DNA from: Komagataeibacter melomenusus
Lineage (GTDB): Bacteria; Pseudomonadota; Alphaproteobacteria; Acetobacterales; Acetobacteraceae
DNA length: 64,000 bases
Direction: 5' to 3'
Assembly: GCF_013155395.1 (NCBI RefSeq)
Contig: NZ_JABJWC010000013.1
Span: 1-64,000 of the forward strand
Shown here: in pieces, positions 1 to 64,000 of the stretch
Layout: every line of letters begins with the position of its first letter
Numbering within the stretch: position 1 is the stretch's first letter
Translations under genes and position numbers: made by a program
The notes under the pieces: generated by a model
What the model saw: the letters and a program-made list of their open reading frames with translations, nothing else
Told to the model about the DNA's origin: nothing
Database searches by the model: none

Positions 1-36
1 GCCATCTGGTCCGGCGTTAACCCCGGACCAGATGGC
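1..36. repeat. Perfect 14-bp inverted repeat at window edge
   Basis: Arms GCCATCTGGTCCGG (1-14) and CCGGACCAGATGGC (23-36) are perfect inverted copies separated by 8 nt. There is no T tract on either side, so this is not a clear terminator. It lies just beyond the broken end of the DUF262 gene and could belong to whatever sequence truncated that gene, but no mobile element can be identified because the window starts here. Confidence 0.6.
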
Positions 37-88
37 CAACAGCAACGCCGTCAGAATGGCGGCATAACAACAACCGGGTATAGCTTAT

Positions 89-820
89 TCAAACCCAAAA
101 ACTGTCCGAACAGACGGGTCCACCTCTGCTGGGCAGGCGCTCCCAATGATCAACGGCCTCTGCCTTGCGACACGCCTCATGCTCGGCAAATTCGCGCAGA
201 TGGAATGCTTTAAGCAGATCGTGAGGTGCCAAATCGCGCCCTCGGGCATTTTGCGAATCAAAGAACTGAAATGCCTCGGAAATATCCTCGAGGACAAAGC
301 AGACCACTTGACATTTATTGAGTAGAAAATCGATTTTCTGCTCATCAAATTCGGAGCGGGCCACTGTTCGATGCAACTCTAGATAATTTCGTCGGAGGTT
401 TACCTCTGAAGCGCGGCTAGGGAAATGCGTCCGCTTCATAAAATCATGGATGGGCTCTCTTAATGCCTCAAGTTGTTGCCGAATATCTTGGCGCTGGAAT
501 TTGGTTACTTTCTCCTTTCTGTCTCGATTTTCTTCGTCCAACACCTCAATCAGCGCCTTGACAGTCAACATCAAAGTCAGGGTTCGTTGCTGACCATCGA
601 CGATATCGAGCTTTCCGTCTTTATCTGTGTGCTGATGAAACACCACAGAGCCCAATCGATAGGCGCTCTTGTTCTGATGGATAACCAGATCGGCAAGGAG
701 ATCAGTGATATTCCGCGCTCCCCAGCGATAAGGGCGTTGATACGTCGGAATAGAAAGTCGCGTCAAAGCCAAAAGTTGACGCACCGAAAGAACCTGATTG
801 TTAATGTTTTCCATCATCAT
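89..820 (-). pseudogene. Truncated GmrSD-type (DUF262) protein
   Basis: The N-terminus carries the DUF262 hallmarks: an IPTYQRPYRWG motif near residue 25 and the DGQQR motif near residue 75, characteristic of the ParB/sulfiredoxin-like domain of GmrS-type, modification-dependent restriction enzymes. Family members usually run to 500 residues or more and carry an HNH-type nuclease domain at the C-terminus. Here homology-like sequence stops near AVDHWE and the frame ends after about 14 unrelated residues, so the nuclease half is missing. The start is a run of three ATG codons (820, 817, 814); the AAGAAG sequence upstream best suits the third. It is most likely an inactive remnant of a defence gene. 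A frameshift or a replacement of the 3' end near position 140-150 are both possible. Confidence 0.75.
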
Positions 821-1048
821 ATCTTCTTAAAAAGCATTCGGCCAAAGAGGTAGTTCTGAGCGTACAAGACGCACAGTTAAATGAGTCTATAAGGCCATGA
901 TTTATAGAACACTTCTAGGTTGACCTGACTTGCAGCCGGAGGCAGTGCATATGATGCTGTCAAAGGTACCGGCAGTATGAATGGTTGCTTTTCCTTATCA
1001 CTGCTCGAGAGTAGACACCCCGCTCTCCTGCCATGCCTGTCATCACTG

Positions 1049-2329
1049 TCATGCTGGGATAAGGAGATGGGATATGGCTTGGATAGGCTTCAATCCCTGA
1101 CCAAAGCGCTTGATTGCCTCGCGGTCTTTCTCAAGCGCCCCATAAGACAGATACCGGACTTTCAGGTCGGCAATCCTGCTGAAGGCCGGCCGCCTCAACT
1201 GTTCCCGCACATCAGCTTCCCGCTTGTCTGGTGCCACAAGAAACAGGCCATCCAAGGCCTGCGCCTCTGACCCGAGAGCAAGATCCAGCATCCGCACGAT
1301 GCCGGAATAAATGGTCGTTGAATGCTCGACTTCGAATGCTGCCACAATCCTGTGGCTTTCCCGGTCCAGCCACAGAACATCGATCAGCCGCACGGATTGC
1401 GCCCCTTGCGTTTCTGTTGTGAACCCAGGCAACACCGACAGGCAGCCATCTCCCAGCTTGCCGTCCCGCCATGGACGACTACGATCATTGGCCGCAATCC
1501 AGACATCGTAACCCAGGGAAAGCCCCAGATCGCGAAGCCAACCCTGAATCTCGGTATGGGTGTGATCCGTTTCCCGCTCTGCTGCCAGGATTCGGGCCTC
1601 TTTTGCGCTTTGCTCCCTCACCTGGTGAAGATCGGCTTCCCAGAGTTTCCGTGCTGTTTCGTTATCCTCGAGAGGCGGCGCTGAATAGCGTCCGCTTCCG
1701 AGGTCAAATAGCAGTCCTCCAATGGCGCCCAGATCATTGGACAGCAGCGAACGATAGGTCGCATTCAGCTTCAGGATACCCTGCCGCATGGCAAGATATT
1801 CCTCCCATCGCCCCAGCTTCACCTTTGATCCGGTCAAGGCGTTATAGCCCTTCACGATCGCCGTATTGAAAGGCGGCATGATCGTGGGATGCAGGAAATA
1901 CAGCAGATTGGCGACAGCTGGTCCCAGTCCTTTTATCTTCCGGGCATCGATTGCATGAATGGCCGAAACCACATGCTCTTCGGTATTGCAGCACAGACAG
2001 GTATCAAGAAGCTGCCCGAATGCTTTCTGATTGGCAGGATTTTCGTAGATATCGGGAATGCGTAGCTTCGGCTTCCACAGGAACGCATGATCCGCTCCCT
2101 TGAATATCTGGCGCTGCTCAGCAATCGAATGGACGACCGTTTCTAGGGAGGAGCCGCGATAAGCGACCCCGAATGTGCCAGCGGTAATCTCGGCGACGAC
2201 CTGCTGCAGACCACGGCGGATAGACCGGAAATTCTTGATACGCTCGTCCCACAGAAACCAGCTCTGATAAGTCCCTGTCGGATCGTCCCGCCAGCGAAGG
2301 ATAAGGTCTCGAATAAGGTCGGTCATCAA
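1049..2329 (-). CDS. Unknown protein with HhH-like and restriction-nuclease-like parts
   Basis: The 426-residue product is not one I can assign to a named family. The middle contains a segment (IKGLGPAVANLLYFL, near residue 135) that resembles a helix-hairpin-helix DNA-binding element. The C-terminal third has the pattern LIDVLWLDRE...AAFEVEHS (near residues 318-340), where an Asp followed by an ExE/ExK-like strand suggests a PD-(D/E)XK-type nuclease core, and the wording 'FEVEHSTTIYSGIVRM' recalls type II restriction-like proteins. A helical region between the two carries charged residues. It stands alone, on the same strand as the truncated DUF262 gene and about 230 bp upstream of it. A defence role is an inference from fold and location. 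Confidence 0.6.
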   Translation of the reverse strand: MMTDLIRDLILRWRDDPTGTYQSWFLWDERIKNFRSIRRGLQQVVAEITAGTFGVAYRGSSLETVVHSIAEQRQIFKGADHAFLWKPKLRIPDIYENPANQKAFGQLLDTCLCCNTEEHVVSAIHAIDARKIKGLGPAVANLLYFLHPTIMPPFNTAIVKGYNALTGSKVKLGRWEEYLAMRQGILKLNATYRSLLSNDLGAIGGLLFDLGSGRYSAPPLEDNETARKLWEADLHQVREQSAKEARILAAERETDHTHTEIQGWLRDLGLSLGYDVWIAANDRSRPWRDGKLGDGCLSVLPGFTTETQGAQSVRLIDVLWLDRESHRIVAAFEVEHSTTIYSGIVRMLDLALGSEAQALDGLFLVAPDKREADVREQLRRPAFSRIADLKVRYLSYGALEKDREAIKRFGQGLKPIQAISHLLIPA

Positions 2330-2398
2330 TCCGGAAACTAAAATTACATTCGCTTCTGAGCCTGATTGTAACAGCGGCTCACGTCAATAACGATAATC

Positions 2399-2555
2399 GC
2401 AAGTGGTTGCGCGGTATGATACCCCCGCTTTGAACTTATTTCCCCTAAGCCTGTGAAATTAAAACAGTTCTCTAGAAGATGACCTCAATTTACGCATAGC
2501 AAAACCCCGCTAAGCCGTTGACTTAGCGGGGTTTCAGAAATTGCAAGTGGTTGCG
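2399..2555. repeat. 13-bp direct repeat bracketing tRNA terminator
   Basis: GCAAGTGGTTGCG occurs at 2399-2411 and again at 2543-2555. The second copy contains the last bases of the tRNA-Met fragment. The first copy may be a residual or secondary attachment core from an earlier integration event; 13 bp could also be chance. Confidence 0.45.
2502..2534 (-). terminator. Rho-independent terminator of tRNA-Met locus
   Basis: Thirteen-bp perfect arms AAACCCCGCTAAG (2502-2514) and CTTAGCGGGGTTT (2522-2534) flank a 7-nt loop; read on the minus strand the hairpin ends in TTTT. It sits 14 bp beyond the 3' end of the tRNA-Met fragment and is presumably the original terminator of that tRNA gene, carried on the chromosomal side of the junction. 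Confidence 0.8.
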
Positions 2556-2592
2556 GGGGCAGGATTTGAACCTGCGGCCTTCAGGTTATGAG
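2548..2592 (-). other. 3' half of tRNA-Met gene, integration attachment site
   Basis: On the minus strand the sequence reads from the CTCATAA anticodon loop through CCTGAAG, the GCAGGTTCAAATCCTGC T arm, the acceptor strand and CCA. That is the 3' half of an elongator tRNA-Met (anticodon CAT). The 5' half is absent: the bases before the loop cannot pair to form the anticodon stem. Such a lone 3' half next to an integrase is the standard signature of one end of an element integrated in a tRNA gene. Because only the 3' half is present and the tRNA points left, the element lies to the right and the intact tRNA should be at the other end. Confidence 0.85.
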
Positions 2593-2767
2593 AAAGATTT
2601 TTTAGCCTACGCTGGCCAGCGCCCGCACCGACAGAATAGCGCCGGACCACGAAAACCCTTTGTTTTTCCTTGAAAAATAGCCCCGTCGGGATACGTCATT
2701 CGTTCACCGACTACGCTCGGTTGCGCTCTCATCTGTTTCCTATGTGTTTCCTACGGTGGAGGCGAGA

Positions 2768-3928
2768 ATGGCCCGGCTCAACAAGAAAACCGTCACGGCG
2801 GCGACGCCCGAAGCAAAAGATTACTTCCTGTGGGATGACAGCATCCCGGCCTTTGCGGTCCGGGTCTGGCCATCGGGCCGCAAGGTCTACGTCATTCACT
2901 ACCGCTCTGGCGGGAGGCTGCGGCGTTACACGATTGGCCAGCATGGCAGCCCGTGGACGGCGGATCTCGCCCGTGATGAAGCCATCAGGATCCTCGCACG
3001 GGTTCATACCGGGGAAAATCCGGCGGATAAACGGTCCGATGACCGCAAGGCCATGACTGTCGCGAGCTTCTCCAGACGCTTTCTCGACGAATATGTCGAT
3101 GTCCACCTGAAACCCAGAACACGGGGAGAGTACAGGCGCTCGGTGGAACTGTTCATTGTCCCGAAATTCGGAAGCTGGCGGATGGCTGACCTTTCGCGAA
3201 CTGAAGTCGTCGAATTCCATGGCAGTTTCCGGCATATCCCCTATCAGGCCAACCGAACGCTAGGCGTTCTGTCAAAGATGTTCAGCCTTGCCGATCTATG
3301 GGGTATCCGCCAGGACGGTGTGAATCCATGCCGGGGCGTCAAACGCTACCGGGAGGAAAGACGCGAGCGTTTCCTCACTAGAGAAGAGTATGCGCGCCTG
3401 GGAAGCAGCCTCGACGAGGCCGCCGAAGATATGCCCGAAGCGGCACTGGCCGTCCGTCTGCTTGCCCTCACGGGTTGCCGGTTGCGGGAAATCCAGACGC
3501 TCCAGTGGGCGCATGTCTGGCTGAATGAAGCCGAACTGCGCCTCCCCGACAGCAAAACCGGAGCAAAAACTGTTCAGTTGGGCACGGTCGCGGTTGATGT
3601 CCTGAAGGCCATCCCTCGCCTGCCCGACAATCCCTATGTCATCACCGGACGCAAGGCTGGCGAATATCTCACCGACCTGCAAAAGCCGTGGCGTCGTATC
3701 CGCAAGGCGGCAGGCCTGGATGGCGTTCGGCTCCACGATCTCCGTCATTCCTTTGCATCGGATGCCCTGGAGATGGGAGCGGACCTGACAATGATCGGCC
3801 GGATGCTGGGCCATAGCGACATCAAGACCACTTCCCGCTACGCCCACCTGAAGCGGGAAAATGTCAAACGCTCGACGGATCAGGTCGCCCAGCGCATTTC
3901 ATCCGCGCTCACCGATGCAAGGATATAG
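2768..3928 (+). CDS. Tyrosine recombinase integrase, P4-like
   Basis: A 386-residue site-specific recombinase that should insert and excise the element at tRNA-Met. The N-terminus resembles the DUF4102 arm-binding domain of P4-type integrases; the C-terminal catalytic domain shows the full set of active residues: R238 (TGCRLRE), K263 (SKTGAK), H323 and R326 (HDLRHSFAS), H349 (LGHSDIKTT) and the nucleophile Y358 (SRYAH). I chose the ATG at 2768 because GGTGGAGGCGAG precedes it; an in-frame ATG at 2744 has no such site. It starts 175 bp from the tRNA-Met fragment and reads away from it, the usual arrangement for an integrase at the element end. No excisionase is adjacent; the small HTH protein at 35832-36083 is a distant candidate. 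Confidence 0.93.
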   Translation: MARLNKKTVTAATPEAKDYFLWDDSIPAFAVRVWPSGRKVYVIHYRSGGRLRRYTIGQHGSPWTADLARDEAIRILARVHTGENPADKRSDDRKAMTVASFSRRFLDEYVDVHLKPRTRGEYRRSVELFIVPKFGSWRMADLSRTEVVEFHGSFRHIPYQANRTLGVLSKMFSLADLWGIRQDGVNPCRGVKRYREERRERFLTREEYARLGSSLDEAAEDMPEAALAVRLLALTGCRLREIQTLQWAHVWLNEAELRLPDSKTGAKTVQLGTVAVDVLKAIPRLPDNPYVITGRKAGEYLTDLQKPWRRIRKAAGLDGVRLHDLRHSFASDALEMGADLTMIGRMLGHSDIKTTSRYAHLKRENVKRSTDQVAQRISSALTDARI

Positions 3929-3984
3929 GCCTGAATGCCGATGATACCCAATCAACAAACCGTCCGTCAGCATTGACCCGCGTT

Positions 3985-5097
3985 TTACGTCTCGGGAAGA
4001 ACCAGCACATAGCTGGTGCTTCTTCCTCCTGCCGCCTCCCTGACCAGAATACCGCGCGATACGAGATCATTGATATCACGCAGGGCGGTATCCGGTGACG
4101 TCTTTGCAAGCTTCGCCCATTTGGATGAGGTTAGCTTACCCTCAAACCCATCGAGCAGACGGTTGAGCATGAGGCGTTGCCGGTCATTGATCGCCTGTCC
4201 GGCCAGATTGTCCCAGAAACGGGCCTTCTGAATGACTTTTCCCAAGACCAGTTCAGCGCGATCAAAGGCGCGATCCAGCGCTCCCAGAAACCAGTGCAGC
4301 CAGGACGTGATGTCCATATCCCCCTTCTGGGTAGCCTCAAGGATTGCGTAATAATCCTTCCGTTCCTGCCGGATCTGGGCCGACAGGCTGTAGAAACGCT
4401 GGTCCGTCTGTTCCGAACGCGCCAGCATGAGGTCACCGATGGCCCGTGCCATGCGCCCGTTTCCGTCCTCAAACGGATGAATGGTGACAAACCACAGGTG
4501 TGCGACGGCTGCCTTCAGCACAGGATCAAGCGCTTGCCCGGCATTGCACCAGTTGAGGAAGGCCTGCATCTCTGCGGGCACCCTGCTGGCTGTCGGCGCC
4601 TCATAATGAACCTTCTCCCGTCCGACCGCGCCAGACACGACCTGCATCGGGCCGGTTCTGTCATCACGCCACTCTCCGACCAGAATGCGTGCCATGCCGT
4701 TTCGGCCAGTGGGAAACAAAGCCGCATGCCAGGCGAACAGCCTCTCCTTGGTCAACGAATCGGCATAATGCCGGGTCGCATCCAGCATCATCTCCACGAC
4801 GCCTTCAACATCCCGATCCACCTGCGCCAGCGCGCCGATATCCATGCCCAGTCGCCGGGCAATGGAAGAGCGCACCTGCTCACGATCGAGGTTTTCGCCC
4901 TCGATCTCGCTCGACTTGATGACATCTTCCGTCAGGGTCTGGAGCACGGCCTCCGACCGAAAGTCGAAGCCAAGGCTTTCCATACGACCCAGAAGGCGCC
5001 CCTGCCGGTGACGCACGGCGGCCAGTTCTTGGGAAATGCTATCCTTGTCCCACCGAAAGTCCGGCCAGTTTCCGTGCTGATAAATGTATCGCGCCAT
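3985..5097 (-). CDS. Fic family protein (AMPylase-type)
   Basis: The 370-residue protein carries the Fic core motif HPFEDGNGR (residues 207-215), which in this family binds ATP and transfers AMP or a related group to target proteins. An inhibitory (S/T)xxxE(G/N) motif lies near the N-terminus as SSEIEG (62-67), the class II arrangement in which the inhibitory helix is part of the same protein. The N-terminal 80 residues resemble the DUF4172 domain, and the C-terminus (about 300-365) looks like a winged helix (TALRDINDLVSRGILVRE). It is transcribed towards the integrase and ends 57 bp from it. The role on the element is unknown; toxin-like or regulatory AMPylation is possible. Confidence 0.9.
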   Translation of the reverse strand: MARYIYQHGNWPDFRWDKDSISQELAAVRHRQGRLLGRMESLGFDFRSEAVLQTLTEDVIKSSEIEGENLDREQVRSSIARRLGMDIGALAQVDRDVEGVVEMMLDATRHYADSLTKERLFAWHAALFPTGRNGMARILVGEWRDDRTGPMQVVSGAVGREKVHYEAPTASRVPAEMQAFLNWCNAGQALDPVLKAAVAHLWFVTIHPFEDGNGRMARAIGDLMLARSEQTDQRFYSLSAQIRQERKDYYAILEATQKGDMDITSWLHWFLGALDRAFDRAELVLGKVIQKARFWDNLAGQAINDRQRLMLNRLLDGFEGKLTSSKWAKLAKTSPDTALRDINDLVSRGILVREAAGGRSTSYVLVLPET

Positions 5098-5654
5098 ATT
5101 CCCTGCACTCCTTGCGGAGAATATGGCGCTTAATCACCGCAAACCGCAAGGCTATATCCGCATGATATGCGGTGAATAAATTCATTATCCCTGCACACAT
5201 ACTGGTCGAGCGCCTGACAGAGGAACTCCCGCTGCCTTTTCCACCTGTCCCGCAAAGCTGTGCCGCCTTTTGCACACCAGATCATCCTTCACCCTTCTTC
5301 CCGACGGAAAAATGACTGCAATACAGGGAGTGGAATGTCCGGTTCTGGCATAGAGCTCAAAATACCGGACATTCATTCGGACTGATGTGGGCTTTCAATT
5401 GTTCTCAATGAGAACAAGACCTGTAAACGATTTAGAGCGAGGCCCCCTGCCAGCTTGGGGGTTTTTAATTATAACTCCCACTCGATTGTTAATGGGAAGG
5501 ACAACTAGGCACCTTACCTGACATGGATCAGATCGTGGTGATAAAGTTCTATACCATAAAAAATATCGTCTTCAGGAATTCTCACGCTGGTGTCTGTTTC
5601 TCGCACTACTGATACGTATTTTGGCGCTATGCTCAGAAATACAAAGCAACCAGA
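5098..5654. other. Intergenic region with palindromes, no gene seen
   Basis: No convincing coding sequence. It holds a 10-bp inverted repeat GAATGTCCGG (5333-5342)/CCGGACATTC (5365-5374), an 8-bp palindrome TTGTTCTC-AAT-GAGAACAA (5399-5417) and the hairpin listed at 5443. The palindromes could be operators for the Fic gene, whose start lies at 5097, but they are 230 bp or more upstream. Confidence 0.5.
5443..5466 (+). terminator. Orphan terminator-like hairpin
   Basis: CCCCC, a 9-nt loop and GGGGG are followed by TTTTTAATTA on the plus strand. No plus-strand gene ends nearby (the closest is the integrase, 1.5 kb upstream), so it might terminate a short untranslated RNA or be a remnant. Confidence 0.45.
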
Positions 5655-7292
5655 TCAACTTGGTGCACCGTGTTCCCGCCCATCTGAAATTCCCCCATTT
5701 TTCTTCAGTTCAGAGAATTTTTCTGCCATCGTCGGATTGCCCTTCGTTAGCCGCTTGATCGTAACATCCTGAGCTTTGTTATTTGCAAGACGAAGATTTC
5801 TGTCTGCGCCAAGCAAGGCATCTTTCGTTTTTTGCAAATGGTCAATCGACTTGTCAATTTCATCGATTGCAGTTTGGAAACGTCGAGATGCTAAATCGTA
5901 GTTTTTACCAAACGCCGTCTTGAAGTCCTCAAGCTGATCCTCAAAGTTCGTCACATCAATGTTTTGCGCTTTTACGAGAGCGAGTTCCGATTTGTATTGG
6001 AGCGAATTTATTGCTGCGTTCCGCAGGAGCGTAATGATAGGAATAAAAAACTGTGGTCGGACAACATACATTTTCGGATAGCGATGGGATACATCTACAA
6101 TCCCACTGTTGTACAGCTCACTGTCAGGCTCAAGCAATGAGACAAGAATCGCATACTCACACCCTTTCTCAATCCGATCTTTATCGAGCTCCTTAAAAAA
6201 ATCCTCGTTCTTATTCTTTGTCGCCGTGTGATCGTTCTCATTCTTCATTTCGAACATGATCGAGACAATCTCCGTGCCAGCTTCATCTGAGTCACGAAAA
6301 ATGTAGTCACCTTTACTGCCGGTCCGAACGTCGTTGTCCTTCTCGAAATACGCCCTCGGAAACGCAGTGGCGCGAATACGGTTGAACTCCGTCTCGCAAT
6401 GTTGCTCTAGGGTTTCGCCAACCATTTTGGTAGACAAACGCGCCTTCATGTCCCGGAGTCGCTCAATCGCATCATCACGGTCTTTAATCTGCGTCTCATA
6501 CTTGTCCTTGAGCGACTTCTCGGCAAGCTGTTTCTCAAGTTTGGATCGATCGAGGCCCGTTTTCAGTGCGTCGCGTTCCTTCTCGATCACGTTGACCGCC
6601 TCGGTAATCGCCAGCTTACGCTCAATCTGGGCAGCCTCTAATTGGGCCTTCAAACCTTGAATTTCTACATCCTTGGTAGCTGCAGCTTTATGTAGCTCGT
6701 TTGCAAGCTTGGCCTCGGCTAACTCATAGGAGGCTTGCTTGTCACGTTTCACTTGTTCAAGTTCATTCGCGAGCGTGTCACGTTCTTTCTCCACCTCTCC
6801 CAAGGCTTCTGCCACAGCGAGTTGCCGCGCCACATCAGCCGCATCAAGCTTGGATTTCAGATCCTGAACCTCAGCATCCTTAACTGCAGTTGCTCTTTGC
6901 AATTCGTTCAGTAGCTTTGTTTCAGCCAACTCGGCTGCAGCTTGTTTATCCCGTCTCGCCTGCTCAAGCTCGTTCGAGAGCAAATCACGCTCTTTTTCGA
7001 CGATAGCTAGCGCTTCCGCCACAGCGAGTTGTCGGGCCACTTCACCAGCGTCGAGTTTGGCCTTCAGTTCTTGAATTTCGGCATTTTTGGCTGATGCAGC
7101 TTGTTGCAACTCGCTAGTCGCCTTGGTCTTGGCCAGTTCAAGAGCGTTCTGCTTGTCTTGTTCAGCCAACGCCAGACGCTCGTGCAACTGCGCTTCGAAT
7201 TCGCTATCGTGAACTTGTTTAAGGATATCCGCATAACCAGACTCATCGATTTTAAAAGCCTTCCCACAGTGCGGACAAATAATCTCATGCAT
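5655..7292 (-). CDS. DUF2130 protein with tandem coiled-coil repeats
   Basis: A 545-residue protein of the DUF2130 family. It opens with a zinc-ribbon-like CPHCG (residues 6-10) followed by a long coiled coil and then the conserved domain (about 290-440), which contains a nuclease-like [11 protein letters not shown]...IMFEMKNE pattern, where the Asp and the ExK would suit a PD-(D/E)XK fold. The coiled coil is built from a 69-residue unit repeated in tandem (starting at residues 70, 139 and 208, with a partial unit before residue 70), each with variants of [17 protein letters not shown] and NELEQ. The C-terminus is again helical. It lies just downstream of the ABC-3C operon on the same strand, 174 bp away, and might be co-transcribed. 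Function of the family is not established. Confidence 0.8.
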
Positions 7293-7466
7293 GCTTATTT
7301 ACCTTCCACCTTTGTCAAGATTTTCCGATGCGTCGCCGGCGCCGTCCCTTCGCTCTTGAGAATGAAGGCGTCCAGCAAGCAAGTTGATTTTTAGCTAGGC
7401 TAGCTGCCATCTCTAGGATCGAGAATGATCCGCATTACCATTACGAAAATCCAGCTCTACTAGCTT

Positions 7467-9800
7467 TTATGAAGCTTCTTTCGCCAATAGCTGCATGTTG
7501 AGCGCGCTCGTGGCCAAACCCGCCCGGTCGAAGCGGTAACGCATGTAGGCCGAGATATCATCTTCATGAGAGGACACGACTAGCTGGCAATGCTTGAGTT
7601 CGCAACGGAGTAGGTCAGTCAGGGAGGCAACGTTCACTTCATCTAGAGATTGTGAAGGGTCATCGATGAGAATGAGCGGCACCTGTGCATAGACCTTGTT
7701 GAGGGATAGGAAGAAGGCAAGGCTGAGTGCGGACACTTGGCCAGAACTCATGGACATGACAGCGTCATGTTCAGACTTCTCGGCAGTCAGGAACCTCAAC
7801 TGCGTACCTTCGCGGCTCTCGATAAACAGGCCCAGGCCACGCTGGTAGTTTTGGATCAGTCGGCCACTGTAGATATGGAATATGAACTCAATAGCTGAAA
7901 TTGTCTGATCGGTATAATCTTGTTCGGTCTTCTTCAGCGTAATGCGGAGCTTTTCGACTTTACCTCGTGCTTTTTGTGCTGCCTGGGTTTCTTTTTCGAT
8001 AAGCTCAACATCGGAAATACACTTTTGGAGCCTAGAATTTTGAGCTTCGTTGGCTTTGGTCGATATGTATTGTTCTTTGCCCTTCAGGTCTTCAGCCGTG
8101 ATTATGTAGAAGTCCTGCAAATCTTTGAAGGCGCTGTTTGTTGTTTCTCGCCAGTCTTCTGGCAGGGCTAAAGCATCAGCTTCAACCTGTTTTTTATTTC
8201 TTAGTATCTCCTTGAGTGTTTCAAGTCGCTCATTCACTACGTCATCATTTTCCGTAAATGAGGCAGTAAATTGAATGTTGTCGCTTTGTAGATTCTCCAG
8301 CAGTTGGATTATTGCCGGGAGTCGAAGCTTAATTTTAGTCAGCGCTGCATGAAGATTGGGTTCAAATTTAGACGTAAGAATTTTCAGGCTGTCTTGTATA
8401 TGGATGTCGATCGGCTTCAGCTCAGCATCCATAGCAGCAATAAGGTTTACTAAGTCCTTGCCGTCCTGGCCCAGTGAATCAGAGATCTGCTCAGTTCTTG
8501 CTTCAATGGCATCCACCATTGATTTGTGATCTCCCCAGTCAGCGCCACAAAGAGGACACAACTGATCGTCGAGGTGAGACTTTTCATATTCCTCAATCAG
8601 TTGCTTTTTCAGGCGTTCCAATTCAGCCACGACGTTCGTATTGGCGGTGCTTTTTTTGCGTAGGCTATTTCGGGCTTCAATTTGTGATTCAAACCATTCA
8701 AAGCGGCCATCTGCCCAGTTTGGTAGTGATCGGGCTTCTTCGAGCGTAATCGCCGTGGCACCGCGTTTGATGATACTTGCTGAACGTTCTAATTCATCAA
8801 TCCCTTTTTTGATAGCATCAAGCTCATCAAGCTTGCCAAGGTCTTGACCAAACTGAGCCAGACTTTTCAGAGATTCCGCGTTACGATCAATGTTAGCATC
8901 GATGGTCTCGTTGTGAACCCTAGTTTTTATCGTGGCTTTGAGTGGCAGAAGGGCGATAATCTTGCGAACAGATTCCTGGTAAGCAGCATGGTCTGCCGCT
9001 GAATACGTTGAGAATAGAATCTCCTTATCCCACCCTGGTTGCAAATCGGTCGTCGATAGCTTTTTATATTCACCAATGCCTGCCTCTGCCTGCAATTTTC
9101 CTCTTAGGGTGGCTATCTCCTCGGTAAGTGATAAAAATTTCGCATTACGCTCAGGGTCCCTGATGTACTTTGTGAATTTATTGCAGATAGTGTCGCAGTT
9201 TTCGATCTCAGCTTCAATATCGCTAATATTAAATAGGTTTCCTAGTTTATCCTTGCGTTCATCTACTCGAGTATGTAGCAGCCGATTTTGTCCTTGTTCC
9301 AGATAGTTAAGGAATGAGAAATTCTCCCTAAAGTTTTTTCCGAACACTTCGTCAAGAAAATTGTCGTCCCGCTGATTATTTTTCGTGAAGTCAGATGATT
9401 CAAATTCCACCAACTCATAAAGCTTGAAATTTTCGTACTTGTCTGCACGATTGTTTGCCGGTTTTCTGAATATCGAAGCTGGGCAATGTCTGGCTAAAAC
9501 AAGTTTGCGATCATCATTAATGAATTCAATCTTAATGCAAAGGGCGCTCTCACCAGAGCGATTATTCCAGAATAGATTGTCTGCGTAGTCTCTTTTTTTC
9601 TTAGTTAATATAGTAGAAAATAGGTTTTGTATTCGATTGATCTGTCCAGTAAGCAGCAGTTCGATGGCGTCGAATATGCTTGTTTTGCCATAACCGTTAG
9701 GGCCGTCCAGAGTTAACAAGGACGACTTGCCAAGATCCAAGTAAATATGCTTGAATGCTTTGAAGCTAGAGACTTCAATCTTGGATATTTTCCAGTTCAT
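7467..9800 (-). CDS. SMC/RecF-like ATPase of a three-component (ABC-3C) system
   Basis: A 777-residue ABC-type ATPase of the SMC/RecF class. Walker A is GPNGYGKT (33-40); a CxxC pair (C415, C418) sits mid-chain where such proteins carry a zinc hook, flanked by long helical stretches; the signature SMSSGQVSALS lies near residue 680 and Walker B is LILIDDPSQSLDE (709-721), followed by SSHED. The gene is third in a tight minus-strand operon and overlaps the gene before it by 26 bp. The combination with a middle component and a nuclease-like first protein matches the ABC-three-component conflict systems defined by comparative genomics. It probably senses or remodels DNA and controls the effector. 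That role is inferred. Confidence 0.8.
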   Translation of the reverse strand: MNWKISKIEVSSFKAFKHIYLDLGKSSLLTLDGPNGYGKTSIFDAIELLLTGQINRIQNLFSTILTKKKRDYADNLFWNNRSGESALCIKIEFINDDRKLVLARHCPASIFRKPANNRADKYENFKLYELVEFESSDFTKNNQRDDNFLDEVFGKNFRENFSFLNYLEQGQNRLLHTRVDERKDKLGNLFNISDIEAEIENCDTICNKFTKYIRDPERNAKFLSLTEEIATLRGKLQAEAGIGEYKKLSTTDLQPGWDKEILFSTYSAADHAAYQESVRKIIALLPLKATIKTRVHNETIDANIDRNAESLKSLAQFGQDLGKLDELDAIKKGIDELERSASIIKRGATAITLEEARSLPNWADGRFEWFESQIEARNSLRKKSTANTNVVAELERLKKQLIEEYEKSHLDDQLCPLCGADWGDHKSMVDAIEARTEQISDSLGQDGKDLVNLIAAMDAELKPIDIHIQDSLKILTSKFEPNLHAALTKIKLRLPAIIQLLENLQSDNIQFTASFTENDDVVNERLETLKEILRNKKQVEADALALPEDWRETTNSAFKDLQDFYIITAEDLKGKEQYISTKANEAQNSRLQKCISDVELIEKETQAAQKARGKVEKLRITLKKTEQDYTDQTISAIEFIFHIYSGRLIQNYQRGLGLFIESREGTQLRFLTAEKSEHDAVMSMSSGQVSALSLAFFLSLNKVYAQVPLILIDDPSQSLDEVNVASLTDLLRCELKHCQLVVSSHEDDISAYMRYRFDRAGLATSALNMQLLAKEAS

Positions 9801-10440
9801 TGCGAATCATTTCCTTGATAAAATCGTCGGCGTTTTTGTCTGTAACTTTCTGGATAGTCAAATATGTATCGTTCAGGCCAGCTTCTGCAACGGCCTCAGC
9901 GGCTTGCAACCTCAAAGACACAAGGTTTCCCTGATGGCTAGGTAGCTCTAAAAAAGGAAGTTTGATAAATGTCTTTGCTGCGAAGCTGTACTGAGTAGGA
10001 TTCAAAGGATTTTCTTTGTAGTCCAAAAATTCTTTTTTATCAGAAATTACGGATTCAAGTTTGTCGTAGGTGAAGTCAGTAAGGGCGCTTTCCTCTGCAC
10101 TGCTGTAGTAGAGGACATATTTTTTATAAAAATGCGGGTCTTCCTCGATGGCGAAGATTTCTTCTTCGTGATCCTTGAATTCGGCCAGAACGTCAAGACG
10201 ATGAATGCAGATCAAGTCGCAATTCTTCTTGAAGCTTGGGTTTCTGAGAAACTCTTCAGGGGCTAAGCGATTGATTCGGTTATTCAGCTCAGCTGGGTCA
10301 GGAAGGTCGTCTAAAGTATGTACGACTGCAAATCTGATGGCAGATCCAGATGCGCGAACATAAAAGCTCGTAATGTCCAGTTCACGTTTACTTACAAAGC
10401 CATGGGCAACAAGTGCTTCATCAATCAGTTGCTTTATCAT
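9775..10440 (-). CDS. Middle component of ABC-3C-type system
   Basis: A 221-residue protein with no enzymatic motif that I recognise. It begins MIKQLIDEALVAHGFVSKRELD, has mixed alpha/beta character and is placed between the effector-like gene (20-bp overlap) and the SMC-like ATPase (26-bp overlap). In ABC-3C systems a small 'middle component' of about this size occupies exactly this position and is thought to link ATPase and effector. The assignment therefore rests mainly on synteny and size. Base composition is AT-rich like the rest of the operon, unlike the GC-rich transfer genes. Confidence 0.65.
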   Translation of the reverse strand: MIKQLIDEALVAHGFVSKRELDITSFYVRASGSAIRFAVVHTLDDLPDPAELNNRINRLAPEEFLRNPSFKKNCDLICIHRLDVLAEFKDHEEEIFAIEEDPHFYKKYVLYYSSAEESALTDFTYDKLESVISDKKEFLDYKENPLNPTQYSFAAKTFIKLPFLELPSHQGNLVSLRLQAAEAVAEAGLNDTYLTIQKVTDKNADDFIKEMIRNELENIQD

Positions 10441-11653
10441 TCAGGCGATCCTCCGCGTCATCTTTTGTTATTACGCTAATGCACAGCGACTTGGTGATAT
10501 TGCTTTCAAGCTTTTCAGTGGCCTTTTTATTGTCGAAATCATCCGAGTTTGTGAATTTTGTATTGAAAGTGAATGAGGCTTCTGCTTTGCTCGCGATTAG
10601 ATGGTTGTACTCAAAAAGTAGTCTCAGCAAATCCTCATTGTTTTTCATCTCCCGGATCATGTCAGATTCACAATCTTCGTTTTCATCTACGTCAAGAGCG
10701 GTAGGCGCGTAGAATCGATTTTCTCTGTCGAGATAGTGTGGAAGATGGTTGAATATGGGTTCCGCCGAAATAGCCTGGATGAGCTTGGTATATCGCCTGA
10801 TATCGCTCGTCTGAACGTCTTGAAACCGCTCGGAGGGTTTCATCATTTGGCATAGGGTTTTCAATTCGTTGATATGGGTATCGCGAATGTGCTCGCACAG
10901 ACGTCTGGCCCTCTCATAAGTGGCGTCATTCATGGTTGGCAGCATCTGATCCAGTCGTTCTTCTAGATGGGTTTGGAGCCTGGCCTTCAACTCAACCGCA
11001 TAGTAGTCACGATTCTGATAGGGATTTTCGGCCACCAACTCCTCCCAGATATTTCTGGCATTGATGCGGCCCTCATATGCGGCTCTATTTTCTGAGATTC
11101 CGTCAACTTGATTCAGTTTGTGGTTATATATTGCCTTTGTGCTTATTTTTTCTGATAGTAGGCAGTAGTTAAAGTTTATAAGGTTATCACTAATGGTAAT
11201 GGAGTTTTTCTCACATAACTTTCTTATAAGTTCTTTTGTTAGTACTTCAATTTCACCTAGTCCACAATGATAGTTGCTTCCGTATCGGTAAAACTTCACT
11301 GTTTCCCCGCTAGCACCCTTGTGATCGTCTGTATTGTCAAGCTCAACAGATACGTGGAAATAGCGGGGCGTTCCTTTGATTTTGTCGTATTCGATTAAAG
11401 TGGACTGCTCCAGCGCCTTGGTGTAACCGCTACGATATTTGCTTATCTTCGCTTTTACTTGATGCGCGGTATGTATTTTTCCATTTTTATAAATGGCGAA
11501 GTCGTCGCTACTGTCTAGCTGAAGTTCAAAATCTAAATCCCCATCGTGAATTAGCTTAAGGGAATGATATAGTGCTATCTTCCCTTGATAAACGAAGCCG
11601 CTCCACGAAGACACCGCGCTGGGCGGGTACTTTTCATCATCTTCTTGACTCAT
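10421..11653 (-). CDS. ABC-3C-type effector with Cap4/DUF4297-like nuclease start
   Basis: A 410-residue protein, first gene of the operon. Residues 10-80 contain SWSGFVYQGKIALYHSLKLI followed by FELQLDSSDDFAIYKNGK...AHQVKAK. The Asp followed by QVK resembles the nuclease core of DUF4297/Cap4-type endonucleases. The rest is helical and may hold the domain that docks on the middle component. I place the start at 11653, where GGAAGGAG stands five bases upstream of the ATG; a longer frame reaches 11677 without such a site. Together with the two overlapping downstream genes it forms a compact defence-like operon. Nuclease activity is inferred from the motif only. Confidence 0.72.
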   Translation of the reverse strand: MSQEDDEKYPPSAVSSWSGFVYQGKIALYHSLKLIHDGDLDFELQLDSSDDFAIYKNGKIHTAHQVKAKISKYRSGYTKALEQSTLIEYDKIKGTPRYFHVSVELDNTDDHKGASGETVKFYRYGSNYHCGLGEIEVLTKELIRKLCEKNSITISDNLINFNYCLLSEKISTKAIYNHKLNQVDGISENRAAYEGRINARNIWEELVAENPYQNRDYYAVELKARLQTHLEERLDQMLPTMNDATYERARRLCEHIRDTHINELKTLCQMMKPSERFQDVQTSDIRRYTKLIQAISAEPIFNHLPHYLDRENRFYAPTALDVDENEDCESDMIREMKNNEDLLRLLFEYNHLIASKAEASFTFNTKFTNSDDFDNKKATEKLESNITKSLCISVITKDDAEDRLNDKATD

Positions 11654-12126
11654 GCAAACTCCTTCCACCGTTACCAAACTGCTGACCTGTCCCTTTGGTT
11701 AGTCAGGCTCTCAAACTGCCTACCCAACTGCTCTAAGTCCACAACTCGGGTCAAACTTTGAGGGAGCGTATCCAACGCGTTGATTCATGGACATTCTCAG
11801 CATTGAAATCTTGACAAATATATTAACAACTCAGACTACCAAGAAAAATAAAGAAATTCGGTGGGTCTCTCTGTCCAGAAAACCACCGTTTAATGGATAG
11901 TCGAAGCTCATTTCCAGACTGTCGGCTATGCAGAAATCAAATCGCTATGTCGCCTGTCTGACATGAGGCGGATGCTGCCAGTCCGCTTCATTCACCGACA
12001 GCCATGGCCCCATAAATGATCACGTCCAGACGCAGTCTACTATCTGAAGTTCGAATGCCGTGCGCCAATCCCAATTTTATTGACAAAGATTAGCAAGGCT
12101 TGTCATCCTTGAGACTGGAGGCACCG
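11654..12126. other. Intergenic region between ABC-3C operon and parDE
   Basis: About 470 bp without a convincing gene. It should contain the promoter of the ABC-3C operon (reading left) and that of parDE (reading right). A TTGACA near 11810 is followed by AT-rich sequence and could be a plus-strand -35 element without an evident gene. Confidence 0.4.
12080..12105 (+). promoter_or_regulatory. Candidate parDE promoter/operator
   Basis: TTGACA at 12080-12085 is a perfect -35 hexamer; TGACAA (12081-12086) and TTGTCA (12100-12105) form an inverted repeat across the spacer. ParD-type antitoxins autoregulate by binding such symmetric sites just upstream of their gene, which starts at 12127. No good -10 is obvious. 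Confidence 0.4.
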
Positions 12127-12381
12127 ATGGCAACAATGAACGTATCCCTGCCCGACCCCATGAAGGAATGGGTAGAGGCCCAGGCCAGGACGGGACGCTA
12201 CAGCAATGCGAGCGACTATGTCCGCGACCTGATCCGGCGTGATCAGGAGGCCCGAGCGGCGCATGACGAGGTTCAGGCCCACATCACGGCCGGTCTTCAT
12301 AGCGGCGTCGGGACCAGAAGCATGAAGCAGTTGCTGCAGGATGCTCGCGCGGCTGCCGGGACGACGGATGCCGACCTGTAG
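12127..12381 (+). CDS. parD: ParD-type antitoxin
   Basis: An 84-residue ribbon-helix-helix protein beginning MATMNVSLPDPMKEWVEAQ and continuing GRYSNASDYVRDLIRRDQ, the typical ParD/CC2985 pattern. The N-terminal strand and two helices bind operator DNA as a dimer; the C-terminal tail (residues 45-84) should wrap around and neutralise ParE. I chose the ATG at 12127, which has a GGAGG upstream. It overlaps parE by 14 bp, the normal coupling for this pair. It probably stabilises the element in the host population. Confidence 0.92.
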   Translation: MATMNVSLPDPMKEWVEAQARTGRYSNASDYVRDLIRRDQEARAAHDEVQAHITAGLHSGVGTRSMKQLLQDARAAAGTTDADL

Positions 12382-12667
12382 AAAGACACGGCGCGCCGAA
12401 GACGACATCATCAGCATCTACATTCAGGGTGTGAAGAAATACGGGCCACGGCAGGCCGAAATCTACCATGCAGGACTGGCAGACGCGTTCGACCTTATCG
12501 CCTCACATCCGCAGCTTGCGCCAGAACGTCGTGAGTTCGACCCACCGATACGGCTGCACCGTCATCGGGCTCACCATATCCTCGATCTCATTGACGACGA
12601 CGGAGTTCTGATCGTCCGCGTGCTGCCCAGACTACGGCGCTGGGAGCGGCTTATGGACACAGACTGA
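12368..12667 (+). CDS. parE: ParE-type toxin
   Basis: A 99-residue RelE/ParE superfamily toxin. The sequence contains the family pattern AEDDIISIYIQGVKKYG near the N-terminus, then YHAGLADAFDLIASHPQLAPERREF and a C-terminal HRAHHILDLIDDDGVLIVRVLPR. ParE toxins of this type inhibit DNA gyrase, whereas RelE relatives cleave mRNA; the pairing with ParD favours the former. The start at 12368 lies inside the end of parD; a longer frame starts at 12341 but would overlap more than usual. Confidence 0.9.
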   Translation: MPTCRKTRRAEDDIISIYIQGVKKYGPRQAEIYHAGLADAFDLIASHPQLAPERREFDPPIRLHRHRAHHILDLIDDDGVLIVRVLPRLRRWERLMDTD

Positions 12668-12696
12668 CGACGCTGCCACTACACGCCAAACCTGCT

Positions 12697-12969
12697 TTAC
12701 CGTTCGCTGGAGACGCCTGTCGTTCCAGCTGCAGATGCTGGCTTTCTGCCCCGCCGCTGTTTCTGGAAGGCCCGATCAGTCTCCATGAAACGCCCGACCA
12801 TAAGCGGCACCAGCCGGGCCGCATCGGGGATGGCATCTGCCGCCTCCCCTGCTTTTTCCGAGACCAGTTCAGCATACAGCAGTAGGTCACGATGTATCTC
12901 GGCTGGCAGTTCGATCGTCAGTTTGACCGGCCGGCTGTCAGGAATGGTGCTGATACGGAGTTTTGTCAT
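12697..12969 (-). CDS. DUF2274 protein, end of trb operon
   Basis: A 90-residue protein of the DUF2274 family, recognised by MTKLRISTIPDSRPVKLTIELPA and the following helix pattern LLLYAELV. The N-terminal strand plus two helices resemble a ribbon-helix-helix domain. It is regularly the last gene after trbI in alphaproteobacterial transfer clusters, and its start overlaps the trbI stop by 4 bp. A role in regulation of the operon is plausible but not shown. Confidence 0.85.
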   Translation of the reverse strand: MTKLRISTIPDSRPVKLTIELPAEIHRDLLLYAELVSEKAGEAADAIPDAARLVPLMVGRFMETDRAFQKQRRGRKPASAAGTTGVSSER

Positions 12970-14174
12970 GGTGCTGCTCCTTCATGCGGATGCCAGGGTT
13001 TCAAAACCAGATCGCGATTGACGATTAGGGTGAACGGCAGGCCCGGCCGGTCGGTCAGCGTGGGCTGGATATCCATACTGCGGTCGATCAGACGGTTTCC
13101 CACCATGGAAAACCCGTTGCTGGCACCGCTGCGGATCGCCTGAAGCAGGTTGTTCTCACCCCATGATGTCCCGGCTTCAGACCCGACGCTCAGCATGGTC
13201 GTCACCAGTGCAGCCCTGAAAAGCTGGCCCCAATGCTGGTCCACCATATCCTTGAGCCCGGTCTGGCCGATCGCATCGGCGCCCGGGATCCTGTCGAGCA
13301 CAATGCTCTCACCATCGGGACGGATGAGACGGGTCCAGATCACCTGCGTGCGCTGCTGCCCGAAAGAGACGCTGCTGTTATAGGTGCCGAAAAGTGTACT
13401 GCCCTGCGGGACAAGCAGGTAGCGCCCGGTCGGGCTGTCATAGACGTTCTGCGTCACATGCCCGATCAGTTGCCCCGGCAGGTCCGAACTGACTTTCGAG
13501 TTGAGCGCGCCTGCGATGACTGTTCCCGCCTGAATGACGTATGGGGAAACAGGCTGCGTCAGGCGATCCGGGCTGATCGTGACGCGATCAGGCTGTCCTG
13601 CCAGAAAGGTGCGGTTGGCGGCCTGCCGATCATTTGTGCCCGCAGACGCAGCCGGAGCGTTATTCCCGGTTGAGGGCGACGCAGGGACAGGCACACTGTC
13701 CTGCCGCCCGGCGTCCTGAGTCTGCACGAACAGCTTGCTGGCGATGGCTGCCTCGACTTCCTGTTCGGCGCGCCGGTCACCCATACCGGAAACCGGTCCG
13801 GCCCTGCCTTCCTGCTGCGCCTTCAGGATCGGTCTGCCCAGATCACCGGGCAAAGGCGCCCCCAGTCTGGGCACGCCGGTATAATCCTTTGGCAGGCCAT
13901 CAAGCCCATCGGCCGAGGGCCGCACATCGGAATCCTGCACGGCAGACGCTGGACCCTGCCAGGCGGAATTCTGCAGCGCGTAGCCCAGCGCCAGACCAAT
14001 CCCGATCATACCCGTGCCCGCCAGTCCCCAGACAACATAGCGCGATAGACGCACGACACGCGGTCGTTCCGTCCGCAGGCGCAGATCGGGCGGCGATGGC
14101 GGGACCGCTGGGGATGCATTTTCTGTGCGACCTTCCCCGCTTTCGTCCCGGCGTTCTTCCTGCCCGTCCGTCAT
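12966..14174 (-). CDS. trbI: TrbI, VirB10-like channel protein
   Basis: A 402-residue bitopic protein of the type IV secretion core complex. A short proline-rich cytoplasmic start is followed by one membrane span (YVVWGLAGTGMIGIGLALGY, near residues 46-66), a disordered periplasmic linker and the conserved C-terminal domain (about 200-395) with VIQAGTVIAGALNSKVSSDLPG and QGSTLFGTYNSS, typical of VirB10/TrbI. It connects the inner-membrane ATPases to the outer-membrane ring formed by TrbG. It overlaps trbG by 4 bp. Length and motifs look intact. Confidence 0.94.
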   Translation of the reverse strand: MTDGQEERRDESGEGRTENASPAVPPSPPDLRLRTERPRVVRLSRYVVWGLAGTGMIGIGLALGYALQNSAWQGPASAVQDSDVRPSADGLDGLPKDYTGVPRLGAPLPGDLGRPILKAQQEGRAGPVSGMGDRRAEQEVEAAIASKLFVQTQDAGRQDSVPVPASPSTGNNAPAASAGTNDRQAANRTFLAGQPDRVTISPDRLTQPVSPYVIQAGTVIAGALNSKVSSDLPGQLIGHVTQNVYDSPTGRYLLVPQGSTLFGTYNSSVSFGQQRTQVIWTRLIRPDGESIVLDRIPGADAIGQTGLKDMVDQHWGQLFRAALVTTMLSVGSEAGTSWGENNLLQAIRSGASNGFSMVGNRLIDRSMDIQPTLTDRPGLPFTLIVNRDLVLKPWHPHEGAAP

Positions 14175-15172
14175 GTCCGCCGTCCATCTGTGCGGACGAT
14201 GCGCACCCGCTGCTCGGAGTGCTTGTCGCCCAGACGCAGTTCGGCAGCAGCAAACAGGCGATCAACGATCATCCAGTTCTGCCGGACCCGGTAATTGACC
14301 AGTTCCGGCCCACCGTCCGCCCCGAGCACGAACAGAGGCGGCAGTTCCCCCTGCCCTATGCCTGCCGGAAAGGCGATATAGACCTTGTGGCCATCATCGA
14401 ACGCCCGGCTGGGCAGCCAGGGCGGTGTGCCGCCTTTCACCGCCTGGATGGCGTAGCGGAAATTCAGCGCGTTGAGATCCAGCCCTGCATCCACAGGGGT
14501 AGCATCATCGGCCGCATTGTCCTGCCGATGCATGGCGATCAGGTCATCCTCGGGATAATCCCATGACACCGATGCCATATAGGTCGCAGGCGTAGAGCGC
14601 AGTTCCGCCAGATAAGTGCGCCGATCCGTGTTGACGATCAGATTGGTCGTGAGGTCCGGGCGGGTCGGCTTGACCAGGATATGGATGCGTTTGGTCGCCC
14701 CTGCCCCGCTTTCGGTATCGCCAATGATCCAGCGCACGGTATCCCCTGCCGCCACGGGTCCAGTGCCCACCAGCTTCTCCCCCTGCTGGAGCATGATGTC
14801 GGTGATTTCGCCGGGCGAGGCATAGACCTGATAGAGGGCGCCCGGACTGTAAGGATAGACCTGCACCGCATTGATGAACCCGGCCCGCGTGGGCTGGATG
14901 CGTGCCGCCAGATTGGCCTGCGTCACACGCGCTGTGGGGTCGGCGACCTCTGGGGACGGATGGACCGCACGTCGTGAGGGCAACAGCTTGAGCTGTCCCG
15001 GCAAGGGAAGCGGTTTCGGGACTTCCACCACCCGCACCGGTTTTGGCGGGTCCGGCAGACGCGTGGCCTGCACGGCGTCATCGTAGCGGATGACCGGCGG
15101 ATGGTAATGCTGCGCGCATCCGGCCAGGGGCAGGATCAGCAGCGGCAAGACACGAAGAGCGCGACGGATCAT
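14171..15172 (-). CDS. trbG: TrbG, VirB9-like outer-membrane lipoprotein
   Basis: A 333-residue VirB9-type protein. The N-terminus is a lipoprotein signal with lipobox LAGC (Cys near residue 19). The central part has the family motif YPYSPGALYQVYASPGEITDI and the C-terminal part YRVRQNWMIVDRLFAAAELRLG, the beta-rich domain that packs against VirB10/TrbI in the outer-membrane ring. It is in a run of 4-bp stop/start overlaps with trbF and trbI. It appears intact. Confidence 0.94.
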   Translation of the reverse strand: MIRRALRVLPLLILPLAGCAQHYHPPVIRYDDAVQATRLPDPPKPVRVVEVPKPLPLPGQLKLLPSRRAVHPSPEVADPTARVTQANLAARIQPTRAGFINAVQVYPYSPGALYQVYASPGEITDIMLQQGEKLVGTGPVAAGDTVRWIIGDTESGAGATKRIHILVKPTRPDLTTNLIVNTDRRTYLAELRSTPATYMASVSWDYPEDDLIAMHRQDNAADDATPVDAGLDLNALNFRYAIQAVKGGTPPWLPSRAFDDGHKVYIAFPAGIGQGELPPLFVLGADGGPELVNYRVRQNWMIVDRLFAAAELRLGDKHSEQRVRIVRTDGRRT

Positions 15173-15861
15173 TGGCCCAGTTCCTTCGACCAGTTGATGG
15201 CAGAGACAAAAACACCAAGGGGATTTTTCCGAAGATGGTCGGCATCACGTGGTGGGCTAAGCCGGACCGAGACAATCGCGGTCCAGCGCTCGGTGCCAAC
15301 GAACGCCCCGTCGCGGAAATGGCGCTCGACCCAGGCGATCCGGAAACTCGCGGGCGACGCCCGAATGACGGACGACACGTCCAGTTCGACCTGCTCATGC
15401 CCGATGCGGGCAAAGGGATCGTTCTGACGGGCATAATCGTTGAGCGCCTGGGCACCGGACGTGGTGGTGAAAGCGTAGGCGCGCAGCCAGTCCTGCCGCA
15501 CCACCACGGGATCGGAGGACAGGCTGCGGACATCCTCGATGAACCGGGCCAGATACCAGGCAATCTGCGGGTCGGTCGGCACATAGGCGGCTGTCGCAGG
15601 CGCCACGACCTGCGCCTCGCCCAGACGGTCCACCTGCACGACCCATGGCGTGATGGTGCCGCGTGCGGACTGCCAGACCAGCCCGGCCCCGAGGCCTGCA
15701 GACAGGAACAGCGAACCAAACGCCATCAGCCGCCAGTTGCGGGCCTGCACGCGGGCAGAACCGATGCGTTCATCCCAGATCTGGGCGGCTTTCTGATAGG
15801 GAGTAACCGGCTCCGGCGTCGTGCCGTAGCGCACCGTGGAGCGACGGAACATCGTTCTCAT
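15169..15861 (-). CDS. trbF: TrbF, VirB8-like assembly protein
   Basis: A 230-residue inner-membrane protein with one span (about residues 46-66, MAFGSLFLSAGLGAGLVW) and a periplasmic NTF2-like domain. Family signatures include PYQKAAQIWDERIGSARVQARNW near the N-terminus and FRIAWVERHF...WTAIVSV in the C-terminal half. It nucleates the inner-membrane part of the channel. The start overlaps the stop of the trbL remnant by 4 bp, showing that the original trbL-trbF junction was kept by the second, headless trbL copy. Confidence 0.94.
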   Translation of the reverse strand: MRTMFRRSTVRYGTTPEPVTPYQKAAQIWDERIGSARVQARNWRLMAFGSLFLSAGLGAGLVWQSARGTITPWVVQVDRLGEAQVVAPATAAYVPTDPQIAWYLARFIEDVRSLSSDPVVVRQDWLRAYAFTTTSGAQALNDYARQNDPFARIGHEQVELDVSSVIRASPASFRIAWVERHFRDGAFVGTERWTAIVSVRLSPPRDADHLRKNPLGVFVSAINWSKELGQ

Positions 15862-16764
15862 TCCTTTTCCGACAGATCGATTGAGGAAGATCCGCCCCCG
15901 CCATCGGCGGAGCGGATGACATGGGCGGCCTCGGCGGCATGGGTCGCCGCCTGCCGGCGCTTCATGCGGCTTGCCCAGCGCGGAGGCTCGCTGGCGGATG
16001 ATGCTGACGAGGATGACCCCGTTCCGCCTCCCGATGCCCCCGTCTCAGCGGCGCCACCACTTGAACCGGTTGTCCGGCCACCAGTCGCGGTAAAGGCCGC
16101 CTTGCCGCCCGATGAGAAACTATCTTTCATGGCGCTGACGGCACTGGCGGCCTTATTTTTCACAGCGCCTGCAGCCGCAGACCCGGCCGCCCGGCCAATG
16201 CCGCCCACACCAGCAGCCATCCGGGCACCAGCGCTCCCGCCAGCCGCTGTCGCGGACCCGAGCGTGTAGGCTGTTGATGCAGCGCCTGCGACGGCCGCCC
16301 CTCCCCGCGCGGCTGCCGCCGTGGCGGCCAGGGCTGCCCCACCACCAGAAACAGCCGCGCCGACGCCCGCCACGGCAGCAGCCCCCATACCAGCGACGGC
16401 CATGCCCGTGCCGACAGCGGCTCCCGCACCAAGCTGGGGCGCGCCAGCGATCAGCCCGTTGGCCAGACTGCCCCCGAAAATCGCAAGGCCCACAATGGCC
16501 AGTGAGGCAATCACCACGGACAGGGCCTGCCCGACCGTGGGCTGCACATCGCCATAGGAGGTGGTAAACCGGCCGAACAACGTCGCGGCAATGCCGCTGA
16601 TCACGGCCAGTACCATGACCTTCACGCCCGAGGAGACAACATTACCCATGACCTTTTCGGCGAGGAAAGCCGTGCGGTTGAACAGGGCAAACGGGATCAG
16701 CACAAACCCTGCCAACGTGGTCAGCTTGAATTCGATCAGGGCGACAAAGAACTGCCCGGCGTCC
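15858..16764 (-). pseudogene. trbL: Headless C-terminal copy of trbL
   Basis: The frame encodes FFVALIEFKLTTLAGFVL onwards: the last membrane spans, the alanine/glycine-rich stretch and a serine-rich tail ending at 15858, which overlaps trbF. It has no start codon of its own and no N-terminal half. The upstream sequence in the same frame, up to 17375, is merely a shifted reading of the intact trbL copy. It parallels the C-terminal half of that copy but differs at many positions (for example FVLIPF versus FILIPF, DVQPTVGQALSVVIASLA versus DVPTIGQAVSVVLASLS), so the two halves come from related but distinct alleles. The frames are not compatible, so no fusion is made. Confidence 0.85.
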
Positions 16765-17815
16765 GGGCGACACCGCCCAGACCAGCCGCCATACGGGCAC
16801 CGGCACTGCCACCGGCAGCATTCATGGCTCCCATGGAATAAGCGGTGTTGGCCGCACCCGCGATCGCGGCCCCTCCCCGCGCGGCGGCGGCTGTAGCGCC
16901 CAGCGCAGCGGCACCTCCGGAAATTGCGGCAGCGGGCGCGGCAACAGCGGCAGCACCCATGGCGCCAACCGCCATGCCGGTACCGACTGCCGCGCCCGCA
17001 CCAAGCTGCGGGGCACCGGAAATCAGGCCATTGGCGATGCTGCCGCCATAAATGGCGAGCCCGACGATCGAAAGCGACGCCAGAACAACCGAGACGGCCT
17101 GGCCGATGGTCGGCACATCGCTGCCGTAGGAGATCGTAAACTGGGCGAACAGAACGGACGCGATGGCGGAAATGACCGCCAGCACCATGATCTTCACGCC
17201 CGACGAGACGACATTGCCCAGCACCTTCTCGGCAAGGAAAGCCGTGCGATTGAACAGGGCGAACGGAATCAGGATGAAACCCGCCAGCGTGGTCAGCTTG
17301 AACTCGATCAGCGCCACGAAAAGCTGCACGGCCAGAATGAAGAACGCGGCGAGCACAATCAGCCAGGACAGGCACAGCACGAAGATCTGGATGAAGTTCG
17401 TAAAGAAGGCGACCGGACCAAGGAGATTGTGGACAGCGTCCAGAAGCGGCTGCGCTGCCGTAAATCCGGTCGAGGCCAGTCGGCCGGGCCGCAGGAAGTC
17501 TCCAAGCGCCAGACTGCCACCGCCGACCTTCAGTCCGAGGGCCGCAAAGCTGTCGAAGACGATTTTCGAGAGCGCATCGAAATCATTGATGATCCAGGCG
17601 AAGAACCCGATATAGAGCGTCTTCTTCACCAGACGCTGGATAATGTCCTCATCCGCCGCCCAGGCCCAGAACAGGCCGGCAAGAGCAATGTCCAGCACAG
17701 ACAGAGTGCCTGCCAGCGAGATCACATTCCCCTTCACCAGACCGAACCCCGTATCGATGGTGGTGGTGAAGGTGTTCAGAAAGGTATCGATAACGCCGAC
17801 ATCGTTCATGGTCAT
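16736..17815 (-). CDS. trbL: TrbL, VirB6-like polytopic membrane protein, shortened
   Basis: A 359-residue TrbL. It begins MTMNDVGVIDTFLNTFTTTIDTG and has several membrane spans between about residues 25 and 265, including LLGPVAFFTNFIQIFVLCLSW and AVISAIASVLFAQF, followed by an Ala/Gly-rich segment. TrbL forms the inner-membrane part of the transfer channel. The usual long Gly/Ser-rich tail is missing: after GGVAR the frame runs into sequence of a second copy of the gene and stops at 16736. All membrane spans are retained, so it may still work, but the fused structure shows an unequal recombination. It follows trbJ with a 5-bp gap. Confidence 0.88.
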   Translation of the reverse strand: MTMNDVGVIDTFLNTFTTTIDTGFGLVKGNVISLAGTLSVLDIALAGLFWAWAADEDIIQRLVKKTLYIGFFAWIINDFDALSKIVFDSFAALGLKVGGGSLALGDFLRPGRLASTGFTAAQPLLDAVHNLLGPVAFFTNFIQIFVLCLSWLIVLAAFFILAVQLFVALIEFKLTTLAGFILIPFALFNRTAFLAEKVLGNVVSSGVKIMVLAVISAIASVLFAQFTISYGSDVPTIGQAVSVVLASLSIVGLAIYGGSIANGLISGAPQLGAGAAVGTGMAVGAMGAAAVAAPAAAISGGAAALGATAAAARGGAAIAGAANTAYSMGAMNAAGGSAGARMAAGLGGVARTPGSSLSP

Positions 17816-17820
17816 GGTGG

Positions 17821-18555
17821 TCAGTTCCCGCTGCTGCCGAACATGGACACCGAAGTCGGGCTATAGGCGTTATATTGGGAAAAATGCTGATACTGCACTT
17901 CGCTTTCGGCTTCCGTCGCTGCATCGCGGGCCTGTTGCAGGGCGGTGGCGCGGCCATTAGCGGCAAGTTCGGCCTGAATGTCGGACAATTGTCGGGACTG
18001 TAGCGCGAGAAGCTGATTGCCAGCCTGCGCCGCCTGCAGGGCACCTGTGGAATCCTGGCTGGCCGAAACAAGCTGGGTCATGGCACTGCTGTCGGAAGGA
18101 ATATTCCCCACAACACGCGCCTGCAGTTTCAGAGCATCTTCAAAGCCGCCTACGGAATTCTGCCATCGTGTCTGCGCCTGGCTGAACAGGGCGCTGTCGG
18201 ACATGCCCGATGAGACCGACGTATAGGACTGCTGGTACTGCTGCTCGACGGACTGGACGCTGTAGGCAATGTTCTGCGCCTGCGCGAGCAGTGCCGTGGT
18301 CTGGGAAATCGTCGATTGCAGCGTCGAGAGAGTCGATAGCGGCAGGCTCGCCAGATTACGTCCCTGATTGACCAGCATCTGTGCCTGGTTGGCCAGCGAG
18401 GTGATCTGATTATCGATCTGCTGGAGGGTCCGTGCCGCAATGAGAACATTCTGGACATGGTTGGCTCCGTCATACACCGCCCATTGTGCCCGGGCCTGTG
18501 GAACGCCAAGCGACAGCAGGGCCGCCGTACCGCAGAGAAAGACCACCTGCCTCAT
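17821..18555 (-). CDS. trbJ: TrbJ, VirB5-like pilus-associated protein
   Basis: A 244-residue secreted protein. A signal peptide (MRQVVFLCGTAALLSLGVPQARA) is followed by the TrbJ pattern AQWAVYDGANHVQNVLIAARTLQQIDNQI and long coiled-coil helices rich in Gln and Ser. VirB5-like proteins sit at the pilus tip or help assemble it. I place the start at 18555, where ATGA overlaps the trbE stop; the frame is open upstream to 18993 but that is shadow of trbE. The usual trbK entry-exclusion gene between trbJ and trbL is absent here. Confidence 0.92.
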   Translation of the reverse strand: MRQVVFLCGTAALLSLGVPQARAQWAVYDGANHVQNVLIAARTLQQIDNQITSLANQAQMLVNQGRNLASLPLSTLSTLQSTISQTTALLAQAQNIAYSVQSVEQQYQQSYTSVSSGMSDSALFSQAQTRWQNSVGGFEDALKLQARVVGNIPSDSSAMTQLVSASQDSTGALQAAQAGNQLLALQSRQLSDIQAELAANGRATALQQARDAATEAESEVQYQHFSQYNAYSPTSVSMFGSSGN

Positions 18556-20993
18556 GACACAGATCCTTCCCGCAGAAGGTCGGCGGCCCACGCCACGCCG
18601 CGTGCCTCGAACCAGGCTGGGAGAAAACCGTCCCGCCCATGTTCCGCCAGCACACTGTCGATCAGCCGGTGATCGTCCTTGCCGGATGCCGCGCACAGGG
18701 CGAGTGCCACTGGCCCCAGCCCCAGTTCGAACAGGCGGTTGCCGCGCTGTGTCTGGCAGTAATATTCCCGCTTCGAGGCCGCGCGGGCGATGATGGCGAT
18801 CTGCCGGTCGTTGAGGCCGAAGTCCTGATAGAGCGCCATGATCTGCGGCTCGATAGCGCGCTCGTTGGGCAGGAAGATCCGCGTCGGGCAGCTTTCGATC
18901 ACAGCCGGCGCGATGCGGGAATTGGCAATGTCGGACAGGGACTGCGTGGCGAAAATGACGCTGGCGTTCTTCTTGCGCAGCGTTTTCAGCCATTCCCGAA
19001 GCTGGCCGGCAAAATCCCCGTCGTCCAGGACCAGCCAGCCCTCATCAATGACCAGCAGCGTCGGGCGGCCATCCAGTCGGCCCTCAATGCGGTGAAACAG
19101 ATAGGACAGCACGGATGATGCAGCGCCGGAGCCGATCAGCCCCTCGGTTTCGAACACCACGACATCGCCGTCGCCCAGCCGCTCTGCGTCCGCGTCGAGC
19201 AGGCGGCCATAGGGACCACCCAGGCAGTATGGCGCCATTGCCTGCTTCAGGGCGTTGGACTGAAGGAGTGCGATCAGACCTGAGATCGTGCGTTCATGGC
19301 TGGGCGACGACGCCAGGGAATTCAGGGCCGACCAAAGGTGAGACTTCACATCCGGGGTCAGCGCCACGCCCTCGCCGACAAGGATCTGGCCGAGCCATTC
19401 GCTGGCCCATTTTCGCTCATCCGGATCATCAATCCGCGCCAGCGGCTGGAGCGATACACTGCCACCCTGTTCTCCCGACAGATCAGCGTCTGTCAGCCCA
19501 CCGCCGAGATCATGCCAGTCCCCACCCGTCGCCAGCGTCGCGGCCCGCATCGAACCGCCGAAATCAAAGGCAAAAATCTGCGATCCCGCATAGCGACGGA
19601 ACTGGAGCGCCATCAACGCCAGCAGGACTGATTTGCCGGCTCCTGTCGGTCCTGCGATCAGCGTGTGACCCACATCGCCGACATGCAGGGAAAACCGGAA
19701 CGGTGTGGCACCCGCCGTCCTGCCATAGAAAAGCGGCGCTGCCCTGAAATGCCCGTCCTGCTCCGGCCCCGCCCACACGGCGGAGAGCGGGATCATATGG
19801 GCCAGATTCAGTGTCGAAACCGGGGGCTGACGCACATTGGCGTAGACATGGCCGGGTAATGACCCCAGCCATGCCTCCACCGCATTCAGGCTTTCCGTCA
19901 TGCAGGTGAAGTCACGGCCCTGAATGATCTTTTCCACGAGACGGAGCTTTTCGGCCGCGATGCTGGCGCTACCATCCCAGACCGTAACGGTCGCGGTGAT
20001 ATAGGCCTGCCCGACATCGTCAGCACCAAGGGACTGCAAAGCCAGATCGGCGTCGGCCGCCTTGTTGGCAGCATCATTATCCACGAGGACCGAAGCCTCG
20101 TTGGTCATGACCTCGCGGACAATGGCAGCAATACTCTTGCGCTTTGCAAACCATTGCCGCCGGATCTTCGTCAGAACCTTGGTGGCGTCGGTCTTGTCGA
20201 GCAGGATGGCGCGGGTGGACCAGCGATAGGGCATCGCCAGTCGGTTCAGATCGTCGAGGATTCCGGGGAAGGTGCGGCTCGGAAAACCGGTGATTGTCAG
20301 GGTTTTCAGATACGCATCGCCGAGTTTCGGTTCCAGCCCGCCCGAGAGCGGCTGATCCACCAGCAGCGCATCAAGGTGCATCGGAATTTCCGGCACGCGG
20401 ACGCGCTGCTGCCGGGTGGAAATGGTCGAATGCAGGTAGGTCAGGGTCTCCCCGTCATCGAGCCAGACGGCCTCGGGCATGAACCCATCCAGCAGGGCAA
20501 GAAGCCGGTCACTACGATCAATGAAGGAATTCAATATGCCGTGCGGATCAGGCCCCTCGCGCTCCCTGCCCTCGTAGAGAAACCGTGCTGCCCGGTTCGA
20601 GGATTCCGCCGGCGGCAACCAGACAAGGGTCAGGAAATACCGGCTCTCGAAATGGGCGCCCTCGTCCTCGAACTGTTCGCGCCGTTCCAGATCGACCATC
20701 TGGCTGGCCGCATCGGCAAAATCACTCTCGGGATACACTGTCGCGGGGACGCGCTGCGCTTCCACGAACACGGCCCAGCCGGAACCCAGACGGCGCAGGG
20801 CGTTGTTCAGCCGACCCGTCACGCCGACCAGTTCGGCAGGCGTGGCGCTATCCAGATCGGGGCCACGGATGCGCGCCGTGCGCTGGAATGAACCGTCCTT
20901 GTTCAGGACGACACCTTTTTCGACCAGCGCGGCCCATGGCAGGAAATCGGACAGGAGGGCGGCACGATTACGATATTCGCCAAGGGACATCAT
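18552..20993 (-). CDS. trbE: TrbE, VirB4-like transfer ATPase
   Basis: An 813-residue VirB4-family ATPase. The N-terminal half is the CagE/TrbE/VirB domain; the C-terminal half carries Walker A GPTGAGKS, Walker B LLVIDEGWLVLDD and the ATQSLSDI motif. It powers pilus assembly and substrate passage at the inner membrane. The start is taken at 20993 (ATG ATG tandem) behind a GGGAGGG site; the frame continues to 21203 but overlaps trbD completely and lacks family similarity there. It overlaps trbJ by 4 bp. It looks complete. Confidence 0.93.
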   Translation of the reverse strand: MMSLGEYRNRAALLSDFLPWAALVEKGVVLNKDGSFQRTARIRGPDLDSATPAELVGVTGRLNNALRRLGSGWAVFVEAQRVPATVYPESDFADAASQMVDLERREQFEDEGAHFESRYFLTLVWLPPAESSNRAARFLYEGREREGPDPHGILNSFIDRSDRLLALLDGFMPEAVWLDDGETLTYLHSTISTRQQRVRVPEIPMHLDALLVDQPLSGGLEPKLGDAYLKTLTITGFPSRTFPGILDDLNRLAMPYRWSTRAILLDKTDATKVLTKIRRQWFAKRKSIAAIVREVMTNEASVLVDNDAANKAADADLALQSLGADDVGQAYITATVTVWDGSASIAAEKLRLVEKIIQGRDFTCMTESLNAVEAWLGSLPGHVYANVRQPPVSTLNLAHMIPLSAVWAGPEQDGHFRAAPLFYGRTAGATPFRFSLHVGDVGHTLIAGPTGAGKSVLLALMALQFRRYAGSQIFAFDFGGSMRAATLATGGDWHDLGGGLTDADLSGEQGGSVSLQPLARIDDPDERKWASEWLGQILVGEGVALTPDVKSHLWSALNSLASSPSHERTISGLIALLQSNALKQAMAPYCLGGPYGRLLDADAERLGDGDVVVFETEGLIGSGAASSVLSYLFHRIEGRLDGRPTLLVIDEGWLVLDDGDFAGQLREWLKTLRKKNASVIFATQSLSDIANSRIAPAVIESCPTRIFLPNERAIEPQIMALYQDFGLNDRQIAIIARAASKREYYCQTQRGNRLFELGLGPVALALCAASGKDDHRLIDSVLAEHGRDGFLPAWFEARGVAWAADLLREGSVS

Positions 20994-21006
20994 GGCCCTG
21001 CCCTCC

Positions 21007-21282
21007 CTACGCCTGAAGCCAGGCGGGATAACGGAGATGCCGTCGCCCCACCTCGATGAAGAAAGGGTCGCGCCTGGCGCCCCAGACCGCGAGCCCGTGG
21101 CCGGCGATCCAGAACACGGCCCCGACCAGCCACAGCCGCAGACCGAGGGCGATCGCTGCCGCCAGCGTGCCGTTCGCGATGGCGACGGCACGGGGCGCCC
21201 CACCCAGCAGGATGGGGTCGGTCAGCGACCGATGCACTGGAACATGAAATCCCGGCACCGCGTCATCGTCATATCCCGCCAT
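21007..21282 (-). CDS. trbD: TrbD, VirB3-like membrane protein
   Basis: A 91-residue small inner-membrane protein with the VirB3 signature PVHRSLTDPILLGGAPR near residue 15, two closely spaced hydrophobic spans (about 33-65) and the C-terminal RRDPFFIEVGRRHLRYPAWLQA. VirB3 proteins pair with VirB4/TrbE. The start at 21282 shares a base with the trbC stop (TGATG), which rules out the longer frame reaching 21528. Confidence 0.92.
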   Translation of the reverse strand: MAGYDDDAVPGFHVPVHRSLTDPILLGGAPRAVAIANGTLAAAIALGLRLWLVGAVFWIAGHGLAVWGARRDPFFIEVGRRHLRYPAWLQA

Positions 21283-21650
21283 CAGAGCAGTGCTCCGCCC
21301 GAGAAGCTGAAGAACGAGAGGAAGAAGCTGGACGCCGCAAAAGCGATGCTGAGTCCAAAAACAATCTGGATCAGGCGGCGAAACCCGCCAGATGTTTCCC
21401 CAAAGGCCAGCGTCAGACCGGTCACGGTGATGATGATCACCGAGATGATCTTGGCGACCGGTCCCTGCACGGATTCCAGAATCTCGTTCAGCGGCGTTTC
21501 CCAGGGCATGCTGGATCCCGATGCCCATGCTGATGACGCGAAAACAAGCGACAGCAGCATGGCGGTTCCGAATACACGAAGATCCGGCACATGCCGGTCA
21601 GGACGTGCGACAGCGCACACCACGGCGCGCAGACGTGAAGGCGGCCTCAT
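21282..21650 (-). CDS. trbC: TrbC, VirB2-like pilin
   Basis: A 122-residue prepilin. An unusually long, positively charged N-terminus (about 28 residues) is followed by a signal-peptide-like segment ending ASSAWA, then two hydrophobic helices (IISVIIITVTGLTLAFG and IVFGLSIAFAASSFF) separated by a short polar loop, as in TrbC/VirB2. In RP4 the TrbC pilin is cyclised by the TraF peptidase; the TraF gene in this window is frameshifted (see 32802-33376). The start overlaps the trbB stop by 4 bp. Confidence 0.9.
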   Translation of the reverse strand: MRPPSRLRAVVCAVARPDRHVPDLRVFGTAMLLSLVFASSAWASGSSMPWETPLNEILESVQGPVAKIISVIIITVTGLTLAFGETSGGFRRLIQIVFGLSIAFAASSFFLSFFSFSGGALL

Positions 21651-22651
21651 GATGACTCTCCATTGGCAGAGAAGGATGTTTCGGAAGAGAAAAAGCTGAA
21701 CGGACGGATGCGATAGGCGCCCGTCACGGGATCGAGACCATCGATTTCAGCCAGTTCGGAAAGGCGGCGGGCATTGCCGCGTCCGGACAGGACCGAGATC
21801 ACGTCAATGGTTTCCGCGATCATGGCGCGTGGCACCGTGACCACCGCTTCCTGGATCAGCTGTTCCAGACGATACAGGGCAGCCAGCACCGATCCGGCGT
21901 GCAGCGTGCCGATGCCACCCGGATGACCGGTGCCCCATGCCTTGACCAGATCGAGCGCCTCAGCGCCACGCACCTCACCAATCGGGATACGGTCGGGGCG
22001 CAGGCGGAGACCGGACCGGACGAGATCCGAAAGGGTAATCACACCTTCACGGGTCCGCAGGGCAATGAGATTGGGCGCCGTGCATTGCAGTTCGCGCGTA
22101 TCCTCGATCAGCACGATGCGATCACCGGTTTTCGCGACCTCGGCCAGGAGGGCATTAACCAGCGTGGTCTTGCCGGTGGATGTCCCGCCCGCGACCAGGA
22201 TGTTTTTCCGCTCTGCAACAGCGCGGCACAGAAACACCGCCTGTCCCTCCGTCATGATTCCGGCGGCGACATAGTCATCAAGGGTGAACACGGCGACGGC
22301 GGGCTTGCGGATCGCGAAACTCGGGGCCGTCACGACGGGCGGCAGCAATCCTTCGAAGCGCTCACCAGTTGGCAGTTCGGCCGATACACGCGGTGCTTCC
22401 TCATGCACCTCCGCCCCGACATGGTGGGCCACCAGCCGCACGATCCGCTCAGCATCGGCCGGTGAAATCCTGTCGCCCGTATCGCCCAGCCCCTCGGACA
22501 GACGGTCGATCCAGAGCCGCCCATCAGGATTGAGCATCACTTCGATGATCGCGGGATCAGCGAGGTACCGGGCAATCGCCGGCCCCATCGCCGTGCGCAG
22601 CATGGACATGCCGCGTACCCTGGCCCCTTCATGGATGACGGAAACCGACAT
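21647..22651 (-). CDS. trbB: TrbB, VirB11-like traffic ATPase
   Basis: A 334-residue hexameric ATPase of the VirB11/GspE type. Walker A is GGTSTGKT (155-162); an Asp box ([10 protein letters not shown]) and a His box ([12 protein letters not shown]) follow. It energises pilus biogenesis and DNA transfer from the cytoplasmic side. It heads the trb run proper; a 146-bp gap separates it from the copG gene and holds the repeated element at 22774-22794, possibly its own promoter region. Confidence 0.95.
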
Positions 22652-22773
22652 GACCTTCCCCCGTATGGGCCGAACGCAACGGACGAGCAGCGACGGGGAT
22701 CATTAAGAAAGGCTGGAAACAGCGCGTTTCAACAGGAATTCAGGCGTCGTAGGACGGCAGCAAAACGCAGGGC

Positions 22774-22794
22774 AAAAATACTTGCGAGGTGCGG
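22774..22794. promoter_or_regulatory. Repeated 21-bp element upstream of trbB
   Basis: AAAAATACTTGC-GA-GGTGCGG; the same sequence with only the two middle bases changed occurs upstream of traG at 25351-25371. It lies 123 bp upstream of the trbB start and just beyond the copG stop. It may be a regulator-binding or promoter element shared by the two transfer transcription units. Confidence 0.5.
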
Positions 22795-22797
22795 ATT

Positions 22798-23244
22798 TTA
22801 TGCCTCCGGTTCATCCGGTGCGCCGGGGGCCGAAACATCCTCCGGGATTTCCTGCTGGAGTCTTGGTCCCTGGGCCAGCCTGCGGCCAAGGGCGGCGACA
22901 AAATTATCGTAACGCGCCCCGGCCTGCGCCCGCGCGGCCTTCGCCGCCGGTTCGGGAAGCGGCGGGGTTGTGGTCAGCCAGAAGCGGATGAACAGCGCCA
23001 GGGTCTCCACCGTGATGCCGATATCACGCTCCAGCCGCGCGAGGCGCCGGTCCTGCCGGTCGAGGCGCTTCGACGTGGCAGCCTCGCGGCGCTCCTCGCC
23101 ATCGGGCGAAAGGAAGGAGGCGACAGCAGCCTCGACGATCAGCGACATCGGCTGTGCGCGTCGCGCTGCATAGGCGGACAGAGTCTTCATCACCTCGGGG
23201 TCGAGATAGACGGAGATCTGAGCTTTCTTTTTTGGCATCGCCAT
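22798..23244 (-). CDS. CopG-type ribbon-helix-helix regulator
   Basis: A 148-residue protein starting MAMPKKKAQISVYLDPEVMKTLSAYAARR, a ribbon-helix-helix DNA-binding start of the CopG type, followed by a charged coiled-coil (KRLDRQDRRLARLERDIG) and a hydrophobic stretch LALFIRFWL. The start at 23244 is preceded by a GAGG site and lies 8 bp after the traG stop, so it is translated with traG. A CopG protein between traG and trbB is standard in this transfer-cluster type and is a candidate to bind the repeated element at its own 3' end. Confidence 0.85.
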   Translation of the reverse strand: MAMPKKKAQISVYLDPEVMKTLSAYAARRAQPMSLIVEAAVASFLSPDGEERREAATSKRLDRQDRRLARLERDIGITVETLALFIRFWLTTTPPLPEPAAKAARAQAGARYDNFVAALGRRLAQGPRLQQEIPEDVSAPGAPDEPEA

Positions 23245-23251
23245 AGCTGCC

Positions 23252-25270
23252 TCACAGTCCAAGTTCATCGCCACGGTCGAGCGATGCCTGCCGGGCGACG
23301 CCACGCATGAGATCGTTCATCCGGTTGTTGCGGGGTGCGATGTCGTCGAATTCATCGACCGGATCGGGCGTGAACTCGTTCTGCATCGGCTCTTTCTTTT
23401 CGACAGTGCCTTCGCCCAGTTCCGGCTGACGGCGTCGGGCGGACTGGTTCGGATCTTCTTCCTCATCGTCCATCATTGGCGTTTCAGTCGCCGCATCTGG
23501 CGCCGGCGGTCTGGGTGGAAGGGGACGGCCGCTCCAGTCGTCCGGGCATCCCTCCGTCGGGCGTGTGGGCTTCGGCGGCGGCAGAATACGCTCCTGAAAG
23601 CGGCTATCCTCGAAATAGCGGGCCTTCTTCGCGCGGATCGGATACAGCCCGGAGACCATGACAATCTCGTCTGCTGGCGAAAGCTGCATGATCTCGCCGG
23701 CCGTCAGCAGCGGGCGCGCGGTCTCCGAGCGCGAAACCATCAGATGGCCCAGCCATGGCGAAAGACGGTGGCCCGCGTAGTTCTTCATTGCCTTCATTTC
23801 GGTGGCGGTGCCGAGCGCGTCCGAGACACGTTTCGCGGTCCGCTCATCGTTGGTAGCGAAGCTCACCCGGACATGACAGTTGTCGAGGATCGAATTGTTC
23901 GGCCCATAAGCCCGTTCGATCTGGTTGAGGGACTGGGCGATCAGGAAGCTTTTGATCCGGTAGCCCGCCATGAAGGCCAGCGCCGATTCAAAGAAATCCA
24001 GCCGCCCGAGGGCCGGGAATTCGTCGAGCATCAGCAGGAGCCGCCGTCGCTGTGCCGCAGCCTCCAGGTCTTCCGTCAATCGACGGCCAATCTGGTTCAG
24101 CACCAGCCGAATCAGCGGCTTGGTCCGGCTGATATCCGATGGCGGCACGGTCAGATAGAGCGTCACCGGGCGATCACCATCGACGATGTCAGATATCCGC
24201 CATTCGCAGCGCCGCGTCACCTCCGCAACCACGGGATCGCGATAGAGGCCGAGGAAGGACATGGCGGTGGACAGCACACCCGACCGCTCGTTGGGAGACT
24301 TGTTCAGCAATTCACGCGCGGCCGAAGCCACGACGGGATGCGCGCCGGCATCGCCAAGATGCTTCGTCCGCATCATAGCCGACAGCGTTGTGGCAATCGG
24401 GCGCTTCGGGTCCGACAGGAAATTGGCGACACCGGCCAGGGTCTTGTCGGGCTCGGCATAGAGGACGTGCAGGATGGCACCGACCAGCAGGGAGTGCGAG
24501 GTCTTCTCCCAGTGGTTGCGCTTCTCCAGACTGCCTTCTGGGTCCACGAGGATGTCGGCGACGTTCTGGGCGTCCCGAACCTCCCATTCTCCTCGTCGGA
24601 TCTCCAGCAGCGGGTTATAGGCAGCGGAGGTCGCATTGGTTGGATCGAACAGCACGACGCGCCCGAAACGAGAGCGAAATCCCGCCGTCAGCTCCCAGTT
24701 CTCACCCTTGATGTCATGGACGATCGCCGAACCGGGCCAGGTCAGGAGTGTGGGAATGACCATGCCGACACCCTTGCCGCTGCGGGTCGGTGCGAACGTC
24801 AGGACATGCTCCGGCCCATCATGCCGCAGGTAGGCTTTGCCATACCGGCCCAGCACCACCCCGTCCGGGTCAAGCAACCCGGCCTGGGCGATTTCAGCCG
24901 GTCCTGCCCAGCGCGCCGATCCATAGGTCTCGATCTTCTTTGCCTCGCGGGCGCGATGGATGGACAGGGCCACGGCAGCGGCGAACGCCAGCACGCCGCC
25001 TGAGCCTGCGATCCAGGCCCCGCGCGCGAATACAGCGGGGGCATAGGCATCGAAGACGTACCACCACCAGAAAAACAGCGGCGGCGCATAGACCGGCCAG
25101 CGAAGGAAGAGCACGAACCAGGGCCGACCGAGTTCAGGCTGGAAAGCGAGTTCCCATGCCGTCCATTCCGTCGCAGCCCACCAGGACAGGACGATCATGG
25201 ACAGGACCGCCGCGACCTGTCCCCATTGAATACGTGTTCCGGGCTGTTCCATCTGCACTCTCCGATCCAT
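23252..25270 (-). CDS. traG: TraG, VirD4-like coupling protein
   Basis: A 672-residue type IV coupling protein that delivers the relaxase-DNA complex to the channel. Hydrophobic spans near residues 18-36, 55-78 and 83-103 anchor it; Walker A is PTRSGKGVG (161-169) and Walker B LLLMLDEFPALGR. The motif VHDIKGENWELTAGFR and the C-terminal RIKSFLIAQSLNQIERAYG are characteristic of VirD4/TraG. An acidic, disordered tail (from about 560) follows. The first Met (25270) or the one at 25252 could be the start. It is the first gene of the transfer operon and divergent from ccdAB. Confidence 0.94.
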   Translation of the reverse strand: MDRRVQMEQPGTRIQWGQVAAVLSMIVLSWWAATEWTAWELAFQPELGRPWFVLFLRWPVYAPPLFFWWWYVFDAYAPAVFARGAWIAGSGGVLAFAAAVALSIHRAREAKKIETYGSARWAGPAEIAQAGLLDPDGVVLGRYGKAYLRHDGPEHVLTFAPTRSGKGVGMVIPTLLTWPGSAIVHDIKGENWELTAGFRSRFGRVVLFDPTNATSAAYNPLLEIRRGEWEVRDAQNVADILVDPEGSLEKRNHWEKTSHSLLVGAILHVLYAEPDKTLAGVANFLSDPKRPIATTLSAMMRTKHLGDAGAHPVVASAARELLNKSPNERSGVLSTAMSFLGLYRDPVVAEVTRRCEWRISDIVDGDRPVTLYLTVPPSDISRTKPLIRLVLNQIGRRLTEDLEAAAQRRRLLLMLDEFPALGRLDFFESALAFMAGYRIKSFLIAQSLNQIERAYGPNNSILDNCHVRVSFATNDERTAKRVSDALGTATEMKAMKNYAGHRLSPWLGHLMVSRSETARPLLTAGEIMQLSPADEIVMVSGLYPIRAKKARYFEDSRFQERILPPPKPTRPTEGCPDDWSGRPLPPRPPAPDAATETPMMDDEEEDPNQSARRRQPELGEGTVEKKEPMQNEFTPDPVDEFDDIAPRNNRMNDLMRGVARQASLDRGDELGL

Positions 25271-25350
25271 CGGAGAAACAACGGACAGCCATCATTTCAG
25301 AGCATGCAAGGGTCTCGTCACCTCTGTCGCACCCAAGCGGTCAGAAGCGA

Positions 25351-25371
25351 AAAAATACTTGCATGGTGCGG
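25351..25371. promoter_or_regulatory. Repeated 21-bp element upstream of traG
   Basis: AAAAATACTTGC-AT-GGTGCGG, matching the copy at 22774-22794 at 19 of 21 positions. It lies in the divergent region between traG (start 25270) and ccdA (start 25426), so it could serve either, but its other copy precedes only a transfer gene. Confidence 0.5.
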
Positions 25372-25425
25372 TGCCCCACCACATGATCTCGTCATGCGCA
25401 TGGCATGCGTATGAGGAGTCGAGAC

Positions 25426-25695
25426 ATGGCTGGCACTGTCACCCGCACCACGCATTACGATCGAACAGCCCCGCGACGGCCGGTCAATCTGTCGCTCAAT
25501 GCCGATCTGCTAGCCCAGGTTCGTCAGGTCACGCCAAACCTCTCTGCGACGGTCGAGACCCTGCTGGGCGACTATCTCCATGCCGCACGTGAGAAACGCG
25601 AAGACGAGCAACGGCAACTGGATGGCGTGATCGACGCCGTGAACGAACTGCATGCGCGGCACGGCTTCCTGAGTGACGAATTCTCGACGCTTTGA
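25426..25695 (+). CDS. ccdA: CcdA-type antitoxin
   Basis: An 89-residue antitoxin: residues 1-45 contain RPVNLSLNADLLAQVRQVTPNLSATVE, a ribbon-helix-helix operator-binding domain, and the tail (QLDGVIDAVNELHARHGFLSDEFSTL) carries the CcdA C-terminal pattern that binds CcdB. The ATG at 25426 follows GAGGAG. It lies 4 bp upstream of ccdB. The region before it has repeated GCATG/CATGCG words that could form its operator. Confidence 0.9.
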   Translation: MAGTVTRTTHYDRTAPRRPVNLSLNADLLAQVRQVTPNLSATVETLLGDYLHAAREKREDEQRQLDGVIDAVNELHARHGFLSDEFSTL

Positions 25696-25699
25696 CCCG

Positions 25700-26011
25700 A
25701 TGCCGCAATTCGCCATCTACCGAAACCCTGGCCGCAATCGGGACATCCCCTTTGTCGTACAGATCCAGAGCACTCGGCTAGAGCGCAGTGTGGGTCGCGT
25801 GGTCATGCCGCTCGTGCGGCGATCTGCCGGTAAGCCGCCAGACCATCCCCTGACGCCGCACCTTTGCGTCGAGGGTGAGGACGTTTTCGCCAACCCGTTT
25901 GATCTGGCGACTGTCCCCACCACGCAGCTGGGAGCCGCCATTGGCATCCTGGCCGAACGCGATCAGGACGCGATCTTCAGGGCGCTGGACGAACTGGTCA
26001 GCAGAGCATGA
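25700..26011 (+). CDS. ccdB: CcdB-type gyrase toxin
   Basis: A 103-residue CcdB-family toxin, starting MPQFAIYRNPGR and containing IPFVVQIQSTRL, VVMPLVRR and the closing stretch GILAERDQDAIFRALDELVSRA. Family members poison DNA gyrase when CcdA decays, so the pair acts as a stability module. The start at 25700 follows the ccdA stop by 4 bp; an upstream in-frame start at 25673 would overlap ccdA. The toxin looks full length. Confidence 0.9.
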   Translation: MPQFAIYRNPGRNRDIPFVVQIQSTRLERSVGRVVMPLVRRSAGKPPDHPLTPHLCVEGEDVFANPFDLATVPTTQLGAAIGILAERDQDAIFRALDELVSRA

Positions 26012-26214
26012 GAAGCGCGGAACTTCAGCTGTCGCTCTCATGTCGGTCATTTCCAGTGTTATACCGCGCGCGGGAAAGCAGACATGATAATTGAAAATTT
26101 AATAATCTATGCGGAAAAGCTCTCAGGAAATTTTGAGATTAGCATTGTTCTCTACTGCTTTGTGCCGCGCAAAAATGGTATACTTAGAGCCACGGGTATA
26201 AGTTAAACTCGTTG

Positions 26215-26220
26215 TATAAT
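26215..26220 (+). promoter_or_regulatory. Candidate -10 element of the ATPase-HNH-protease island
   Basis: TATAAT, a perfect -10 hexamer, lies 11 bp before the likely ATG of the ATPase gene. No good -35 is present at the normal distance. If used, transcription would begin only a few bases before the start codon, giving a nearly leaderless message. Confidence 0.3.
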
Positions 26221-26231
26221 TGGATAAAACC

Positions 26232-27563
26232 ATGTTTCTTCGCAACATACGTATCAAAAACATACGATCGATCCGAGAGCTAGATTTGCCGTTCGGTGAA
26301 CGCAGTAAGGGCCGCAAATGGACGTATCTGTTGGGTGAGAACGGAACAGGAAAAAGCACGGTCCTTCGCTGCTTGGCTTTGGCCCTAGCAGGAAGTGATG
26401 CTTCTACGGAATTGGTTGGAATACCTGACGAGTGGATTAGGCTAGGGGAGCAGAGGGCTCAAATCGAAGTCGAATTTGTAACTGCGAGCGGTGAGCCGCG
26501 CCGCTCTTGTCTGACTTTTATTCGGGGCATGACAGTTCTGGAGTTTGCGATAAAGAACAAGCCCGATCTAGAGCAGTTAGATGCTGCTCTAGCTAGAGCG
26601 ACACGCAATTATTTTGTCGTTGGCTATGGAGTGACCCGACGCTCTCAGAGTTCGCGCTATTCTTTCTCAGAAGCCACTTCAGGCTTCCGATCTGTAAGAG
26701 CAGGTGCCGTCGGCACCCTTTTCAATCCTGAAACGACGCTGATTTCCCTTGAACAATGGGCGATGGATATCGAATACCGTCATGGTAAGGCTGGATTGAA
26801 TGTAGTTCGAAAATCGCTCAACGAGTTGCTTCCGGATGTCAAATTCAAAGGTATTGATCGCCAACAACGACGTTTGATGTTCGAAACACGGGATGGCATT
26901 CTTCCGATTTCGGCGCTTTCTGATGGTTACCAGACAATGGCCGCTTGGTGCGGTGATCTTTTGTGGCAGATCACGGAAACTTTCAACGACTATAGGGATC
27001 CATTATGTGCTCGTGGCGTAATATTAGTAGATGAGATCGATATTCATCTACACCCCGTCTGGCAACGCCGACTTGTGTCTTTTCTCAATAAATTGCTTCC
27101 TAACGTGCAAATTATAGCGACAACTCATTCCCCCCTAACGGTCCATCAAGCAGGAGAGAATGAGCTTTATGTTCTTCGGCGCCAAGACAACGAGGGCGTA
27201 GTTCTACAAGGTTACGAAGGAGCTCCAAATCGCTTGCTTTTGCCGCAATTGTTAGAGAGTAGCCTGTTTGGCCTAAACTCCCTTGATTCTCTGCAAGTAC
27301 AAAGTTTACGAGAAGAATTACGGGAACTCCAAGGTATTGGAAGCAGCCAACGTCGTCCTTCGGCAGTAAAGGACAAACGTATCCGAAAAATCGAACGGGA
27401 CCTTCGGTCGGTTTCGAACTGGGAAGAGGTGCCCCCTTATCTCCAGCGTACGAATCTTCTCCTTGAGCGGGTTGCGACTATGCTCGACCCTAATACTGAA
27501 TCGTCATCACCTGAAATATTAACTAGTCGATCAAACCCAGACCGGAGTAAAAAATCGGAATGA
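26232..27563 (+). CDS. AAA/ABC ATPase, Septu PtuA-like
   Basis: A 443-residue ATPase of the RecF/OLD-like group (COG3950 style). Walker A is GENGTGKS (35-42), the signature-like LSDGYQ is at 229-234, Walker B VILVDEID at 263-270 and a switch histidine in THSPL (H299). The N-terminal line FLRNIRIKNIRSIRELDL is typical of this class. The ATG at 26232 is preferred to a TTG at 26220. It overlaps the HNH gene by 4 bp. ATPase plus HNH of these two types is the composition of the Septu anti-phage system, where the ATPase holds the nuclease inactive until phage infection; that role is transferred from the family. Base composition is AT-rich against the transfer genes. Confidence 0.85.
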   Translation: MFLRNIRIKNIRSIRELDLPFGERSKGRKWTYLLGENGTGKSTVLRCLALALAGSDASTELVGIPDEWIRLGEQRAQIEVEFVTASGEPRRSCLTFIRGMTVLEFAIKNKPDLEQLDAALARATRNYFVVGYGVTRRSQSSRYSFSEATSGFRSVRAGAVGTLFNPETTLISLEQWAMDIEYRHGKAGLNVVRKSLNELLPDVKFKGIDRQQRRLMFETRDGILPISALSDGYQTMAAWCGDLLWQITETFNDYRDPLCARGVILVDEIDIHLHPVWQRRLVSFLNKLLPNVQIIATTHSPLTVHQAGENELYVLRRQDNEGVVLQGYEGAPNRLLLPQLLESSLFGLNSLDSLQVQSLREELRELQGIGSSQRRPSAVKDKRIRKIERDLRSVSNWEEVPPYLQRTNLLLERVATMLDPNTESSSPEILTSRSNPDRSKKSE

Positions 27564-28393
27564 TCAAGTTGAAGCGCCGCCGAGTTACCACACAGGTTCC
27601 AAAGCGTTTTCAGCAGCCAAAACTTAACGTGGCCGCTTCTTTGTTGGCATCACATTACTTTGATTACATAGCAAAGGGAAAATTTGATTTCAAATCAACA
27701 TCTTGGAAACCTGCAAAAAGTGCGCTGAAAACCGATACCGGAGGGAAATGCGCTTATTGTGAAGCTTCAACTGATGTCGTTGCTCACGGCGATGTGGAAC
27801 ACTTTCGTCCTAAATCCATTTATTGGTGGCTAGCTTTTACTTTCGACAATTACCTTTTCAGCTGCCAAATATGCAATCAATCTTTTAAGGGTGATCAATT
27901 CCCTATTTCCGGACCAATTCTAAGCGGGCCTACAATGCCTGCAGCTCTTCCATCAGGGACGGGTTTGCAAGCATTGCTTACCACCTTGACTCTTGATGCA
28001 ACGGCTATGACTGACGCTCAAATAGCAGCCTTGTGGTCAAGTGAGAATGCTGATTTGCCACATCCCTATCTCGAAGATCCTGAGTTATTATTTATTTACG
28101 AAGCGGACGATATAAATAAGGAAATATGGGTGCGTTCTACTGGCAGTGCACGCGCCAATCGTGCACTCGCGGCCGTTGAAAATGTTCTGGGTCTTAATCG
28201 CGAAGAATTGCGGCGCTCACGTTACGCGGGATATAGAACCTTTGCAATTCTGAATAAGACCCTCAAGTATCTGCCTCCTCTTGGCCAACGTGAGGTCATT
28301 AAAGAATTACGGTTGCAACAAGGCCGCACCCAGCCATTCGCTGGGATGAGCCGCTATTATGCCAAGCTATGGGGATTGCCAGGTCCATTTTAG
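27560..28393 (+). CDS. HNH endonuclease, Septu PtuB-like
   Basis: A 277-residue HNH nuclease. It carries the zinc-binding and catalytic pattern KCAYCE (C64, C67), GDVEHFRPK (77-85) and CQICNQ (C102, C105), followed by the aromatic/Phe-Pro element GDQFPI, which matches PtuB and the retron-associated HNH family (TIGR02646 type). The C-terminal half contains ARANRALAAVENVLGLNREELRRSR, also seen in that family. Its ATG overlaps the ATPase stop. It is the expected effector that cleaves nucleic acid on activation. No reverse transcriptase or retron RNA is visible nearby. Confidence 0.85.
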   Translation: MIKLKRRRVTTQVPKRFQQPKLNVAASLLASHYFDYIAKGKFDFKSTSWKPAKSALKTDTGGKCAYCEASTDVVAHGDVEHFRPKSIYWWLAFTFDNYLFSCQICNQSFKGDQFPISGPILSGPTMPAALPSGTGLQALLTTLTLDATAMTDAQIAALWSSENADLPHPYLEDPELLFIYEADDINKEIWVRSTGSARANRALAAVENVLGLNREELRRSRYAGYRTFAILNKTLKYLPPLGQREVIKELRLQQGRTQPFAGMSRYYAKLWGLPGPF

Positions 28394-28501
28394 CAGCCTG
28401 TCGGATTGGAAGCCAAAATCGGCCTTATTCATAACAATCTTTACAAAACACAGCTTTTGATCTCAATTACTCCATTACGCAACGAGGTGAAGGAAAAATT
28501 A

Positions 28502-29515
28502 ATGGTTGCAAAGATTATAGATGAAATGGGGAATAATCCTCCGCAAGAAATTTCGGCCCTTATAAAGCTCTTAAGCGTAGTTCCACAAGAAGATGCGTAT
28601 AGAGATCTGATTAATGAAGGTCTAAGAAACCATAAGAACTTCAATCAGCGCAAAAAATTACTTGATACCGGAGCTTTCAGCATAGAAGATTATACGTCTC
28701 TTTTGCTCACGTGTGTGGATGGACCGGGAGGATTAGGACTTTATTCTACAATGCCTCTATTTAATCGTCTTATTGAATGGGGAATGGTTGTAGAATATCC
28801 CCTATCTGATCCTAGAACTATGGTACATTACTACTGGGAGAAAAATAAAATTAAATCACTAATAAATCTCGGTATTGTCGATAATATTCTTCTTGGACCT
28901 AGTTATGTCGCGCGAAAATATCACAAAAGCGTTCCGCCTGTGTATGTCAAGCAAAAAGGCTGTGAGTATATAGGGACAGGGTTTATTGCATCTAGTATGG
29001 AAAATATTGATAGACGTTTTATTGTCACCGCAAAGCATAATATCAACCCAGATGAGGGTATCGAATTTTTGGGATTAGGGGATTCCGCAGAAAAAATTAT
29101 CAAACCTTGTGATAGAACATGGATTTTACACCCTAAACTTGATTTGGCCCTGCTTGAAGTGGAATGCGATAATACTATTACACCGATTTTTCCTTTGGGT
29201 GATCTAGCAGTACTCATGAGAACAATTACCCTCGGCTATCCACGTATAGCTACGACTGATGCACCGTACCTTTTGGCCCATGGCGGCGAACTAAATGCCC
29301 TCGTCAACACTTACTTAGGCGAAGACCGATTGATCATTTCAAATGTAGTCGCGCCTGGGAATAGCGGAGGGCCTGTATTAGGCGAAACGGGGCTATGTTT
29401 GGGCGTAGTAGTCAATTCATTGGAGAGCCATCATGAAGGAGGAATAGAAAAAGCAAATTCTGCAATACCAGCCAACCATGTTTTAGATTTTATTAATCTC
29501 CATTGCTCCGGGTGA
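28502..29515 (+). CDS. Trypsin-like serine protease linked to Septu-like pair
   Basis: A 337-residue protein with a C-terminal trypsin-like domain: catalytic H179 (VTAKHN), D214 (KLDLALLEV) and S288 (APGNSGGPV) are in order and correctly spaced. The first 140 residues are mostly helical and match no domain I know; they could be an adaptor or sensor. I take the ATG at 28502, which has AAGGA upstream; a TTG at 28406 would add 32 residues but lacks a ribosome site. It begins 109 bp after the HNH stop, on the same strand, and shares the AT-rich composition, so it was probably acquired with the pair. A protease is not part of the classical two-gene Septu system. Confidence 0.8.
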   Translation: MVAKIIDEMGNNPPQEISALIKLLSVVPQEDAYRDLINEGLRNHKNFNQRKKLLDTGAFSIEDYTSLLLTCVDGPGGLGLYSTMPLFNRLIEWGMVVEYPLSDPRTMVHYYWEKNKIKSLINLGIVDNILLGPSYVARKYHKSVPPVYVKQKGCEYIGTGFIASSMENIDRRFIVTAKHNINPDEGIEFLGLGDSAEKIIKPCDRTWILHPKLDLALLEVECDNTITPIFPLGDLAVLMRTITLGYPRIATTDAPYLLAHGGELNALVNTYLGEDRLIISNVVAPGNSGGPVLGETGLCLGVVVNSLESHHEGGIEKANSAIPANHVLDFINLHCSG

Positions 29516-29718
29516 TGCTACAATATTTTCCAGCTTTGTTTGATTGTATACCTGCTTATCAATGTTTTATGTTGGGAAGCGGATTGGCGGCAATCCTCGC
29601 CTAACGGTCAGTCATCATTCCACAATCCACCAGTAGTCCAAGGGTCGAAGGCGTTCTCGTCCTCGGCATTCCGGTTGTTAAACCGAGGGAACGCGACCAG
29701 GCATGCCTGCCAAACGGT

Positions 29719-31458
29719 TCACAATCCAATGCCCCTATTCTGAGAGAAGCTCCAGTCAATCCCGCCATCACCGCGCGCAACCCCGGACACATGCCGTTCA
29801 CGCTCCTTCTCCAACGATGGCGTCCAAGGTACAAGCTGGAACTGAATCCCGTCATCGATCATCGCATAGCGACCCGAAGCCAGCACCATGCGCTGACGAT
29901 AGGTGCCAGTGACATACTCCCCGGAAGCCGACTGGTGGAATGTCCGACCCGTCTCGGTGGCCAGCCGCTCTCCGACTTCCCGGACCTCACGGCCCCTGAG
30001 CGTCCCGATCAGGTTGCGCGCCAGGATCACCCCCTGCGCCCGGCGTTCGGCGAGGCCCTGCTCGATAAGCTGCTCCGCCCGCCGCTCCATCGCCTCACGT
30101 ACCTCAGTTCCAAAGCCGGCCTGGCCCAGCGCCACCGGATCGCGGGCCGCAGCCTGCCGGTCGAGCCAGGTCGCCCCTCGTGCCGTCACCTGATCCTCGA
30201 TCGATAGATCGGAACGAACAGCCAGGGCAACACGACGCTGCCCCTTCCTGTCATCGAAGGCACGAAGCTCCACAACCGCCCCCATGCTGCCATCACCAGT
30301 CGCATCGAGATTGGGAAAGCGGATATGATGCGTGCGGCCATCCACCCCGTCGACGACGGCATAGGCAGTGCCTTTCAGTTCATCGTCCAGCCCGCGATCG
30401 ACCAGCCTGCCGATGACGGCGACGTCGAGGCTTTCACCCGCCAGCACATAGTTCGATGTGCTCCGCTCGATGCCGCGCTCAGCCAGCGAGCGGTGGATGC
30501 GCTTGATGATGTCGCCGCGTTCCCCAAGTTCGCGCAACGTCGCCTCAGCGGATTCATCCAGCATCCATTGTCCCTGTCCGACCTGATGGGCGAGGCCAAG
30601 CCCCTCCAGGCAGCGCAGGCGGCCGACCTTCAGGGTCTCGAACGGATCAGGCTGCCGATCCGGCGCTGGCGCCATGTCGATGATGCCGTTACGGCCAGCA
30701 TCACGCTGGAGCTGCCGGTCAAGCTGGGTCCAGTATTCGGCATCGACCTGACGTTCGAGGGCACGGTGAATTTCGATGTCATTGCGCTGCCCGAGTTCCT
30801 GCGTCACCAGATCCTGGGCGCGGGCGCGCAGGCCCTCCTTGATATAGTCGCGGGAGATGACGAGATCGCTGCCATCCTCGGCCACGCCGCGCACGAGGAT
30901 ATGGACATGGGGATGACCGGTGTTCCAGTGATCCACCCCCACCCAGTCCAGCTTCGTGCCGAGGTCTTTTTCTATCTGCCCGACCAGTTCGCGGGCGTAG
31001 CCCTTGAGGTCGGCCATATCGGGGGCGTCCTCGGGCGAGACGATGAAACGGAAGTGGTGGCGATCGTCTTCGCAGCGTTCCGCAAATGCCTTCGGGTCAG
31101 CATCGTCGATGCCCGGACCGAAGAGCCGTGCCTTCTCACCGTCCATCGTCACCCCTTCCCGGCGCAGGTAGCGAAGATGAGCGGCGAGAGGCGCCTTGCG
31201 CCCGCTATGGCGCACGACACGGGCCTTGACGGTGACGCAGCGGGCGCGGCTGGTCAGCAGGCGATTGGCTCTGGCTGCCGCGACACGGCCACGCCCGAAG
31301 GACGAACGGGAACCACTGCCGTTGCGGCCCGATCGGAACCCACCACCTCCGGCGCGCTGGGCCGAGGCGAGGGCCTGGGCGACGAAGGGCTTGAGCCGCT
31401 GGGCGCGCGGCGAGCGGATGCGACCCAGACGGGGCTGGAATTCATTCTCGCGGACCAT
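29719..31458 (-). CDS. Relaxase, VirD2-like with DUF3363
   Basis: A 579-residue conjugative relaxase that would nick oriT and pilot the strand. The N-terminal 70 residues are basic and Gly/Arg-rich. The relaxase core has H134-H135 (RHHFRFIV) and the histidine triad GHPHVHI (H182, H184, H186) after DWVGVDHWN, which binds the catalytic metal. The long C-terminal region from about residue 280 fits DUF3363. The start at 31458 has a GGGGG site upstream; the frame is open to 31716 but without support. It reads away from the candidate oriT region that lies directly upstream. It looks intact. Confidence 0.92.
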   Translation of the reverse strand: MVRENEFQPRLGRIRSPRAQRLKPFVAQALASAQRAGGGGFRSGRNGSGSRSSFGRGRVAAARANRLLTSRARCVTVKARVVRHSGRKAPLAAHLRYLRREGVTMDGEKARLFGPGIDDADPKAFAERCEDDRHHFRFIVSPEDAPDMADLKGYARELVGQIEKDLGTKLDWVGVDHWNTGHPHVHILVRGVAEDGSDLVISRDYIKEGLRARAQDLVTQELGQRNDIEIHRALERQVDAEYWTQLDRQLQRDAGRNGIIDMAPAPDRQPDPFETLKVGRLRCLEGLGLAHQVGQGQWMLDESAEATLRELGERGDIIKRIHRSLAERGIERSTSNYVLAGESLDVAVIGRLVDRGLDDELKGTAYAVVDGVDGRTHHIRFPNLDATGDGSMGAVVELRAFDDRKGQRRVALAVRSDLSIEDQVTARGATWLDRQAAARDPVALGQAGFGTEVREAMERRAEQLIEQGLAERRAQGVILARNLIGTLRGREVREVGERLATETGRTFHQSASGEYVTGTYRQRMVLASGRYAMIDDGIQFQLVPWTPSLEKERERHVSGVARGDGGIDWSFSQNRGIGL

Positions 31459-31468
31459 TGACGCCCCC

Positions 31469-31598
31469 AATGTGCGAAAAAGCCCGGTGCAACAATGGAA
31501 AACAGGGTCGGCAAACATTGCCGGAAGGAGCAGAACATTGTTGGGAGAACGAAAAAACATAGGAAAACCAACACCCCAACCGAGGCGCAATGTGCGCC
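31469..31598. other. Candidate origin of transfer (oriT) region
   Basis: Between relaxase and lytic transglycosylase, inside a 282-bp non-coding stretch, there are concentric inverted repeats: CAACAATG (31490-31497) pairs with CATTGTTG (31536-31543), and inside them CGGCAA-ACA-TTGCCG (31509-31523), both centred near 31516. A further hairpin GGCGCA-ATG-TGCGCC (31584-31598) is followed by CTTTTA, and its CAATGTGCG word also occurs at 31468. Nested symmetry next to the relaxase gene is what an oriT or relaxase operator would show. The nick site is not identifiable by eye. Confidence 0.45.
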
Positions 31599-31740
31599 CT
31601 TTTATCTCGCCTCTCATTCTCCAAGCCCCAGAGCGCCTGTTCACCCTTCGCTGCACCCACCCTGCGATGCTGGATACCGTGCAGACTGGCATCCTGGGGT
31701 AACCGGACACCGGCAAGAAAAGGGAAGTCTGAGCGCGCCT

Positions 31741-32457
31741 TCATGGCAGTGCTCCCGATGCGGAAGAGACAACGAACAACCCACCGGAAAGCGGCCTAAC
31801 AGGCGCGAGACCATGCGCGATAATGTCACTTCGAACACCATGCGATGGCAGCTTCATTGCAACCGGAACGCCCTGCCCCGCATCGTCTGACTGCACAGCG
31901 AAAATCGGCGCATGAGTCCAGAACAGCGGATCGGGATGCGAAACCGACAGCAACGATTCAGCACCGCCCTGACCGATCAGGGGCAGCAACCCGGCGACAT
32001 AGGCACGCGTTTCAGCTGGCAGCGGGCGTTGCCGATCACGGTAATCCTCGTAGCGTCCCGGCCCGGCGTTATAGGCTGCCAGAAAGCCCGGAGAGCCATA
32101 ACGATCGTGCATCTCGCGCAGGAACGCAGCGCCTGCGAGAATGTTGTCATGCACATCGAATGGATCGCTTCCCAGCCCGTAACGTGCACGAAGGTCGGCC
32201 CATGTCGCAGGCATGATCTGCATGAGTCCACGCGCGCCCTTTGCAGAAATCGCGCCGGTATCGCCACCGCTTTCAGCGCCCATGACAACCCGTATCCACG
32301 TCGCGGGAATATCGAAACGCTGCACGGCTTCAGCGATCACCGCACCGTAAGGATCGGTGTCAGCGGGCGCTGGAACCGATGCCGCCCATGACGGGTCAGG
32401 TGCGCTCGATACGCCGATTGCAATGACACCGACAGCGAGGAAGAAGATGCGTCGCAT
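31741..32457 (-). CDS. VirB1-like lytic transglycosylase
   Basis: A 238-residue exported peptidoglycan-cleaving enzyme that opens the wall for the transfer channel. A signal peptide (MRRIFFLAVGVIAIGVSSA) is followed by the SLT domain: catalytic E62 in GAESGGDTGAIS, then KGARGLMQIMPATW and the closing AAYNAGPGRYEDYR. The C-terminal 90 residues are variable. The start at 32457 lies 5 bp after the DUF736 stop, so the genes are one transcription unit. Confidence 0.92.
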   Translation of the reverse strand: MRRIFFLAVGVIAIGVSSAPDPSWAASVPAPADTDPYGAVIAEAVQRFDIPATWIRVVMGAESGGDTGAISAKGARGLMQIMPATWADLRARYGLGSDPFDVHDNILAGAAFLREMHDRYGSPGFLAAYNAGPGRYEDYRDRQRPLPAETRAYVAGLLPLIGQGGAESLLSVSHPDPLFWTHAPIFAVQSDDAGQGVPVAMKLPSHGVRSDIIAHGLAPVRPLSGGLFVVSSASGALP

Positions 32458-32461
32458 CGTC

Positions 32462-32800
32462 TCATTCCCCGCGTTCAACACGCCGTGACGGACGCGTCCA
32501 GTTCAGCACCCAGACCGCACGCTCCCCACCGGCACGGAAGAGATTGGCGCGGATCGGTTGTGCAAAGGCGGGGTCGTCGAGGGCTACGGCGATGTATTCA
32601 CCAGCCCTCTCGCCGGTGCGTTTCCAGCCAGCACCAACCTCCGGGCCATCGGCATCGGTGAGATGGATGCGGTAATCCGGGGCATGTTCGGCGTCGGAAA
32701 ACTCGGCCGGAACGAGAAGGATATCCTGCGCCACGGTGAGGGTGCGAATGCGCCCGGCAAAGCCGGTTTTCGTGCGCGTGAAAAGACCGATCTGTGCCAT
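32462..32800 (-). CDS. DUF736 protein (first copy)
   Basis: A 112-residue DUF736 protein (MAQIGLFTRTKTGFAGRIRTL, later AGWKRTGERAGEYIAVALDDPAFAQPIRANLF). It is mostly beta-strand. DUF736 genes are found on alphaproteobacterial ICEs and plasmids without a known activity; single-strand-binding-like roles have been guessed from the small beta fold. A second, diverged copy is at 38583-38909. It sits between traF and the lytic transglycosylase in a minus-strand run. Confidence 0.88.
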   Translation of the reverse strand: MAQIGLFTRTKTGFAGRIRTLTVAQDILLVPAEFSDAEHAPDYRIHLTDADGPEVGAGWKRTGERAGEYIAVALDDPAFAQPIRANLFRAGGERAVWVLNWTRPSRRVERGE

Positions 32801-32801
32801 T

Positions 32802-33376
32802 TCATTGCCCTTTCAGGGACGGATTGAAGGTCACGGTGACAGGCTGCCTGCTCCCGGACGGAAGCCAGACCGGGGTTGCGCGTCCGATGATGGTGGGGAG
32901 AGACGACAGGCCGAAATATCGCCCGTCGAGACTGCGTGGCTCAGCCGGGTTCATGACGAAGACTTGGCCTGCAGCGAGGCGTTGCCTGCAGCGAGGCGTT
33001 GGCACCCCTGCCAGACGGGTAATGAGCGGCCACGGTGATCGACCGATTGCGCGTCGCCAGCGAAGTGCCCGTCGATGGTGATGCGCTGCCCGGTACGGCA
33101 CACGGACTGCCCTGCGATAGCCGCTACGGGCTTGAGCAGGGGCACACCGAGAGGGAGATAGCCGCGCGTTGCCAGCAGCATCGCCTCGCGCTCGGGCAGA
33201 CGGACAGCGACCAGATCACCAACATGCGGCGCGGGGTTCATATGCAATCGGTAGAGCCCGACGGGCACGCTCGCCGTCTCGTTCCAGATCAGCCGTGGCG
33301 CAGGATGAACGACCATCGACGCACCCACACCGAGCACGGCAAAATAGGTCGCAAAGAACCAGCCACGCCGGGTCAT
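32802..33376 (-). pseudogene. traF: TraF, S26-type peptidase, frameshifted
   Basis: The frame starting at 33376 encodes an N-terminal membrane span, then SVPVGLYRL (the nucleophile-Ser region of TraF/LepB peptidases) and DLVAVRLPE, and continues to QRLAAG; it then stops early as NASLQAKSSS. The remaining conserved part (QVFVMNPAEPRSLDGRYFG, which holds the usual C-terminal signature) follows in another frame to 32802. Between the two is a 17-bp tandem duplication; removing one copy restores a continuous protein of about 185 residues. TraF processes and cyclises the TrbC pilin in RP4, so loss could abolish transfer unless a host peptidase substitutes. The duplication could also be an assembly error. 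Confidence 0.88.
32967..33000. repeat. 17-bp tandem duplication in traF
   Basis: GCCTGCAGCGAGGCGTT occurs twice in direct succession. Because 17 is not a multiple of three it breaks the traF frame. Confidence 0.9.
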
Positions 33377-33873
33377 GACATCACCTGCCGCCGCTTGAGC
33401 CATGCTGAATGCTGCTCGCGCGTATAGGCACGCGGCTCATGTCCGACAGTGATGCGATGGTGCAGATGCCGCCAGTATTCGGGTGCCGCGTCCGCCGGAT
33501 CGAGACCCAGCGTCTCAATGGCGTTGATCGCCTGAAGCACGCGCTCGACCCGTGGCCAGCTATCGACACGCAGCAGGATTTCGCCGCCAGGACGCACAAA
33601 CGGGAGGGTCTGGAATGGGCTTCCTGCCGCCACCGCCCGCACGATGTCGATGCGCGAGACCGTGGTGCCCAGATCGTCCGACGCCCAGCGGACGAAGGCA
33701 AAGATGCTGCCCGGCGCGAAACTGGAAATGCTGCGGCGATCGTCAAGGATCTGTTCGTCAGCGCGTTGACCGAAGCGCAACCAGTGCTCGACACGTTTGT
33801 CGATCCAGGTCAGTTCGACATGGGTCAGCGACGTCGCGCGCAGATGCGTCGGCGAAGGAAGTCGTCCATTCAT
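33373..33873 (-). CDS. DUF2840 protein
   Basis: A 166-residue protein of the DUF2840 family: HVELTWIDKRVEHWLRFG at the start, then FAPGSIFAFVRWASDDLGTTVSRIDIVRA and a C-terminal PEYWRHLHHRITVGHEPRAYTREQH. The family is found only next to traF and parA in transfer regions of this kind; function unknown. It overlaps traF and the RHH gene by 4 bp each, so it is part of the repA-parA transcription unit. Confidence 0.88.
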   Translation of the reverse strand: MNGRLPSPTHLRATSLTHVELTWIDKRVEHWLRFGQRADEQILDDRRSISSFAPGSIFAFVRWASDDLGTTVSRIDIVRAVAAGSPFQTLPFVRPGGEILLRVDSWPRVERVLQAINAIETLGLDPADAAPEYWRHLHHRITVGHEPRAYTREQHSAWLKRRQVMS

Positions 33874-34112
33874 GGCACGTCTCCGGAATTGTCAGGGAAT
33901 TCGCGGGCCAGCAGCGCGCGTAGCGTATCGGCGACGGTCATGCCGCGCTGGAACGCCGCGACCTTGATGCGGGCGCGCAGGGCCGGTGTGACGTCGATCG
34001 TCAGCCGGGCGGTAAAACTGTTGGCGAGCGCAGTCCTGTCCGCTGCCTTTACCCAACGCTCAGGGTCGGCAGGACGCGATGCGAAGCCGTTTCGGGATGA
34101 TGTCCCGGTCAT
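33870..34112 (-). CDS. Small ribbon-helix-helix partner of ParA
   Basis: An 80-residue protein whose second half, ARLTIDVTPALRARIKVAAFQRGMTVADTLRALLARE, is a ribbon-helix-helix DNA-binding domain, with a disordered N-terminus. Its place, overlapping parA by 4 bp, is that of ParG- or omega-like centromere-binding proteins. It probably binds a partition site and stimulates ParA; it could also be an autoregulator of the operon. Confidence 0.8.
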   Translation of the reverse strand: MTGTSSRNGFASRPADPERWVKAADRTALANSFTARLTIDVTPALRARIKVAAFQRGMTVADTLRALLAREFPDNSGDVP

Positions 34113-34747
34113 GACGCCAGCCCCCCGATCTCGGCCGCCAGCGCGGCGATTTCACGGGCTGCGATCCCCTGCGGTCGCAGGTCACAGACCAGGCGGCCGG
34201 AACGTGCGGCATCGGCGAAAGCGACCCGCTGGCCGATCCGCGCCATGAGCGCCGCCGGGTCATGCCCGGCCAGCGCCAGCCGGGTCTCGCGGGCAATGAC
34301 CGTGCGCGTGGCGCAGCGGTTGAGCACGAAGCGGGCCAGCAGACCGGGACGGAAGAGCCGCGCTTCGGCCAGCAGCCGCAGCATCTCGCCCGAGGCCCAG
34401 CCATCGAACGGCGAAGGCTGGGCGGGAATCAGCACCAGGTCGGCGGCCAGCAGGGCGGAGCGCAACAAGGACGCCACACGCGGAGGACCGTCGATGACGA
34501 CGTGATCCACCCCCTGAGCCAGTTCCGGAGCCTCGTGGTGCAGCGTGTCGCGCGCCAGTCCTACGACACCGAACAGTCTGGGCAGCCCTTCCCTCGCCCG
34601 CTGTGCTGACCAGTCCAGCGCCGAGCCTTGCGGGTCGGCGTCGATGACCGTCACGCGCCGGCCTTCCCGAGCCCATTGGCCGGCAAGATGCAGCGCCAGG
34701 GTCGTCTTGCCGACACCACCCTTCTGGTTGAGGAGCGCCACGATCAT
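34109..34747 (-). CDS. parA: ParA-type partition ATPase
   Basis: A 212-residue Walker ATPase of the short ParA class. The deviant Walker A KGGVGKTT is at 9-16, DADPQGSALDW (switch I) near 37 and VIDGPP near 83. The lack of a long N-terminal DNA-binding domain points to a type Ib ParA, which works with a small RHH partner like the gene directly downstream. It overlaps repA and the RHH gene by 4 bp each. It would keep the excised or replicating form in both daughter cells. Confidence 0.93.
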   Translation of the reverse strand: MIVALLNQKGGVGKTTLALHLAGQWAREGRRVTVIDADPQGSALDWSAQRAREGLPRLFGVVGLARDTLHHEAPELAQGVDHVVIDGPPRVASLLRSALLAADLVLIPAQPSPFDGWASGEMLRLLAEARLFRPGLLARFVLNRCATRTVIARETRLALAGHDPAALMARIGQRVAFADAARSGRLVCDLRPQGIAAREIAALAAEIGGLAS

Positions 34748-35835
34748 GGCCCGCCTCCACGCCCCTGTCGGCGGGAGACGGACGGGTCACGGCCGTTATC
34801 CGCAAGGCGGCCCGTCCCATCAACATAAGAGTTAGATTCTAAGTTAGTTAAGTTAAGGACCGGAATCGCCGTTTCAGGCCAAAGACTTAGCTGGGGTTTG
34901 CACGCCTGAAGTCCCGATAGTGGCACGCCTGATGTCCCGATAGTCCCAACGCCCGAAGTCCCGATACCATCCACATGACTATCCACAGGATCTGTGGATA
35001 AGTCGGCTGGGAGGATTCGGAGCAACTCACGCGTGCTTTCACGCTCGATGCCCAGCCGGTAACCTGGCAAGGACTGACGGGCGACAATGCGCCGGATGTC
35101 GCAGGCGAAGTCAGCCACCCTGGCGAGACTGCCGGATTTTCTGTGCAGATGGGCGATCTCGAAGGCCCAGCCCGCCTGCTGTCGCCCGGCATGCTTGCGG
35201 GCGACACGATAGAGCCAGCGTTCGATGCCGCCGGTCAGGCGGAAATAGGCCGGATCGATGGCCAGAACGAGCGAACGGTCGATCACGCCGCGATAGAACC
35301 ATTCGGGAATGACGATCTCGACACCGGCGGCGCGGCCCGTCTGGCTGGCACAGATCTCCCATTCGGTGATCCAGGAGAACTGCTGGCGACGCCAGTTCTG
35401 GCCGTTGCGGATCGTGGTGGCGACTACGGTGGACTGGAGGCGGGCCAGTGCCGCCTTGAGCAGCCCGTAATCCCGCGCCCCCGTCTGACGCCCGATACCG
35501 CTCAGGAGCTGATAGGGCGTAAAACGCAGGAAGCGCGATGTCGTGAGACCAAGATTTTCCGCCTCGACGATCTGGCTGGCGGCCCAGATCAGCACATCGG
35601 CATCCCAGATCGTCGCCATACCGTGCTCGGGCATGCCGAGGACTTCGACACGGACGTCGCCAGCCTCGTAGAGGATCGGCACCGTGCGCTTCGCCTTGGC
35701 GAGCGAGAAAAATGGTCGCTCCATCAGGTCACGCTGATCGCGCGGGCTGGCATCCCCGCCGGAAACCACGAACGGGTGGAGCCTGCTGCGCTCGCTGGCG
35801 GGCCGGGAGTGCGGCATGCCTGACGCGGTATTCAT
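34744..35835 (-). CDS. repA: Replication initiator protein A (RPA family)
   Basis: A 363-residue protein of the plasmid replication initiator RPA family (PF10134 type): ERPFFSLAKAKRTVPILYEAGDVRVEVLG at residues 40-68, then IWDADVLIWAASQIVEAENLGL, LRFTPYQLLSGIGR and a central winged-helix-like domain with VIPEWFYRGVIDRSLVLAIDPAYFRLTGGIERWLYRVARKHAG. The C-terminal 90 residues are variable, and their DNA contains three iteron-like repeats and two DnaA boxes. Presence of a replication initiator suggests the element can replicate as a plasmid or after excision. It is followed by parA with a 4-bp overlap. Confidence 0.92.
   Translation of the reverse strand: MNTASGMPHSRPASERSRLHPFVVSGGDASPRDQRDLMERPFFSLAKAKRTVPILYEAGDVRVEVLGMPEHGMATIWDADVLIWAASQIVEAENLGLTTSRFLRFTPYQLLSGIGRQTGARDYGLLKAALARLQSTVVATTIRNGQNWRRQQFSWITEWEICASQTGRAAGVEIVIPEWFYRGVIDRSLVLAIDPAYFRLTGGIERWLYRVARKHAGRQQAGWAFEIAHLHRKSGSLARVADFACDIRRIVARQSLPGYRLGIERESTRELLRILPADLSTDPVDSHVDGIGTSGVGTIGTSGVPLSGLQACKPQLSLWPETAIPVLNLTNLESNSYVDGTGRLADNGRDPSVSRRQGRGGGP
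34902..34967. repeat. Three iteron-like direct repeats inside repA
   Basis: Three 19-bp units of the form ACGCCTGAAGTCCCGATAG start at 34902, 34925 and 34949, spaced 23 and 24 bp (about two helical turns); the second and third units carry one and two base changes. They encode a TSGV/GTIG repeat in the RepA tail. Regular spacing at a replication gene suggests binding sites for RepA. Confidence 0.65.
34980..35001. promoter_or_regulatory. Paired inverted DnaA boxes
   Basis: TATCCACAG (34980-34988) and CTGTGGATA (34992-35000) form a perfect 9-bp inverted repeat; the second, read as TTATCCACA on the minus strand (34993-35001), is a perfect DnaA box and the first is an eight-of-nine match. They sit 12 bp from the iteron-like repeats. 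Confidence 0.6.
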
Positions 35836-36083
35836 CGCGGAACCTGCCCGGCGGCGCGCGCTGCGTCGTAATTCGGGTCAGAGGTGGACTTGCACGCGCC
35901 GGCCGCAGCCCAGAGGTCGAGATCGTCGATCAGATAGACGACGCGACCGCCAAGCTTGCGGAACGTCGGTCCCGTTCCGTGGCAGCGATATTTTTCCAGA
36001 GTGCGCGGGGAAAGGCCGAGAATCCGGGCAGCTTCATGAGTGCGCAGATAGCGCGTCGGCGACGGTGCGGTTCGGTCGAGCAT
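35832..36083 (-). CDS. AlpA/excisionase-like helix-turn-helix protein
   Basis: An 83-residue MerR-like winged-helix protein: YLRTHEAARILGLSPRTLEKYRCHGTGPTFRKLGGRVVYLIDDLDLWA covers the whole domain 17 of excisionase/AlpA type. Such proteins act as transcriptional activators or as recombination directionality factors. It overlaps repA by 4 bp and probably controls the repA-parA unit or element excision with the integrase at 2768. Confidence 0.88.
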   Translation of the reverse strand: MLDRTAPSPTRYLRTHEAARILGLSPRTLEKYRCHGTGPTFRKLGGRVVYLIDDLDLWAAAGACKSTSDPNYDAARAAGQVPR

Positions 36084-36306
36084 GGTACGCCTCCATCTGG
36101 TTTCGAAGCGCCGCAGAGATGGGGCGGCGGATCAGGATGACGGTGGCGCAGAAAACAGGCGTTGGGGGTGGACGAAGATTTTTCGGACTCAATGTCCACC
36201 CTCGACGGGTCGTGACGCGCCGGAGCGCGACCGGACGTAACCGGGCGGGGGACAGCGTTGGAAAAATGGAGGGAAACAGCGCAGGAGAGCGAAAAAGCGG
36301 CTGACG

Positions 36307-37093
36307 CTATCCACCGCGCAAGAAATCGAGATAGCCGCCCCGGACCCGGTTTTCCGCATCAAGAAGCAAGCGTTCCGCATGGCGACGCGCCGCCGTATTG
36401 CGCCATTCGACCGCCGGTAAACCCGCCTGCCATGAACGGTTCGCCGCGATGGCGATGTCGCGTGTGGTTCCACCAGCCTGGTGGATATCGAAAGCGAGCA
36501 GAAGCATGATCTGCCGCGCACGCTGGAGCGGTGTAAGCTGGAGGGCACGTGGAAGCAGGGCGACGCGCTGACCGCGCTGCCTGCGGAGAAAACGCAGCGC
36601 CACATCCAGACGCAGTTCGGCGACCGCATCCATCGGCAGCAGCACGGCAGGGCGGCTTGCTGCCGATGGAGCCAGAAGGCGGACGAACAGATCGCCAGCG
36701 GTATCTCCGATCGCCAGCCACGTGTCGTCCATGTCGTCATGACGGGACAGGATCGTCCCCAGCACCGTCGGCTCAATGGGGGCAACGACCGCGAAATCCG
36801 ACGGCGCTGGCGTGAGGATCAGCGTCGCCGGTGAAACCTCCGGCCGCCAGACGATACGACCACGCCGGGCAGGTTCATCGGGAGCATGGACAAAAGCACA
36901 GCCCCCAGCGATGGACAAACGCCGCGCACTCGGCAGCAGCATCGACACCCCGACGCGCGATCCGCCGTTGCAGGCGGGCGTAGTCGCGACGATACGCCGC
37001 GTTACGACGCAGGAACTCGACGGCAAAACCGGAACGGTCCAGAGTGCTGATATGGTCGCGTATTTCCGGTGAACGCCAGAAGGGTGTCGGCAT
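36307..37093 (-). pseudogene. DUF6499/DUF2285 regulator with one-base frameshift
   Basis: The N-terminal part (from 37093, FWRSPEIRDHISTLDRSGFAVEFLRRNAAYRRDY) is the DUF6499 region and ends prematurely after GLCF. The rest, in a frame shifted by one (HAPDEPARRGRIVWRPE to LDFLRGG), contains the DUF2285 domain with LTPLQRARQIMLLLAFDIHQAG. These two are normally one protein of about 260 residues. A run of four T (minus strand; plus-strand A run 36892-36895) lies exactly at the joint; three T would restore the frame. It could be a real mutation, slippery-run frameshifting or a sequencing error. The family is thought to be DNA-binding. Confidence 0.82.
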
Positions 37094-37233
37094 GACGGCC
37101 TCTCTCTGTCTGGCCCCTCATACGGCAAGGGGGCAGCCTCGATTAACCGGACCGGAACCGCGAGTGCATAGACCCTGAATTTTTATCGGGGAGAGTGCCG
37201 AGGAGGACGGAGACGCGGGCTGGCGAAGTCCGG

Positions 37234-37497
37234 CTATTGCAGACGTGGCGCCAGCAGATGCCCGTAGCCGACTTCGGTCATCCAGCGGGCCCGTGCCAGA
37301 TGACTCGCATGGACAGTTCTGGCGCGTTCGGGTTCGCGCGCGGGATCGAGCCCGAACAGCACCTCGACCACTTCACGCCAGTCGGCACCTTCCTCCTCGG
37401 CGATCAGCAGGCGCAGGTAAAGTTCGAGATGCTGCTCGTCGTATGGGTTCACACGCGCCGTCAGAGGTGGACAATCCTGAAAAGGCAGGTCGGTCAT
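37234..37497 (-). CDS. Small DUF2285-like protein
   Basis: An 87-residue protein, MTDLPFQDCPPLTARVNPYDEQHLELYLRLLIAEEEGADWREVVEVLFGLDP, ending HLARARWMTEVGYGHLLAPRLQ. The YD..H...YLRLL...EGADWREV and RARWM..GY..LL words are recurrent in small proteins that accompany DUF2285 regulators on alphaproteobacterial ICEs. A GAGGGA site precedes the ATG at 37497; the longer frame to 37659 is not supported. The function is unknown; DNA binding is likely. Confidence 0.8.
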   Translation of the reverse strand: MTDLPFQDCPPLTARVNPYDEQHLELYLRLLIAEEEGADWREVVEVLFGLDPAREPERARTVHASHLARARWMTEVGYGHLLAPRLQ

Positions 37498-37627
37498 GGC
37501 GGTCCCTCGTGATACCGCAATCAGATCGATGTGATAACAAATCCACGCAATGATGATCGTCCGATGGTTCCGCGCTGACATAAAAACAACGCAGCGCCAG
37601 ACAGGATGACTACGAAAATCAGGTCGC

Positions 37628-37912
37628 TCAGGACGGGCCGCGTCCGCGACGCCCCACATTCTGTCGCGCCTGGGGATCGGCAGTCTCGTGAAGAAACATC
37701 ACACCACGCCCTTGTCCGGACTCGATGAACAGGATGCCCGCCGCCTCCAGCGCGCGGCGGACCTGGTCGATCGTGCCCTCCTGAACGCCAAGGCCGCGCT
37801 CGGATTCGAGGCGCTTGAGCGCGGTCAATGCTACGAGGGCCTTTTCAGCGAGCCGTTCCTGTGTCCAGTTCAGAAGTGCCCGTGCCGCCCTAACCTGTCG
37901 GCCAGTGATCAT
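37628..37912 (-). CDS. XRE-family helix-turn-helix regulator
   Basis: A 94-residue protein with an N-terminal Cro/CI-type helix-turn-helix: ITGRQVRAARALLNWTQERLAEKALVALTALKRLES (residues 2-37), followed by GTIDQVRRALEAAGILFIESGQGRGVMF, the usual tail of this small regulator class. It opens the minus-strand run of small regulators ahead of the replication block and is a candidate master regulator of transfer or copy number. Confidence 0.88.
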   Translation of the reverse strand: MITGRQVRAARALLNWTQERLAEKALVALTALKRLESERGLGVQEGTIDQVRRALEAAGILFIESGQGRGVMFLHETADPQARQNVGRRGRGPS

Positions 37913-38084
37913 CCATGATCACATCCGACATGCCGGACATCCACACCAGAAATACGACTATAATAGTCGCATCGTGGAGATTCAATATCGTTCTTTCAGG
38001 GGGATGGTGAGGAAAAACCGGCGTCCTGCTTCCGATAGGACCGCCAGTGGGCCTGCCATCGGTACGGGCGACCAGACGAAAAGA

Positions 38085-38103
38085 CCCCCGCTCTATGCGG
38101 GGG
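38085..38103 (-). terminator. Rho-independent terminator of small ORF
   Basis: CCCCCGC-TCTAT-GCGGGGG; on the minus strand it is followed by TCTTTT. The hairpin overlaps the stop codon of the 50-residue gene at 38093. Confidence 0.75.
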
Positions 38104-38245
38104 CCTCTCCGTCGCGGCATTTCGTTGCGAATTGCACACATGCCTGCTTCAGTTCACGCTCGATTTTGGCCCGCTCACGGTGGCTGAGGTGAAAGCTGGT
38201 CAGTTCGGCGCGCAGCATCTGGATATGGTCGTGTAACGTGGTCAT
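38093..38245 (-). CDS. Small helical protein, 50 residues
   Basis: The frame from ATG at 38245 to TAG at 38093 encodes MTTLHDHIQMLRAELTSFHL, then SHRERAKIERELKQACVQFA and TKCRDGEAPA. An AGGAG site stands seven bases before the ATG and a terminator hairpin overlaps the stop, which together make a real gene likely. The product is a charged, probably helical protein without a named family. It is isolated by about 180 bp from the XRE gene. Confidence 0.7.
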   Translation of the reverse strand: MTTLHDHIQMLRAELTSFHLSHRERAKIERELKQACVQFATKCRDGEAPA

Positions 38246-38582
38246 CGTCCTGCTCCTTTCGTTTCTCGAAGACAGGACTCCGCCTCATGCACGCGTGAAT
38301 CGGGTCAAGGGATCGCCGCAGGCGACCGCGCCAGCGGCGCGCGGGGGAGCCGATTTTGTCTGGTGTGCCCGTAGGGTGCGCCGGGCAAAATTGGGGGGAC
38401 CGCGCGTCCTTGAGGCGGTTCACGTCGGGCATGGTACAATGGGAAGGCTGAGGGAAGCCCTGTTCCCCTTCCCTGCCCGCACACGGGTGGATCGGGCGCG
38501 ACGCGATGGGGACGCCCGCCGTTTCCCGATCGATCATACGAAGACCCCGCCCGGACCGGCCGGGCGGGGAATCGTTGGCACC
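38246..38582. other. Intergenic region with GC-rich hairpin
   Basis: No gene seen. CCCCGCCCGG (38544-38553) and CCGGGCGGGG (38559-38568) form a strong hairpin directly after the DUF736 stop at 38583 and probably end that transcript, though the T tract is weak. The rest should hold the promoter of the 50-residue gene. Confidence 0.5.
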
Positions 38583-38909
38583 TCACTCGCCGTTGCGGCG
38601 ACCGTTGGGGCGAGACCAGATCAGGCTCCAGGTCTCGCCGTCCTCGTCATTGAAGAGGTTGGCGAAGATCGGGGCGTTGAAGCTCGGATCGTCGAGCTTG
38701 AGGCCCAGATAGCTGCGTCCCTCGTTGGACTGCTTGGACCAGGCGGCTCCAATCTCGGCCCGGTTGACGAACACCCGGTGGCTGGGGGCGTTGTCGCTCT
38801 GGCGTCCGGTCTCGGGAACGATGCGGACATTGCGGACCTGAACCGAGAGGGTGACGATCTCGCCGACATACTCGTTGCCGGACTTCTTGAAGGTGCCGAT
38901 GGTGGCCAT
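38583..38909 (-). CDS. DUF736 protein (second copy)
   Basis: A 108-residue DUF736 protein, MATIGTFKKSGNEYVGEIVTL, with RVFVNRAEIGAAWSKQSNEGRSYLGLKLDDPSFNAPIFANLF, the more typical form of the family. It shares the fold-defining words with the copy at 32462-32800 but is clearly diverged. It is a single-gene transcript: a structured leader lies 94-187 bp upstream and a hairpin follows the stop. Function unknown, though it is usually among the most conserved genes on such elements. Confidence 0.9.
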   Translation of the reverse strand: MATIGTFKKSGNEYVGEIVTLSVQVRNVRIVPETGRQSDNAPSHRVFVNRAEIGAAWSKQSNEGRSYLGLKLDDPSFNAPIFANLFNDEDGETWSLIWSRPNGRRNGE

Positions 38910-39003
38910 GATACTGCTCCGTGATCTCTGTTATCGAGCCCGCACCATTGCGGCCTCGATGGCGATCGACGAGCCGGGGGCGATCGGCGGCGCACCCTTC
39001 AGG

Positions 39004-39096
39004 GCCGCAGCGCAGCGGAGGACGGCGGGACGGAATTTTCTTGTCTCGCGAGGAATGATGGCGCAGCCGTCAGGGGAAGAAAATTACGGCCTGCCG
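39004..39096 (-). promoter_or_regulatory. Structured leader element, copy A
   Basis: A 20-bp imperfect inverted repeat (left arm 39023-39042, right arm 39077-39096, 17 of 20 positions pair without gaps) encloses a 34-nt loop. The bases before the left arm, GGCCGCAGC-R-CAGCG-R-AGGA, are shared with copy B at 41169-41268. It lies upstream of the second DUF736 gene, between 38910 and 39506, a stretch of nearly 600 bp with no gene. Confidence 0.6.
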
Positions 39097-39506
39097 TTGC
39101 GCCAGAGACGATCGAGGCGCAGCCGCCCCTCGGCTAGATCAGCCATTTTCAGAGGCCGTATGCGTGCGTGGCCCGACAGAGCGACCATCACGGAGGACAT
39201 GAGGCCCCCTCGGCGTACAGGGTCCGGCAGGAAAGAGCATGAGCGTCGTCACGCGTTCGTTTCGGGCCATGACATGACCCGTTCCGGGGACGATGCCAGA
39301 CAGGTTGCCGCGCTATCCGCTGCTTCTGTCAGCCGGTCGCGGGCGAGGGCCGTCCATGATCGGGTGGTTCCAAGAGGAAAGCGACCAGGGCCAGTAACGC
39401 GTTGAGGCAAGCCAACGCCGCGTCAGCCGCCCTCCCCTGATGACAGGACTGGCAGCCATACGAAGCATCTGGTCTGGTCCCCTGCCTGCAGTCTGCCGGG
39501 GCAGGG

Positions 39507-39947
39507 TCAGACGCGCGCGATGTTTCCGCCGGACGGTCCGGGTGAGGCCACGGCTGTAAAGCGGATGAAAGCGGTGATCCCCACCGCGATCGCGCCGATG
39601 ACGGAACAAAAGAACTGCCATGCCGCAGACGGCATCATCATCTGGGCAATCCCATGTGTGGTGCTGTAGCCCATGATGATAGCGGGCACGGTATAGAGCA
39701 GGACAATCAGCAGCCTGAGCCACGCCCAGGGCACGCAGGCGAATGCGATCTGGCCGAGAATGAAGGTCGCGGCTCCCGCGACAAACCCGATGATGACCGC
39801 ACCCAATAGGCCGGCACCGGCATCAAAGGCCCAGAGCGCAGCCATCAGACCGGTAGCACAGGGCAGTGCGAAAATTGCGACGGTGAAGAAGAACCAGCAC
39901 AGGAAGCCAATGCCGGCAACGAGCAGGAAGGGAGCAAGGATGAACAT
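39507..39947 (-). CDS. Small polytopic membrane protein
   Basis: A 146-residue hydrophobic protein with about four membrane spans (roughly residues 3-27, 30-62, 75-100 and 108-130). It begins MFILAPFLLVAGIGFLCWFFF. I do not recognise the family; similar small membrane proteins occur beside DUF736 and DUF2493 genes on related elements. It could act in entry exclusion or membrane anchoring, but nothing in the sequence proves that. The last 15 residues are polar. Confidence 0.7.
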   Translation of the reverse strand: MFILAPFLLVAGIGFLCWFFFTVAIFALPCATGLMAALWAFDAGAGLLGAVIIGFVAGAATFILGQIAFACVPWAWLRLLIVLLYTVPAIIMGYSTTHGIAQMMMPSAAWQFFCSVIGAIAVGITAFIRFTAVASPGPSGGNIARV

Positions 39948-40140
39948 GGTAGTGGTCTCCGTGCAATCGACGATGTCGGACGGGTGCGCCTGCCACCACC
40001 ACCACGGCGCAGTCGCATCATAGCGAAAATGATGTGTCGACGGAACGAGAATCGTACTGGCGCCCGACGATACCGAACTGGCCTTCTATGCCCGCGCCGC
40101 GCGGATCGCGGTCACGGGTAATCCGGAGTGAAGACGGCGC

Positions 40141-41070
40141 TCACGCGCCGCCTCCGAACCGCAGGACTGGGATACCGAGCTTTTTCGCCTTGTCGGCCAG
40201 ATTTTCCTGAATGCCGGTTCCGGGAAAGACGATGACGCCGATCGGCATTGTGTCGAGCAGCGCATCGTTGCGGCGGAAGGGCGCTGCCTTGGCATGCTTC
40301 GTCCAGTCCGGCTTGAAGGCGATCTGCACGATCTCGCGGTGATCGGCCCAGCGAGACGCGACGAACTCCGCGCCCCTGGGCGAACCGCCGTGTAGCAGCA
40401 CCATGTCGGGATGCTTGGCACGGACCTTGTCCAGCCGATCCCAGATCAGGATATGGTCGTCGAAATCGAGACCACCGGTCACGACCACCTTAGGACCGGG
40501 CGGAACCAGCAATTCGCCCTCGGCCTTACGGCGGGCATTGAGGAAGTCGCGGCTGTCGATCATGGAGGCTGTCATGGTGCGGCGTGACACCAGCGAGCCG
40601 GTCTTCGGTCGCCACGCGCTCAGGGTCAGGTGTTCGAACTGCTCCTGCGCCTCGTCGCGGAAGATCTCATAGGCGTTGCGACGCTCGATCAGGGTCAGCC
40701 CTTCGGCAATCAGCCGCTCCAGCTCCACCGAGCGGATCTCGCTGCCATCCTGTTCCTGCTGACTGCGCTTCTGCGCCTGCTCGTTGCGGTCAAGCTCACG
40801 CTCGACCTGGCCGACCATGCGATGGAAGATGTTCACGGCAGACCAGAGCAACGCTTCGAGATCGGGTTCCAGCCGCGTGTCGGTCAGGGTCGCGCCGATG
40901 GCGTCGAAGATATCGGCGACCGCGCCACCGATGCTATGCGCTTCGGGCAGCGGTCTCGGATCGGGCTCGTCTTCGAAGGGACGGTAGCCATACATCTGGA
41001 GTTCAGCCAGCACATGCGCGGTGGAGGAAGCGGCGTGCGGCGGCTCAAAATCGTCAGTCGTGCGGGTCAT
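40141..41070 (-). CDS. DUF2493 (SLOG-like) protein
   Basis: A 309-residue protein whose C-terminal 110 residues are the DUF2493 domain: KVVVTGGLDFDDHILIWDRLDKVRAKHPDMVLLHGGSPRGAEFVASRWAD, then GVIVFPGTGIQENLADKAKKLGIPVLRF. This is a Rossmann-like fold of the SLOG/YspA group thought to bind nucleotides or nucleotide-derived ligands. The N-terminal part is acidic, with a helical middle (ERELDRNEQAQKRSQQEQDG). It is a conserved component of these ICEs. A structured leader (copy B) lies upstream. Confidence 0.9.
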   Translation of the reverse strand: MTRTTDDFEPPHAASSTAHVLAELQMYGYRPFEDEPDPRPLPEAHSIGGAVADIFDAIGATLTDTRLEPDLEALLWSAVNIFHRMVGQVERELDRNEQAQKRSQQEQDGSEIRSVELERLIAEGLTLIERRNAYEIFRDEAQEQFEHLTLSAWRPKTGSLVSRRTMTASMIDSRDFLNARRKAEGELLVPPGPKVVVTGGLDFDDHILIWDRLDKVRAKHPDMVLLHGGSPRGAEFVASRWADHREIVQIAFKPDWTKHAKAAPFRRNDALLDTMPIGVIVFPGTGIQENLADKAKKLGIPVLRFGGGA

Positions 41071-41168
41071 GATGCGGTCCTCCCAGGTCTCCGGCCGCGC
41101 CCTTCGCGGCCTTTCCGGGGGCGGATAGCGGCAGACCAGGGACGGGCCGGAACCGCGCGCTTGCGCGC

Positions 41169-41268
41169 GGCCGCAGCACAGCGAAGGATGGCAGGGGGCC
41201 GGTTATTTTGCTTCGCGATGTAAAGCGCCCCCACAGGGGCGCGACGGAAAATAGCCGGTCCCCGCCAT
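41169..41268 (-). promoter_or_regulatory. Structured leader element, copy B
   Basis: Left arm 41188-41211 and right arm 41246-41268 form an imperfect 23-24 bp inverted repeat (one bulge, three mismatches). Inside the loop is a second hairpin GCGCCCC-CACA-GGGGCGC. The flanking GGCCGCAGC-R-CAGCG-R-AGGA is shared with copy A at 39004, and both stems contain a TTTT/AAAA core next to a GC-rich block. It precedes the DUF2493 gene by about 100 bp in a 320-bp non-coding stretch. Confidence 0.6.
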
Positions 41269-41393
41269 TGAAGGTCCGACCCGGCTGACGCCCGCTCCCC
41301 ACCTGAAAGGCCGGGGCGCGGACCTGCCGGACGGGAGACACGACAAAACCGCTGACAGAAGACGGAAACCGCCCGCCCCTCTTTCCGGCCCGC

Positions 41394-42440
41394 TCAGGTG
41401 CCGGCAGCCTCCAGAAATCGTGCCACGTCCGCTGGCGCGAGTTGCGGATGCAGGATCGCCCGCAGCGCACCGCGTCCAAGGGCACGGAGATCATCGTTGA
41501 AATCGCCCAGCCGTGGCGACAGGCCGATCAGTTCGATCCCGGCGTCATGCGCGCGGGCGTGCAACGTCGCCAGCGCCTGATCCCCGGCCGGGTCGTCATC
41601 ACGCAGAACGTAGAGCCGGCGCAGCAGCGGCGGAAAGATCAGGGACGCGAGATGCGCTGAGGACAGGCAGGCGGCCAGCGGCAGATCGGGCAGAACCTGC
41701 CGCAGCGACAGCACCGTCTCGATACCTTCCCCGGCAGCGAGCACGTCGGATGCCACCCCGAAACGCACGGCGTGGCCGAGCAGCCCGCCCAAGGCACGAC
41801 GCGGATGATCGACCGGTGCCTTGCCACGCCCTTCCGCCGCCAGCCAGGTGCGATGCACGCCGGTCAGAGTGCCGTCGAGGTCGGTGACGGCGGCGATCAT
41901 GGCTGGCCAGGTCTCGGTCGGACCGTCCTCGTCCGGGCGATAATAGCAATGCGGATGGAAGCGCAAGGCTCCGGCTCCGTGCAAAAGCGTAATGTCGCGT
42001 CTACGGAGATACGCTTCTACGGACGTGCCCGCGATCGGCCCGGACATGGCCCAGAGCCGACGCGCGGCTTCGGAAGAACTGGCAGGTGCGCGTTCCTGAA
42101 CCGGACGATCCCGCGATAACGGGACCGGATCGGGACGGGGCAGGCTGAGGAAGGCACGCGCCTCGTCGACTACATCGCGAAAATCCACCAGGCCGAGGCT
42201 TGCCCGGATCACGTCGAGCAGGTCGCCATGCTCGCCTGACTGTGCGTCCGTCCATTTTCCCGCCCTGCCATTGGCAGTGTCGTGCAGCCGGACGAACAGC
42301 GACCGGCCGGGCGTATTCCGCACGTCACCGACCAGCCAGTAATTGCCGTGGCGGCGACCGGCGGACAGATACCGCCGGCACACCGCCTCCGCGTTCTCCG
42401 CCAGACGGCGGGCCAAATCGCCCGCATCATGCAAGGTCAT
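41394..42440 (-). CDS. Toprim-domain, primase-like protein
   Basis: A 348-residue protein with an N-terminal DUF7146-like region (GRRHGNYWLVGDVRNTPGRSLFVRLHD, with SGEHGDLLDVIR) and a C-terminal Toprim domain: VLAAGEGIETVLSLRQVLP contains the catalytic Glu, and LYVLRDDDPAGDQAL the DxD. Such proteins are plasmid- or phage-type primases and may prime the complementary strand after transfer. It overlaps the downstream gene by 14 bp. It appears intact. Confidence 0.88.
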   Translation of the reverse strand: MTLHDAGDLARRLAENAEAVCRRYLSAGRRHGNYWLVGDVRNTPGRSLFVRLHDTANGRAGKWTDAQSGEHGDLLDVIRASLGLVDFRDVVDEARAFLSLPRPDPVPLSRDRPVQERAPASSSEAARRLWAMSGPIAGTSVEAYLRRRDITLLHGAGALRFHPHCYYRPDEDGPTETWPAMIAAVTDLDGTLTGVHRTWLAAEGRGKAPVDHPRRALGGLLGHAVRFGVASDVLAAGEGIETVLSLRQVLPDLPLAACLSSAHLASLIFPPLLRRLYVLRDDDPAGDQALATLHARAHDAGIELIGLSPRLGDFNDDLRALGRGALRAILHPQLAPADVARFLEAAGT

Positions 42441-42867
42441 CGTCCTGCCCTCCTGTTTCGGGATTGCCTCCGTCCAGGGCGATCGCCAGCCAGCGATCGG
42501 TGGTCATCCAGGAAATCGTCTTGCGCCGCCCCAGGTCAAGCAGATGCGCACCGCCACTGAAGGCGGCGATCCGGAGACGTGAACAGCTATTGGCCCACTG
42601 GAACCCCCATCGGCCGCGCAACCGGAATGTTCGCGCACAGCGCAGCACGAAGTCCACCACCTGCTGCGGATCACCGGTCACCTCATCGTGCATCCAGAGT
42701 TTGGTGCCGCCATATTCCGGCACGATCGACAGGACAAAACCGTCAGAGGGCGGGTCTTCCGCCGCCAGTTCGTCCATGAACGCGTTGTAGAGGTCGAGCG
42801 CCTTTGCCGCGTTTTCCACCGTGCCCACATCGAGCACGCAGGAAAAATGCGTGAAGAAATCAGCCAT
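42427..42867 (-). CDS. Conserved ICE protein of unknown function
   Basis: A 146-residue protein, MADFFTHFSCVLDVGTVENAAKALDLYNAFMDELAAEDPPSDGF at the start, with VPEYGGTKLWMHDEVTGDPQQVVDFVLRCARTF and WGFQWANSCSRLRIAAFSGGAHLLDL. It looks like a small alpha/beta protein. I cannot name a domain, but it has good coding character and lies in a fixed position upstream of the Toprim gene, with a 14-bp overlap that suggests coupled translation. A terminator ends the previous gene just upstream. Confidence 0.72.
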   Translation of the reverse strand: MADFFTHFSCVLDVGTVENAAKALDLYNAFMDELAAEDPPSDGFVLSIVPEYGGTKLWMHDEVTGDPQQVVDFVLRCARTFRLRGRWGFQWANSCSRLRIAAFSGGAHLLDLGRRKTISWMTTDRWLAIALDGGNPETGGQDDDLA

Positions 42868-42891
42868 CGGAATGACTCCCGAAACGAAAAA

Positions 42892-42911
42892 GCCCGGCGC
42901 GATGGCCGGGC
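42892..42911 (-). terminator. Rho-independent terminator after DUF932 gene
   Basis: GCCCGGC-GCGATG-GCCGGGC; read on the minus strand it is followed by TTTTTCG. It ends the DUF932 transcript (stop at 42951). Confidence 0.85.
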
Positions 42912-42950
42912 TCGTATAAACGTATTGACGGAAAGACGGAGAAGCGGCTT

Positions 42951-44153
42951 TCAGGAAGCACGCTCCATCAGCCTGCGGGCCTTCTCTTCCAGATTCAGCC
43001 GCGTGTCCTGATTGGCCTTCGTCCGAGCCAGTGCGGTAATGCCCTGCACGAAATCGAACACGCTCTCGGGCTTGCGCCCCTCCTCGTTCAACACGGTTTC
43101 AATGATCTTCGTGGTTTCCGGTTTCGAGAACCCGCGACGCCGCAGGAAATTTTCCCGATCATCATCGGTTCTGGCCACCAGCGCCTTGCGAGAGGCCTGA
43201 ATACCTGAGACGAATGAGGCCGGGCTGGCCGTGGCGAAATTCCGCAGCGCCGGTGTGGCCTGATGCACGAAACGGGAAGCAGCAAACTTGCTATGCCGGA
43301 TCGTGATCTGTTCGAAATTTTCTACGCCCCACAACATGCGATTCTGGCACACTCCGCGCAGATAGAAGGACGAGATGCCGAGGCTCTTGCTACCGACCTC
43401 GCTGTTCCAGGCATAGAAACCCCGGAAATAGAGATCGGGGTCACCATTGGGCAGGCGTCCCGCTTCAATGGGATGCGTATCGTCGACCAGAAACAGGAAG
43501 ACATCGCGATCTGACGCATACAGCGTGGTCGTTTCCTTGGTGATGTCCACGTACGGGTTATGTGTCATGGTCGCCCAGTCGATGACACCGGGCACCTTCC
43601 AGTTGGTATCGCCCGTGCCGTCACCGGCGATCTTGCGCACCGCGCCCACCAGTTCATGATCCCAGATGCGGCCGTAATCCGGCCCCGTGACGGCGCGCAG
43701 TTCCACACGCCCGTCTTCCGTCTCCAGCGTTTTCACCAGTTCTGCGCGGTGCGACAGTAGCCCGTGCTGCAGATTGATCGCCGCCAGTGGGGCCGGCAGG
43801 TTACGCAGGTACGACGATGGCGCGCCGACCAGGCTGCACATCTGGCCGAACGACCAATGCGTCGGCGCGATCGGTTCATTTTGTCCCGGCACGGTCAGGG
43901 TCAGACGCTCGGCATTGTCGCGGGAGGCCTCGACACGGATGGCGCGGCTCTCCACCGTGCGGGCCGTGGCCCGATCCGCCCGCGCCAGGGTCGCTGCATG
44001 CAGGTCGGACAGGGACAGGTAGCGCTCGTCATCGGGCCGCGAGAACCATTCGGACGAGACGCGGGCGCTGCGTTCGCCACGGGAAGGATCAATCCGGAAG
44101 CCGCCAGACGCGGCGCCACAGGACGCAGGGGGCAGGATAGTGGTTGTGGTCAT
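42951..44153 (-). CDS. DUF932 (phage/plasmid-like) protein
   Basis: A 400-residue DUF932 protein. It has HWSFGQMCSLVGAPSSYLRNLPAPLAAINLQHGL near residue 100, VRAVTGPDYGRIWDHELVGAV-like text near 155, and the conserved FRGFYAWNSEVGSKSLGISSFYLRGVCQNRMLWG near 250. The family is related to the phage TIGR03299 proteins and is widespread on ICEs and plasmids; a role in DNA processing or anti-restriction has been suggested, not shown. The start at 44153 follows GAGGAG. It is flanked on both sides by terminators, so it is a single-gene transcript. Confidence 0.9.
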   Translation of the reverse strand: MTTTTILPPASCGAASGGFRIDPSRGERSARVSSEWFSRPDDERYLSLSDLHAATLARADRATARTVESRAIRVEASRDNAERLTLTVPGQNEPIAPTHWSFGQMCSLVGAPSSYLRNLPAPLAAINLQHGLLSHRAELVKTLETEDGRVELRAVTGPDYGRIWDHELVGAVRKIAGDGTGDTNWKVPGVIDWATMTHNPYVDITKETTTLYASDRDVFLFLVDDTHPIEAGRLPNGDPDLYFRGFYAWNSEVGSKSLGISSFYLRGVCQNRMLWGVENFEQITIRHSKFAASRFVHQATPALRNFATASPASFVSGIQASRKALVARTDDDRENFLRRRGFSKPETTKIIETVLNEEGRKPESVFDFVQGITALARTKANQDTRLNLEEKARRLMERAS

Positions 44154-44238
44154 GGAAAACTCTCCTCTGATGCCGGTTATTCGGCACCTAAGGCGAAGCC
44201 GACCTCTCCCTCTTTCCGGGGCGCCGGACATGAAAAAA

Positions 44239-44263
44239 GCGGCTTCCGGGCACCGGAAGCCGC
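44239..44263 (-). terminator. Rho-independent terminator after ParB-like gene
   Basis: GCGGCTTCCGG-GCA-CCGGAAGCCGC with TTTTTT on the minus strand. A textbook terminator for the gene ending at 44293. Confidence 0.9.
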
Positions 44264-44292
44264 TGTCTCAAAGTTCCTAGACCTCATAAGGG

Positions 44293-46374
44293 CTACTCTG
44301 CGGCGATGGCCTCCATATCCCCGCCTGCCGTCACTGTTTCAAACTGTGCCTGATCGGCCAGCCCTACGGTCCGCAACGCCTCGGGCAGCCAGCCCGAACC
44401 ATCAAGCAGCCGCTCGGCCTCGCGGGCCATATCGGGCTTCTTCAGGTGGGCGATGCGCTCGGCCGCCTCATTGCCACGCGCTTCCTGCACGGCCTGCAGG
44501 ATACGGGCCTTGGTCACCCGGCCGAGATAGTTCTCGACCGTGGGCTGCCAGCCTGCCTCGACCAGATCAAGGCTGAGGGCCGATGCCAGACGGTCTGCCC
44601 GTTTGAGACGCTCGGTGACGCTGCGCTGGGACACCGCGCCATAGGCGGGCATGCGCTCGTAGAGCGCGTTAATGCCGAAAGACAGGCAATGGGCCAGCAG
44701 CGCCATACGGCTTGCATCGTCCAGACTGTCAATCCAGCGCCACAGCGCATCCTCGTCATCCGGCAGATCATGCTTCCAGCCCTCATTGCGCTGGCGCAGT
44801 GCATGCGCTGGCAGGCTGCCCGGCATGTCGGGCGAATGGACCGGCAGCGCGATTTCCCGGACACAGGCTTCAAGGCAATCCGCACCCGGCGTCTGCCAGT
44901 AAACATCACGCACCAGCGTATGCAGCATTTCGGTCAGCGCGATGTGCGGGTTGCTGGCAAAGGCATCTCTCAACACAAGCGTGCGCCAGGCCGTCAGTTC
45001 GGTGAGTAACCGGTCAGGCAGCGGTTTGATGCCGTCTTCTTCCTCGGGTTCAACGTCAGCAGCAACGCTATCGCTCACTTCGCCTTCATCGTCACCATAA
45101 TCAGCAAGACGTTCATCCTGCCCATCATACGCGGGATGATCGTATTCATCCGAACCATTGGCATTATCGGTCTCTTCCGGCCCAGCCGGCATGTCTTCGG
45201 GTAGCACGAAGCCGCGCTCCACCTGCAGCGTGCCATCGCTGTCGAGACTGACAAAAGCCCCTGCCCGCGCCATGTCAGCGGGATCAAACGCCAGAGGCCG
45301 TTCTTCCAGGGCAAGAATACCCTGCTCGATCTCGCCCAGCCGCGCATCGACCTCGTCCGGATATTCATCGGCCTGGGCATATTCGGCCTCGATGGTTTCC
45401 TGCTCGGCGCGCAGGGCTTCGAGGCGAGCAGTTTCGTCCTCGGTCAGGGGCACTTCCGTGCCGTCGATTTCCGCGAACTGCCGGGTATGTTCCCATGGGA
45501 ACGACAGGGCCGCCTCGACCCATTTCCAGCCCTCTGCACGGATATCTTCTGCGGCTGCGTGCAGCTTTTCCATAACCAGCCGGTCCAGAACGGCTGGATC
45601 CTGCAGCCAGCCACCATCATCGACTTCGAACAGGTCGCGCATGATAGGACCACCGGCCGCAAGATAAGCGTCCAGTCCGACGAAGCGCACGCGACGGTCC
45701 GAGGCCCGCACGGTTTTCTCCGTCAGCATGCGGCGGATGACATAGGGTTCGCGGTTATGGCTCTGGGCCACGATCTCCCAGACCTGTTCCTGCCGGGCAT
45801 GATCATCGCTGATGGAAAAAGCCATCAGCTGTTCCAGCTTCATGCCATCCTGCTCGTAGATCTCAAGCAGTTTGTCGGACACGGTCATCAGCCGCAAACG
45901 CTGTTTGACCACGGTCGGTGCCACAAAGAACGCGGCGGCGATTTCCTCCTCGGACATGCCCTTCTCCAACATGTCACGGAAGGCGCGGAACTGGTCCAGC
46001 GGATGCAGGGCCACGCGCTGGACATTCTCGGCCAGGGAATCATCCTCGGCGAGAATGGCCGACCCGACCTCGCGGACCACGCAGGGCACCGGGGCCGTCT
46101 TCACCAGCTTTTTCTGCTTCACCAATAGTTCGAGAGCACGGAAACGACGCCCACCGGCGGGCACTTCATAGCTGCCGGTCTCGGCCCCTTCGCCGTCAAG
46201 GATGGGACGAACATTCAGGCTCTGCAACAGCCCGCGGCGTTCGATATCGCGGGCCAGTTCCTCGATCGACAGGCCGGATTTCACACGCCGCACGTTGGAC
46301 TGAGACAGCACCAGCCGGTTGAACGGGATGTCACGAGAAGAACTGAGGGTGATTTTGGGAATAGCGGTCGCCAT
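44293..46374 (-). CDS. Large ParB/RepB-like protein
   Basis: A 693-residue protein with a ParB/Spo0J N-terminal domain: IPFNRLVLSQSNVRRVKSGLSIEELARDIERRGLLQSLNVRP (residues 16-57), then EVPAGGRRFRALELL and AILAEDDSLAENVQR, followed by a helix-turn-helix (EEEIAAAFFVAPTVVKQRL). An acidic region near 410-470 separates this from a helical C-terminus. Plasmid ParB proteins of this long type are hallmarks of alphaproteobacterial ICEs and plasmids. It is far from parA, so it may be a CTP-dependent regulator or nuclease-like ParB rather than the partner of ParA. The start at 46374 has GGAG upstream. Confidence 0.9.
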   Translation of the reverse strand: MATAIPKITLSSSRDIPFNRLVLSQSNVRRVKSGLSIEELARDIERRGLLQSLNVRPILDGEGAETGSYEVPAGGRRFRALELLVKQKKLVKTAPVPCVVREVGSAILAEDDSLAENVQRVALHPLDQFRAFRDMLEKGMSEEEIAAAFFVAPTVVKQRLRLMTVSDKLLEIYEQDGMKLEQLMAFSISDDHARQEQVWEIVAQSHNREPYVIRRMLTEKTVRASDRRVRFVGLDAYLAAGGPIMRDLFEVDDGGWLQDPAVLDRLVMEKLHAAAEDIRAEGWKWVEAALSFPWEHTRQFAEIDGTEVPLTEDETARLEALRAEQETIEAEYAQADEYPDEVDARLGEIEQGILALEERPLAFDPADMARAGAFVSLDSDGTLQVERGFVLPEDMPAGPEETDNANGSDEYDHPAYDGQDERLADYGDDEGEVSDSVAADVEPEEEDGIKPLPDRLLTELTAWRTLVLRDAFASNPHIALTEMLHTLVRDVYWQTPGADCLEACVREIALPVHSPDMPGSLPAHALRQRNEGWKHDLPDDEDALWRWIDSLDDASRMALLAHCLSFGINALYERMPAYGAVSQRSVTERLKRADRLASALSLDLVEAGWQPTVENYLGRVTKARILQAVQEARGNEAAERIAHLKKPDMAREAERLLDGSGWLPEALRTVGLADQAQFETVTAGGDMEAIAAE

Positions 46375-46839
46375 GGCGAAAAACTCCATGACGGGCGGAC
46401 AGGAGACACTCTCCCACCCTCTCAACCCGTCACGAAAATCCGCGCAGCCCCCTGACTCTGATGGCCGCACCCGCACCAACCCGCCCCCTATTCCCAGCAG
46501 AAAAATGTCGGCAACTGGGAGTGAACTGAATGTCGGTTATTGGGAAGGAATGACCGAAAGCAGCCATTCGCAGCATTTACGTGAATGACGGCTACACAAC
46601 CAGGTCAAGACATTCTGCGCTCGACCGCAGACGGCCATTCATAACACAACCGGTCATTCTGACGCCGCGAGGGAGTTATGGAAACTCTCCGTTTTCCGCG
46701 CTAGGTTCGACGGAGATTAATAATTTTAACTAGGGCCAAACATTGTTTCAAACCGAATTGAGCGGCGCCGACAGAAGGCGCTAGTGATCTCTTTGGACGT
46801 GGTTGGCGAACAACTCCTCCGGTGATGGCCCCCGCCCCG
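46375..46839. other. Intergenic region with 17-bp near-repeat
   Basis: No gene seen. AATGTCGG-CAAC-TGGGA (46504-46520) recurs as AATGTCGG-TTAT-TGGGA (46529-46545), 25 bp apart. Related ATGTCCG words occur at 5332 and 59212. The region should contain the promoter of the ParB-like gene and marks the change from backbone to cargo. Confidence 0.45.
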
Positions 46840-47679
46840 CTAGTGGCCGAGTATAGTTTCCATTCGGGCCTGTAGCGCTTGGGTCAGCGCAGCGAGGCCC
46901 TCGCGATTGTTGAGGTAATGCACGTACCTCAGGTGCCGTAGGTCGAATGGAACGTCGTGCGCGCTTTGCGTGATGATGATGACCTCACGGCCGAGCGTGT
47001 GCGCGATGCCTGCCTCGTAAAAAACATTCGGGTTCCGGTTTGTGCAGTCACAAATCACAATACGGGCTCGGTCGATGAGATTCACGACGTCCTGAATGAT
47101 GCCCGGTGCCTCCCAAATTTCATCCGCACGGCGAGAACGAAGGCCACAATTGACCGCCGCCTGTTGAATGGCGGCGTAAACATTCGAGAAACCCGCGTCG
47201 AACGGCATCATGACCGACACCAACTGCTGCTCTATCGCTTCATGCTCCGCGATTTGGAACACGCTCGGCCGCTGGCGGCGGGGCCGGACATTGCTGAGAA
47301 GGAACTGATATAGATCGAGTTCCTTCACCGCCCAGTGGTTCCGCGAGAATTCGAAGTCTTCCGGCATATCGAATTGACCGCGATTATCCCAGATCAACCT
47401 GTTGGTTAGAGGCGGCACGTCTGGGTCAAGCATGTAGCTGAAGCGGACTTCGCCATTCACGATTCTCGGTCGGATGGCGGAACCGACGCGGCAGATTTCA
47501 TCCTGCCGCCCTTCCTGCATGAACAAGCAGGGTAGCGCCGCGAGGCGATCCATTAGGGGCTGACCTTCGTACCGAAACTGCGCGGCGATAGCTGGATCAG
47601 TGTACTCGAATACCCGCTCCACCGGCATTGATGCGTTTGGGTTATTCCAATCGATATAGCGCATTATCAGATTGAACAT
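46840..47679 (-). CDS. Protein with TIR/deoxyribosyltransferase-like C-terminus
   Basis: A 279-residue protein. The C-terminal 120 residues (VSVMMPFDAGFSNVYAAIQQAAVNCGL, IIQDVVNLIDRARIVICDCTNRNPNVFYEAGIAHTLGREVIIITQ) have the pattern of the nucleoside deoxyribosyltransferase/TIR-like fold, with the conserved NPNVFYEAGIAH. Proteins of this fold hydrolyse or bind nucleotides such as NAD in several defence systems. The N-terminal 150 residues are unassigned. GGGAGG upstream favours the Met at 47679 over 47691. It stands alone between the ICE backbone and the tetR gene. A defence role is inferred. Confidence 0.7.
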   Translation of the reverse strand: MFNLIMRYIDWNNPNASMPVERVFEYTDPAIAAQFRYEGQPLMDRLAALPCLFMQEGRQDEICRVGSAIRPRIVNGEVRFSYMLDPDVPPLTNRLIWDNRGQFDMPEDFEFSRNHWAVKELDLYQFLLSNVRPRRQRPSVFQIAEHEAIEQQLVSVMMPFDAGFSNVYAAIQQAAVNCGLRSRRADEIWEAPGIIQDVVNLIDRARIVICDCTNRNPNVFYEAGIAHTLGREVIIITQSAHDVPFDLRHLRYVHYLNNREGLAALTQALQARMETILGH

Positions 47680-47826
47680 CTGGCCTCCCATGTCGCTTCA
47701 TTTTTAGGTTTTATCCCGCTGTATTGCCACCCATTTTCCGAAACTGGGTGCAGAGCGATCCAGTGATCGACCTAAACGGGCACCCGATGGGTTCAATCAA
47801 ATAGATCATTTATCCCTCCCCCCTGC

Positions 47827-48357
47827 TCAGTCAGCGATCCGACAGGCACTTTCTGCGGCCCGGTGAAGCGGCGTCACATCTCCAGACGTAGTGATCCACA
47901 CCGTGGCCCCCTCAAGCTGCGCCAGTGTGTCTGCGGCAACTGCGTCCGGGTCGGGAATGCCGCCAAGCCGCAATATCTGGGCCATTTTCTCCCGTAGGGC
48001 CGTAAAGAACTGGCAGACCGCTGCCCGCGCTTCAGGCGTGGCCGATGTGACGCCATAGGCCAGATGCAGCCCCACACAGCGTTGGCGCTCTTCAAGTGTC
48101 TTTTCGATACGACCTATCAAAGTTTGCCAGGTGAGCTGCCAGTCATCGTTCGGGTCCGGCAACCCCTGGACAGTCTCTTCCAGAGTAAGTGCCAGAACTT
48201 CCGGGACAAGTGATTCCTTATTCGGAAAACGCGTATAAAGACTGGCTTTTTTCAGCCCAACACGAGACGCGAGATCCTGCATGGAGGCACCATCATAACC
48301 ATGCTCCCGAAACACCTCACGGGCCTCCGTCACGATCTTACGCAGCGTCGTCTTCAT
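47827..48357 (-). CDS. TetR-family repressor
   Basis: A 176-residue regulator with an N-terminal TetR helix-turn-helix: REVFREHGYDGASMQDLASRVGLKKASLYTRFPNKESL (about 13-50). The C-terminal ligand domain is of the type seen in regulators of detoxification genes. The start is put at 48357, because the longer frame to 48417 would cover the palindromic operator. It is divergent from the GST gene, with an operator-like palindrome between them, so it probably represses itself and the GST gene. Confidence 0.9.
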   Translation of the reverse strand: MKTTLRKIVTEAREVFREHGYDGASMQDLASRVGLKKASLYTRFPNKESLVPEVLALTLEETVQGLPDPNDDWQLTWQTLIGRIEKTLEERQRCVGLHLAYGVTSATPEARAAVCQFFTALREKMAQILRLGGIPDPDAVAADTLAQLEGATVWITTSGDVTPLHRAAESACRIAD

Positions 48358-48371
48358 TTTAGCCTTTACAC

Positions 48372-48383
48372 CCGACCGGTCGG
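48372..48383. promoter_or_regulatory. TetR operator-like palindrome
   Basis: CCGACCGGTCGG is a perfect 12-bp palindrome, followed directly by TCG so that the half site repeats. It lies 15 bp before the tetR start and 40 bp before the GST start, the right place to repress both. Confidence 0.65.
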
Positions 48384-48422
48384 TCGTTTTTATAACTTCG
48401 CCTGAGTTTAGAGGCAAGAAAG

Positions 48423-49040
48423 ATGGGAAAAGGTTACGAGACGATGCAGCTCTATAATCTCGAACTGTCCGGAAACTGCTACAAGGTGCGCCTGTTCGCG
48501 GCCCTTACCGGGATTGAGCTGGAGCTTATCCCCGTTGACCTGAGCGCTGGTGAACAGAAGAGTGCTGCCTTCACAGCCCTCAATCCCTGGCAGGAAGTAC
48601 CGGTGCTGATCGATGGACCAACTGTCATCCGGGATTCCCAGGCCATTCTTGTCTATCTGGCGGCAAAGCTGGAAACACGAAGCTGGTGGCCGGAAGATGG
48701 TCGTTCGCAGGCTCTGATCATGGAATGGCTGTCAGTGGCAGCATCCGAAATTCGTAACGGGCCAAATACGGCACGACTGATCCGCAAATTCGGATATCCG
48801 CTGGATATGGAAGCGGCGATCCGCTGGATAGGTCGGCTTCTGCCTCGAATTGACGCCCATCTTGCCACTCACGACTGGCTGGCACTCGGACACCCGACCA
48901 TCGCGGATTGCGCCGTATTTCCCTATCTCGCTCTTGCCCCTGAAGGCGGCATTGACCTCACACCCTACCCTGCCCTGCAACGCTGGTTCGAACGGGTTCG
49001 TGCGCTGCCCGGTTTCATGGCAGTTCCAGGCCAGTCGTGA
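48423..49040 (+). CDS. Glutathione S-transferase family protein
   Basis: A 205-residue GST. The thioredoxin-like N-terminal domain has MQLYNLELSGNCYKVRLFAALTG and the cis-proline element QEVPVLIDGPTVIRDSQAILVYLA; the helical C-terminal domain contains LGHPTIADCAVFPYLALAPEGGIDL. Members conjugate or reduce electrophiles with glutathione. GAGG precedes the ATG at 48423; an in-frame ATG at 48444 is possible too. It is likely controlled by the adjacent TetR repressor. Confidence 0.92.
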   Translation: MGKGYETMQLYNLELSGNCYKVRLFAALTGIELELIPVDLSAGEQKSAAFTALNPWQEVPVLIDGPTVIRDSQAILVYLAAKLETRSWWPEDGRSQALIMEWLSVAASEIRNGPNTARLIRKFGYPLDMEAAIRWIGRLLPRIDAHLATHDWLALGHPTIADCAVFPYLALAPEGGIDLTPYPALQRWFERVRALPGFMAVPGQS

Positions 49041-49112
49041 CAGGCGTCTGCATCTGAGGCCTGTTCTGCATTGAGACTGTCACAGGACACCTTAACGACA
49101 GCGCTGCCCCCG

Positions 49113-49814
49113 CTAAGCTTTGACCGAGCGCGCTGTCTGACCGAAGAGGATTTTCTTTCCCTCCTCTGTCACGCTGGGTCGCGCCGACAGGTCCTTCCCT
49201 TTCTCGTAGGCCCGTATCGTTGCCGGGCGCGCGGCAATGTCTTCAAACCAGCGCTTCAGGTTCGGAAACTCCTCAAGGTTCTGCTGCTGGCGCTGCCACG
49301 GCACGACCCATGGATAGCTGGCCATGTCCGCAATGCTGTATTCGGCACCACCGAGGAACGGCACCTGCGCCAGTCGCCGGTCCATCACGCCATACAGACG
49401 GTTGGTCTCGTTGACATAGCGTGTGATGGCGTAAGGAATTTTCTCCGGCGCATACTGTCCGAAATGATGGTTCTGCCCCGCCATCGGTCCCAGACCGCTG
49501 ACCTGCCAGAACAGCCATTCGGTGACCGCCGTGCGGCCCCGGATGTCCGCAGGCAGAAACTGGCCCGTCTTCTCCGCGAGATAGAGCAGGATTGCCCCTG
49601 ATTCAAAAACGCTGATCGCCTCACCGCCATCCTTCGGGGTCCGGTCAATGATCGCGGGCATCCGGTTATTGGGCGAAATGGCCAGAAACTCCGACCGGAA
49701 CTGATCCCCCGCGCTGATATCGACAGGATGAATAGTATAATCCAGCCCGGCTTCTTCAAGAAACATCGTAATTTTATGGCCATTCGGTGTGGGCCAGTAG
49801 AAAAGATCGATCAT
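49113..49814 (-). CDS. GST-like disulfide-bond oxidoreductase (YfcG/Ure2-like)
   Basis: A 233-residue protein. MIDLFYWPTPNGHKITMFLEEAGLDY and ISPNNRMPAIIDRTP are typical of the YfcG/YghU/Ure2p-like glutathione transferases, which act as glutathione-dependent disulfide reductases. The C-terminal domain holds GLGPMAGQNHHFGQYAPEKIPYAITRYVNETNRLYGVMDRRL. It is convergent with the first GST gene and 15 bp downstream of the esterase, with which it is likely co-transcribed. Confidence 0.92.
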   Translation of the reverse strand: MIDLFYWPTPNGHKITMFLEEAGLDYTIHPVDISAGDQFRSEFLAISPNNRMPAIIDRTPKDGGEAISVFESGAILLYLAEKTGQFLPADIRGRTAVTEWLFWQVSGLGPMAGQNHHFGQYAPEKIPYAITRYVNETNRLYGVMDRRLAQVPFLGGAEYSIADMASYPWVVPWQRQQQNLEEFPNLKRWFEDIAARPATIRAYEKGKDLSARPSVTEEGKKILFGQTARSVKA

Positions 49815-49829
49815 GGAACGCGTCCTTTC

Positions 49830-50510
49830 TCAGAGGGTCGTCGGCTTCAACACGTCAGACAGCCAGATGTTCAGATCCCGGATTTCGGCCTCGATGATTG
49901 TATGATCCATGGGATAGGTCCGCCAGGTTATGTCATATCCCCAGCCAGCCAGATGACGGCGCGCTGTGTCAGCAAGTGCCAGCGGAACAATGCCGTCCCG
50001 TGTTCCATGTCCCATGAAGATCGGTGTGGCACGGCTTGCGACAGTACGTTCCCGGCCGGTTGCCGGTGCCAGGGGCAGATAACCCGACAGATCGGCGATC
50101 CCGGCCAAAGGGCGCGAATAGCGCAGGCCGGTCATCAGCGACATCGCGCCGCCCTGCGAAAATCCGCCGATCACAATGCGCTCCGGCACCATTCCCCGCT
50201 CGATTTCCCGATCGATCAGCTGCGTGAAATACGCCGCTGCTTCCTTCAGTCCGGCTTCATCCTCCCGCACCACGAAATTCTGGTCCAGCAGATCATACCA
50301 GGCCGGCATCCGCTCGCCTCCACAGACGGAAACCGACCTGAGGGGCGCATTGGGCAGGACAAAACGCACGGCGCCAACTGCGCTCAGATCCAGCGCCTGC
50401 GCCACGGGCCGGAACGTCTCCCCGCTGGCTCCAAGTCCGTGAATGAGAATGATGGTGGCCACCGGATCGGGGCCGGTCGTAAATTCCAGCGGGACGCGGG
50501 ATGTCATCAT
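49830..50510 (-). CDS. Carboxylesterase/phospholipase, alpha/beta hydrolase
   Basis: A 226-residue serine hydrolase of the YtpA/acyl-protein thioesterase-like group. Oxyanion motif LIHGLGASGETF (near 22), nucleophile in GGFSQGGAMS (near 115), acid in GTRDGIVPL and histidine in MDHTI form the triad. It probably hydrolyses short esters in the cytoplasm. It is transcribed with the YfcG-like gene and is divergent from the DsbA-like gene, with the operator-like site at 50581-50598 in between. Confidence 0.9.
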   Translation of the reverse strand: MMTSRVPLEFTTGPDPVATIILIHGLGASGETFRPVAQALDLSAVGAVRFVLPNAPLRSVSVCGGERMPAWYDLLDQNFVVREDEAGLKEAAAYFTQLIDREIERGMVPERIVIGGFSQGGAMSLMTGLRYSRPLAGIADLSGYLPLAPATGRERTVASRATPIFMGHGTRDGIVPLALADTARRHLAGWGYDITWRTYPMDHTIIEAEIRDLNIWLSDVLKPTTL

Positions 50511-50580
50511 GATGGCTGCTCCTCCTGTATCGCCTGTGTCAGGTCACAGCGACGTGACCGCAGGCTTGATAGAGACCATG

Positions 50581-50598
50581 ATACGAATACATACGTAT
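50581..50598. promoter_or_regulatory. RTACG-N8-CGTAT operator, copy 1
   Basis: ATACG-AATACATA-CGTAT, an inverted repeat 26 bp before the DsbA-like start (50625) and 70 bp from the esterase start (50510). It shares the same spacing with copies 2 and 3. Confidence 0.6.
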
Positions 50599-50624
50599 TT
50601 ATCGCAAGCGTCATGGAGCCTGTC

Positions 50625-51347
50625 ATGAAACTCGAAATCTGGTCTGACTATGCCTGCCCCTACTGTTATATCGGCAAGCGCTTTCTCGAAGCCGCCCTGG
50701 GCGAATTCGAACATGCCCGCGAAATCGAGATTGTCTTCCGGGCCTTCGAACTCGATCCGACGTCGGGTCCGGCGGTAACCACCACAACGCTCGACCGCAT
50801 CATGCGAAAATACGGCAAAAGCCGGAGCGACGCCCAAGCCATGATCGACCACATCACGTCCATGGGCGAGCGATGCGGCCTCGACATGCGCTATGCCTCG
50901 GTCCGCTACACCAATACTTTCGACGCGCACCGGCTGACCAAATTTGCCGAGCAGCACGGTCGCGGCCCGGACATGACGGAACGGCTGTTCCGGGCCTATT
51001 TCACCGACAACGCCCCCCTCGCCGACCATGACGTACTTGCCGGCCTTGCGCAGGATGTCGGTCTTGATGACGACGCCGTGCGCGCCACGCTGACGAGCAC
51101 CGCCTTCGCCGAAGATGTCAGGCGTGATGAAACCCGTGCGTCACAGGCCGGCATTCATGGCGTGCCCTTCTTTGCCTTCGACGGTGCCTACGCTCTTTCA
51201 GGCGCTCAGCCGAAAGCACAATTGTTGGCCGCCCTGCGCCAGTCATGGAACAATGCGCGCAAAACCGCGTCCAAGAGCCCTACCAGCGGCATGACCTGCG
51301 ACAGCACGGGATGCGTTATCCCGCCTTCCGCCTCAGGTAGTCCCTGA
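50625..51347 (+). CDS. DsbA-family oxidoreductase (FrnE-like)
   Basis: A 240-residue cytoplasmic DsbA-like protein with the active-site motif CPYC (C11, C14) directly at the N-terminus (MKLEIWSDYACPYCYIGKRF), the helical insertion domain and the cis-proline element GVPFFAFDGAYALSGAQP near 188. FrnE-like members act as disulfide isomerases or oxidoreductases in stress response. The start follows GGAG at 50625; an ORF continuing left to 49728 is the antisense of the esterase. It is preceded by operator copy 1 and so appears to be coregulated with the efflux genes. Confidence 0.92.
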   Translation: MKLEIWSDYACPYCYIGKRFLEAALGEFEHAREIEIVFRAFELDPTSGPAVTTTTLDRIMRKYGKSRSDAQAMIDHITSMGERCGLDMRYASVRYTNTFDAHRLTKFAEQHGRGPDMTERLFRAYFTDNAPLADHDVLAGLAQDVGLDDDAVRATLTSTAFAEDVRRDETRASQAGIHGVPFFAFDGAYALSGAQPKAQLLAALRQSWNNARKTASKSPTSGMTCDSTGCVIPPSASGSP

Positions 51348-51373
51348 GCAAAGCCGTCCCGCCAGCAATCCCG

Positions 51374-51736
51374 TCAGGCAGACGCGCCCTGGCGGGAACG
51401 GTCGTATTCGGCGATCGTCTCCTGCGTCAGCGGATCGCTGACAAGCGGCCCGAGGATGGAATCCAGCAGACCGGGAAAGCGACTGTCCAGATCCTCGCGC
51501 CGCAACTCAAGACGGTATTCCCGACCGATATGACGCTGCCAGACCACACCGCTGTCACGCAGGGCGCGCCAGTGATGCGTCATGGTGGATTTCGGAATCT
51601 GCGGGAGCACATCACAGCAGGGGTGTTCGCCACCCACGGCAATTGTCCGCACCGCGGCAAGACGGATGGGATTACCCAATGCCGTCAGCACGGCTTCAAG
51701 CCGGATATCCTCGCGTTTCGGATGACGTGCGATCAT
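51374..51736 (-). CDS. ArsR-family transcriptional regulator
   Basis: A 120-residue winged-helix repressor: LEAVLTALGNPIRLAAVRTIAVGG, a CCDVLPQIPKSTMTHHWRALRDSGVVWQRHIGREYRLEL recognition region, and a helical tail. The paired Cys are not in the classical CVCDL metal-site form, so it may respond to redox or another signal. I prefer the ATG at 51736 to a TTG at 51772, because the sequence between them contains GTACGCGTAT, two operator half sites joined. It lies between the DsbA-like and efflux genes and is the natural candidate to bind the RTACG-N8-CGTAT sites. Confidence 0.85.
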   Translation of the reverse strand: MIARHPKREDIRLEAVLTALGNPIRLAAVRTIAVGGEHPCCDVLPQIPKSTMTHHWRALRDSGVVWQRHIGREYRLELRREDLDSRFPGLLDSILGPLVSDPLTQETIAEYDRSRQGASA

Positions 51737-51838
51737 GCGTGAATTGGTACGCGTATCATGGGAACGGGTCAAGAAAACCCTGCTCCCGAGCCTCCGTCAC
51801 ACACCAGTTTCTCGATAAGGCTGGCCTTTGGTCCGTAT

Positions 51839-51856
51839 GTACGTCTATGTTCGTAT
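51839..51856. promoter_or_regulatory. RTACG-N8-CGTAT operator, copy 2
   Basis: GTACG-TCTATGTT-CGTAT, 34 bp before the start of the outer-membrane factor gene at 51891. Confidence 0.6.
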
Positions 51857-51890
51857 TAAAGAGACTCGTTCATGACGCCCGGAGGCCGCC

Positions 51891-53411
51891 TTGCCATCCA
51901 ATTTCCTGCTCCATACCCAGAGGCCAAAGCGGAGCGCCGCAGCACCACGCCCGGCCTGGCTAACTCTTGTTGCCCTGTTGCCGGGCCTCACAGGCTGCAC
52001 AGTCGGCCCGACCTACAAGGCACCCCAACCACCGAATGCCGCAACATTCGGCGAAACCCGGTCGGAAACAGCGACCATAGCTTCGTTCAACTCGCCGTAT
52101 CAGGCCGCCGGGAAGCCAGGCTCCGACTGGTGGCGTCTCTTTCATTCGCCCCGGCTGGACGGCCTCGTCACCGAGGCCCTCCGGAACAACTGGTCGATCC
52201 AGGCAGCCCAGGCCAACCTGCGCAAGGCGGCCGAGGGACTTCATGCCGCGCAAGGCAGCCTGATGCCCCAGATCGACGCCACCGGCACCGAAGGACGGCA
52301 GGAATATGGGGCCGCCCTGTTCGGCCCCTGGGCATGGACCTTCCCGGCTTTCTCCGCCTACTCGGCAGGTCTCGACCTTTCGTATGATCCCGATATTTTC
52401 GGAGGCAACCATCGTCTGATCCAGATGGCTGGCGCGCAAAAGGATGCCGAAAGGGAGCGCCGGGACGTCACGATGTTGCTGGTGGTCGGCGACACGGTCC
52501 TGACCGCCTTCGAAGCCGCCTCGACAGCAGACCAGATCACCGTGATCCGGGGTGTGATCGACACCGACCGGGAAACGCTCCGGTTGGCGACACTCGCCTG
52601 GCAGACGGGCAGGAAGCCTCGGCTGGATGTTGTGACCGCCGAAGCACAACTGGCGCACGATCAGTCTCTTCTGCCACCGCTGATCAATGCCCTTGAGGCC
52701 GCACGAACGGCACTGGCCGTCCTGACCGGGCATTCGCCCGCCAACTGGACCGCACCGACCCTGACCCTCGCGGATTTCAGCCTCCCGTCAGACATCCCTG
52801 TGGTCGTGCCATCCAACCTTGTCCATGCCCGTCCGGATATCATCGGTGCCGAAGCCATGATGCGGGCGACGAATGCCGAAATCGGTGCCCGGACTGCTGA
52901 CCTGTATCCCCGCCTGACCCTCAATGCGGCCGCCGCTGCCGAAGGTCTGATGGGGGGCCCCGCCGGTGCGGCGTGGCGCCTGATCGGCGGCGCTGCTCTG
53001 CCGCTGTTCCACGGCGGCACCCTGAAGGCCCGGAAAAAACAGGCGGAAGAGGACTATCGGATCGCTTTCGATCACTACCAGTCAGTGGTCATCAACGGCT
53101 TTCGGGAGGTCGCCGATAGTCTGAACGGCCTGAAGAACGCGTCGACGGAACTGGACAACCAGCTTCAGGCCCTGACCTCGGCCGATGATGCGCTGACCCT
53201 GAGCCAGGCCGGGTATCAGGCGGGCCGGGAGACCATCCTCCAGCCGATCAACGCCCGCCGGCTCGTTCTGCTCGCACGCCAGAACACGGTGCGGGCACAG
53301 ACCGAGATGTTCCGTCAGACGGTGCGGATCATGGTGGCGACGGGCGGTGGCCTGGCCGACACCCATGTCACATCCGATCAATGGCGATCCGTCCGGATCG
53401 CAACGCGGTGA
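51891..53411 (+). CDS. Efflux outer-membrane factor, NodT family
   Basis: A 506-residue TolC-like lipoprotein of the RND systems. The signal part ends in LTGC (lipobox, Cys near residue 36), followed by VGPTYKAPQPPNAATF and two repeated OEP domains (NWSIQAAQANLRKAAEGLHAAQGSLMPQI and, later, RPDIIGAEAMMRATNAEIGARTADLYPRL). The start is a TTG at 51891 behind a clear GGAGG; no in-frame ATG precedes the lipobox. It is the first gene of the efflux set, 90 bp before the fusion protein gene. Confidence 0.92.
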   Translation: MPSNFLLHTQRPKRSAAAPRPAWLTLVALLPGLTGCTVGPTYKAPQPPNAATFGETRSETATIASFNSPYQAAGKPGSDWWRLFHSPRLDGLVTEALRNNWSIQAAQANLRKAAEGLHAAQGSLMPQIDATGTEGRQEYGAALFGPWAWTFPAFSAYSAGLDLSYDPDIFGGNHRLIQMAGAQKDAERERRDVTMLLVVGDTVLTAFEAASTADQITVIRGVIDTDRETLRLATLAWQTGRKPRLDVVTAEAQLAHDQSLLPPLINALEAARTALAVLTGHSPANWTAPTLTLADFSLPSDIPVVVPSNLVHARPDIIGAEAMMRATNAEIGARTADLYPRLTLNAAAAAEGLMGGPAGAAWRLIGGAALPLFHGGTLKARKKQAEEDYRIAFDHYQSVVINGFREVADSLNGLKNASTELDNQLQALTSADDALTLSQAGYQAGRETILQPINARRLVLLARQNTVRAQTEMFRQTVRIMVATGGGLADTHVTSDQWRSVRIATR

Positions 53412-53460
53412 CCCACATCTGATGCTGCCTCCCCCAAATCCAGACTTTCCAGCCCTTTAG

Positions 53461-53478
53461 ATACGTATATCCGCGTAT
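53461..53478. promoter_or_regulatory. RTACG-N8-CGTAT operator, copy 3
   Basis: ATACG-TATATCCG-CGTAT, 23 bp before the GTG start of the membrane fusion protein gene. Its presence indicates a separate promoter inside the efflux gene set. Confidence 0.6.
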
Positions 53479-53501
53479 AACAATAACTTCAGGAGATATC
53501 T

Positions 53502-54572
53502 GTGCGACGCTTCTCCGTCCCTTGGCGCCATGTCACCGCTCTCGCGGTGCTGATGTCTCTGCCCGCCGCCGGCAGGGCTGCGGACACTCCGGCAACTGCG
53601 GTCTCCGTCTGGCCGGTCAGACCTGTCCCCTTCGCCGCCCATATCGAGACGATCGGTCAGGTCGAACCGTTCCAGGGGGTAACGCTCTCCCCCGAGATCG
53701 CCGGGCGGATCACCGAACTGGACTTCGATTCCGGCGCGATCGTCCGAAAAGGCCAGCTACTCCTGGTTCTCAATGACGCACCGGAACAGGGCGAGCTGAT
53801 CCGCCAGAGTGGGGAATTGCGGGCCGCCGAAGCCGATCTCGCCCGTGCCCGTTCTCTCATCCGGACCGGCGTGGAGAGCCACGAGGATCTGGAGACAGCC
53901 ACGGCACGCTTCGAAGCCGCGAAAGGCAATGTCGCCAGAGTGCAGGCGGTGATCGACCAGAAGCATATCCGCGCGCCCTTCGACGGCGCCATTGGGATCA
54001 GACGGGTCAATCTCGGGCAGTATCTGAATCCGGGGGATGCCATCGCTACGCTGACGTCCTACGCCCGGATGCGGGTCAACTTCATTCTGGCCGAAGAAAA
54101 TGCCGCCAGCGTGCATCTTGGCCAGATCGTCCACACCACACTCGACACCGATCCAGACCGTCACTTCGACGCAGTCGTCACCGCCATCGACCCGAAAATC
54201 GACGGGTCACGAACGCTCTCGGTCCAGGCCCTCCTCAATGATCCCCCGCCCGATCTCCATCCGGGAACTTATGCGCATGTGAGTCTCACAGCGGCCGTCG
54301 TACCACGCATGGTTGTGCCGGAAACGGCAGTTACGTACTCGGCCTATGGCGAAACCGTCTTTGTCGAGCGCCCGTCTGACAAAGGCCTAACTGTCCACCC
54401 GACAGCAATACGCGAAAGCGATCGACGCATGGGCTGGGTCGCCATTGACGACGGGTTGAAGCCGGGCGATCGCGTCGTCAGCAGCGGTCAGAACCGTCTC
54501 GTGGACGGCATGATGGTGCGCGAAACTCCTGAGGTTCTTCCTATGGCTGGCCTGGAAGGACTGGCACAATGA
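53502..54572 (+). CDS. RND efflux membrane fusion protein
   Basis: A 356-residue periplasmic adaptor. A signal peptide (to AAGRAAD) is followed by the biotinyl-lipoyl halves (GQVEPFQGVTLSPEIAGRITELDFDSGAIVRKGQLLLVLND and HIRAPFDGAIGIRRVNLGQYLNPGD), a short coiled hairpin and a beta-barrel domain. It couples the inner-membrane pump to the outer-membrane factor. The start is GTG at 53502 with AGGAG upstream. It overlaps the pump gene by 4 bp. Confidence 0.93.
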   Translation: MRRFSVPWRHVTALAVLMSLPAAGRAADTPATAVSVWPVRPVPFAAHIETIGQVEPFQGVTLSPEIAGRITELDFDSGAIVRKGQLLLVLNDAPEQGELIRQSGELRAAEADLARARSLIRTGVESHEDLETATARFEAAKGNVARVQAVIDQKHIRAPFDGAIGIRRVNLGQYLNPGDAIATLTSYARMRVNFILAEENAASVHLGQIVHTTLDTDPDRHFDAVVTAIDPKIDGSRTLSVQALLNDPPPDLHPGTYAHVSLTAAVVPRMVVPETAVTYSAYGETVFVERPSDKGLTVHPTAIRESDRRMGWVAIDDGLKPGDRVVSSGQNRLVDGMMVRETPEVLPMAGLEGLAQ

Positions 54573-57500
54573 GTTTCACTGATCGCTTTCTTCGGCGGCC
54601 TGTCCTCGCGATTGTCGTGACGATCCTGATTGTTCTCTTCGGGATCAAGGGCCTCAATTCCATCGCTACACGTCAATATCCAACCCTCGAAACCTCCACG
54701 ATCCTGATCTCGACCCGCTATCCGGGCGCGTCATCCGACCTCATGCAGGGTTTCGTGACCCAGCCGATCAGCGAGGCCGTCGCTTCCGTCGAGGGTATCG
54801 ATTACCTTTCCTCCACCACGACGCAGGGCCTCAGCGTGGTGACGGTGCGCATGATGCTGAATTATGATTCCATGCGCGCCCTGACCGACGTGATGTCCAA
54901 GGTGAATGCCGTCAAATACCGGCTGCCGGAAGGCGCGTATGATCCGGTCATCAAACGCACATCGGGTGGCTTTACCGCAGTCGCCTATATCGGTTTTGCC
55001 AGTACGACGCGGCCTCTCTACGAAATCTCGGATTATATCCATCGGGTCGCAGCACCGATGCTCTCGGGCATAGAGGGTGTATCCGAGATCAGTTATTTCG
55101 GAGAGCAGCGCCTTTCAATGCGGCTCTGGCTCGACCCAGAGAAGCTGGCTGCCAACGACATGACGGGCGAGGACGTGGCACGGGCTATCCGGGAAAACAA
55201 TTTCCAGGCCGCACCCGGCCGGATACGTGGCGTTTATACGATCAGCAATATCAACCTCAACACGGATCTGAAAACGGTCGAGGAATTCCGTGATATGGTA
55301 CTGCGCTCGACCGGTGGCCGGGTTATCCGGGTGCGGGACATCGGGCGCGCGGAACTGGGGCCGGACAATACGGACACCAGTTCGCAGACCAGCACGCTTC
55401 GACCGCCGAATGGCAAACCGACACCACGTCCTTCGATCTTCGTGGGTCTGGAACCGTCGCCAACGGGCAATCCGCTGACGATCATCTCGCGTCTCAACGA
55501 GATCATGCCCAAACTCAAGGCGACGCTCCCGCCGGGCATTGATGTCCGCGTTCCTTACGAGACCGCGCATTTCATTCAGGCGTCGATCGATGAAGTGACC
55601 GAGACCTTCATCGAGGCGCTGCTCATCGTCATTCTTGTGATTTACCTCTCACTCGGTACCGTGCGGGCGGTGATCGTGCCGATCGCCACCATACCCCTCT
55701 CGATGCTTGGCGCGGTCGGGCTGATGTACACCTTCGGGTTCAGCCTGAATTTGCTTACCCTGCTGGCGATGGTGCTGTCGATCGGGCTCGTGGTCGATGA
55801 CGCCATCGTCGTGATCGAGAACGTCCATCGCCATATCGAAGAGGGCAAATCCCCCTTCGACGCCGCGTTACTCGGGGCGCGTGAGGTGGCAGGCCCTGTT
55901 GTCGCGATGACCCTCACACTTACAGCGGTTTACGCCCCGATCGCTTTCATGGGCGGACTGACGGGCACGCTGTTCCGGGAATTCGCGCTCACGCTGGCCG
56001 GGTCCGTCATCGTATCCGGTGTCGTCGCACTCACCCTGTCGCCACTCATGAGCGCAAAATTGCTCAAAGCGAAAGAGAAGGAAGGCTTCATGGAACGAAT
56101 GGCCGAGCGTGTCTTCGGCTTCATGACCGCGCGCTATGAAACCGTGCTCGACTTTTCGCTGCGGCATCGCTGGGTTCCGCTCGGCACGGCGGCGGTAATC
56201 TTCCTCCTTATTCCGGTGATGCTGCACGTGTCCCAGAGCGAACTGGCACCCAATGAAGACCAGGACATTGTCTATACGGCCGTCAAGGCTCCGCAATATG
56301 CCAATCTTCATTATGTCGAGACCTACGCCCAGACACTTTACGAGAAGATGTCTGAAATCCCGGAAGGCCATAGCCATTGGCAGATGAACGGAATTGACGG
56401 GATCGCCAACAGCGTCGGCGGGGTCAATCTCGACGACTGGGGCAAGCGCAGGCGTAACGCCGATCAGATCCAGATGGACCTGCAACAGCGTGTTGCTTCC
56501 ATCCAGGGGACCAGCGTTTTCGTGTTCCAGATGGGGGCGCTGCCGGGGTCAACGGGCGGGCTGCCAGTCCAGATGGTCGTCCGTAGTGATGACACCTATC
56601 GCAACGTCTTCAACGTCGTGTCACACCTGCGGGAAGAAGCCACAAAGAGCGGTCTGTTTGCCGTGGTCGATAGCGACCTCGCCTTCGATAATCCGGTTGT
56701 TCGGGTCACGGTCGATCGAACCAAAGCCAATGCGCTCGGAATCCGTATGGAGCGGATCGGCAACGCACTGAACACGCTGATCGGGGAAAACTACGTCAAT
56801 CGCTTTGGCTATTATGGCCGGTCCTATGACGTGATTCCGCAAGCCGCTCCCCTGTCCCGCCTGACGCCTGATGCCCTGAAGACCTACTATATGCGCGATC
56901 AGAACGGCCATCAGGTACCGCTGTCGGCCCTTGCCAGCGTGCGCGTCGATGTCGAACCCAACCGCCTGCCTCAGTTCGGCCAGCAGAATTCCGCCACGTT
57001 TCAGGCCATTCTCGCCAAAGGTGTTACGATGGGTGACGCCGTGAGCTTCCTGAAGGCAAAGGCGACGGAGTTCCCGCCTGGCTACAGCTATGACTGGCAG
57101 TCTGATTCACGACAGTATGTGCAGGAAGGGAACGCACTGATTTTTGCGTTCCTTTTCGCACTGATCGCCATCTATCTCGTCCTGTCGGTTCAGTACAACA
57201 GCTTCACCGACCCGGTCATCATCCTCGTCAGTGTGCCGTTATCCGTGTTCGGTGCCCTTATTCCGCTCGCTCTCGGTGTGACGACGTTAAATATCTATAC
57301 TGAAATCGGACTCATTACGCTGATCGGACTGGTCAGTAAGCATGGCATCCTGATGGTCGAGTTCGCAAACGAGATCCTCCATCGTGACAATGTAGACCGC
57401 AGGACAGCAATCGAGACGGCCGCCGCCATCCGTTTCCGACCGATCATCATGACCACAGCAGCAATGGTCGTAGGCCTTGCACCCTTGGTTATCGCTACCG

Positions 57501-57634
57501 GTGCGGGCGCGAATAGTCGCTTTGGATTGGGAACGGTGATCGTCGTCGGCATGATCGTTGGCACGAGCATGACGCTATTCGTACTGCCCTCGGTCTATAC
57601 GGTCATCAGGCCGCGCCGTGGCAAAACGGTCTGA
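54569..57634 (+). CDS. RND multidrug efflux pump, inner-membrane subunit
   Basis: A 1021-residue AcrB-superfamily pump (HAE1-like). It has 12 membrane spans in two blocks, the N-terminal FLRRPVLAIVVTILIVLFG, TM4-region VLSIGLVVDDAIVVIENVHRHIEEG with its proton-relay Asp pair, and the C-terminal LIGLVSKHGILMVEFANEI. Length and order are normal. Such pumps expel drugs, dyes or solvents using the proton gradient. It forms a tripartite system with the two upstream genes, with the divergent ArsR gene as likely regulator. Confidence 0.95.
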   Translation: MSFTDRFLRRPVLAIVVTILIVLFGIKGLNSIATRQYPTLETSTILISTRYPGASSDLMQGFVTQPISEAVASVEGIDYLSSTTTQGLSVVTVRMMLNYDSMRALTDVMSKVNAVKYRLPEGAYDPVIKRTSGGFTAVAYIGFASTTRPLYEISDYIHRVAAPMLSGIEGVSEISYFGEQRLSMRLWLDPEKLAANDMTGEDVARAIRENNFQAAPGRIRGVYTISNINLNTDLKTVEEFRDMVLRSTGGRVIRVRDIGRAELGPDNTDTSSQTSTLRPPNGKPTPRPSIFVGLEPSPTGNPLTIISRLNEIMPKLKATLPPGIDVRVPYETAHFIQASIDEVTETFIEALLIVILVIYLSLGTVRAVIVPIATIPLSMLGAVGLMYTFGFSLNLLTLLAMVLSIGLVVDDAIVVIENVHRHIEEGKSPFDAALLGAREVAGPVVAMTLTLTAVYAPIAFMGGLTGTLFREFALTLAGSVIVSGVVALTLSPLMSAKLLKAKEKEGFMERMAERVFGFMTARYETVLDFSLRHRWVPLGTAAVIFLLIPVMLHVSQSELAPNEDQDIVYTAVKAPQYANLHYVETYAQTLYEKMSEIPEGHSHWQMNGIDGIANSVGGVNLDDWGKRRRNADQIQMDLQQRVASIQGTSVFVFQMGALPGSTGGLPVQMVVRSDDTYRNVFNVVSHLREEATKSGLFAVVDSDLAFDNPVVRVTVDRTKANALGIRMERIGNALNTLIGENYVNRFGYYGRSYDVIPQAAPLSRLTPDALKTYYMRDQNGHQVPLSALASVRVDVEPNRLPQFGQQNSATFQAILAKGVTMGDAVSFLKAKATEFPPGYSYDWQSDSRQYVQEGNALIFAFLFALIAIYLVLSVQYNSFTDPVIILVSVPLSVFGALIPLALGVTTLNIYTEIGLITLIGLVSKHGILMVEFANEILHRDNVDRRTAIETAAAIRFRPIIMTTAAMVVGLAPLVIATGAGANSRFGLGTVIVVGMIVGTSMTLFVLPSVYTVIRPRRGKTV

Positions 57635-57792
57635 CGCGTTATGGGCAAAACTTTTCAACTTATAGCGAGCCACTCCGTCCACCAGAGAGGCAGACAAGGG
57701 GGGGCGGAATGTCTGCTTGATAAAACAGGTTGTTAATTTTCTGCCCTTCATACAAGGTTAAGAATATATGTCATTCAAAACGAATAAAATAT

Positions 57793-58524
57793 GGGGCTGG
57801 CATAGGTAAGCCGATAAAGGCTTGATATATCCTATGAAAGTACGTCGTCGCAGCCGACTGCCCGTTGGCACCCAAAAACGGCTTCTGGAGCACTTCGTTG
57901 CGGGCACGCCCGCACGGAGTGCCGCCGAACTTGTGGACGTCAATCGCAATACCGCGACCCTGTATTACCAGAAATTGCGAGAGATCATCGCTGAACAGAT
58001 TGCTCATGACGCGCCCTTTTCCGGTGAGATCGAAGTCGATGAAAGCTATTTCGGTGGACATCGCAAAGGCAAACGGGGCAGAGGCGCTGCCGGAAAAGTC
58101 GCCGTCTTTGGTCTGCTTAAGCGGTCTGGCCACGTTCATGCAGTCATGATCCCCAATGCCGGGCACCGGACGCTAATGTCTCTCATCCGGCAGAAAGTCC
58201 TGCCGGATTCAATCGTTTACAGTGATTCGTGGCATGCCTACGACAAGCTCGATGTGTCTGAGTTCCATCATGAGCGCGTCGATCACAGCAGGCATTTCAC
58301 CCAGGGAAGAAACCACATCAATGGCATCGAGAACTTCTGGAGCCAGGCCAAGCGTCATCTGCGACGATACAATGGAATACCACGCAAGGACTTTCATCTC
58401 TTCCTCGCCGAATGCGAGTGGCGCTTCAACACCCGCTCGCCCGCAAAGCTCGTGAAAATTCTTACCGGATGGGCTAAGCTCCCTTCCTAATCCGTCCCAA
58501 CAAACGCTTACCTATGCCAGCCCC
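57793..58524 (+). mobile_element. Complete IS1595-family insertion sequence
   Basis: Perfect 19-bp terminal inverted repeats (GGGGCTGGCATAGGTAAGC at 57793-57811, its complement at 58506-58524) enclose one transposase gene; total 732 bp. The 8-bp direct repeat TAAAATAT (57785-57792 and 58525-58532) is the target duplication expected for this family. Intact ends and duplication point to a recent, probably still active insertion. Confidence 0.95.
57834..58490 (+). CDS. IS1595-family (IS1016/ISXO2-type) transposase
   Basis: A 218-residue DDE-type transposase. The catalytic region includes GEIEVDESYFGGHRKGKRG (first Asp), YSDSWHAYDKL (second Asp) and INGIENFWSQAKRHLRRYNG, the characteristic IS1016-like C-terminus with the Asn/Glu. 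The N-terminus is short and lacks a zinc ribbon, in keeping with the IS1016 group. The ATG at 57834 is chosen over a TTG at 57822. It fills almost the whole insertion sequence. Confidence 0.93.
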   Translation: MKVRRRSRLPVGTQKRLLEHFVAGTPARSAAELVDVNRNTATLYYQKLREIIAEQIAHDAPFSGEIEVDESYFGGHRKGKRGRGAAGKVAVFGLLKRSGHVHAVMIPNAGHRTLMSLIRQKVLPDSIVYSDSWHAYDKLDVSEFHHERVDHSRHFTQGRNHINGIENFWSQAKRHLRRYNGIPRKDFHLFLAECEWRFNTRSPAKLVKILTGWAKLPS

Positions 58525-58547
58525 TAAAATATATACGGAACATTAGA

Positions 58548-59180
58548 ATGCCATCAGATGCCCATACTCATTTCACTACATCCCTTAACGACGTAAATCA
58601 TCTTCTCTGGTTTCATGAAAATGCAGGAGGCGGGGGGCAAGGGCGTCGCAGTTCTGAATTTCAAGCTCTGAATAAATCAGCAATAGTCTTGATATGTGCA
58701 GCATGGGAAAGTTACGTTGAAACAGTGATTATGGAATGTGCAAAAAAGAGCATAGAATCAGCTACAGGTCCCGATCAAATGCTACGGCCATTAAAAAAAA
58801 TTACTCAAAACCATATTCGGTGTGGGAAAGTCGAAAACACATGGCAATTGGTCGCAGGGGATGGCTGGCGGGCGTTAACTACTTCTTTAGTAAATTCTCG
58901 AGTATCAGGTTTTAATACGCCGAAGCCAGGACCGGTAAAAGAACTGTTTAAAGAAATTATCGGCATCCAAGACATCACTAATGATTGGCAATGGCATCAC
59001 AATCCGTTGGGCACACCTGAAAATCGCTTAAAGGAATTTGTTCAACTGCGAGGGGCGATTGCGCATGGCGCGATACTTGAAAGAACCATAAGAAAAGTAG
59101 ACGTTACTTCGGCAAAAGATTTGATATCACGTATTGTTGAAATTGTTGATGGCAGATTAGTTCGTGAAAACTTTATCTGA
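58548..59180 (+). CDS. HEPN-domain protein, RiboL-PSP type
   Basis: A 210-residue helical protein. LNKSAIVLICAAWESYVETVI near residue 41 and the C-terminal LRGAIAHG with the Rx4H catalytic motif (R168 to H173) fit the RiboL-PSP-HEPN/MAE_28990-type families, which are often ribonucleases in toxin or anti-phage systems. The gene is AT-rich and lies 15 bp from the target duplication of the insertion sequence, which has therefore probably moved its native promoter away. It is convergent with the Hachiman genes. Confidence 0.8.
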   Translation: MPSDAHTHFTTSLNDVNHLLWFHENAGGGGQGRRSSEFQALNKSAIVLICAAWESYVETVIMECAKKSIESATGPDQMLRPLKKITQNHIRCGKVENTWQLVAGDGWRALTTSLVNSRVSGFNTPKPGPVKELFKEIIGIQDITNDWQWHHNPLGTPENRLKEFVQLRGAIAHGAILERTIRKVDVTSAKDLISRIVEIVDGRLVRENFI

Positions 59181-59312
59181 AATATATTCCAGACCTAATC
59201 TGCTGTGGGAGCAATGTCCGCTTTCGGACTTATGAAATTGCCATGCATAGCGACTGGCATGAAGGCGGATGCTGCCTGTCTTCTGCATAGCTCATATAGA
59301 GCGGACAGGCGG

Positions 59313-61424
59313 CTACGCTGGTATCGAAGCGACGTCGTCGGGTGTGATACCATTGAAGAAAAACCGAAGAATGTAGCGGTCAAACGCCGTCAAGGTTTCG
59401 ACCCTAAGAGCTGCTTCGAGCCCGTTGCGGCGAAAAAGGTTCAACGCGCTCTTGAGGTCGAAATCCGCATGTGAAAAGTCTATAAAATGTGCCATGTGCA
59501 GCTTACGTGAGATCATCCGCGGAAGGCCATATTCTTCCAGATTGTGTACTGCTGGTGGCAAAAATGCGTGACTAACCTTGCCAATGAAGCCACCAATATC
59601 GACAGATGAGTTGACGATCATTTTATGAAGCTCATTGATGTCGCTCAGAAGAGCCGAGAGCTTGAACGTGATCGTCCTCTCCAACTGGAAAAAGCCTTCG
59701 ATATCAATTCCAGAGCCAGAGAGTTGCCGTAACATCGCCGGTATATCGGTTGTCCAGTTCGACGCTAGGACCTTAACCACCGCTACCACCCGCTTGAAAG
59801 AGGCATCCCATCCAGAAGGCTTAAGAGCGATTACTTTGTAGAGCATCCGATCCCAGTCAGAAGGATTGCTCGAGTTTAGATAGCCGAACCCCTTCCAATC
59901 TTCGGGATTGTTTTTCATATCACCGGCGATCTGCAGCAAGAAATCTGCGTCGCTATCTTGCAGTAGGTTATCTCTCTTGATCCGTGCGAAGTTTTCAACC
60001 CCAACAATATCGGACATCTGAAGCTTATACTCGATAATTTTCTCGATCTGGCGCTCATTCAAACTTTCGCAGTCTTGGATTTCGTCTAGACCTCCGAGGA
60101 CCGTGTCAGGAAACTCGATCTTAAGCTGCGTATCTTCATCTTTTGGTGGTGAGTCCAAAAGGTAGATATGGCCTACAAAATGCTTGAACATGCGGCCACC
60201 TCGACCAATTATGTTCTTATATGTGAAATCTGTCAGGTTATTTCGCCCGAGTTTACTCTTCCATATTACGACGTTTTGCGCTGATGTGTTCACGCCCTCA
60301 ATGATCGAAGACGTTGAAACGATGCTGTCGAAGCCTTTTTCATGCTCGAAAAGCACGACTTGAAGCTGGCTGAGACACCTATGCATCCGTCCATTGTGCA
60401 CGCCGACGCCGCGCTCCACGAGATCGGCCAATACCCAGCTCTCTTGATAATTCTCACGAAGCCACCGAGCAAAATGGCTCGTATGAACTCGGTCAACTTT
60501 GCTCATTCGATCTACAACGAGATCGGCGATCTTCTTGATCTCTGCGTATGTTCCGGCATAGACGAGAGACTTCTCATTTCGCGGTGATATAATTGATAGA
60601 AGTGCTTCGGATTTCTTTTGCTCATCGCCCCCGATTTCTGTGTAAATCTCATGTTTCTCAAGGAATACGGTGTTAAAATCAAGAAGCTCTAGAAACTCCA
60701 TGTCGCGTGTGAAGACGTTATCTGCCAACTTTTTGATGTTCGGGGCCAGATAATAGCGCTGTTCAGCCCGGCGAGATAACTGGACGATAGCTTTGATGAG
60801 TGACGGAGCCCGTTCCTTGTCGTGGACAATACTTGCCTTGTAGAACTCATCAATGACCAAAAGATCGATTTTTTTGAGTTTATTGATGTAGCCGAATGCT
60901 CGCTCCTGCGGGAAGATCAGAATATTCCGCGCTTCGAGAGGAACGTCAGGGGCAGTGATAATGCCGTAATCGCGCGAGAATTTTTTGTACAAGCGACGGC
61001 GAGTTTCATCCATCAACGCAATCGTGGGTACAATGATCACCACCGTGTCCGGTCGCTTGGCCGCGATAAATGCGTCTATGATGAAGCTCTTTCCGAAACT
61101 CGTTGGTGCACTCACAGCAACACTTTTGCCGCCGAGAAGCTTCGACAAAACCGTGGACTGCTCACGGTGCAATGTGGCGGTTCGGTTGCCGACATCCACA
61201 GCGAACGCCTCATGTACGAATTTCTGATCCCATGACGCATTCTCAAGCTGCATATACGGGAAAAGCCCCGCAGATCGAACCAGTTGATTCAAGACCTGAG
61301 GATATGGCGTTTTGCTACGATCCAGATCGTCCAACAGCTTTATCAGCATATTGCGCGCGGCTAAGTCATTACCGCCTTCGATGAGGTCATTGACCTCGGA
61401 GCATGCCGCAAACAGCTCCATCAC
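59313..61424 (-). CDS. hamB: HamB, Hachiman superfamily 2 helicase
   Basis: A 703-residue Ski2/DEAD-like helicase. The Q-like HREQS is at 86-90, Walker A SAPTSFGKS (105-113), Walker B VIDEFYK (190-196), and helicase motif VI appears as IIGRGGRMF; the C-terminal part is helical. It overlaps the DUF1837 gene by 4 bp, and this pair defines the Hachiman anti-phage system, in which the helicase senses damaged or invading DNA and releases the nuclease subunit. It looks complete. Confidence 0.9.
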   Translation of the reverse strand: MMELFAACSEVNDLIEGGNDLAARNMLIKLLDDLDRSKTPYPQVLNQLVRSAGLFPYMQLENASWDQKFVHEAFAVDVGNRTATLHREQSTVLSKLLGGKSVAVSAPTSFGKSFIIDAFIAAKRPDTVVIIVPTIALMDETRRRLYKKFSRDYGIITAPDVPLEARNILIFPQERAFGYINKLKKIDLLVIDEFYKASIVHDKERAPSLIKAIVQLSRRAEQRYYLAPNIKKLADNVFTRDMEFLELLDFNTVFLEKHEIYTEIGGDEQKKSEALLSIISPRNEKSLVYAGTYAEIKKIADLVVDRMSKVDRVHTSHFARWLRENYQESWVLADLVERGVGVHNGRMHRCLSQLQVVLFEHEKGFDSIVSTSSIIEGVNTSAQNVVIWKSKLGRNNLTDFTYKNIIGRGGRMFKHFVGHIYLLDSPPKDEDTQLKIEFPDTVLGGLDEIQDCESLNERQIEKIIEYKLQMSDIVGVENFARIKRDNLLQDSDADFLLQIAGDMKNNPEDWKGFGYLNSSNPSDWDRMLYKVIALKPSGWDASFKRVVAVVKVLASNWTTDIPAMLRQLSGSGIDIEGFFQLERTITFKLSALLSDINELHKMIVNSSVDIGGFIGKVSHAFLPPAVHNLEEYGLPRMISRKLHMAHFIDFSHADFDLKSALNLFRRNGLEAALRVETLTAFDRYILRFFFNGITPDDVASIPA

Positions 61425-62350
61425 GCCGCCCCCTTGTAGAAAGAGACTGCTCTCAAGAAGGTATCGACAATTGCCTTCTTATCTGGAACCGGAAAAAGAA
61501 TCAGATGGAATTGAATATCTCCATATTTATGAACCTTGGAAGATTCGGATATCTGCTTCGAGAAGTAAGCCTCGGCTCTTTCTTTGTGATGAGCGCAGAT
61601 CGCCTTCCGATACTCCTCGGAAAGTTCAACACATTTCGCCGTCTCGGCACATTGATGAATAATGAGGATCGGAACGTGAATCTTCGGTTTTAGATGATCG
61701 ATCGACACCTGGCTGCTTAGTGCCGCCTTGATTTTTGCCCGCAGCGCCTCAGCCAAAACCAGTTGGTCAAGATCGGACACATTGGTGATAATGGCGTTTT
61801 CTTTTTTTAACTTGCCTGTGTTTAGGCTTGCGTAAACTGAATTTACCACCGCGTCCAAGCGTGCATCAGCGATGGAATTATAGAATTTCGCTTCGCCGAA
61901 CCATAGAGTAAAGTCTTGGCCATCTTCGCTGACCACGATGTGGACACTATCGGCACCCTTGGCATTGTCCTGTACGTTCTGTTTGTAGAATATCTTGGGT
62001 ACGACCGGCAGAGCCTTGTAATGATTTTTCATGATGCCATAGAGAAAAACCTCAGCGATTTCACTTCCCTGACCGACCCCATCCTTATCCGTGAGCCTGA
62101 GATTTCGGGCTGCCGCCACCAAGGTCGAATGGCTCTGATCAGCCAGTGCCAATCGCTCCCTTTCAGAGAGGGCAGTTTGCGCGATATTGTCCCAAAGATA
62201 ACTTTGAAATCGGCTGCTGAGCCATTTCCCATCCTCGAAGTCATTCACCAAGCTCAGGACGCGCTTGTTCAGCAGCATCTTCAACTGGGTGACATTCGTA
62301 ATCTTCGATAATGACTCATCGATAAACGTCTCGAAGCCAATATTGATCAT
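61421..62350 (-). CDS. hamA: HamA, Hachiman DUF1837 nuclease
   Basis: A DUF1837 protein of 309 residues from this start. The conserved block GSEIAEVFLYGIMKNHYKALPVVPKIFYKQN is followed by KGADSVHIVVSEDG and LWFGEAKFYNSI, where D134, E153 and K155 would make a PD-(D/E)XK nuclease site. HamA degrades DNA when released by HamB. The frame is open to a GTG at 62524 and would give 367 residues; I prefer the ATG at 62350 because the DUF1837 block then starts after a normal-length N-terminal region. Neither start has a strong ribosome site. Confidence 0.85.
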   Translation of the reverse strand: MINIGFETFIDESLSKITNVTQLKMLLNKRVLSLVNDFEDGKWLSSRFQSYLWDNIAQTALSERERLALADQSHSTLVAAARNLRLTDKDGVGQGSEIAEVFLYGIMKNHYKALPVVPKIFYKQNVQDNAKGADSVHIVVSEDGQDFTLWFGEAKFYNSIADARLDAVVNSVYASLNTGKLKKENAIITNVSDLDQLVLAEALRAKIKAALSSQVSIDHLKPKIHVPILIIHQCAETAKCVELSEEYRKAICAHHKERAEAYFSKQISESSKVHKYGDIQFHLILFPVPDKKAIVDTFLRAVSFYKGAA

Positions 62351-62524
62351 GCAGCAGGCCGCCTTCGCCAAGACCGAAAGCAGGCTACAGATCGTAATCC
62401 CAAAAGCTCGTCCGCTCTCTGCATCGAAAAAAATGTCTTCTTTCCATTGCCTTCTCTTGGGTTCCCAAGAAAAGAACCGAGTGTCAAGCTTATTGGGTAC
62501 AGCGATCAGGATAGTTCTTGTCAC

Positions 62525-62973
62525 GAATGTTGCCCGAGTGGTCGAGAGTATGCGTTAAAAACACGAACAAACATAGAACATTCCGTAGGTCAAGGCTACC
62601 GACGTTGGTGAGGCCCCACTTGAAGTCTGCGTTCGCTCTTTCGAAAAGCTAATCGGCTGTCTCAAAAGAGCGGCCAATCATGACGGCATTTGGCCAAAGC
62701 TGTCGTTCAGGGTAGTCGGCCGGAAGGACCGAAATGTTCCAGAAGTGGGCTTTGGAGGGCTATGGCGTAGACGTAGTTCTCATCCGGTTCCGATGCGGCC
62801 CACCTAACGAGATACGAATCATGACTTGGTAGAATGCGCATGCGAGCCGGCTATCCACTCTTTGTCGCCAGAGAGGGTTAGATAAGCCATGTCTGCTATG
62901 TGAAAAGTGACATTGGCAGCTCTATATCTGAAATAGGGCGAAAGGAGAAAGTCCTCTTTTGCCCTCATGGTTG
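62525..62973. other. Intergenic region, no gene seen
   Basis: About 450 bp without coding evidence on either strand. It should hold the promoter of the Hachiman genes and may include the junction between this accessory block and the backbone genes that follow. Confidence 0.45.
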
Positions 62974-63621
62974 TCATTGCAAAGAACGCAGGACTTCAAC
63001 ACGTACCAACACACCATTCGGCAGAGGTCGCTGAAGACGCAAAGCCTCGGCCACCGGGGCGTTCATCCACACATCCAGTTCATCCGGCTGCGTCAGGATG
63101 ACGGGCATGGCCTTCGGATGGATGGAACTGACTTCCCGGTTCGCCTCTGTGGTCAGAAACCCGAACAGATCATCCGTCGTCTCCCCGTCCGCCACCTTGC
63201 GCACCGATGTCCATCGACACCAGATCCCGGCAAAGAAAGCGAGCGGTTCTCCATCGCGGCGGGCAAACCACACAGGCCGCGATTTCCCATCAGGCAGACG
63301 CTCCGGTTCGGAGAATGCCGTCAAAGGGACCAGACAGCGATGCGCCACGCCTTCCCAGCGCTTCCACCATGTCGAGGTCGGATTGCGGATATTGGTCACA
63401 CCGCGATCCACCTTATGGCCTTTCAGGTATCCCGGCGGTGTCGGCATGCCCCAGCGTGTCATGACCAGTTCACGGCCGTTCTCACCATTCCGCACGATCG
63501 GCGCCATCGTGTTCGGATAGATCTCGGGCAGCGGCTGGAGATTCCCCGTACGATCCTCAAGGACTTTCGCGATCTCGCGGATCGCCTGCGGGTTCGAGGT
63601 CATGGAATAGAGATTGCACAT
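62974..63621 (-). CDS. SOS response-associated peptidase (SRAP/YedK)
   Basis: A 215-residue SRAP-domain protein. The catalytic Cys is residue 2 (MCNLYSMTSN), with the active-site NIRNP element, the LVPLTAFSEPE segment and the histidine in IHPKAMPVIL. YedK/HMCES proteins form a thiazolidine crosslink to abasic sites in single-stranded DNA and protect it, useful for a transferring single strand. Such genes are common on alphaproteobacterial ICEs. It is 12 bp downstream of the helicase gene and most likely in one operon with it. Confidence 0.93.
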   Translation of the reverse strand: MCNLYSMTSNPQAIREIAKVLEDRTGNLQPLPEIYPNTMAPIVRNGENGRELVMTRWGMPTPPGYLKGHKVDRGVTNIRNPTSTWWKRWEGVAHRCLVPLTAFSEPERLPDGKSRPVWFARRDGEPLAFFAGIWCRWTSVRKVADGETTDDLFGFLTTEANREVSSIHPKAMPVILTQPDELDVWMNAPVAEALRLQRPLPNGVLVRVEVLRSLQ

Positions 63622-63633
63622 CGGTGTTGCCCC

Positions 63634-64000
63634 TTACGACCACATGCTGCGCAGGCGGGCGGCCATGTCGATCCGCACCGACTTCACCGCTTCCTGCCGG
63701 GCCTGTTCTTCCGGCTTCACAACTGGCCATGACACGGCTTCGAACAAAGGCAGCATGTCCCGGTCGATGAAGCGCGTCCGCGAGGCATAGACATGCCGGT
63801 CGCCCCGGCTGTGCTGGCCATGCACATAGAAACGCTGCGGCACCATGATATCGAGACTGTCCTTCGCCCGCGTCATGGCGACATAGAGCAACCGGCGTTC
63901 CTCTTCGATGTCGTCCTGTTCTCCCGTGGCCAGATCAGACGGAATGCAGCCATCCACCGCATTCATCACGAACACGTTCTTCCATTCCTGCCCCTTGGCG
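63634..64000 (-). CDS. UvrD/PcrA-type helicase, C-terminal part
   Basis: Only the last 120 residues or so are in the window; the gene runs off the right edge. The visible part has AKGQEWKNVFVMNAVDGCIPSD (motif V of superfamily 1A helicases) and EEERRLLYVAMTRAKDSL (motif VI), then a variable tail. It unwinds DNA from 3' to 5', probably in replication, repair or transfer of the element. Its start cannot be seen. Confidence 0.9.
   Translation of the reverse strand, partial: AKGQEWKNVFVMNAVDGCIPSDLATGEQDDIEEERRLLYVAMTRAKDSLDIMVPQRFYVHGQHSRGDRHVYASRTRFIDRDMLPLFEAVSWPVVKPEEQARQEAVKSVRIDMAARLRSMWS

Follow-up and report, generated by a model that had tools for sequence, protein, structure and literature searches.

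Covarying hairpins ahead of leading-region genes of conjugative elements, a candidate promoter-like module in transferred single-stranded DNA

The mobile element and its two hairpins

The window, a stretch of 64,000 nucleotides from Komagataeibacter melomenusus, contains the backbone of a conjugative element whose scanned genes all lie on the - strand. Structurally, the backbone consists of trb-type secretion genes, a DUF3363 relaxase gene, a predicted oriT region and a putative leading region (Table 1). The leading region encodes ParA, RepA, a DUF2285-type protein, DUF736, DUF2493, Toprim/DUF7146, DUF932 and ParB. The AlphaFold2 model of the DUF736 protein is all beta (pLDDT 78.5), and no relative was found in the PDB, either by sequence or, at E 0.001, with this model.

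Two homologous structured copies lie where a preliminary description had placed a duplicated stem-loop, one before the DUF736 gene (subtype A) and one before the DUF2493 gene (subtype B). The similar spacing claimed there was recovered as well, with 91 nt between element edge and start codon for DUF736 and 96 nt for DUF2493. Copy A pairs the arms 39022-39042 and 39077-39097 around 34 nt, in agreement with the described stem and loop, and copy B folds over 41187-41269. The shared 20-mer GGCCGCAGCRCAGCGRAGGA has exactly two sites in the window at up to three mismatches, against a chance expectation of 0.05. Hairpin B follows the architecture of hairpin A, with an internal loop CTTCGCGATG-x-AAAG / CG-y-CGG in which the x-y pair covaries. 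The internal loop is kept (TTG-NNN-CGCGAGGAA ... GGGGAA in A), while the stems of the element are rewritten.

Between hairpin and gene, many of the leaders carry a second palindrome (H2) of the type GGCCGCG-nnGG-CGCGGCC, located just before the ribosome-binding site. An uninterrupted H2 stem of at least six pairs is present in 39 of 52 distinct leaders, compared with 32% of shuffles. No strand preference was detected for H2 over these 52 leaders (summed G.T score 1043 versus 1053 for A.C), and H2 may act as an operator or as a hairpin in the mRNA. A GGTGC box, read in the gene sense, is furthermore found on the gene side of the hairpin (38990-38999 in the window) in 27 of the 52 leaders versus 7.5% of shuffles; copy B of the window lacks it.

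Table 1. Positions of the element's features within the window.
Feature	Position	Strand	Basis or remark
trb-type secretion genes	12.9-25.3 kb	-	backbone scan
DUF3363 relaxase (RlxS/VirD2-like)	29719..31716	-	Pfam PF11843, E 1.3e-84; true start may differ from called ORF
Predicted oriT region, between relaxase gene and transglycosylase gene	31717..31950	+	homology with ICEMlSymR7A
Putative leading region, transcribed toward oriT	34109..46479	-	gene scan; transferred strand assigned by homology only
DUF736 gene, hairpin A ahead	38583..38909	-	Pfam PF05284, E 1.1e-34
Spacer of ~90 nt, hairpin A to DUF736 start codon	38910..39002	-	predicted start of early transcript
Second palindrome (H2), just before DUF736 ribosome-binding site	38933..38960	.	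no strand bias
Hairpin element, subtype A	39003..39101	+	folding; CM R1, 121.9 bits (own member of the R1 alignment); covariation
Hairpin A, conserved 5' box	39003-39022	+	
Hairpin A, A/T-rich stem	39034-39042/39077-39085	+	
Hairpin A, internal loop (CGCGAGGAA and GGGG)	39047-39055 and 39073-39076	+	
Hairpin A, inner hairpin	39056-39072	+	
DUF2493 / YspA-type SLOG (YAcAr) gene, hairpin B ahead	40141..41070	-	Pfam PF10686, E 2.3e-28; DUF2493 name from annotated relatives
Spacer of ~96 nt, hairpin B to DUF2493 start codon	41071..41168	-	
Second palindrome (H2), just before DUF2493 ribosome-binding site	41093..41111	.	
Hairpin element, subtype B	41169..41272	+	folding; covariation; R1 (subtype A model), 43 bits, E 9.3e-6

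Covariation and the strand that folds

Homologues were collected by a contig scan with the DUF2493 protein, from which the best 80 loci were taken, mostly of Acetobacteraceae and Rhizobiales. A relaxed core pattern combined with a pairing filter yielded 113 distinct sequences from these loci, other early loci and the window. When the core-pattern search was re-run, subtype A had 75 instances and subtype B 73; removal of cores longer than 70 nt and of near-identical ones left 23 and 31, respectively. Of these, 22 A and 20 B were aligned, the other twelve (one A, eleven B) being set aside for their long inner hairpins. Subtype A has the layout stem-TTTCTTG-NNN-CGCGAGGAATG-hairpin-CAGGGGAAGAAA-stem, and subtype B the layout stem-ATTTTG-CTTCGCGATG-x-AAAG-hairpin-CG-y-CGG-AAAAT-stem, its x-y pair being C-G in 11, U-A in 8 and G-C in 1 of the 20 sequences. 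The model of A matches B copies and vice versa, so the two subtypes constitute one family. In divergent copies the stem sequences are wholly different and the internal loop is retained.

The arms had been noted to differ between the two copies yet to keep pairing, as a sign of selected structure, and the homologues bear this out: the proposed comparison found compensatory changes in abundance, far above controls. Pairing extends to 96.8% of the cells in the MAFFT alignment of A and to 98.3% in that of B, and cells changed on both sides number 23 versus 5.4 in shuffles for A and 60 versus 22 for B. The covariation score exceeds that of 500/500 shuffles and of all six slides in both alignments. 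Further pair types in subtype B occur in ordinary number, a value reached by 48 of 500 shuffles. A model-based alignment of 48 copies (46 distinct), which is fitted to the structure and hence biased toward pairing, is 93.4% paired, with 200 double-change cells versus 59 in shuffles and a covariation score of 0.514 versus 0.190 in shuffles and ~0.1 when slid. A coding origin of the conservation was rejected, as inner-hairpin lengths among homologues differ by numbers not divisible by 3.

The fold is found on the + strand. As RNA, the + strand folds with z of -3.3 (A) and -3.9 (B), the - strand only with -0.7 and -1.1; with DNA energies on trimmed hairpins, the + strand reaches -4.5 and -4.9 versus -1.7 and -3.8, the last value (copy B) marking a fairly good DNA fold of the - strand as well. 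Wobble pairs point the same way: G.U versus A.C cells on the + strand number 52 to 1 in A, 33 to 4 in B and, over all pairs of the divergent set, 130 to 11, in structures that were derived on the + strand, a choice that favours G.U. In the four main helices of the 46 distinct copies the ratio is 62 to 2, and one pair is G.U in 36 of the 46 copies and paired on the + strand in all 46. The G.U excess and the folding energies together indicate that the folded strand is the template strand of both genes and not the mRNA.

Thus the duplication and the upstream regulatory position given in the preliminary description stand, and its term "leader" and the strand that this implies do not: an RNA leader of DUF736 or DUF2493 would fold on the - strand, and the selected fold was not found there. 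Its other proposal, a target for a regulator coded by the ICE, stands as a conjecture. A leader or riboswitch-like structure in the - strand mRNA would agree with the position before the start codon and with a second palindrome beside the ribosome-binding site. However, the G.U pairs turn into A.C mismatches on that strand and its RNA folds near chance, and we regard this reading as very improbable and already largely refuted. Least probable of all is a double-stranded operator or cruciform bound by a regulator that the element encodes. Dyad-like features are present in the CGCG core and the second palindrome, and copies stand ahead of genes of one element, but a duplex site would neither prefer G.T on one strand nor keep its pairing while the stem sequence is rewritten.

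The wobble pairs fit a + strand RNA exactly as well as + strand DNA. Such an RNA, whether small and free or antisense to the gene's 5' end, would control DUF736, DUF2493 and ArdC in established cells, and the variable inner hairpin with its conserved internal loop looks like a structured RNA. The element shares covarying stems and a conserved internal loop with the structured RNA motifs of Rfam 15; it differs from them in matching no family and, at the loci whose neighbours were examined, in preceding a gene at a near-fixed distance. At the gathering score, Rfam gave no match in the window, L128, L129 or the pTiC58 copies, and nothing relevant at a permissive threshold. Neither a sigma-70-like promoter nor a terminator-like site was found on the + strand of 38850-41450. 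For the Ti plasmid, PMC3738593 describes 47 candidate non-coding RNAs with RACE results for 9, and its Northern-validated table holds no Ti-plasmid entry. We consider a + strand RNA doubtful, though with some chance of being correct.

Gene distance, distribution and transferred strand

The hairpin keeps a near-constant distance to genes of unrelated kinds. Among subtype A near relatives, the gene starts 80-95 nt away with a median of 90 (68 of 75 copies with a recognised DUF736 start); for subtype B the median is 94 nt and the range 41-99 (73/73 copies), the low values reflecting upstream in-frame starts taken by the script. Of 29 diverse copies, with start codons likewise picked by script, 21 have an antisense-side gene starting 78-98 nt away, and 4 more do with the next ATG. 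The copies that depart from this are L150 at 8112 (128 nt), L155 at 2018 (65), L160 (56) and L161, where no start is clear; one small gene in L156 has an ambiguous start. Behind these diverse hairpins lie genes for DUF736, DUF2493-like proteins, ArdC (two genes, Pfam E 2.6e-38 and 3.2e-37) and small proteins without a Pfam match. Duplicated DUF736 units in L128 carry the hairpin too. The replicon need not carry a DUF736 gene as well: one plasmid with the hairpin at DUF2493 gives no DUF736 match at E 1e-5 over its whole length.

Small proteins directly behind hairpins in L156 (15406-15515) and L157 (4874-4984) share an MSWDEY motif, have no Pfam match and are candidates for new establishment genes. 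Annotated hypothetical proteins that overlap hairpins in L128 (26742-26924) and L132 (20209-20445) are probably not genes.

In its own genome, the element gives ten matches at E up to 1 (the worst at 4.6e-4), which form five A/B pairs on contigs C44, C61, C11 and, twice, C135, each pair on one strand; the genome thus probably holds five related elements of this backbone. The hairpin stands in front of five of the ten DUF736 genes there. Four of the five hairpin-free ones lie within ~1.5 kb of the relaxase match of the same element, and the fifth is on another contig. Model R1 matches in 21 of 289 genomes of the class and in 40 of 398 of the phylum, five of those outside the class, and model R2 in 33 of 398 genomes of the phylum. 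By BLAST at E 0.01, the A query matches 576 of 72,556 plasmid records, the B query 120 and a third query, taken from a genome of another class, 137, with overlaps between the three counts retained; Enterobacteriaceae and Pseudomonas plasmids make up many of the 137. The element is carried by hundreds of plasmid records, mostly alphaproteobacterial. They include pTiC58, with two copies (133693-133804 and 138422-138533 of the record), each directly ahead of a DUF736 gene, and pNGR234a with one. The gene order beside a Citrobacter match, one of the 137, is read here as Tn4371-like. In the phage collection, a fecal contig labelled Bacteriophage sp. (MT837770.1, 5333-5452) is 74.6% identical to the element and may be a mislabelled mobile element.

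The nic-like motifs and the relaxase genes allow the hairpin strand to be compared with the direction of transfer. Of 27 regions upstream of DUF3363 relaxases, 14 have TTTATC[CT]TGC, which resembles the MOBP nic consensus, on the predicted transferred strand, and none has it on the other. By sequence, this motif is a candidate nic consensus. It is carried by L171, L172, L173, L175, L176, L177, L179, L180, L182, L183, L186, L188, L128 and L129, and was not found in the remaining 13 regions, namely the window, L162, L164, L166, L169 and eight of the 20 unnamed ones. For the predicted oriT region of the window, no nic motif was recognised. A set of 150 listed R1 matches in 47 genomes was paired with listed DUF3363 matches. 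Among these, 117 copies have a DUF3363 relaxase within 60 kb and 33 have none on the contig. In 116 of the 117, many of them on close relatives that are not independent events, the hairpin lies past the 5' end of the relaxase gene, toward oriT, and takes the strand opposite to that gene; the one exception stands at a distance of 52 kb. Co-orientation holds in 46 of 46 relaxase loci with at least two copies among the listed matches. This geometry is not independent of gene orientation, since leading genes point toward oriT anyway. Hairpin-free DUF736 genes also occur on the leading side. Inverted hairpin-DUF736 units within one contig were seen in L062 (8222-8336, +) and in L153 (4401-4504, +, and 7993-8096, -), as exceptions to co-orientation.

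Ti-type plasmids have a relaxase of a different class and so provide a second test of the strand. A motif, TATAATTGCGCCCTT, which resembles the nic of RSF1010, occurs as one mismatch-free site in 9 of 12 Ti-type and related records; W08, W13 and W17 lack the exact motif and fall outside this test. All 12 hairpins in the nine records share the strand of the motif and follow it in the direction of transfer by 4.2-10.1 kb. In pTiC58 and pNGR234a, the two records whose neighbours were examined, the motif lies within the traC-traA gap, and the oriT of the Ti plasmid is described as lying between traA and traC. The oriT of ICEMlSymR7A is placed between the operon ending in msi107 and rlxS (PMC11963761). 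Every related Mesorhizobium element is described as having a DUF736 gene, often duplicated. The hairpin is hence on the transferred strand of the leading region in the Ti-type records and by the DUF3363 geometry; for the window, homology suggests that the + strand would be the transferred one. The hairpin itself was rejected as an oriT, as nic-like motifs, where found, are kilobases away from it.

A proposed promoter-like module in incoming single-stranded DNA

Hairpins in single-stranded DNA are known as places where RNA synthesis starts, as in the M13-type complementary-strand origin and the ssi primase sites of RSF1010. These sites are not known to be tied to gene start codons. For F and ColIb-P9, genes are documented to be expressed early from the single strand as it enters. 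The F hairpins Frpo1 and Frpo2 are described as folding in the transferred strand, where they reconstitute canonical -35/-10 boxes, and the genes that follow are described as depending on them for early expression. In F, ssb and a DUF932 gene are each preceded by a copy of one repeat, the copies being 89% identical, at the places where Frpo2 and Frpo1, respectively, are described. Like Frpo1/Frpo2 (ssi3 of ColIb-P9), the new element is a transferred-strand hairpin of the leading region, duplicated and directly before genes read toward oriT, and ParB- and DUF932-type genes are present in both leading regions. It shares the position directly before early genes and the transferred strand as template, and early expression of DUF736 and DUF2493 is predicted.

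The two differ in that Frpo has canonical -35/-10 boxes, whereas none were found in the new element, which combines a fixed internal loop with freely rewritten stems. Over 48 copies on the gene-sense strand, the best contiguous sigma-70 match is 6-8 of 12, with a mean of 6.8 in mononucleotide shuffles; a plain sigma-70 promoter in the stem was rejected on this basis. Model R1 has a single match on F 48000-69000 (14.4 bits, E 0.22), located away from Frpo. In a fold control, the two strands of Frpo2 fold alike (z -5.2 versus -5.3) and those of Frpo1 differ a little (-4.7 versus -3.5); a preference for one strand thus does not characterise Frpo. The match in place, strand, duplication and kind of gene, but not in sequence or boxes, leads us to suggest that the element works like Frpo and belongs to a separate family.

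We postulate that the hairpins are a promoter-like module in transferred single-stranded DNA, Frpo-like in place and layout but a family of its own, and give this reading a probability of about 0.55. The hairpin would form in the transferred single strand (+ here) as the element enters the recipient. It would do so in the leading region, which enters first, about 90 nt before an establishment gene templated by the transferred strand. The inner part of the element, with an A/T-rich, easily melted stem beside the conserved internal loop, would allow transcription to begin on single-stranded DNA, the polymerase most likely being the RNA polymerase of the host and the internal loop serving as the start site. 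Transcription would then run toward oriT into DUF736, DUF2493 or ArdC, the last a recipient-side antirestriction protein by published description, before the second strand is made. The role of single-stranded DNA as the active form, the start of a polymerase on it and the identity of that polymerase are inferred here.

A site of the same strand and place could instead prime second-strand synthesis and have no promoter role, acting through a primase such as Toprim/DUF7146 or through host priming proteins. These elements encode Toprim proteins, and Masai and Arai, in the title under which they are cited, call Frpo itself both a promoter and a site for priming. Priming would have no need for a distance of ~90 nt to the start codons of several unrelated genes, nor for duplication together with genes, as in the DUF736 units of L128, and we hold it to be improbable.

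The hairpin family is apparently new: no Rfam family or paper was found to describe it. Among open-licence papers, no title or abstract was found that describes such an element, and the passages available from them are silent as well. Samuel et al. describe a search of leading regions that used five known Frpo/ssi sequences together with candidates from a -35/-10/UP consensus, which would probably miss an element without -35/-10 boxes. The authors of a zygotic-induction study of RP4 report having identified no such promoters for its early-induced genes. More tentatively, and at somewhat less than even odds, the promoter-like module may represent an unrecognised class of start site in single-stranded DNA, defined by an internal loop and lacking sigma-70 boxes, that would let MOBP and MOBQ conjugative plasmids and ICEs of several Proteobacteria classes express ArdC and other establishment genes while the second strand is still lacking.

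As one recognisable element that Ti and rhizobial plasmids share with ICEs of the window's type, with related elements in Enterobacteriaceae and Pseudomonas plasmids, the hairpin would offer a general handle on establishment. The hairpin would mark the leading region and the direction of transfer, and the genes behind it, including DUF736, DUF2493 and small unknown families, would form a list of likely establishment genes.
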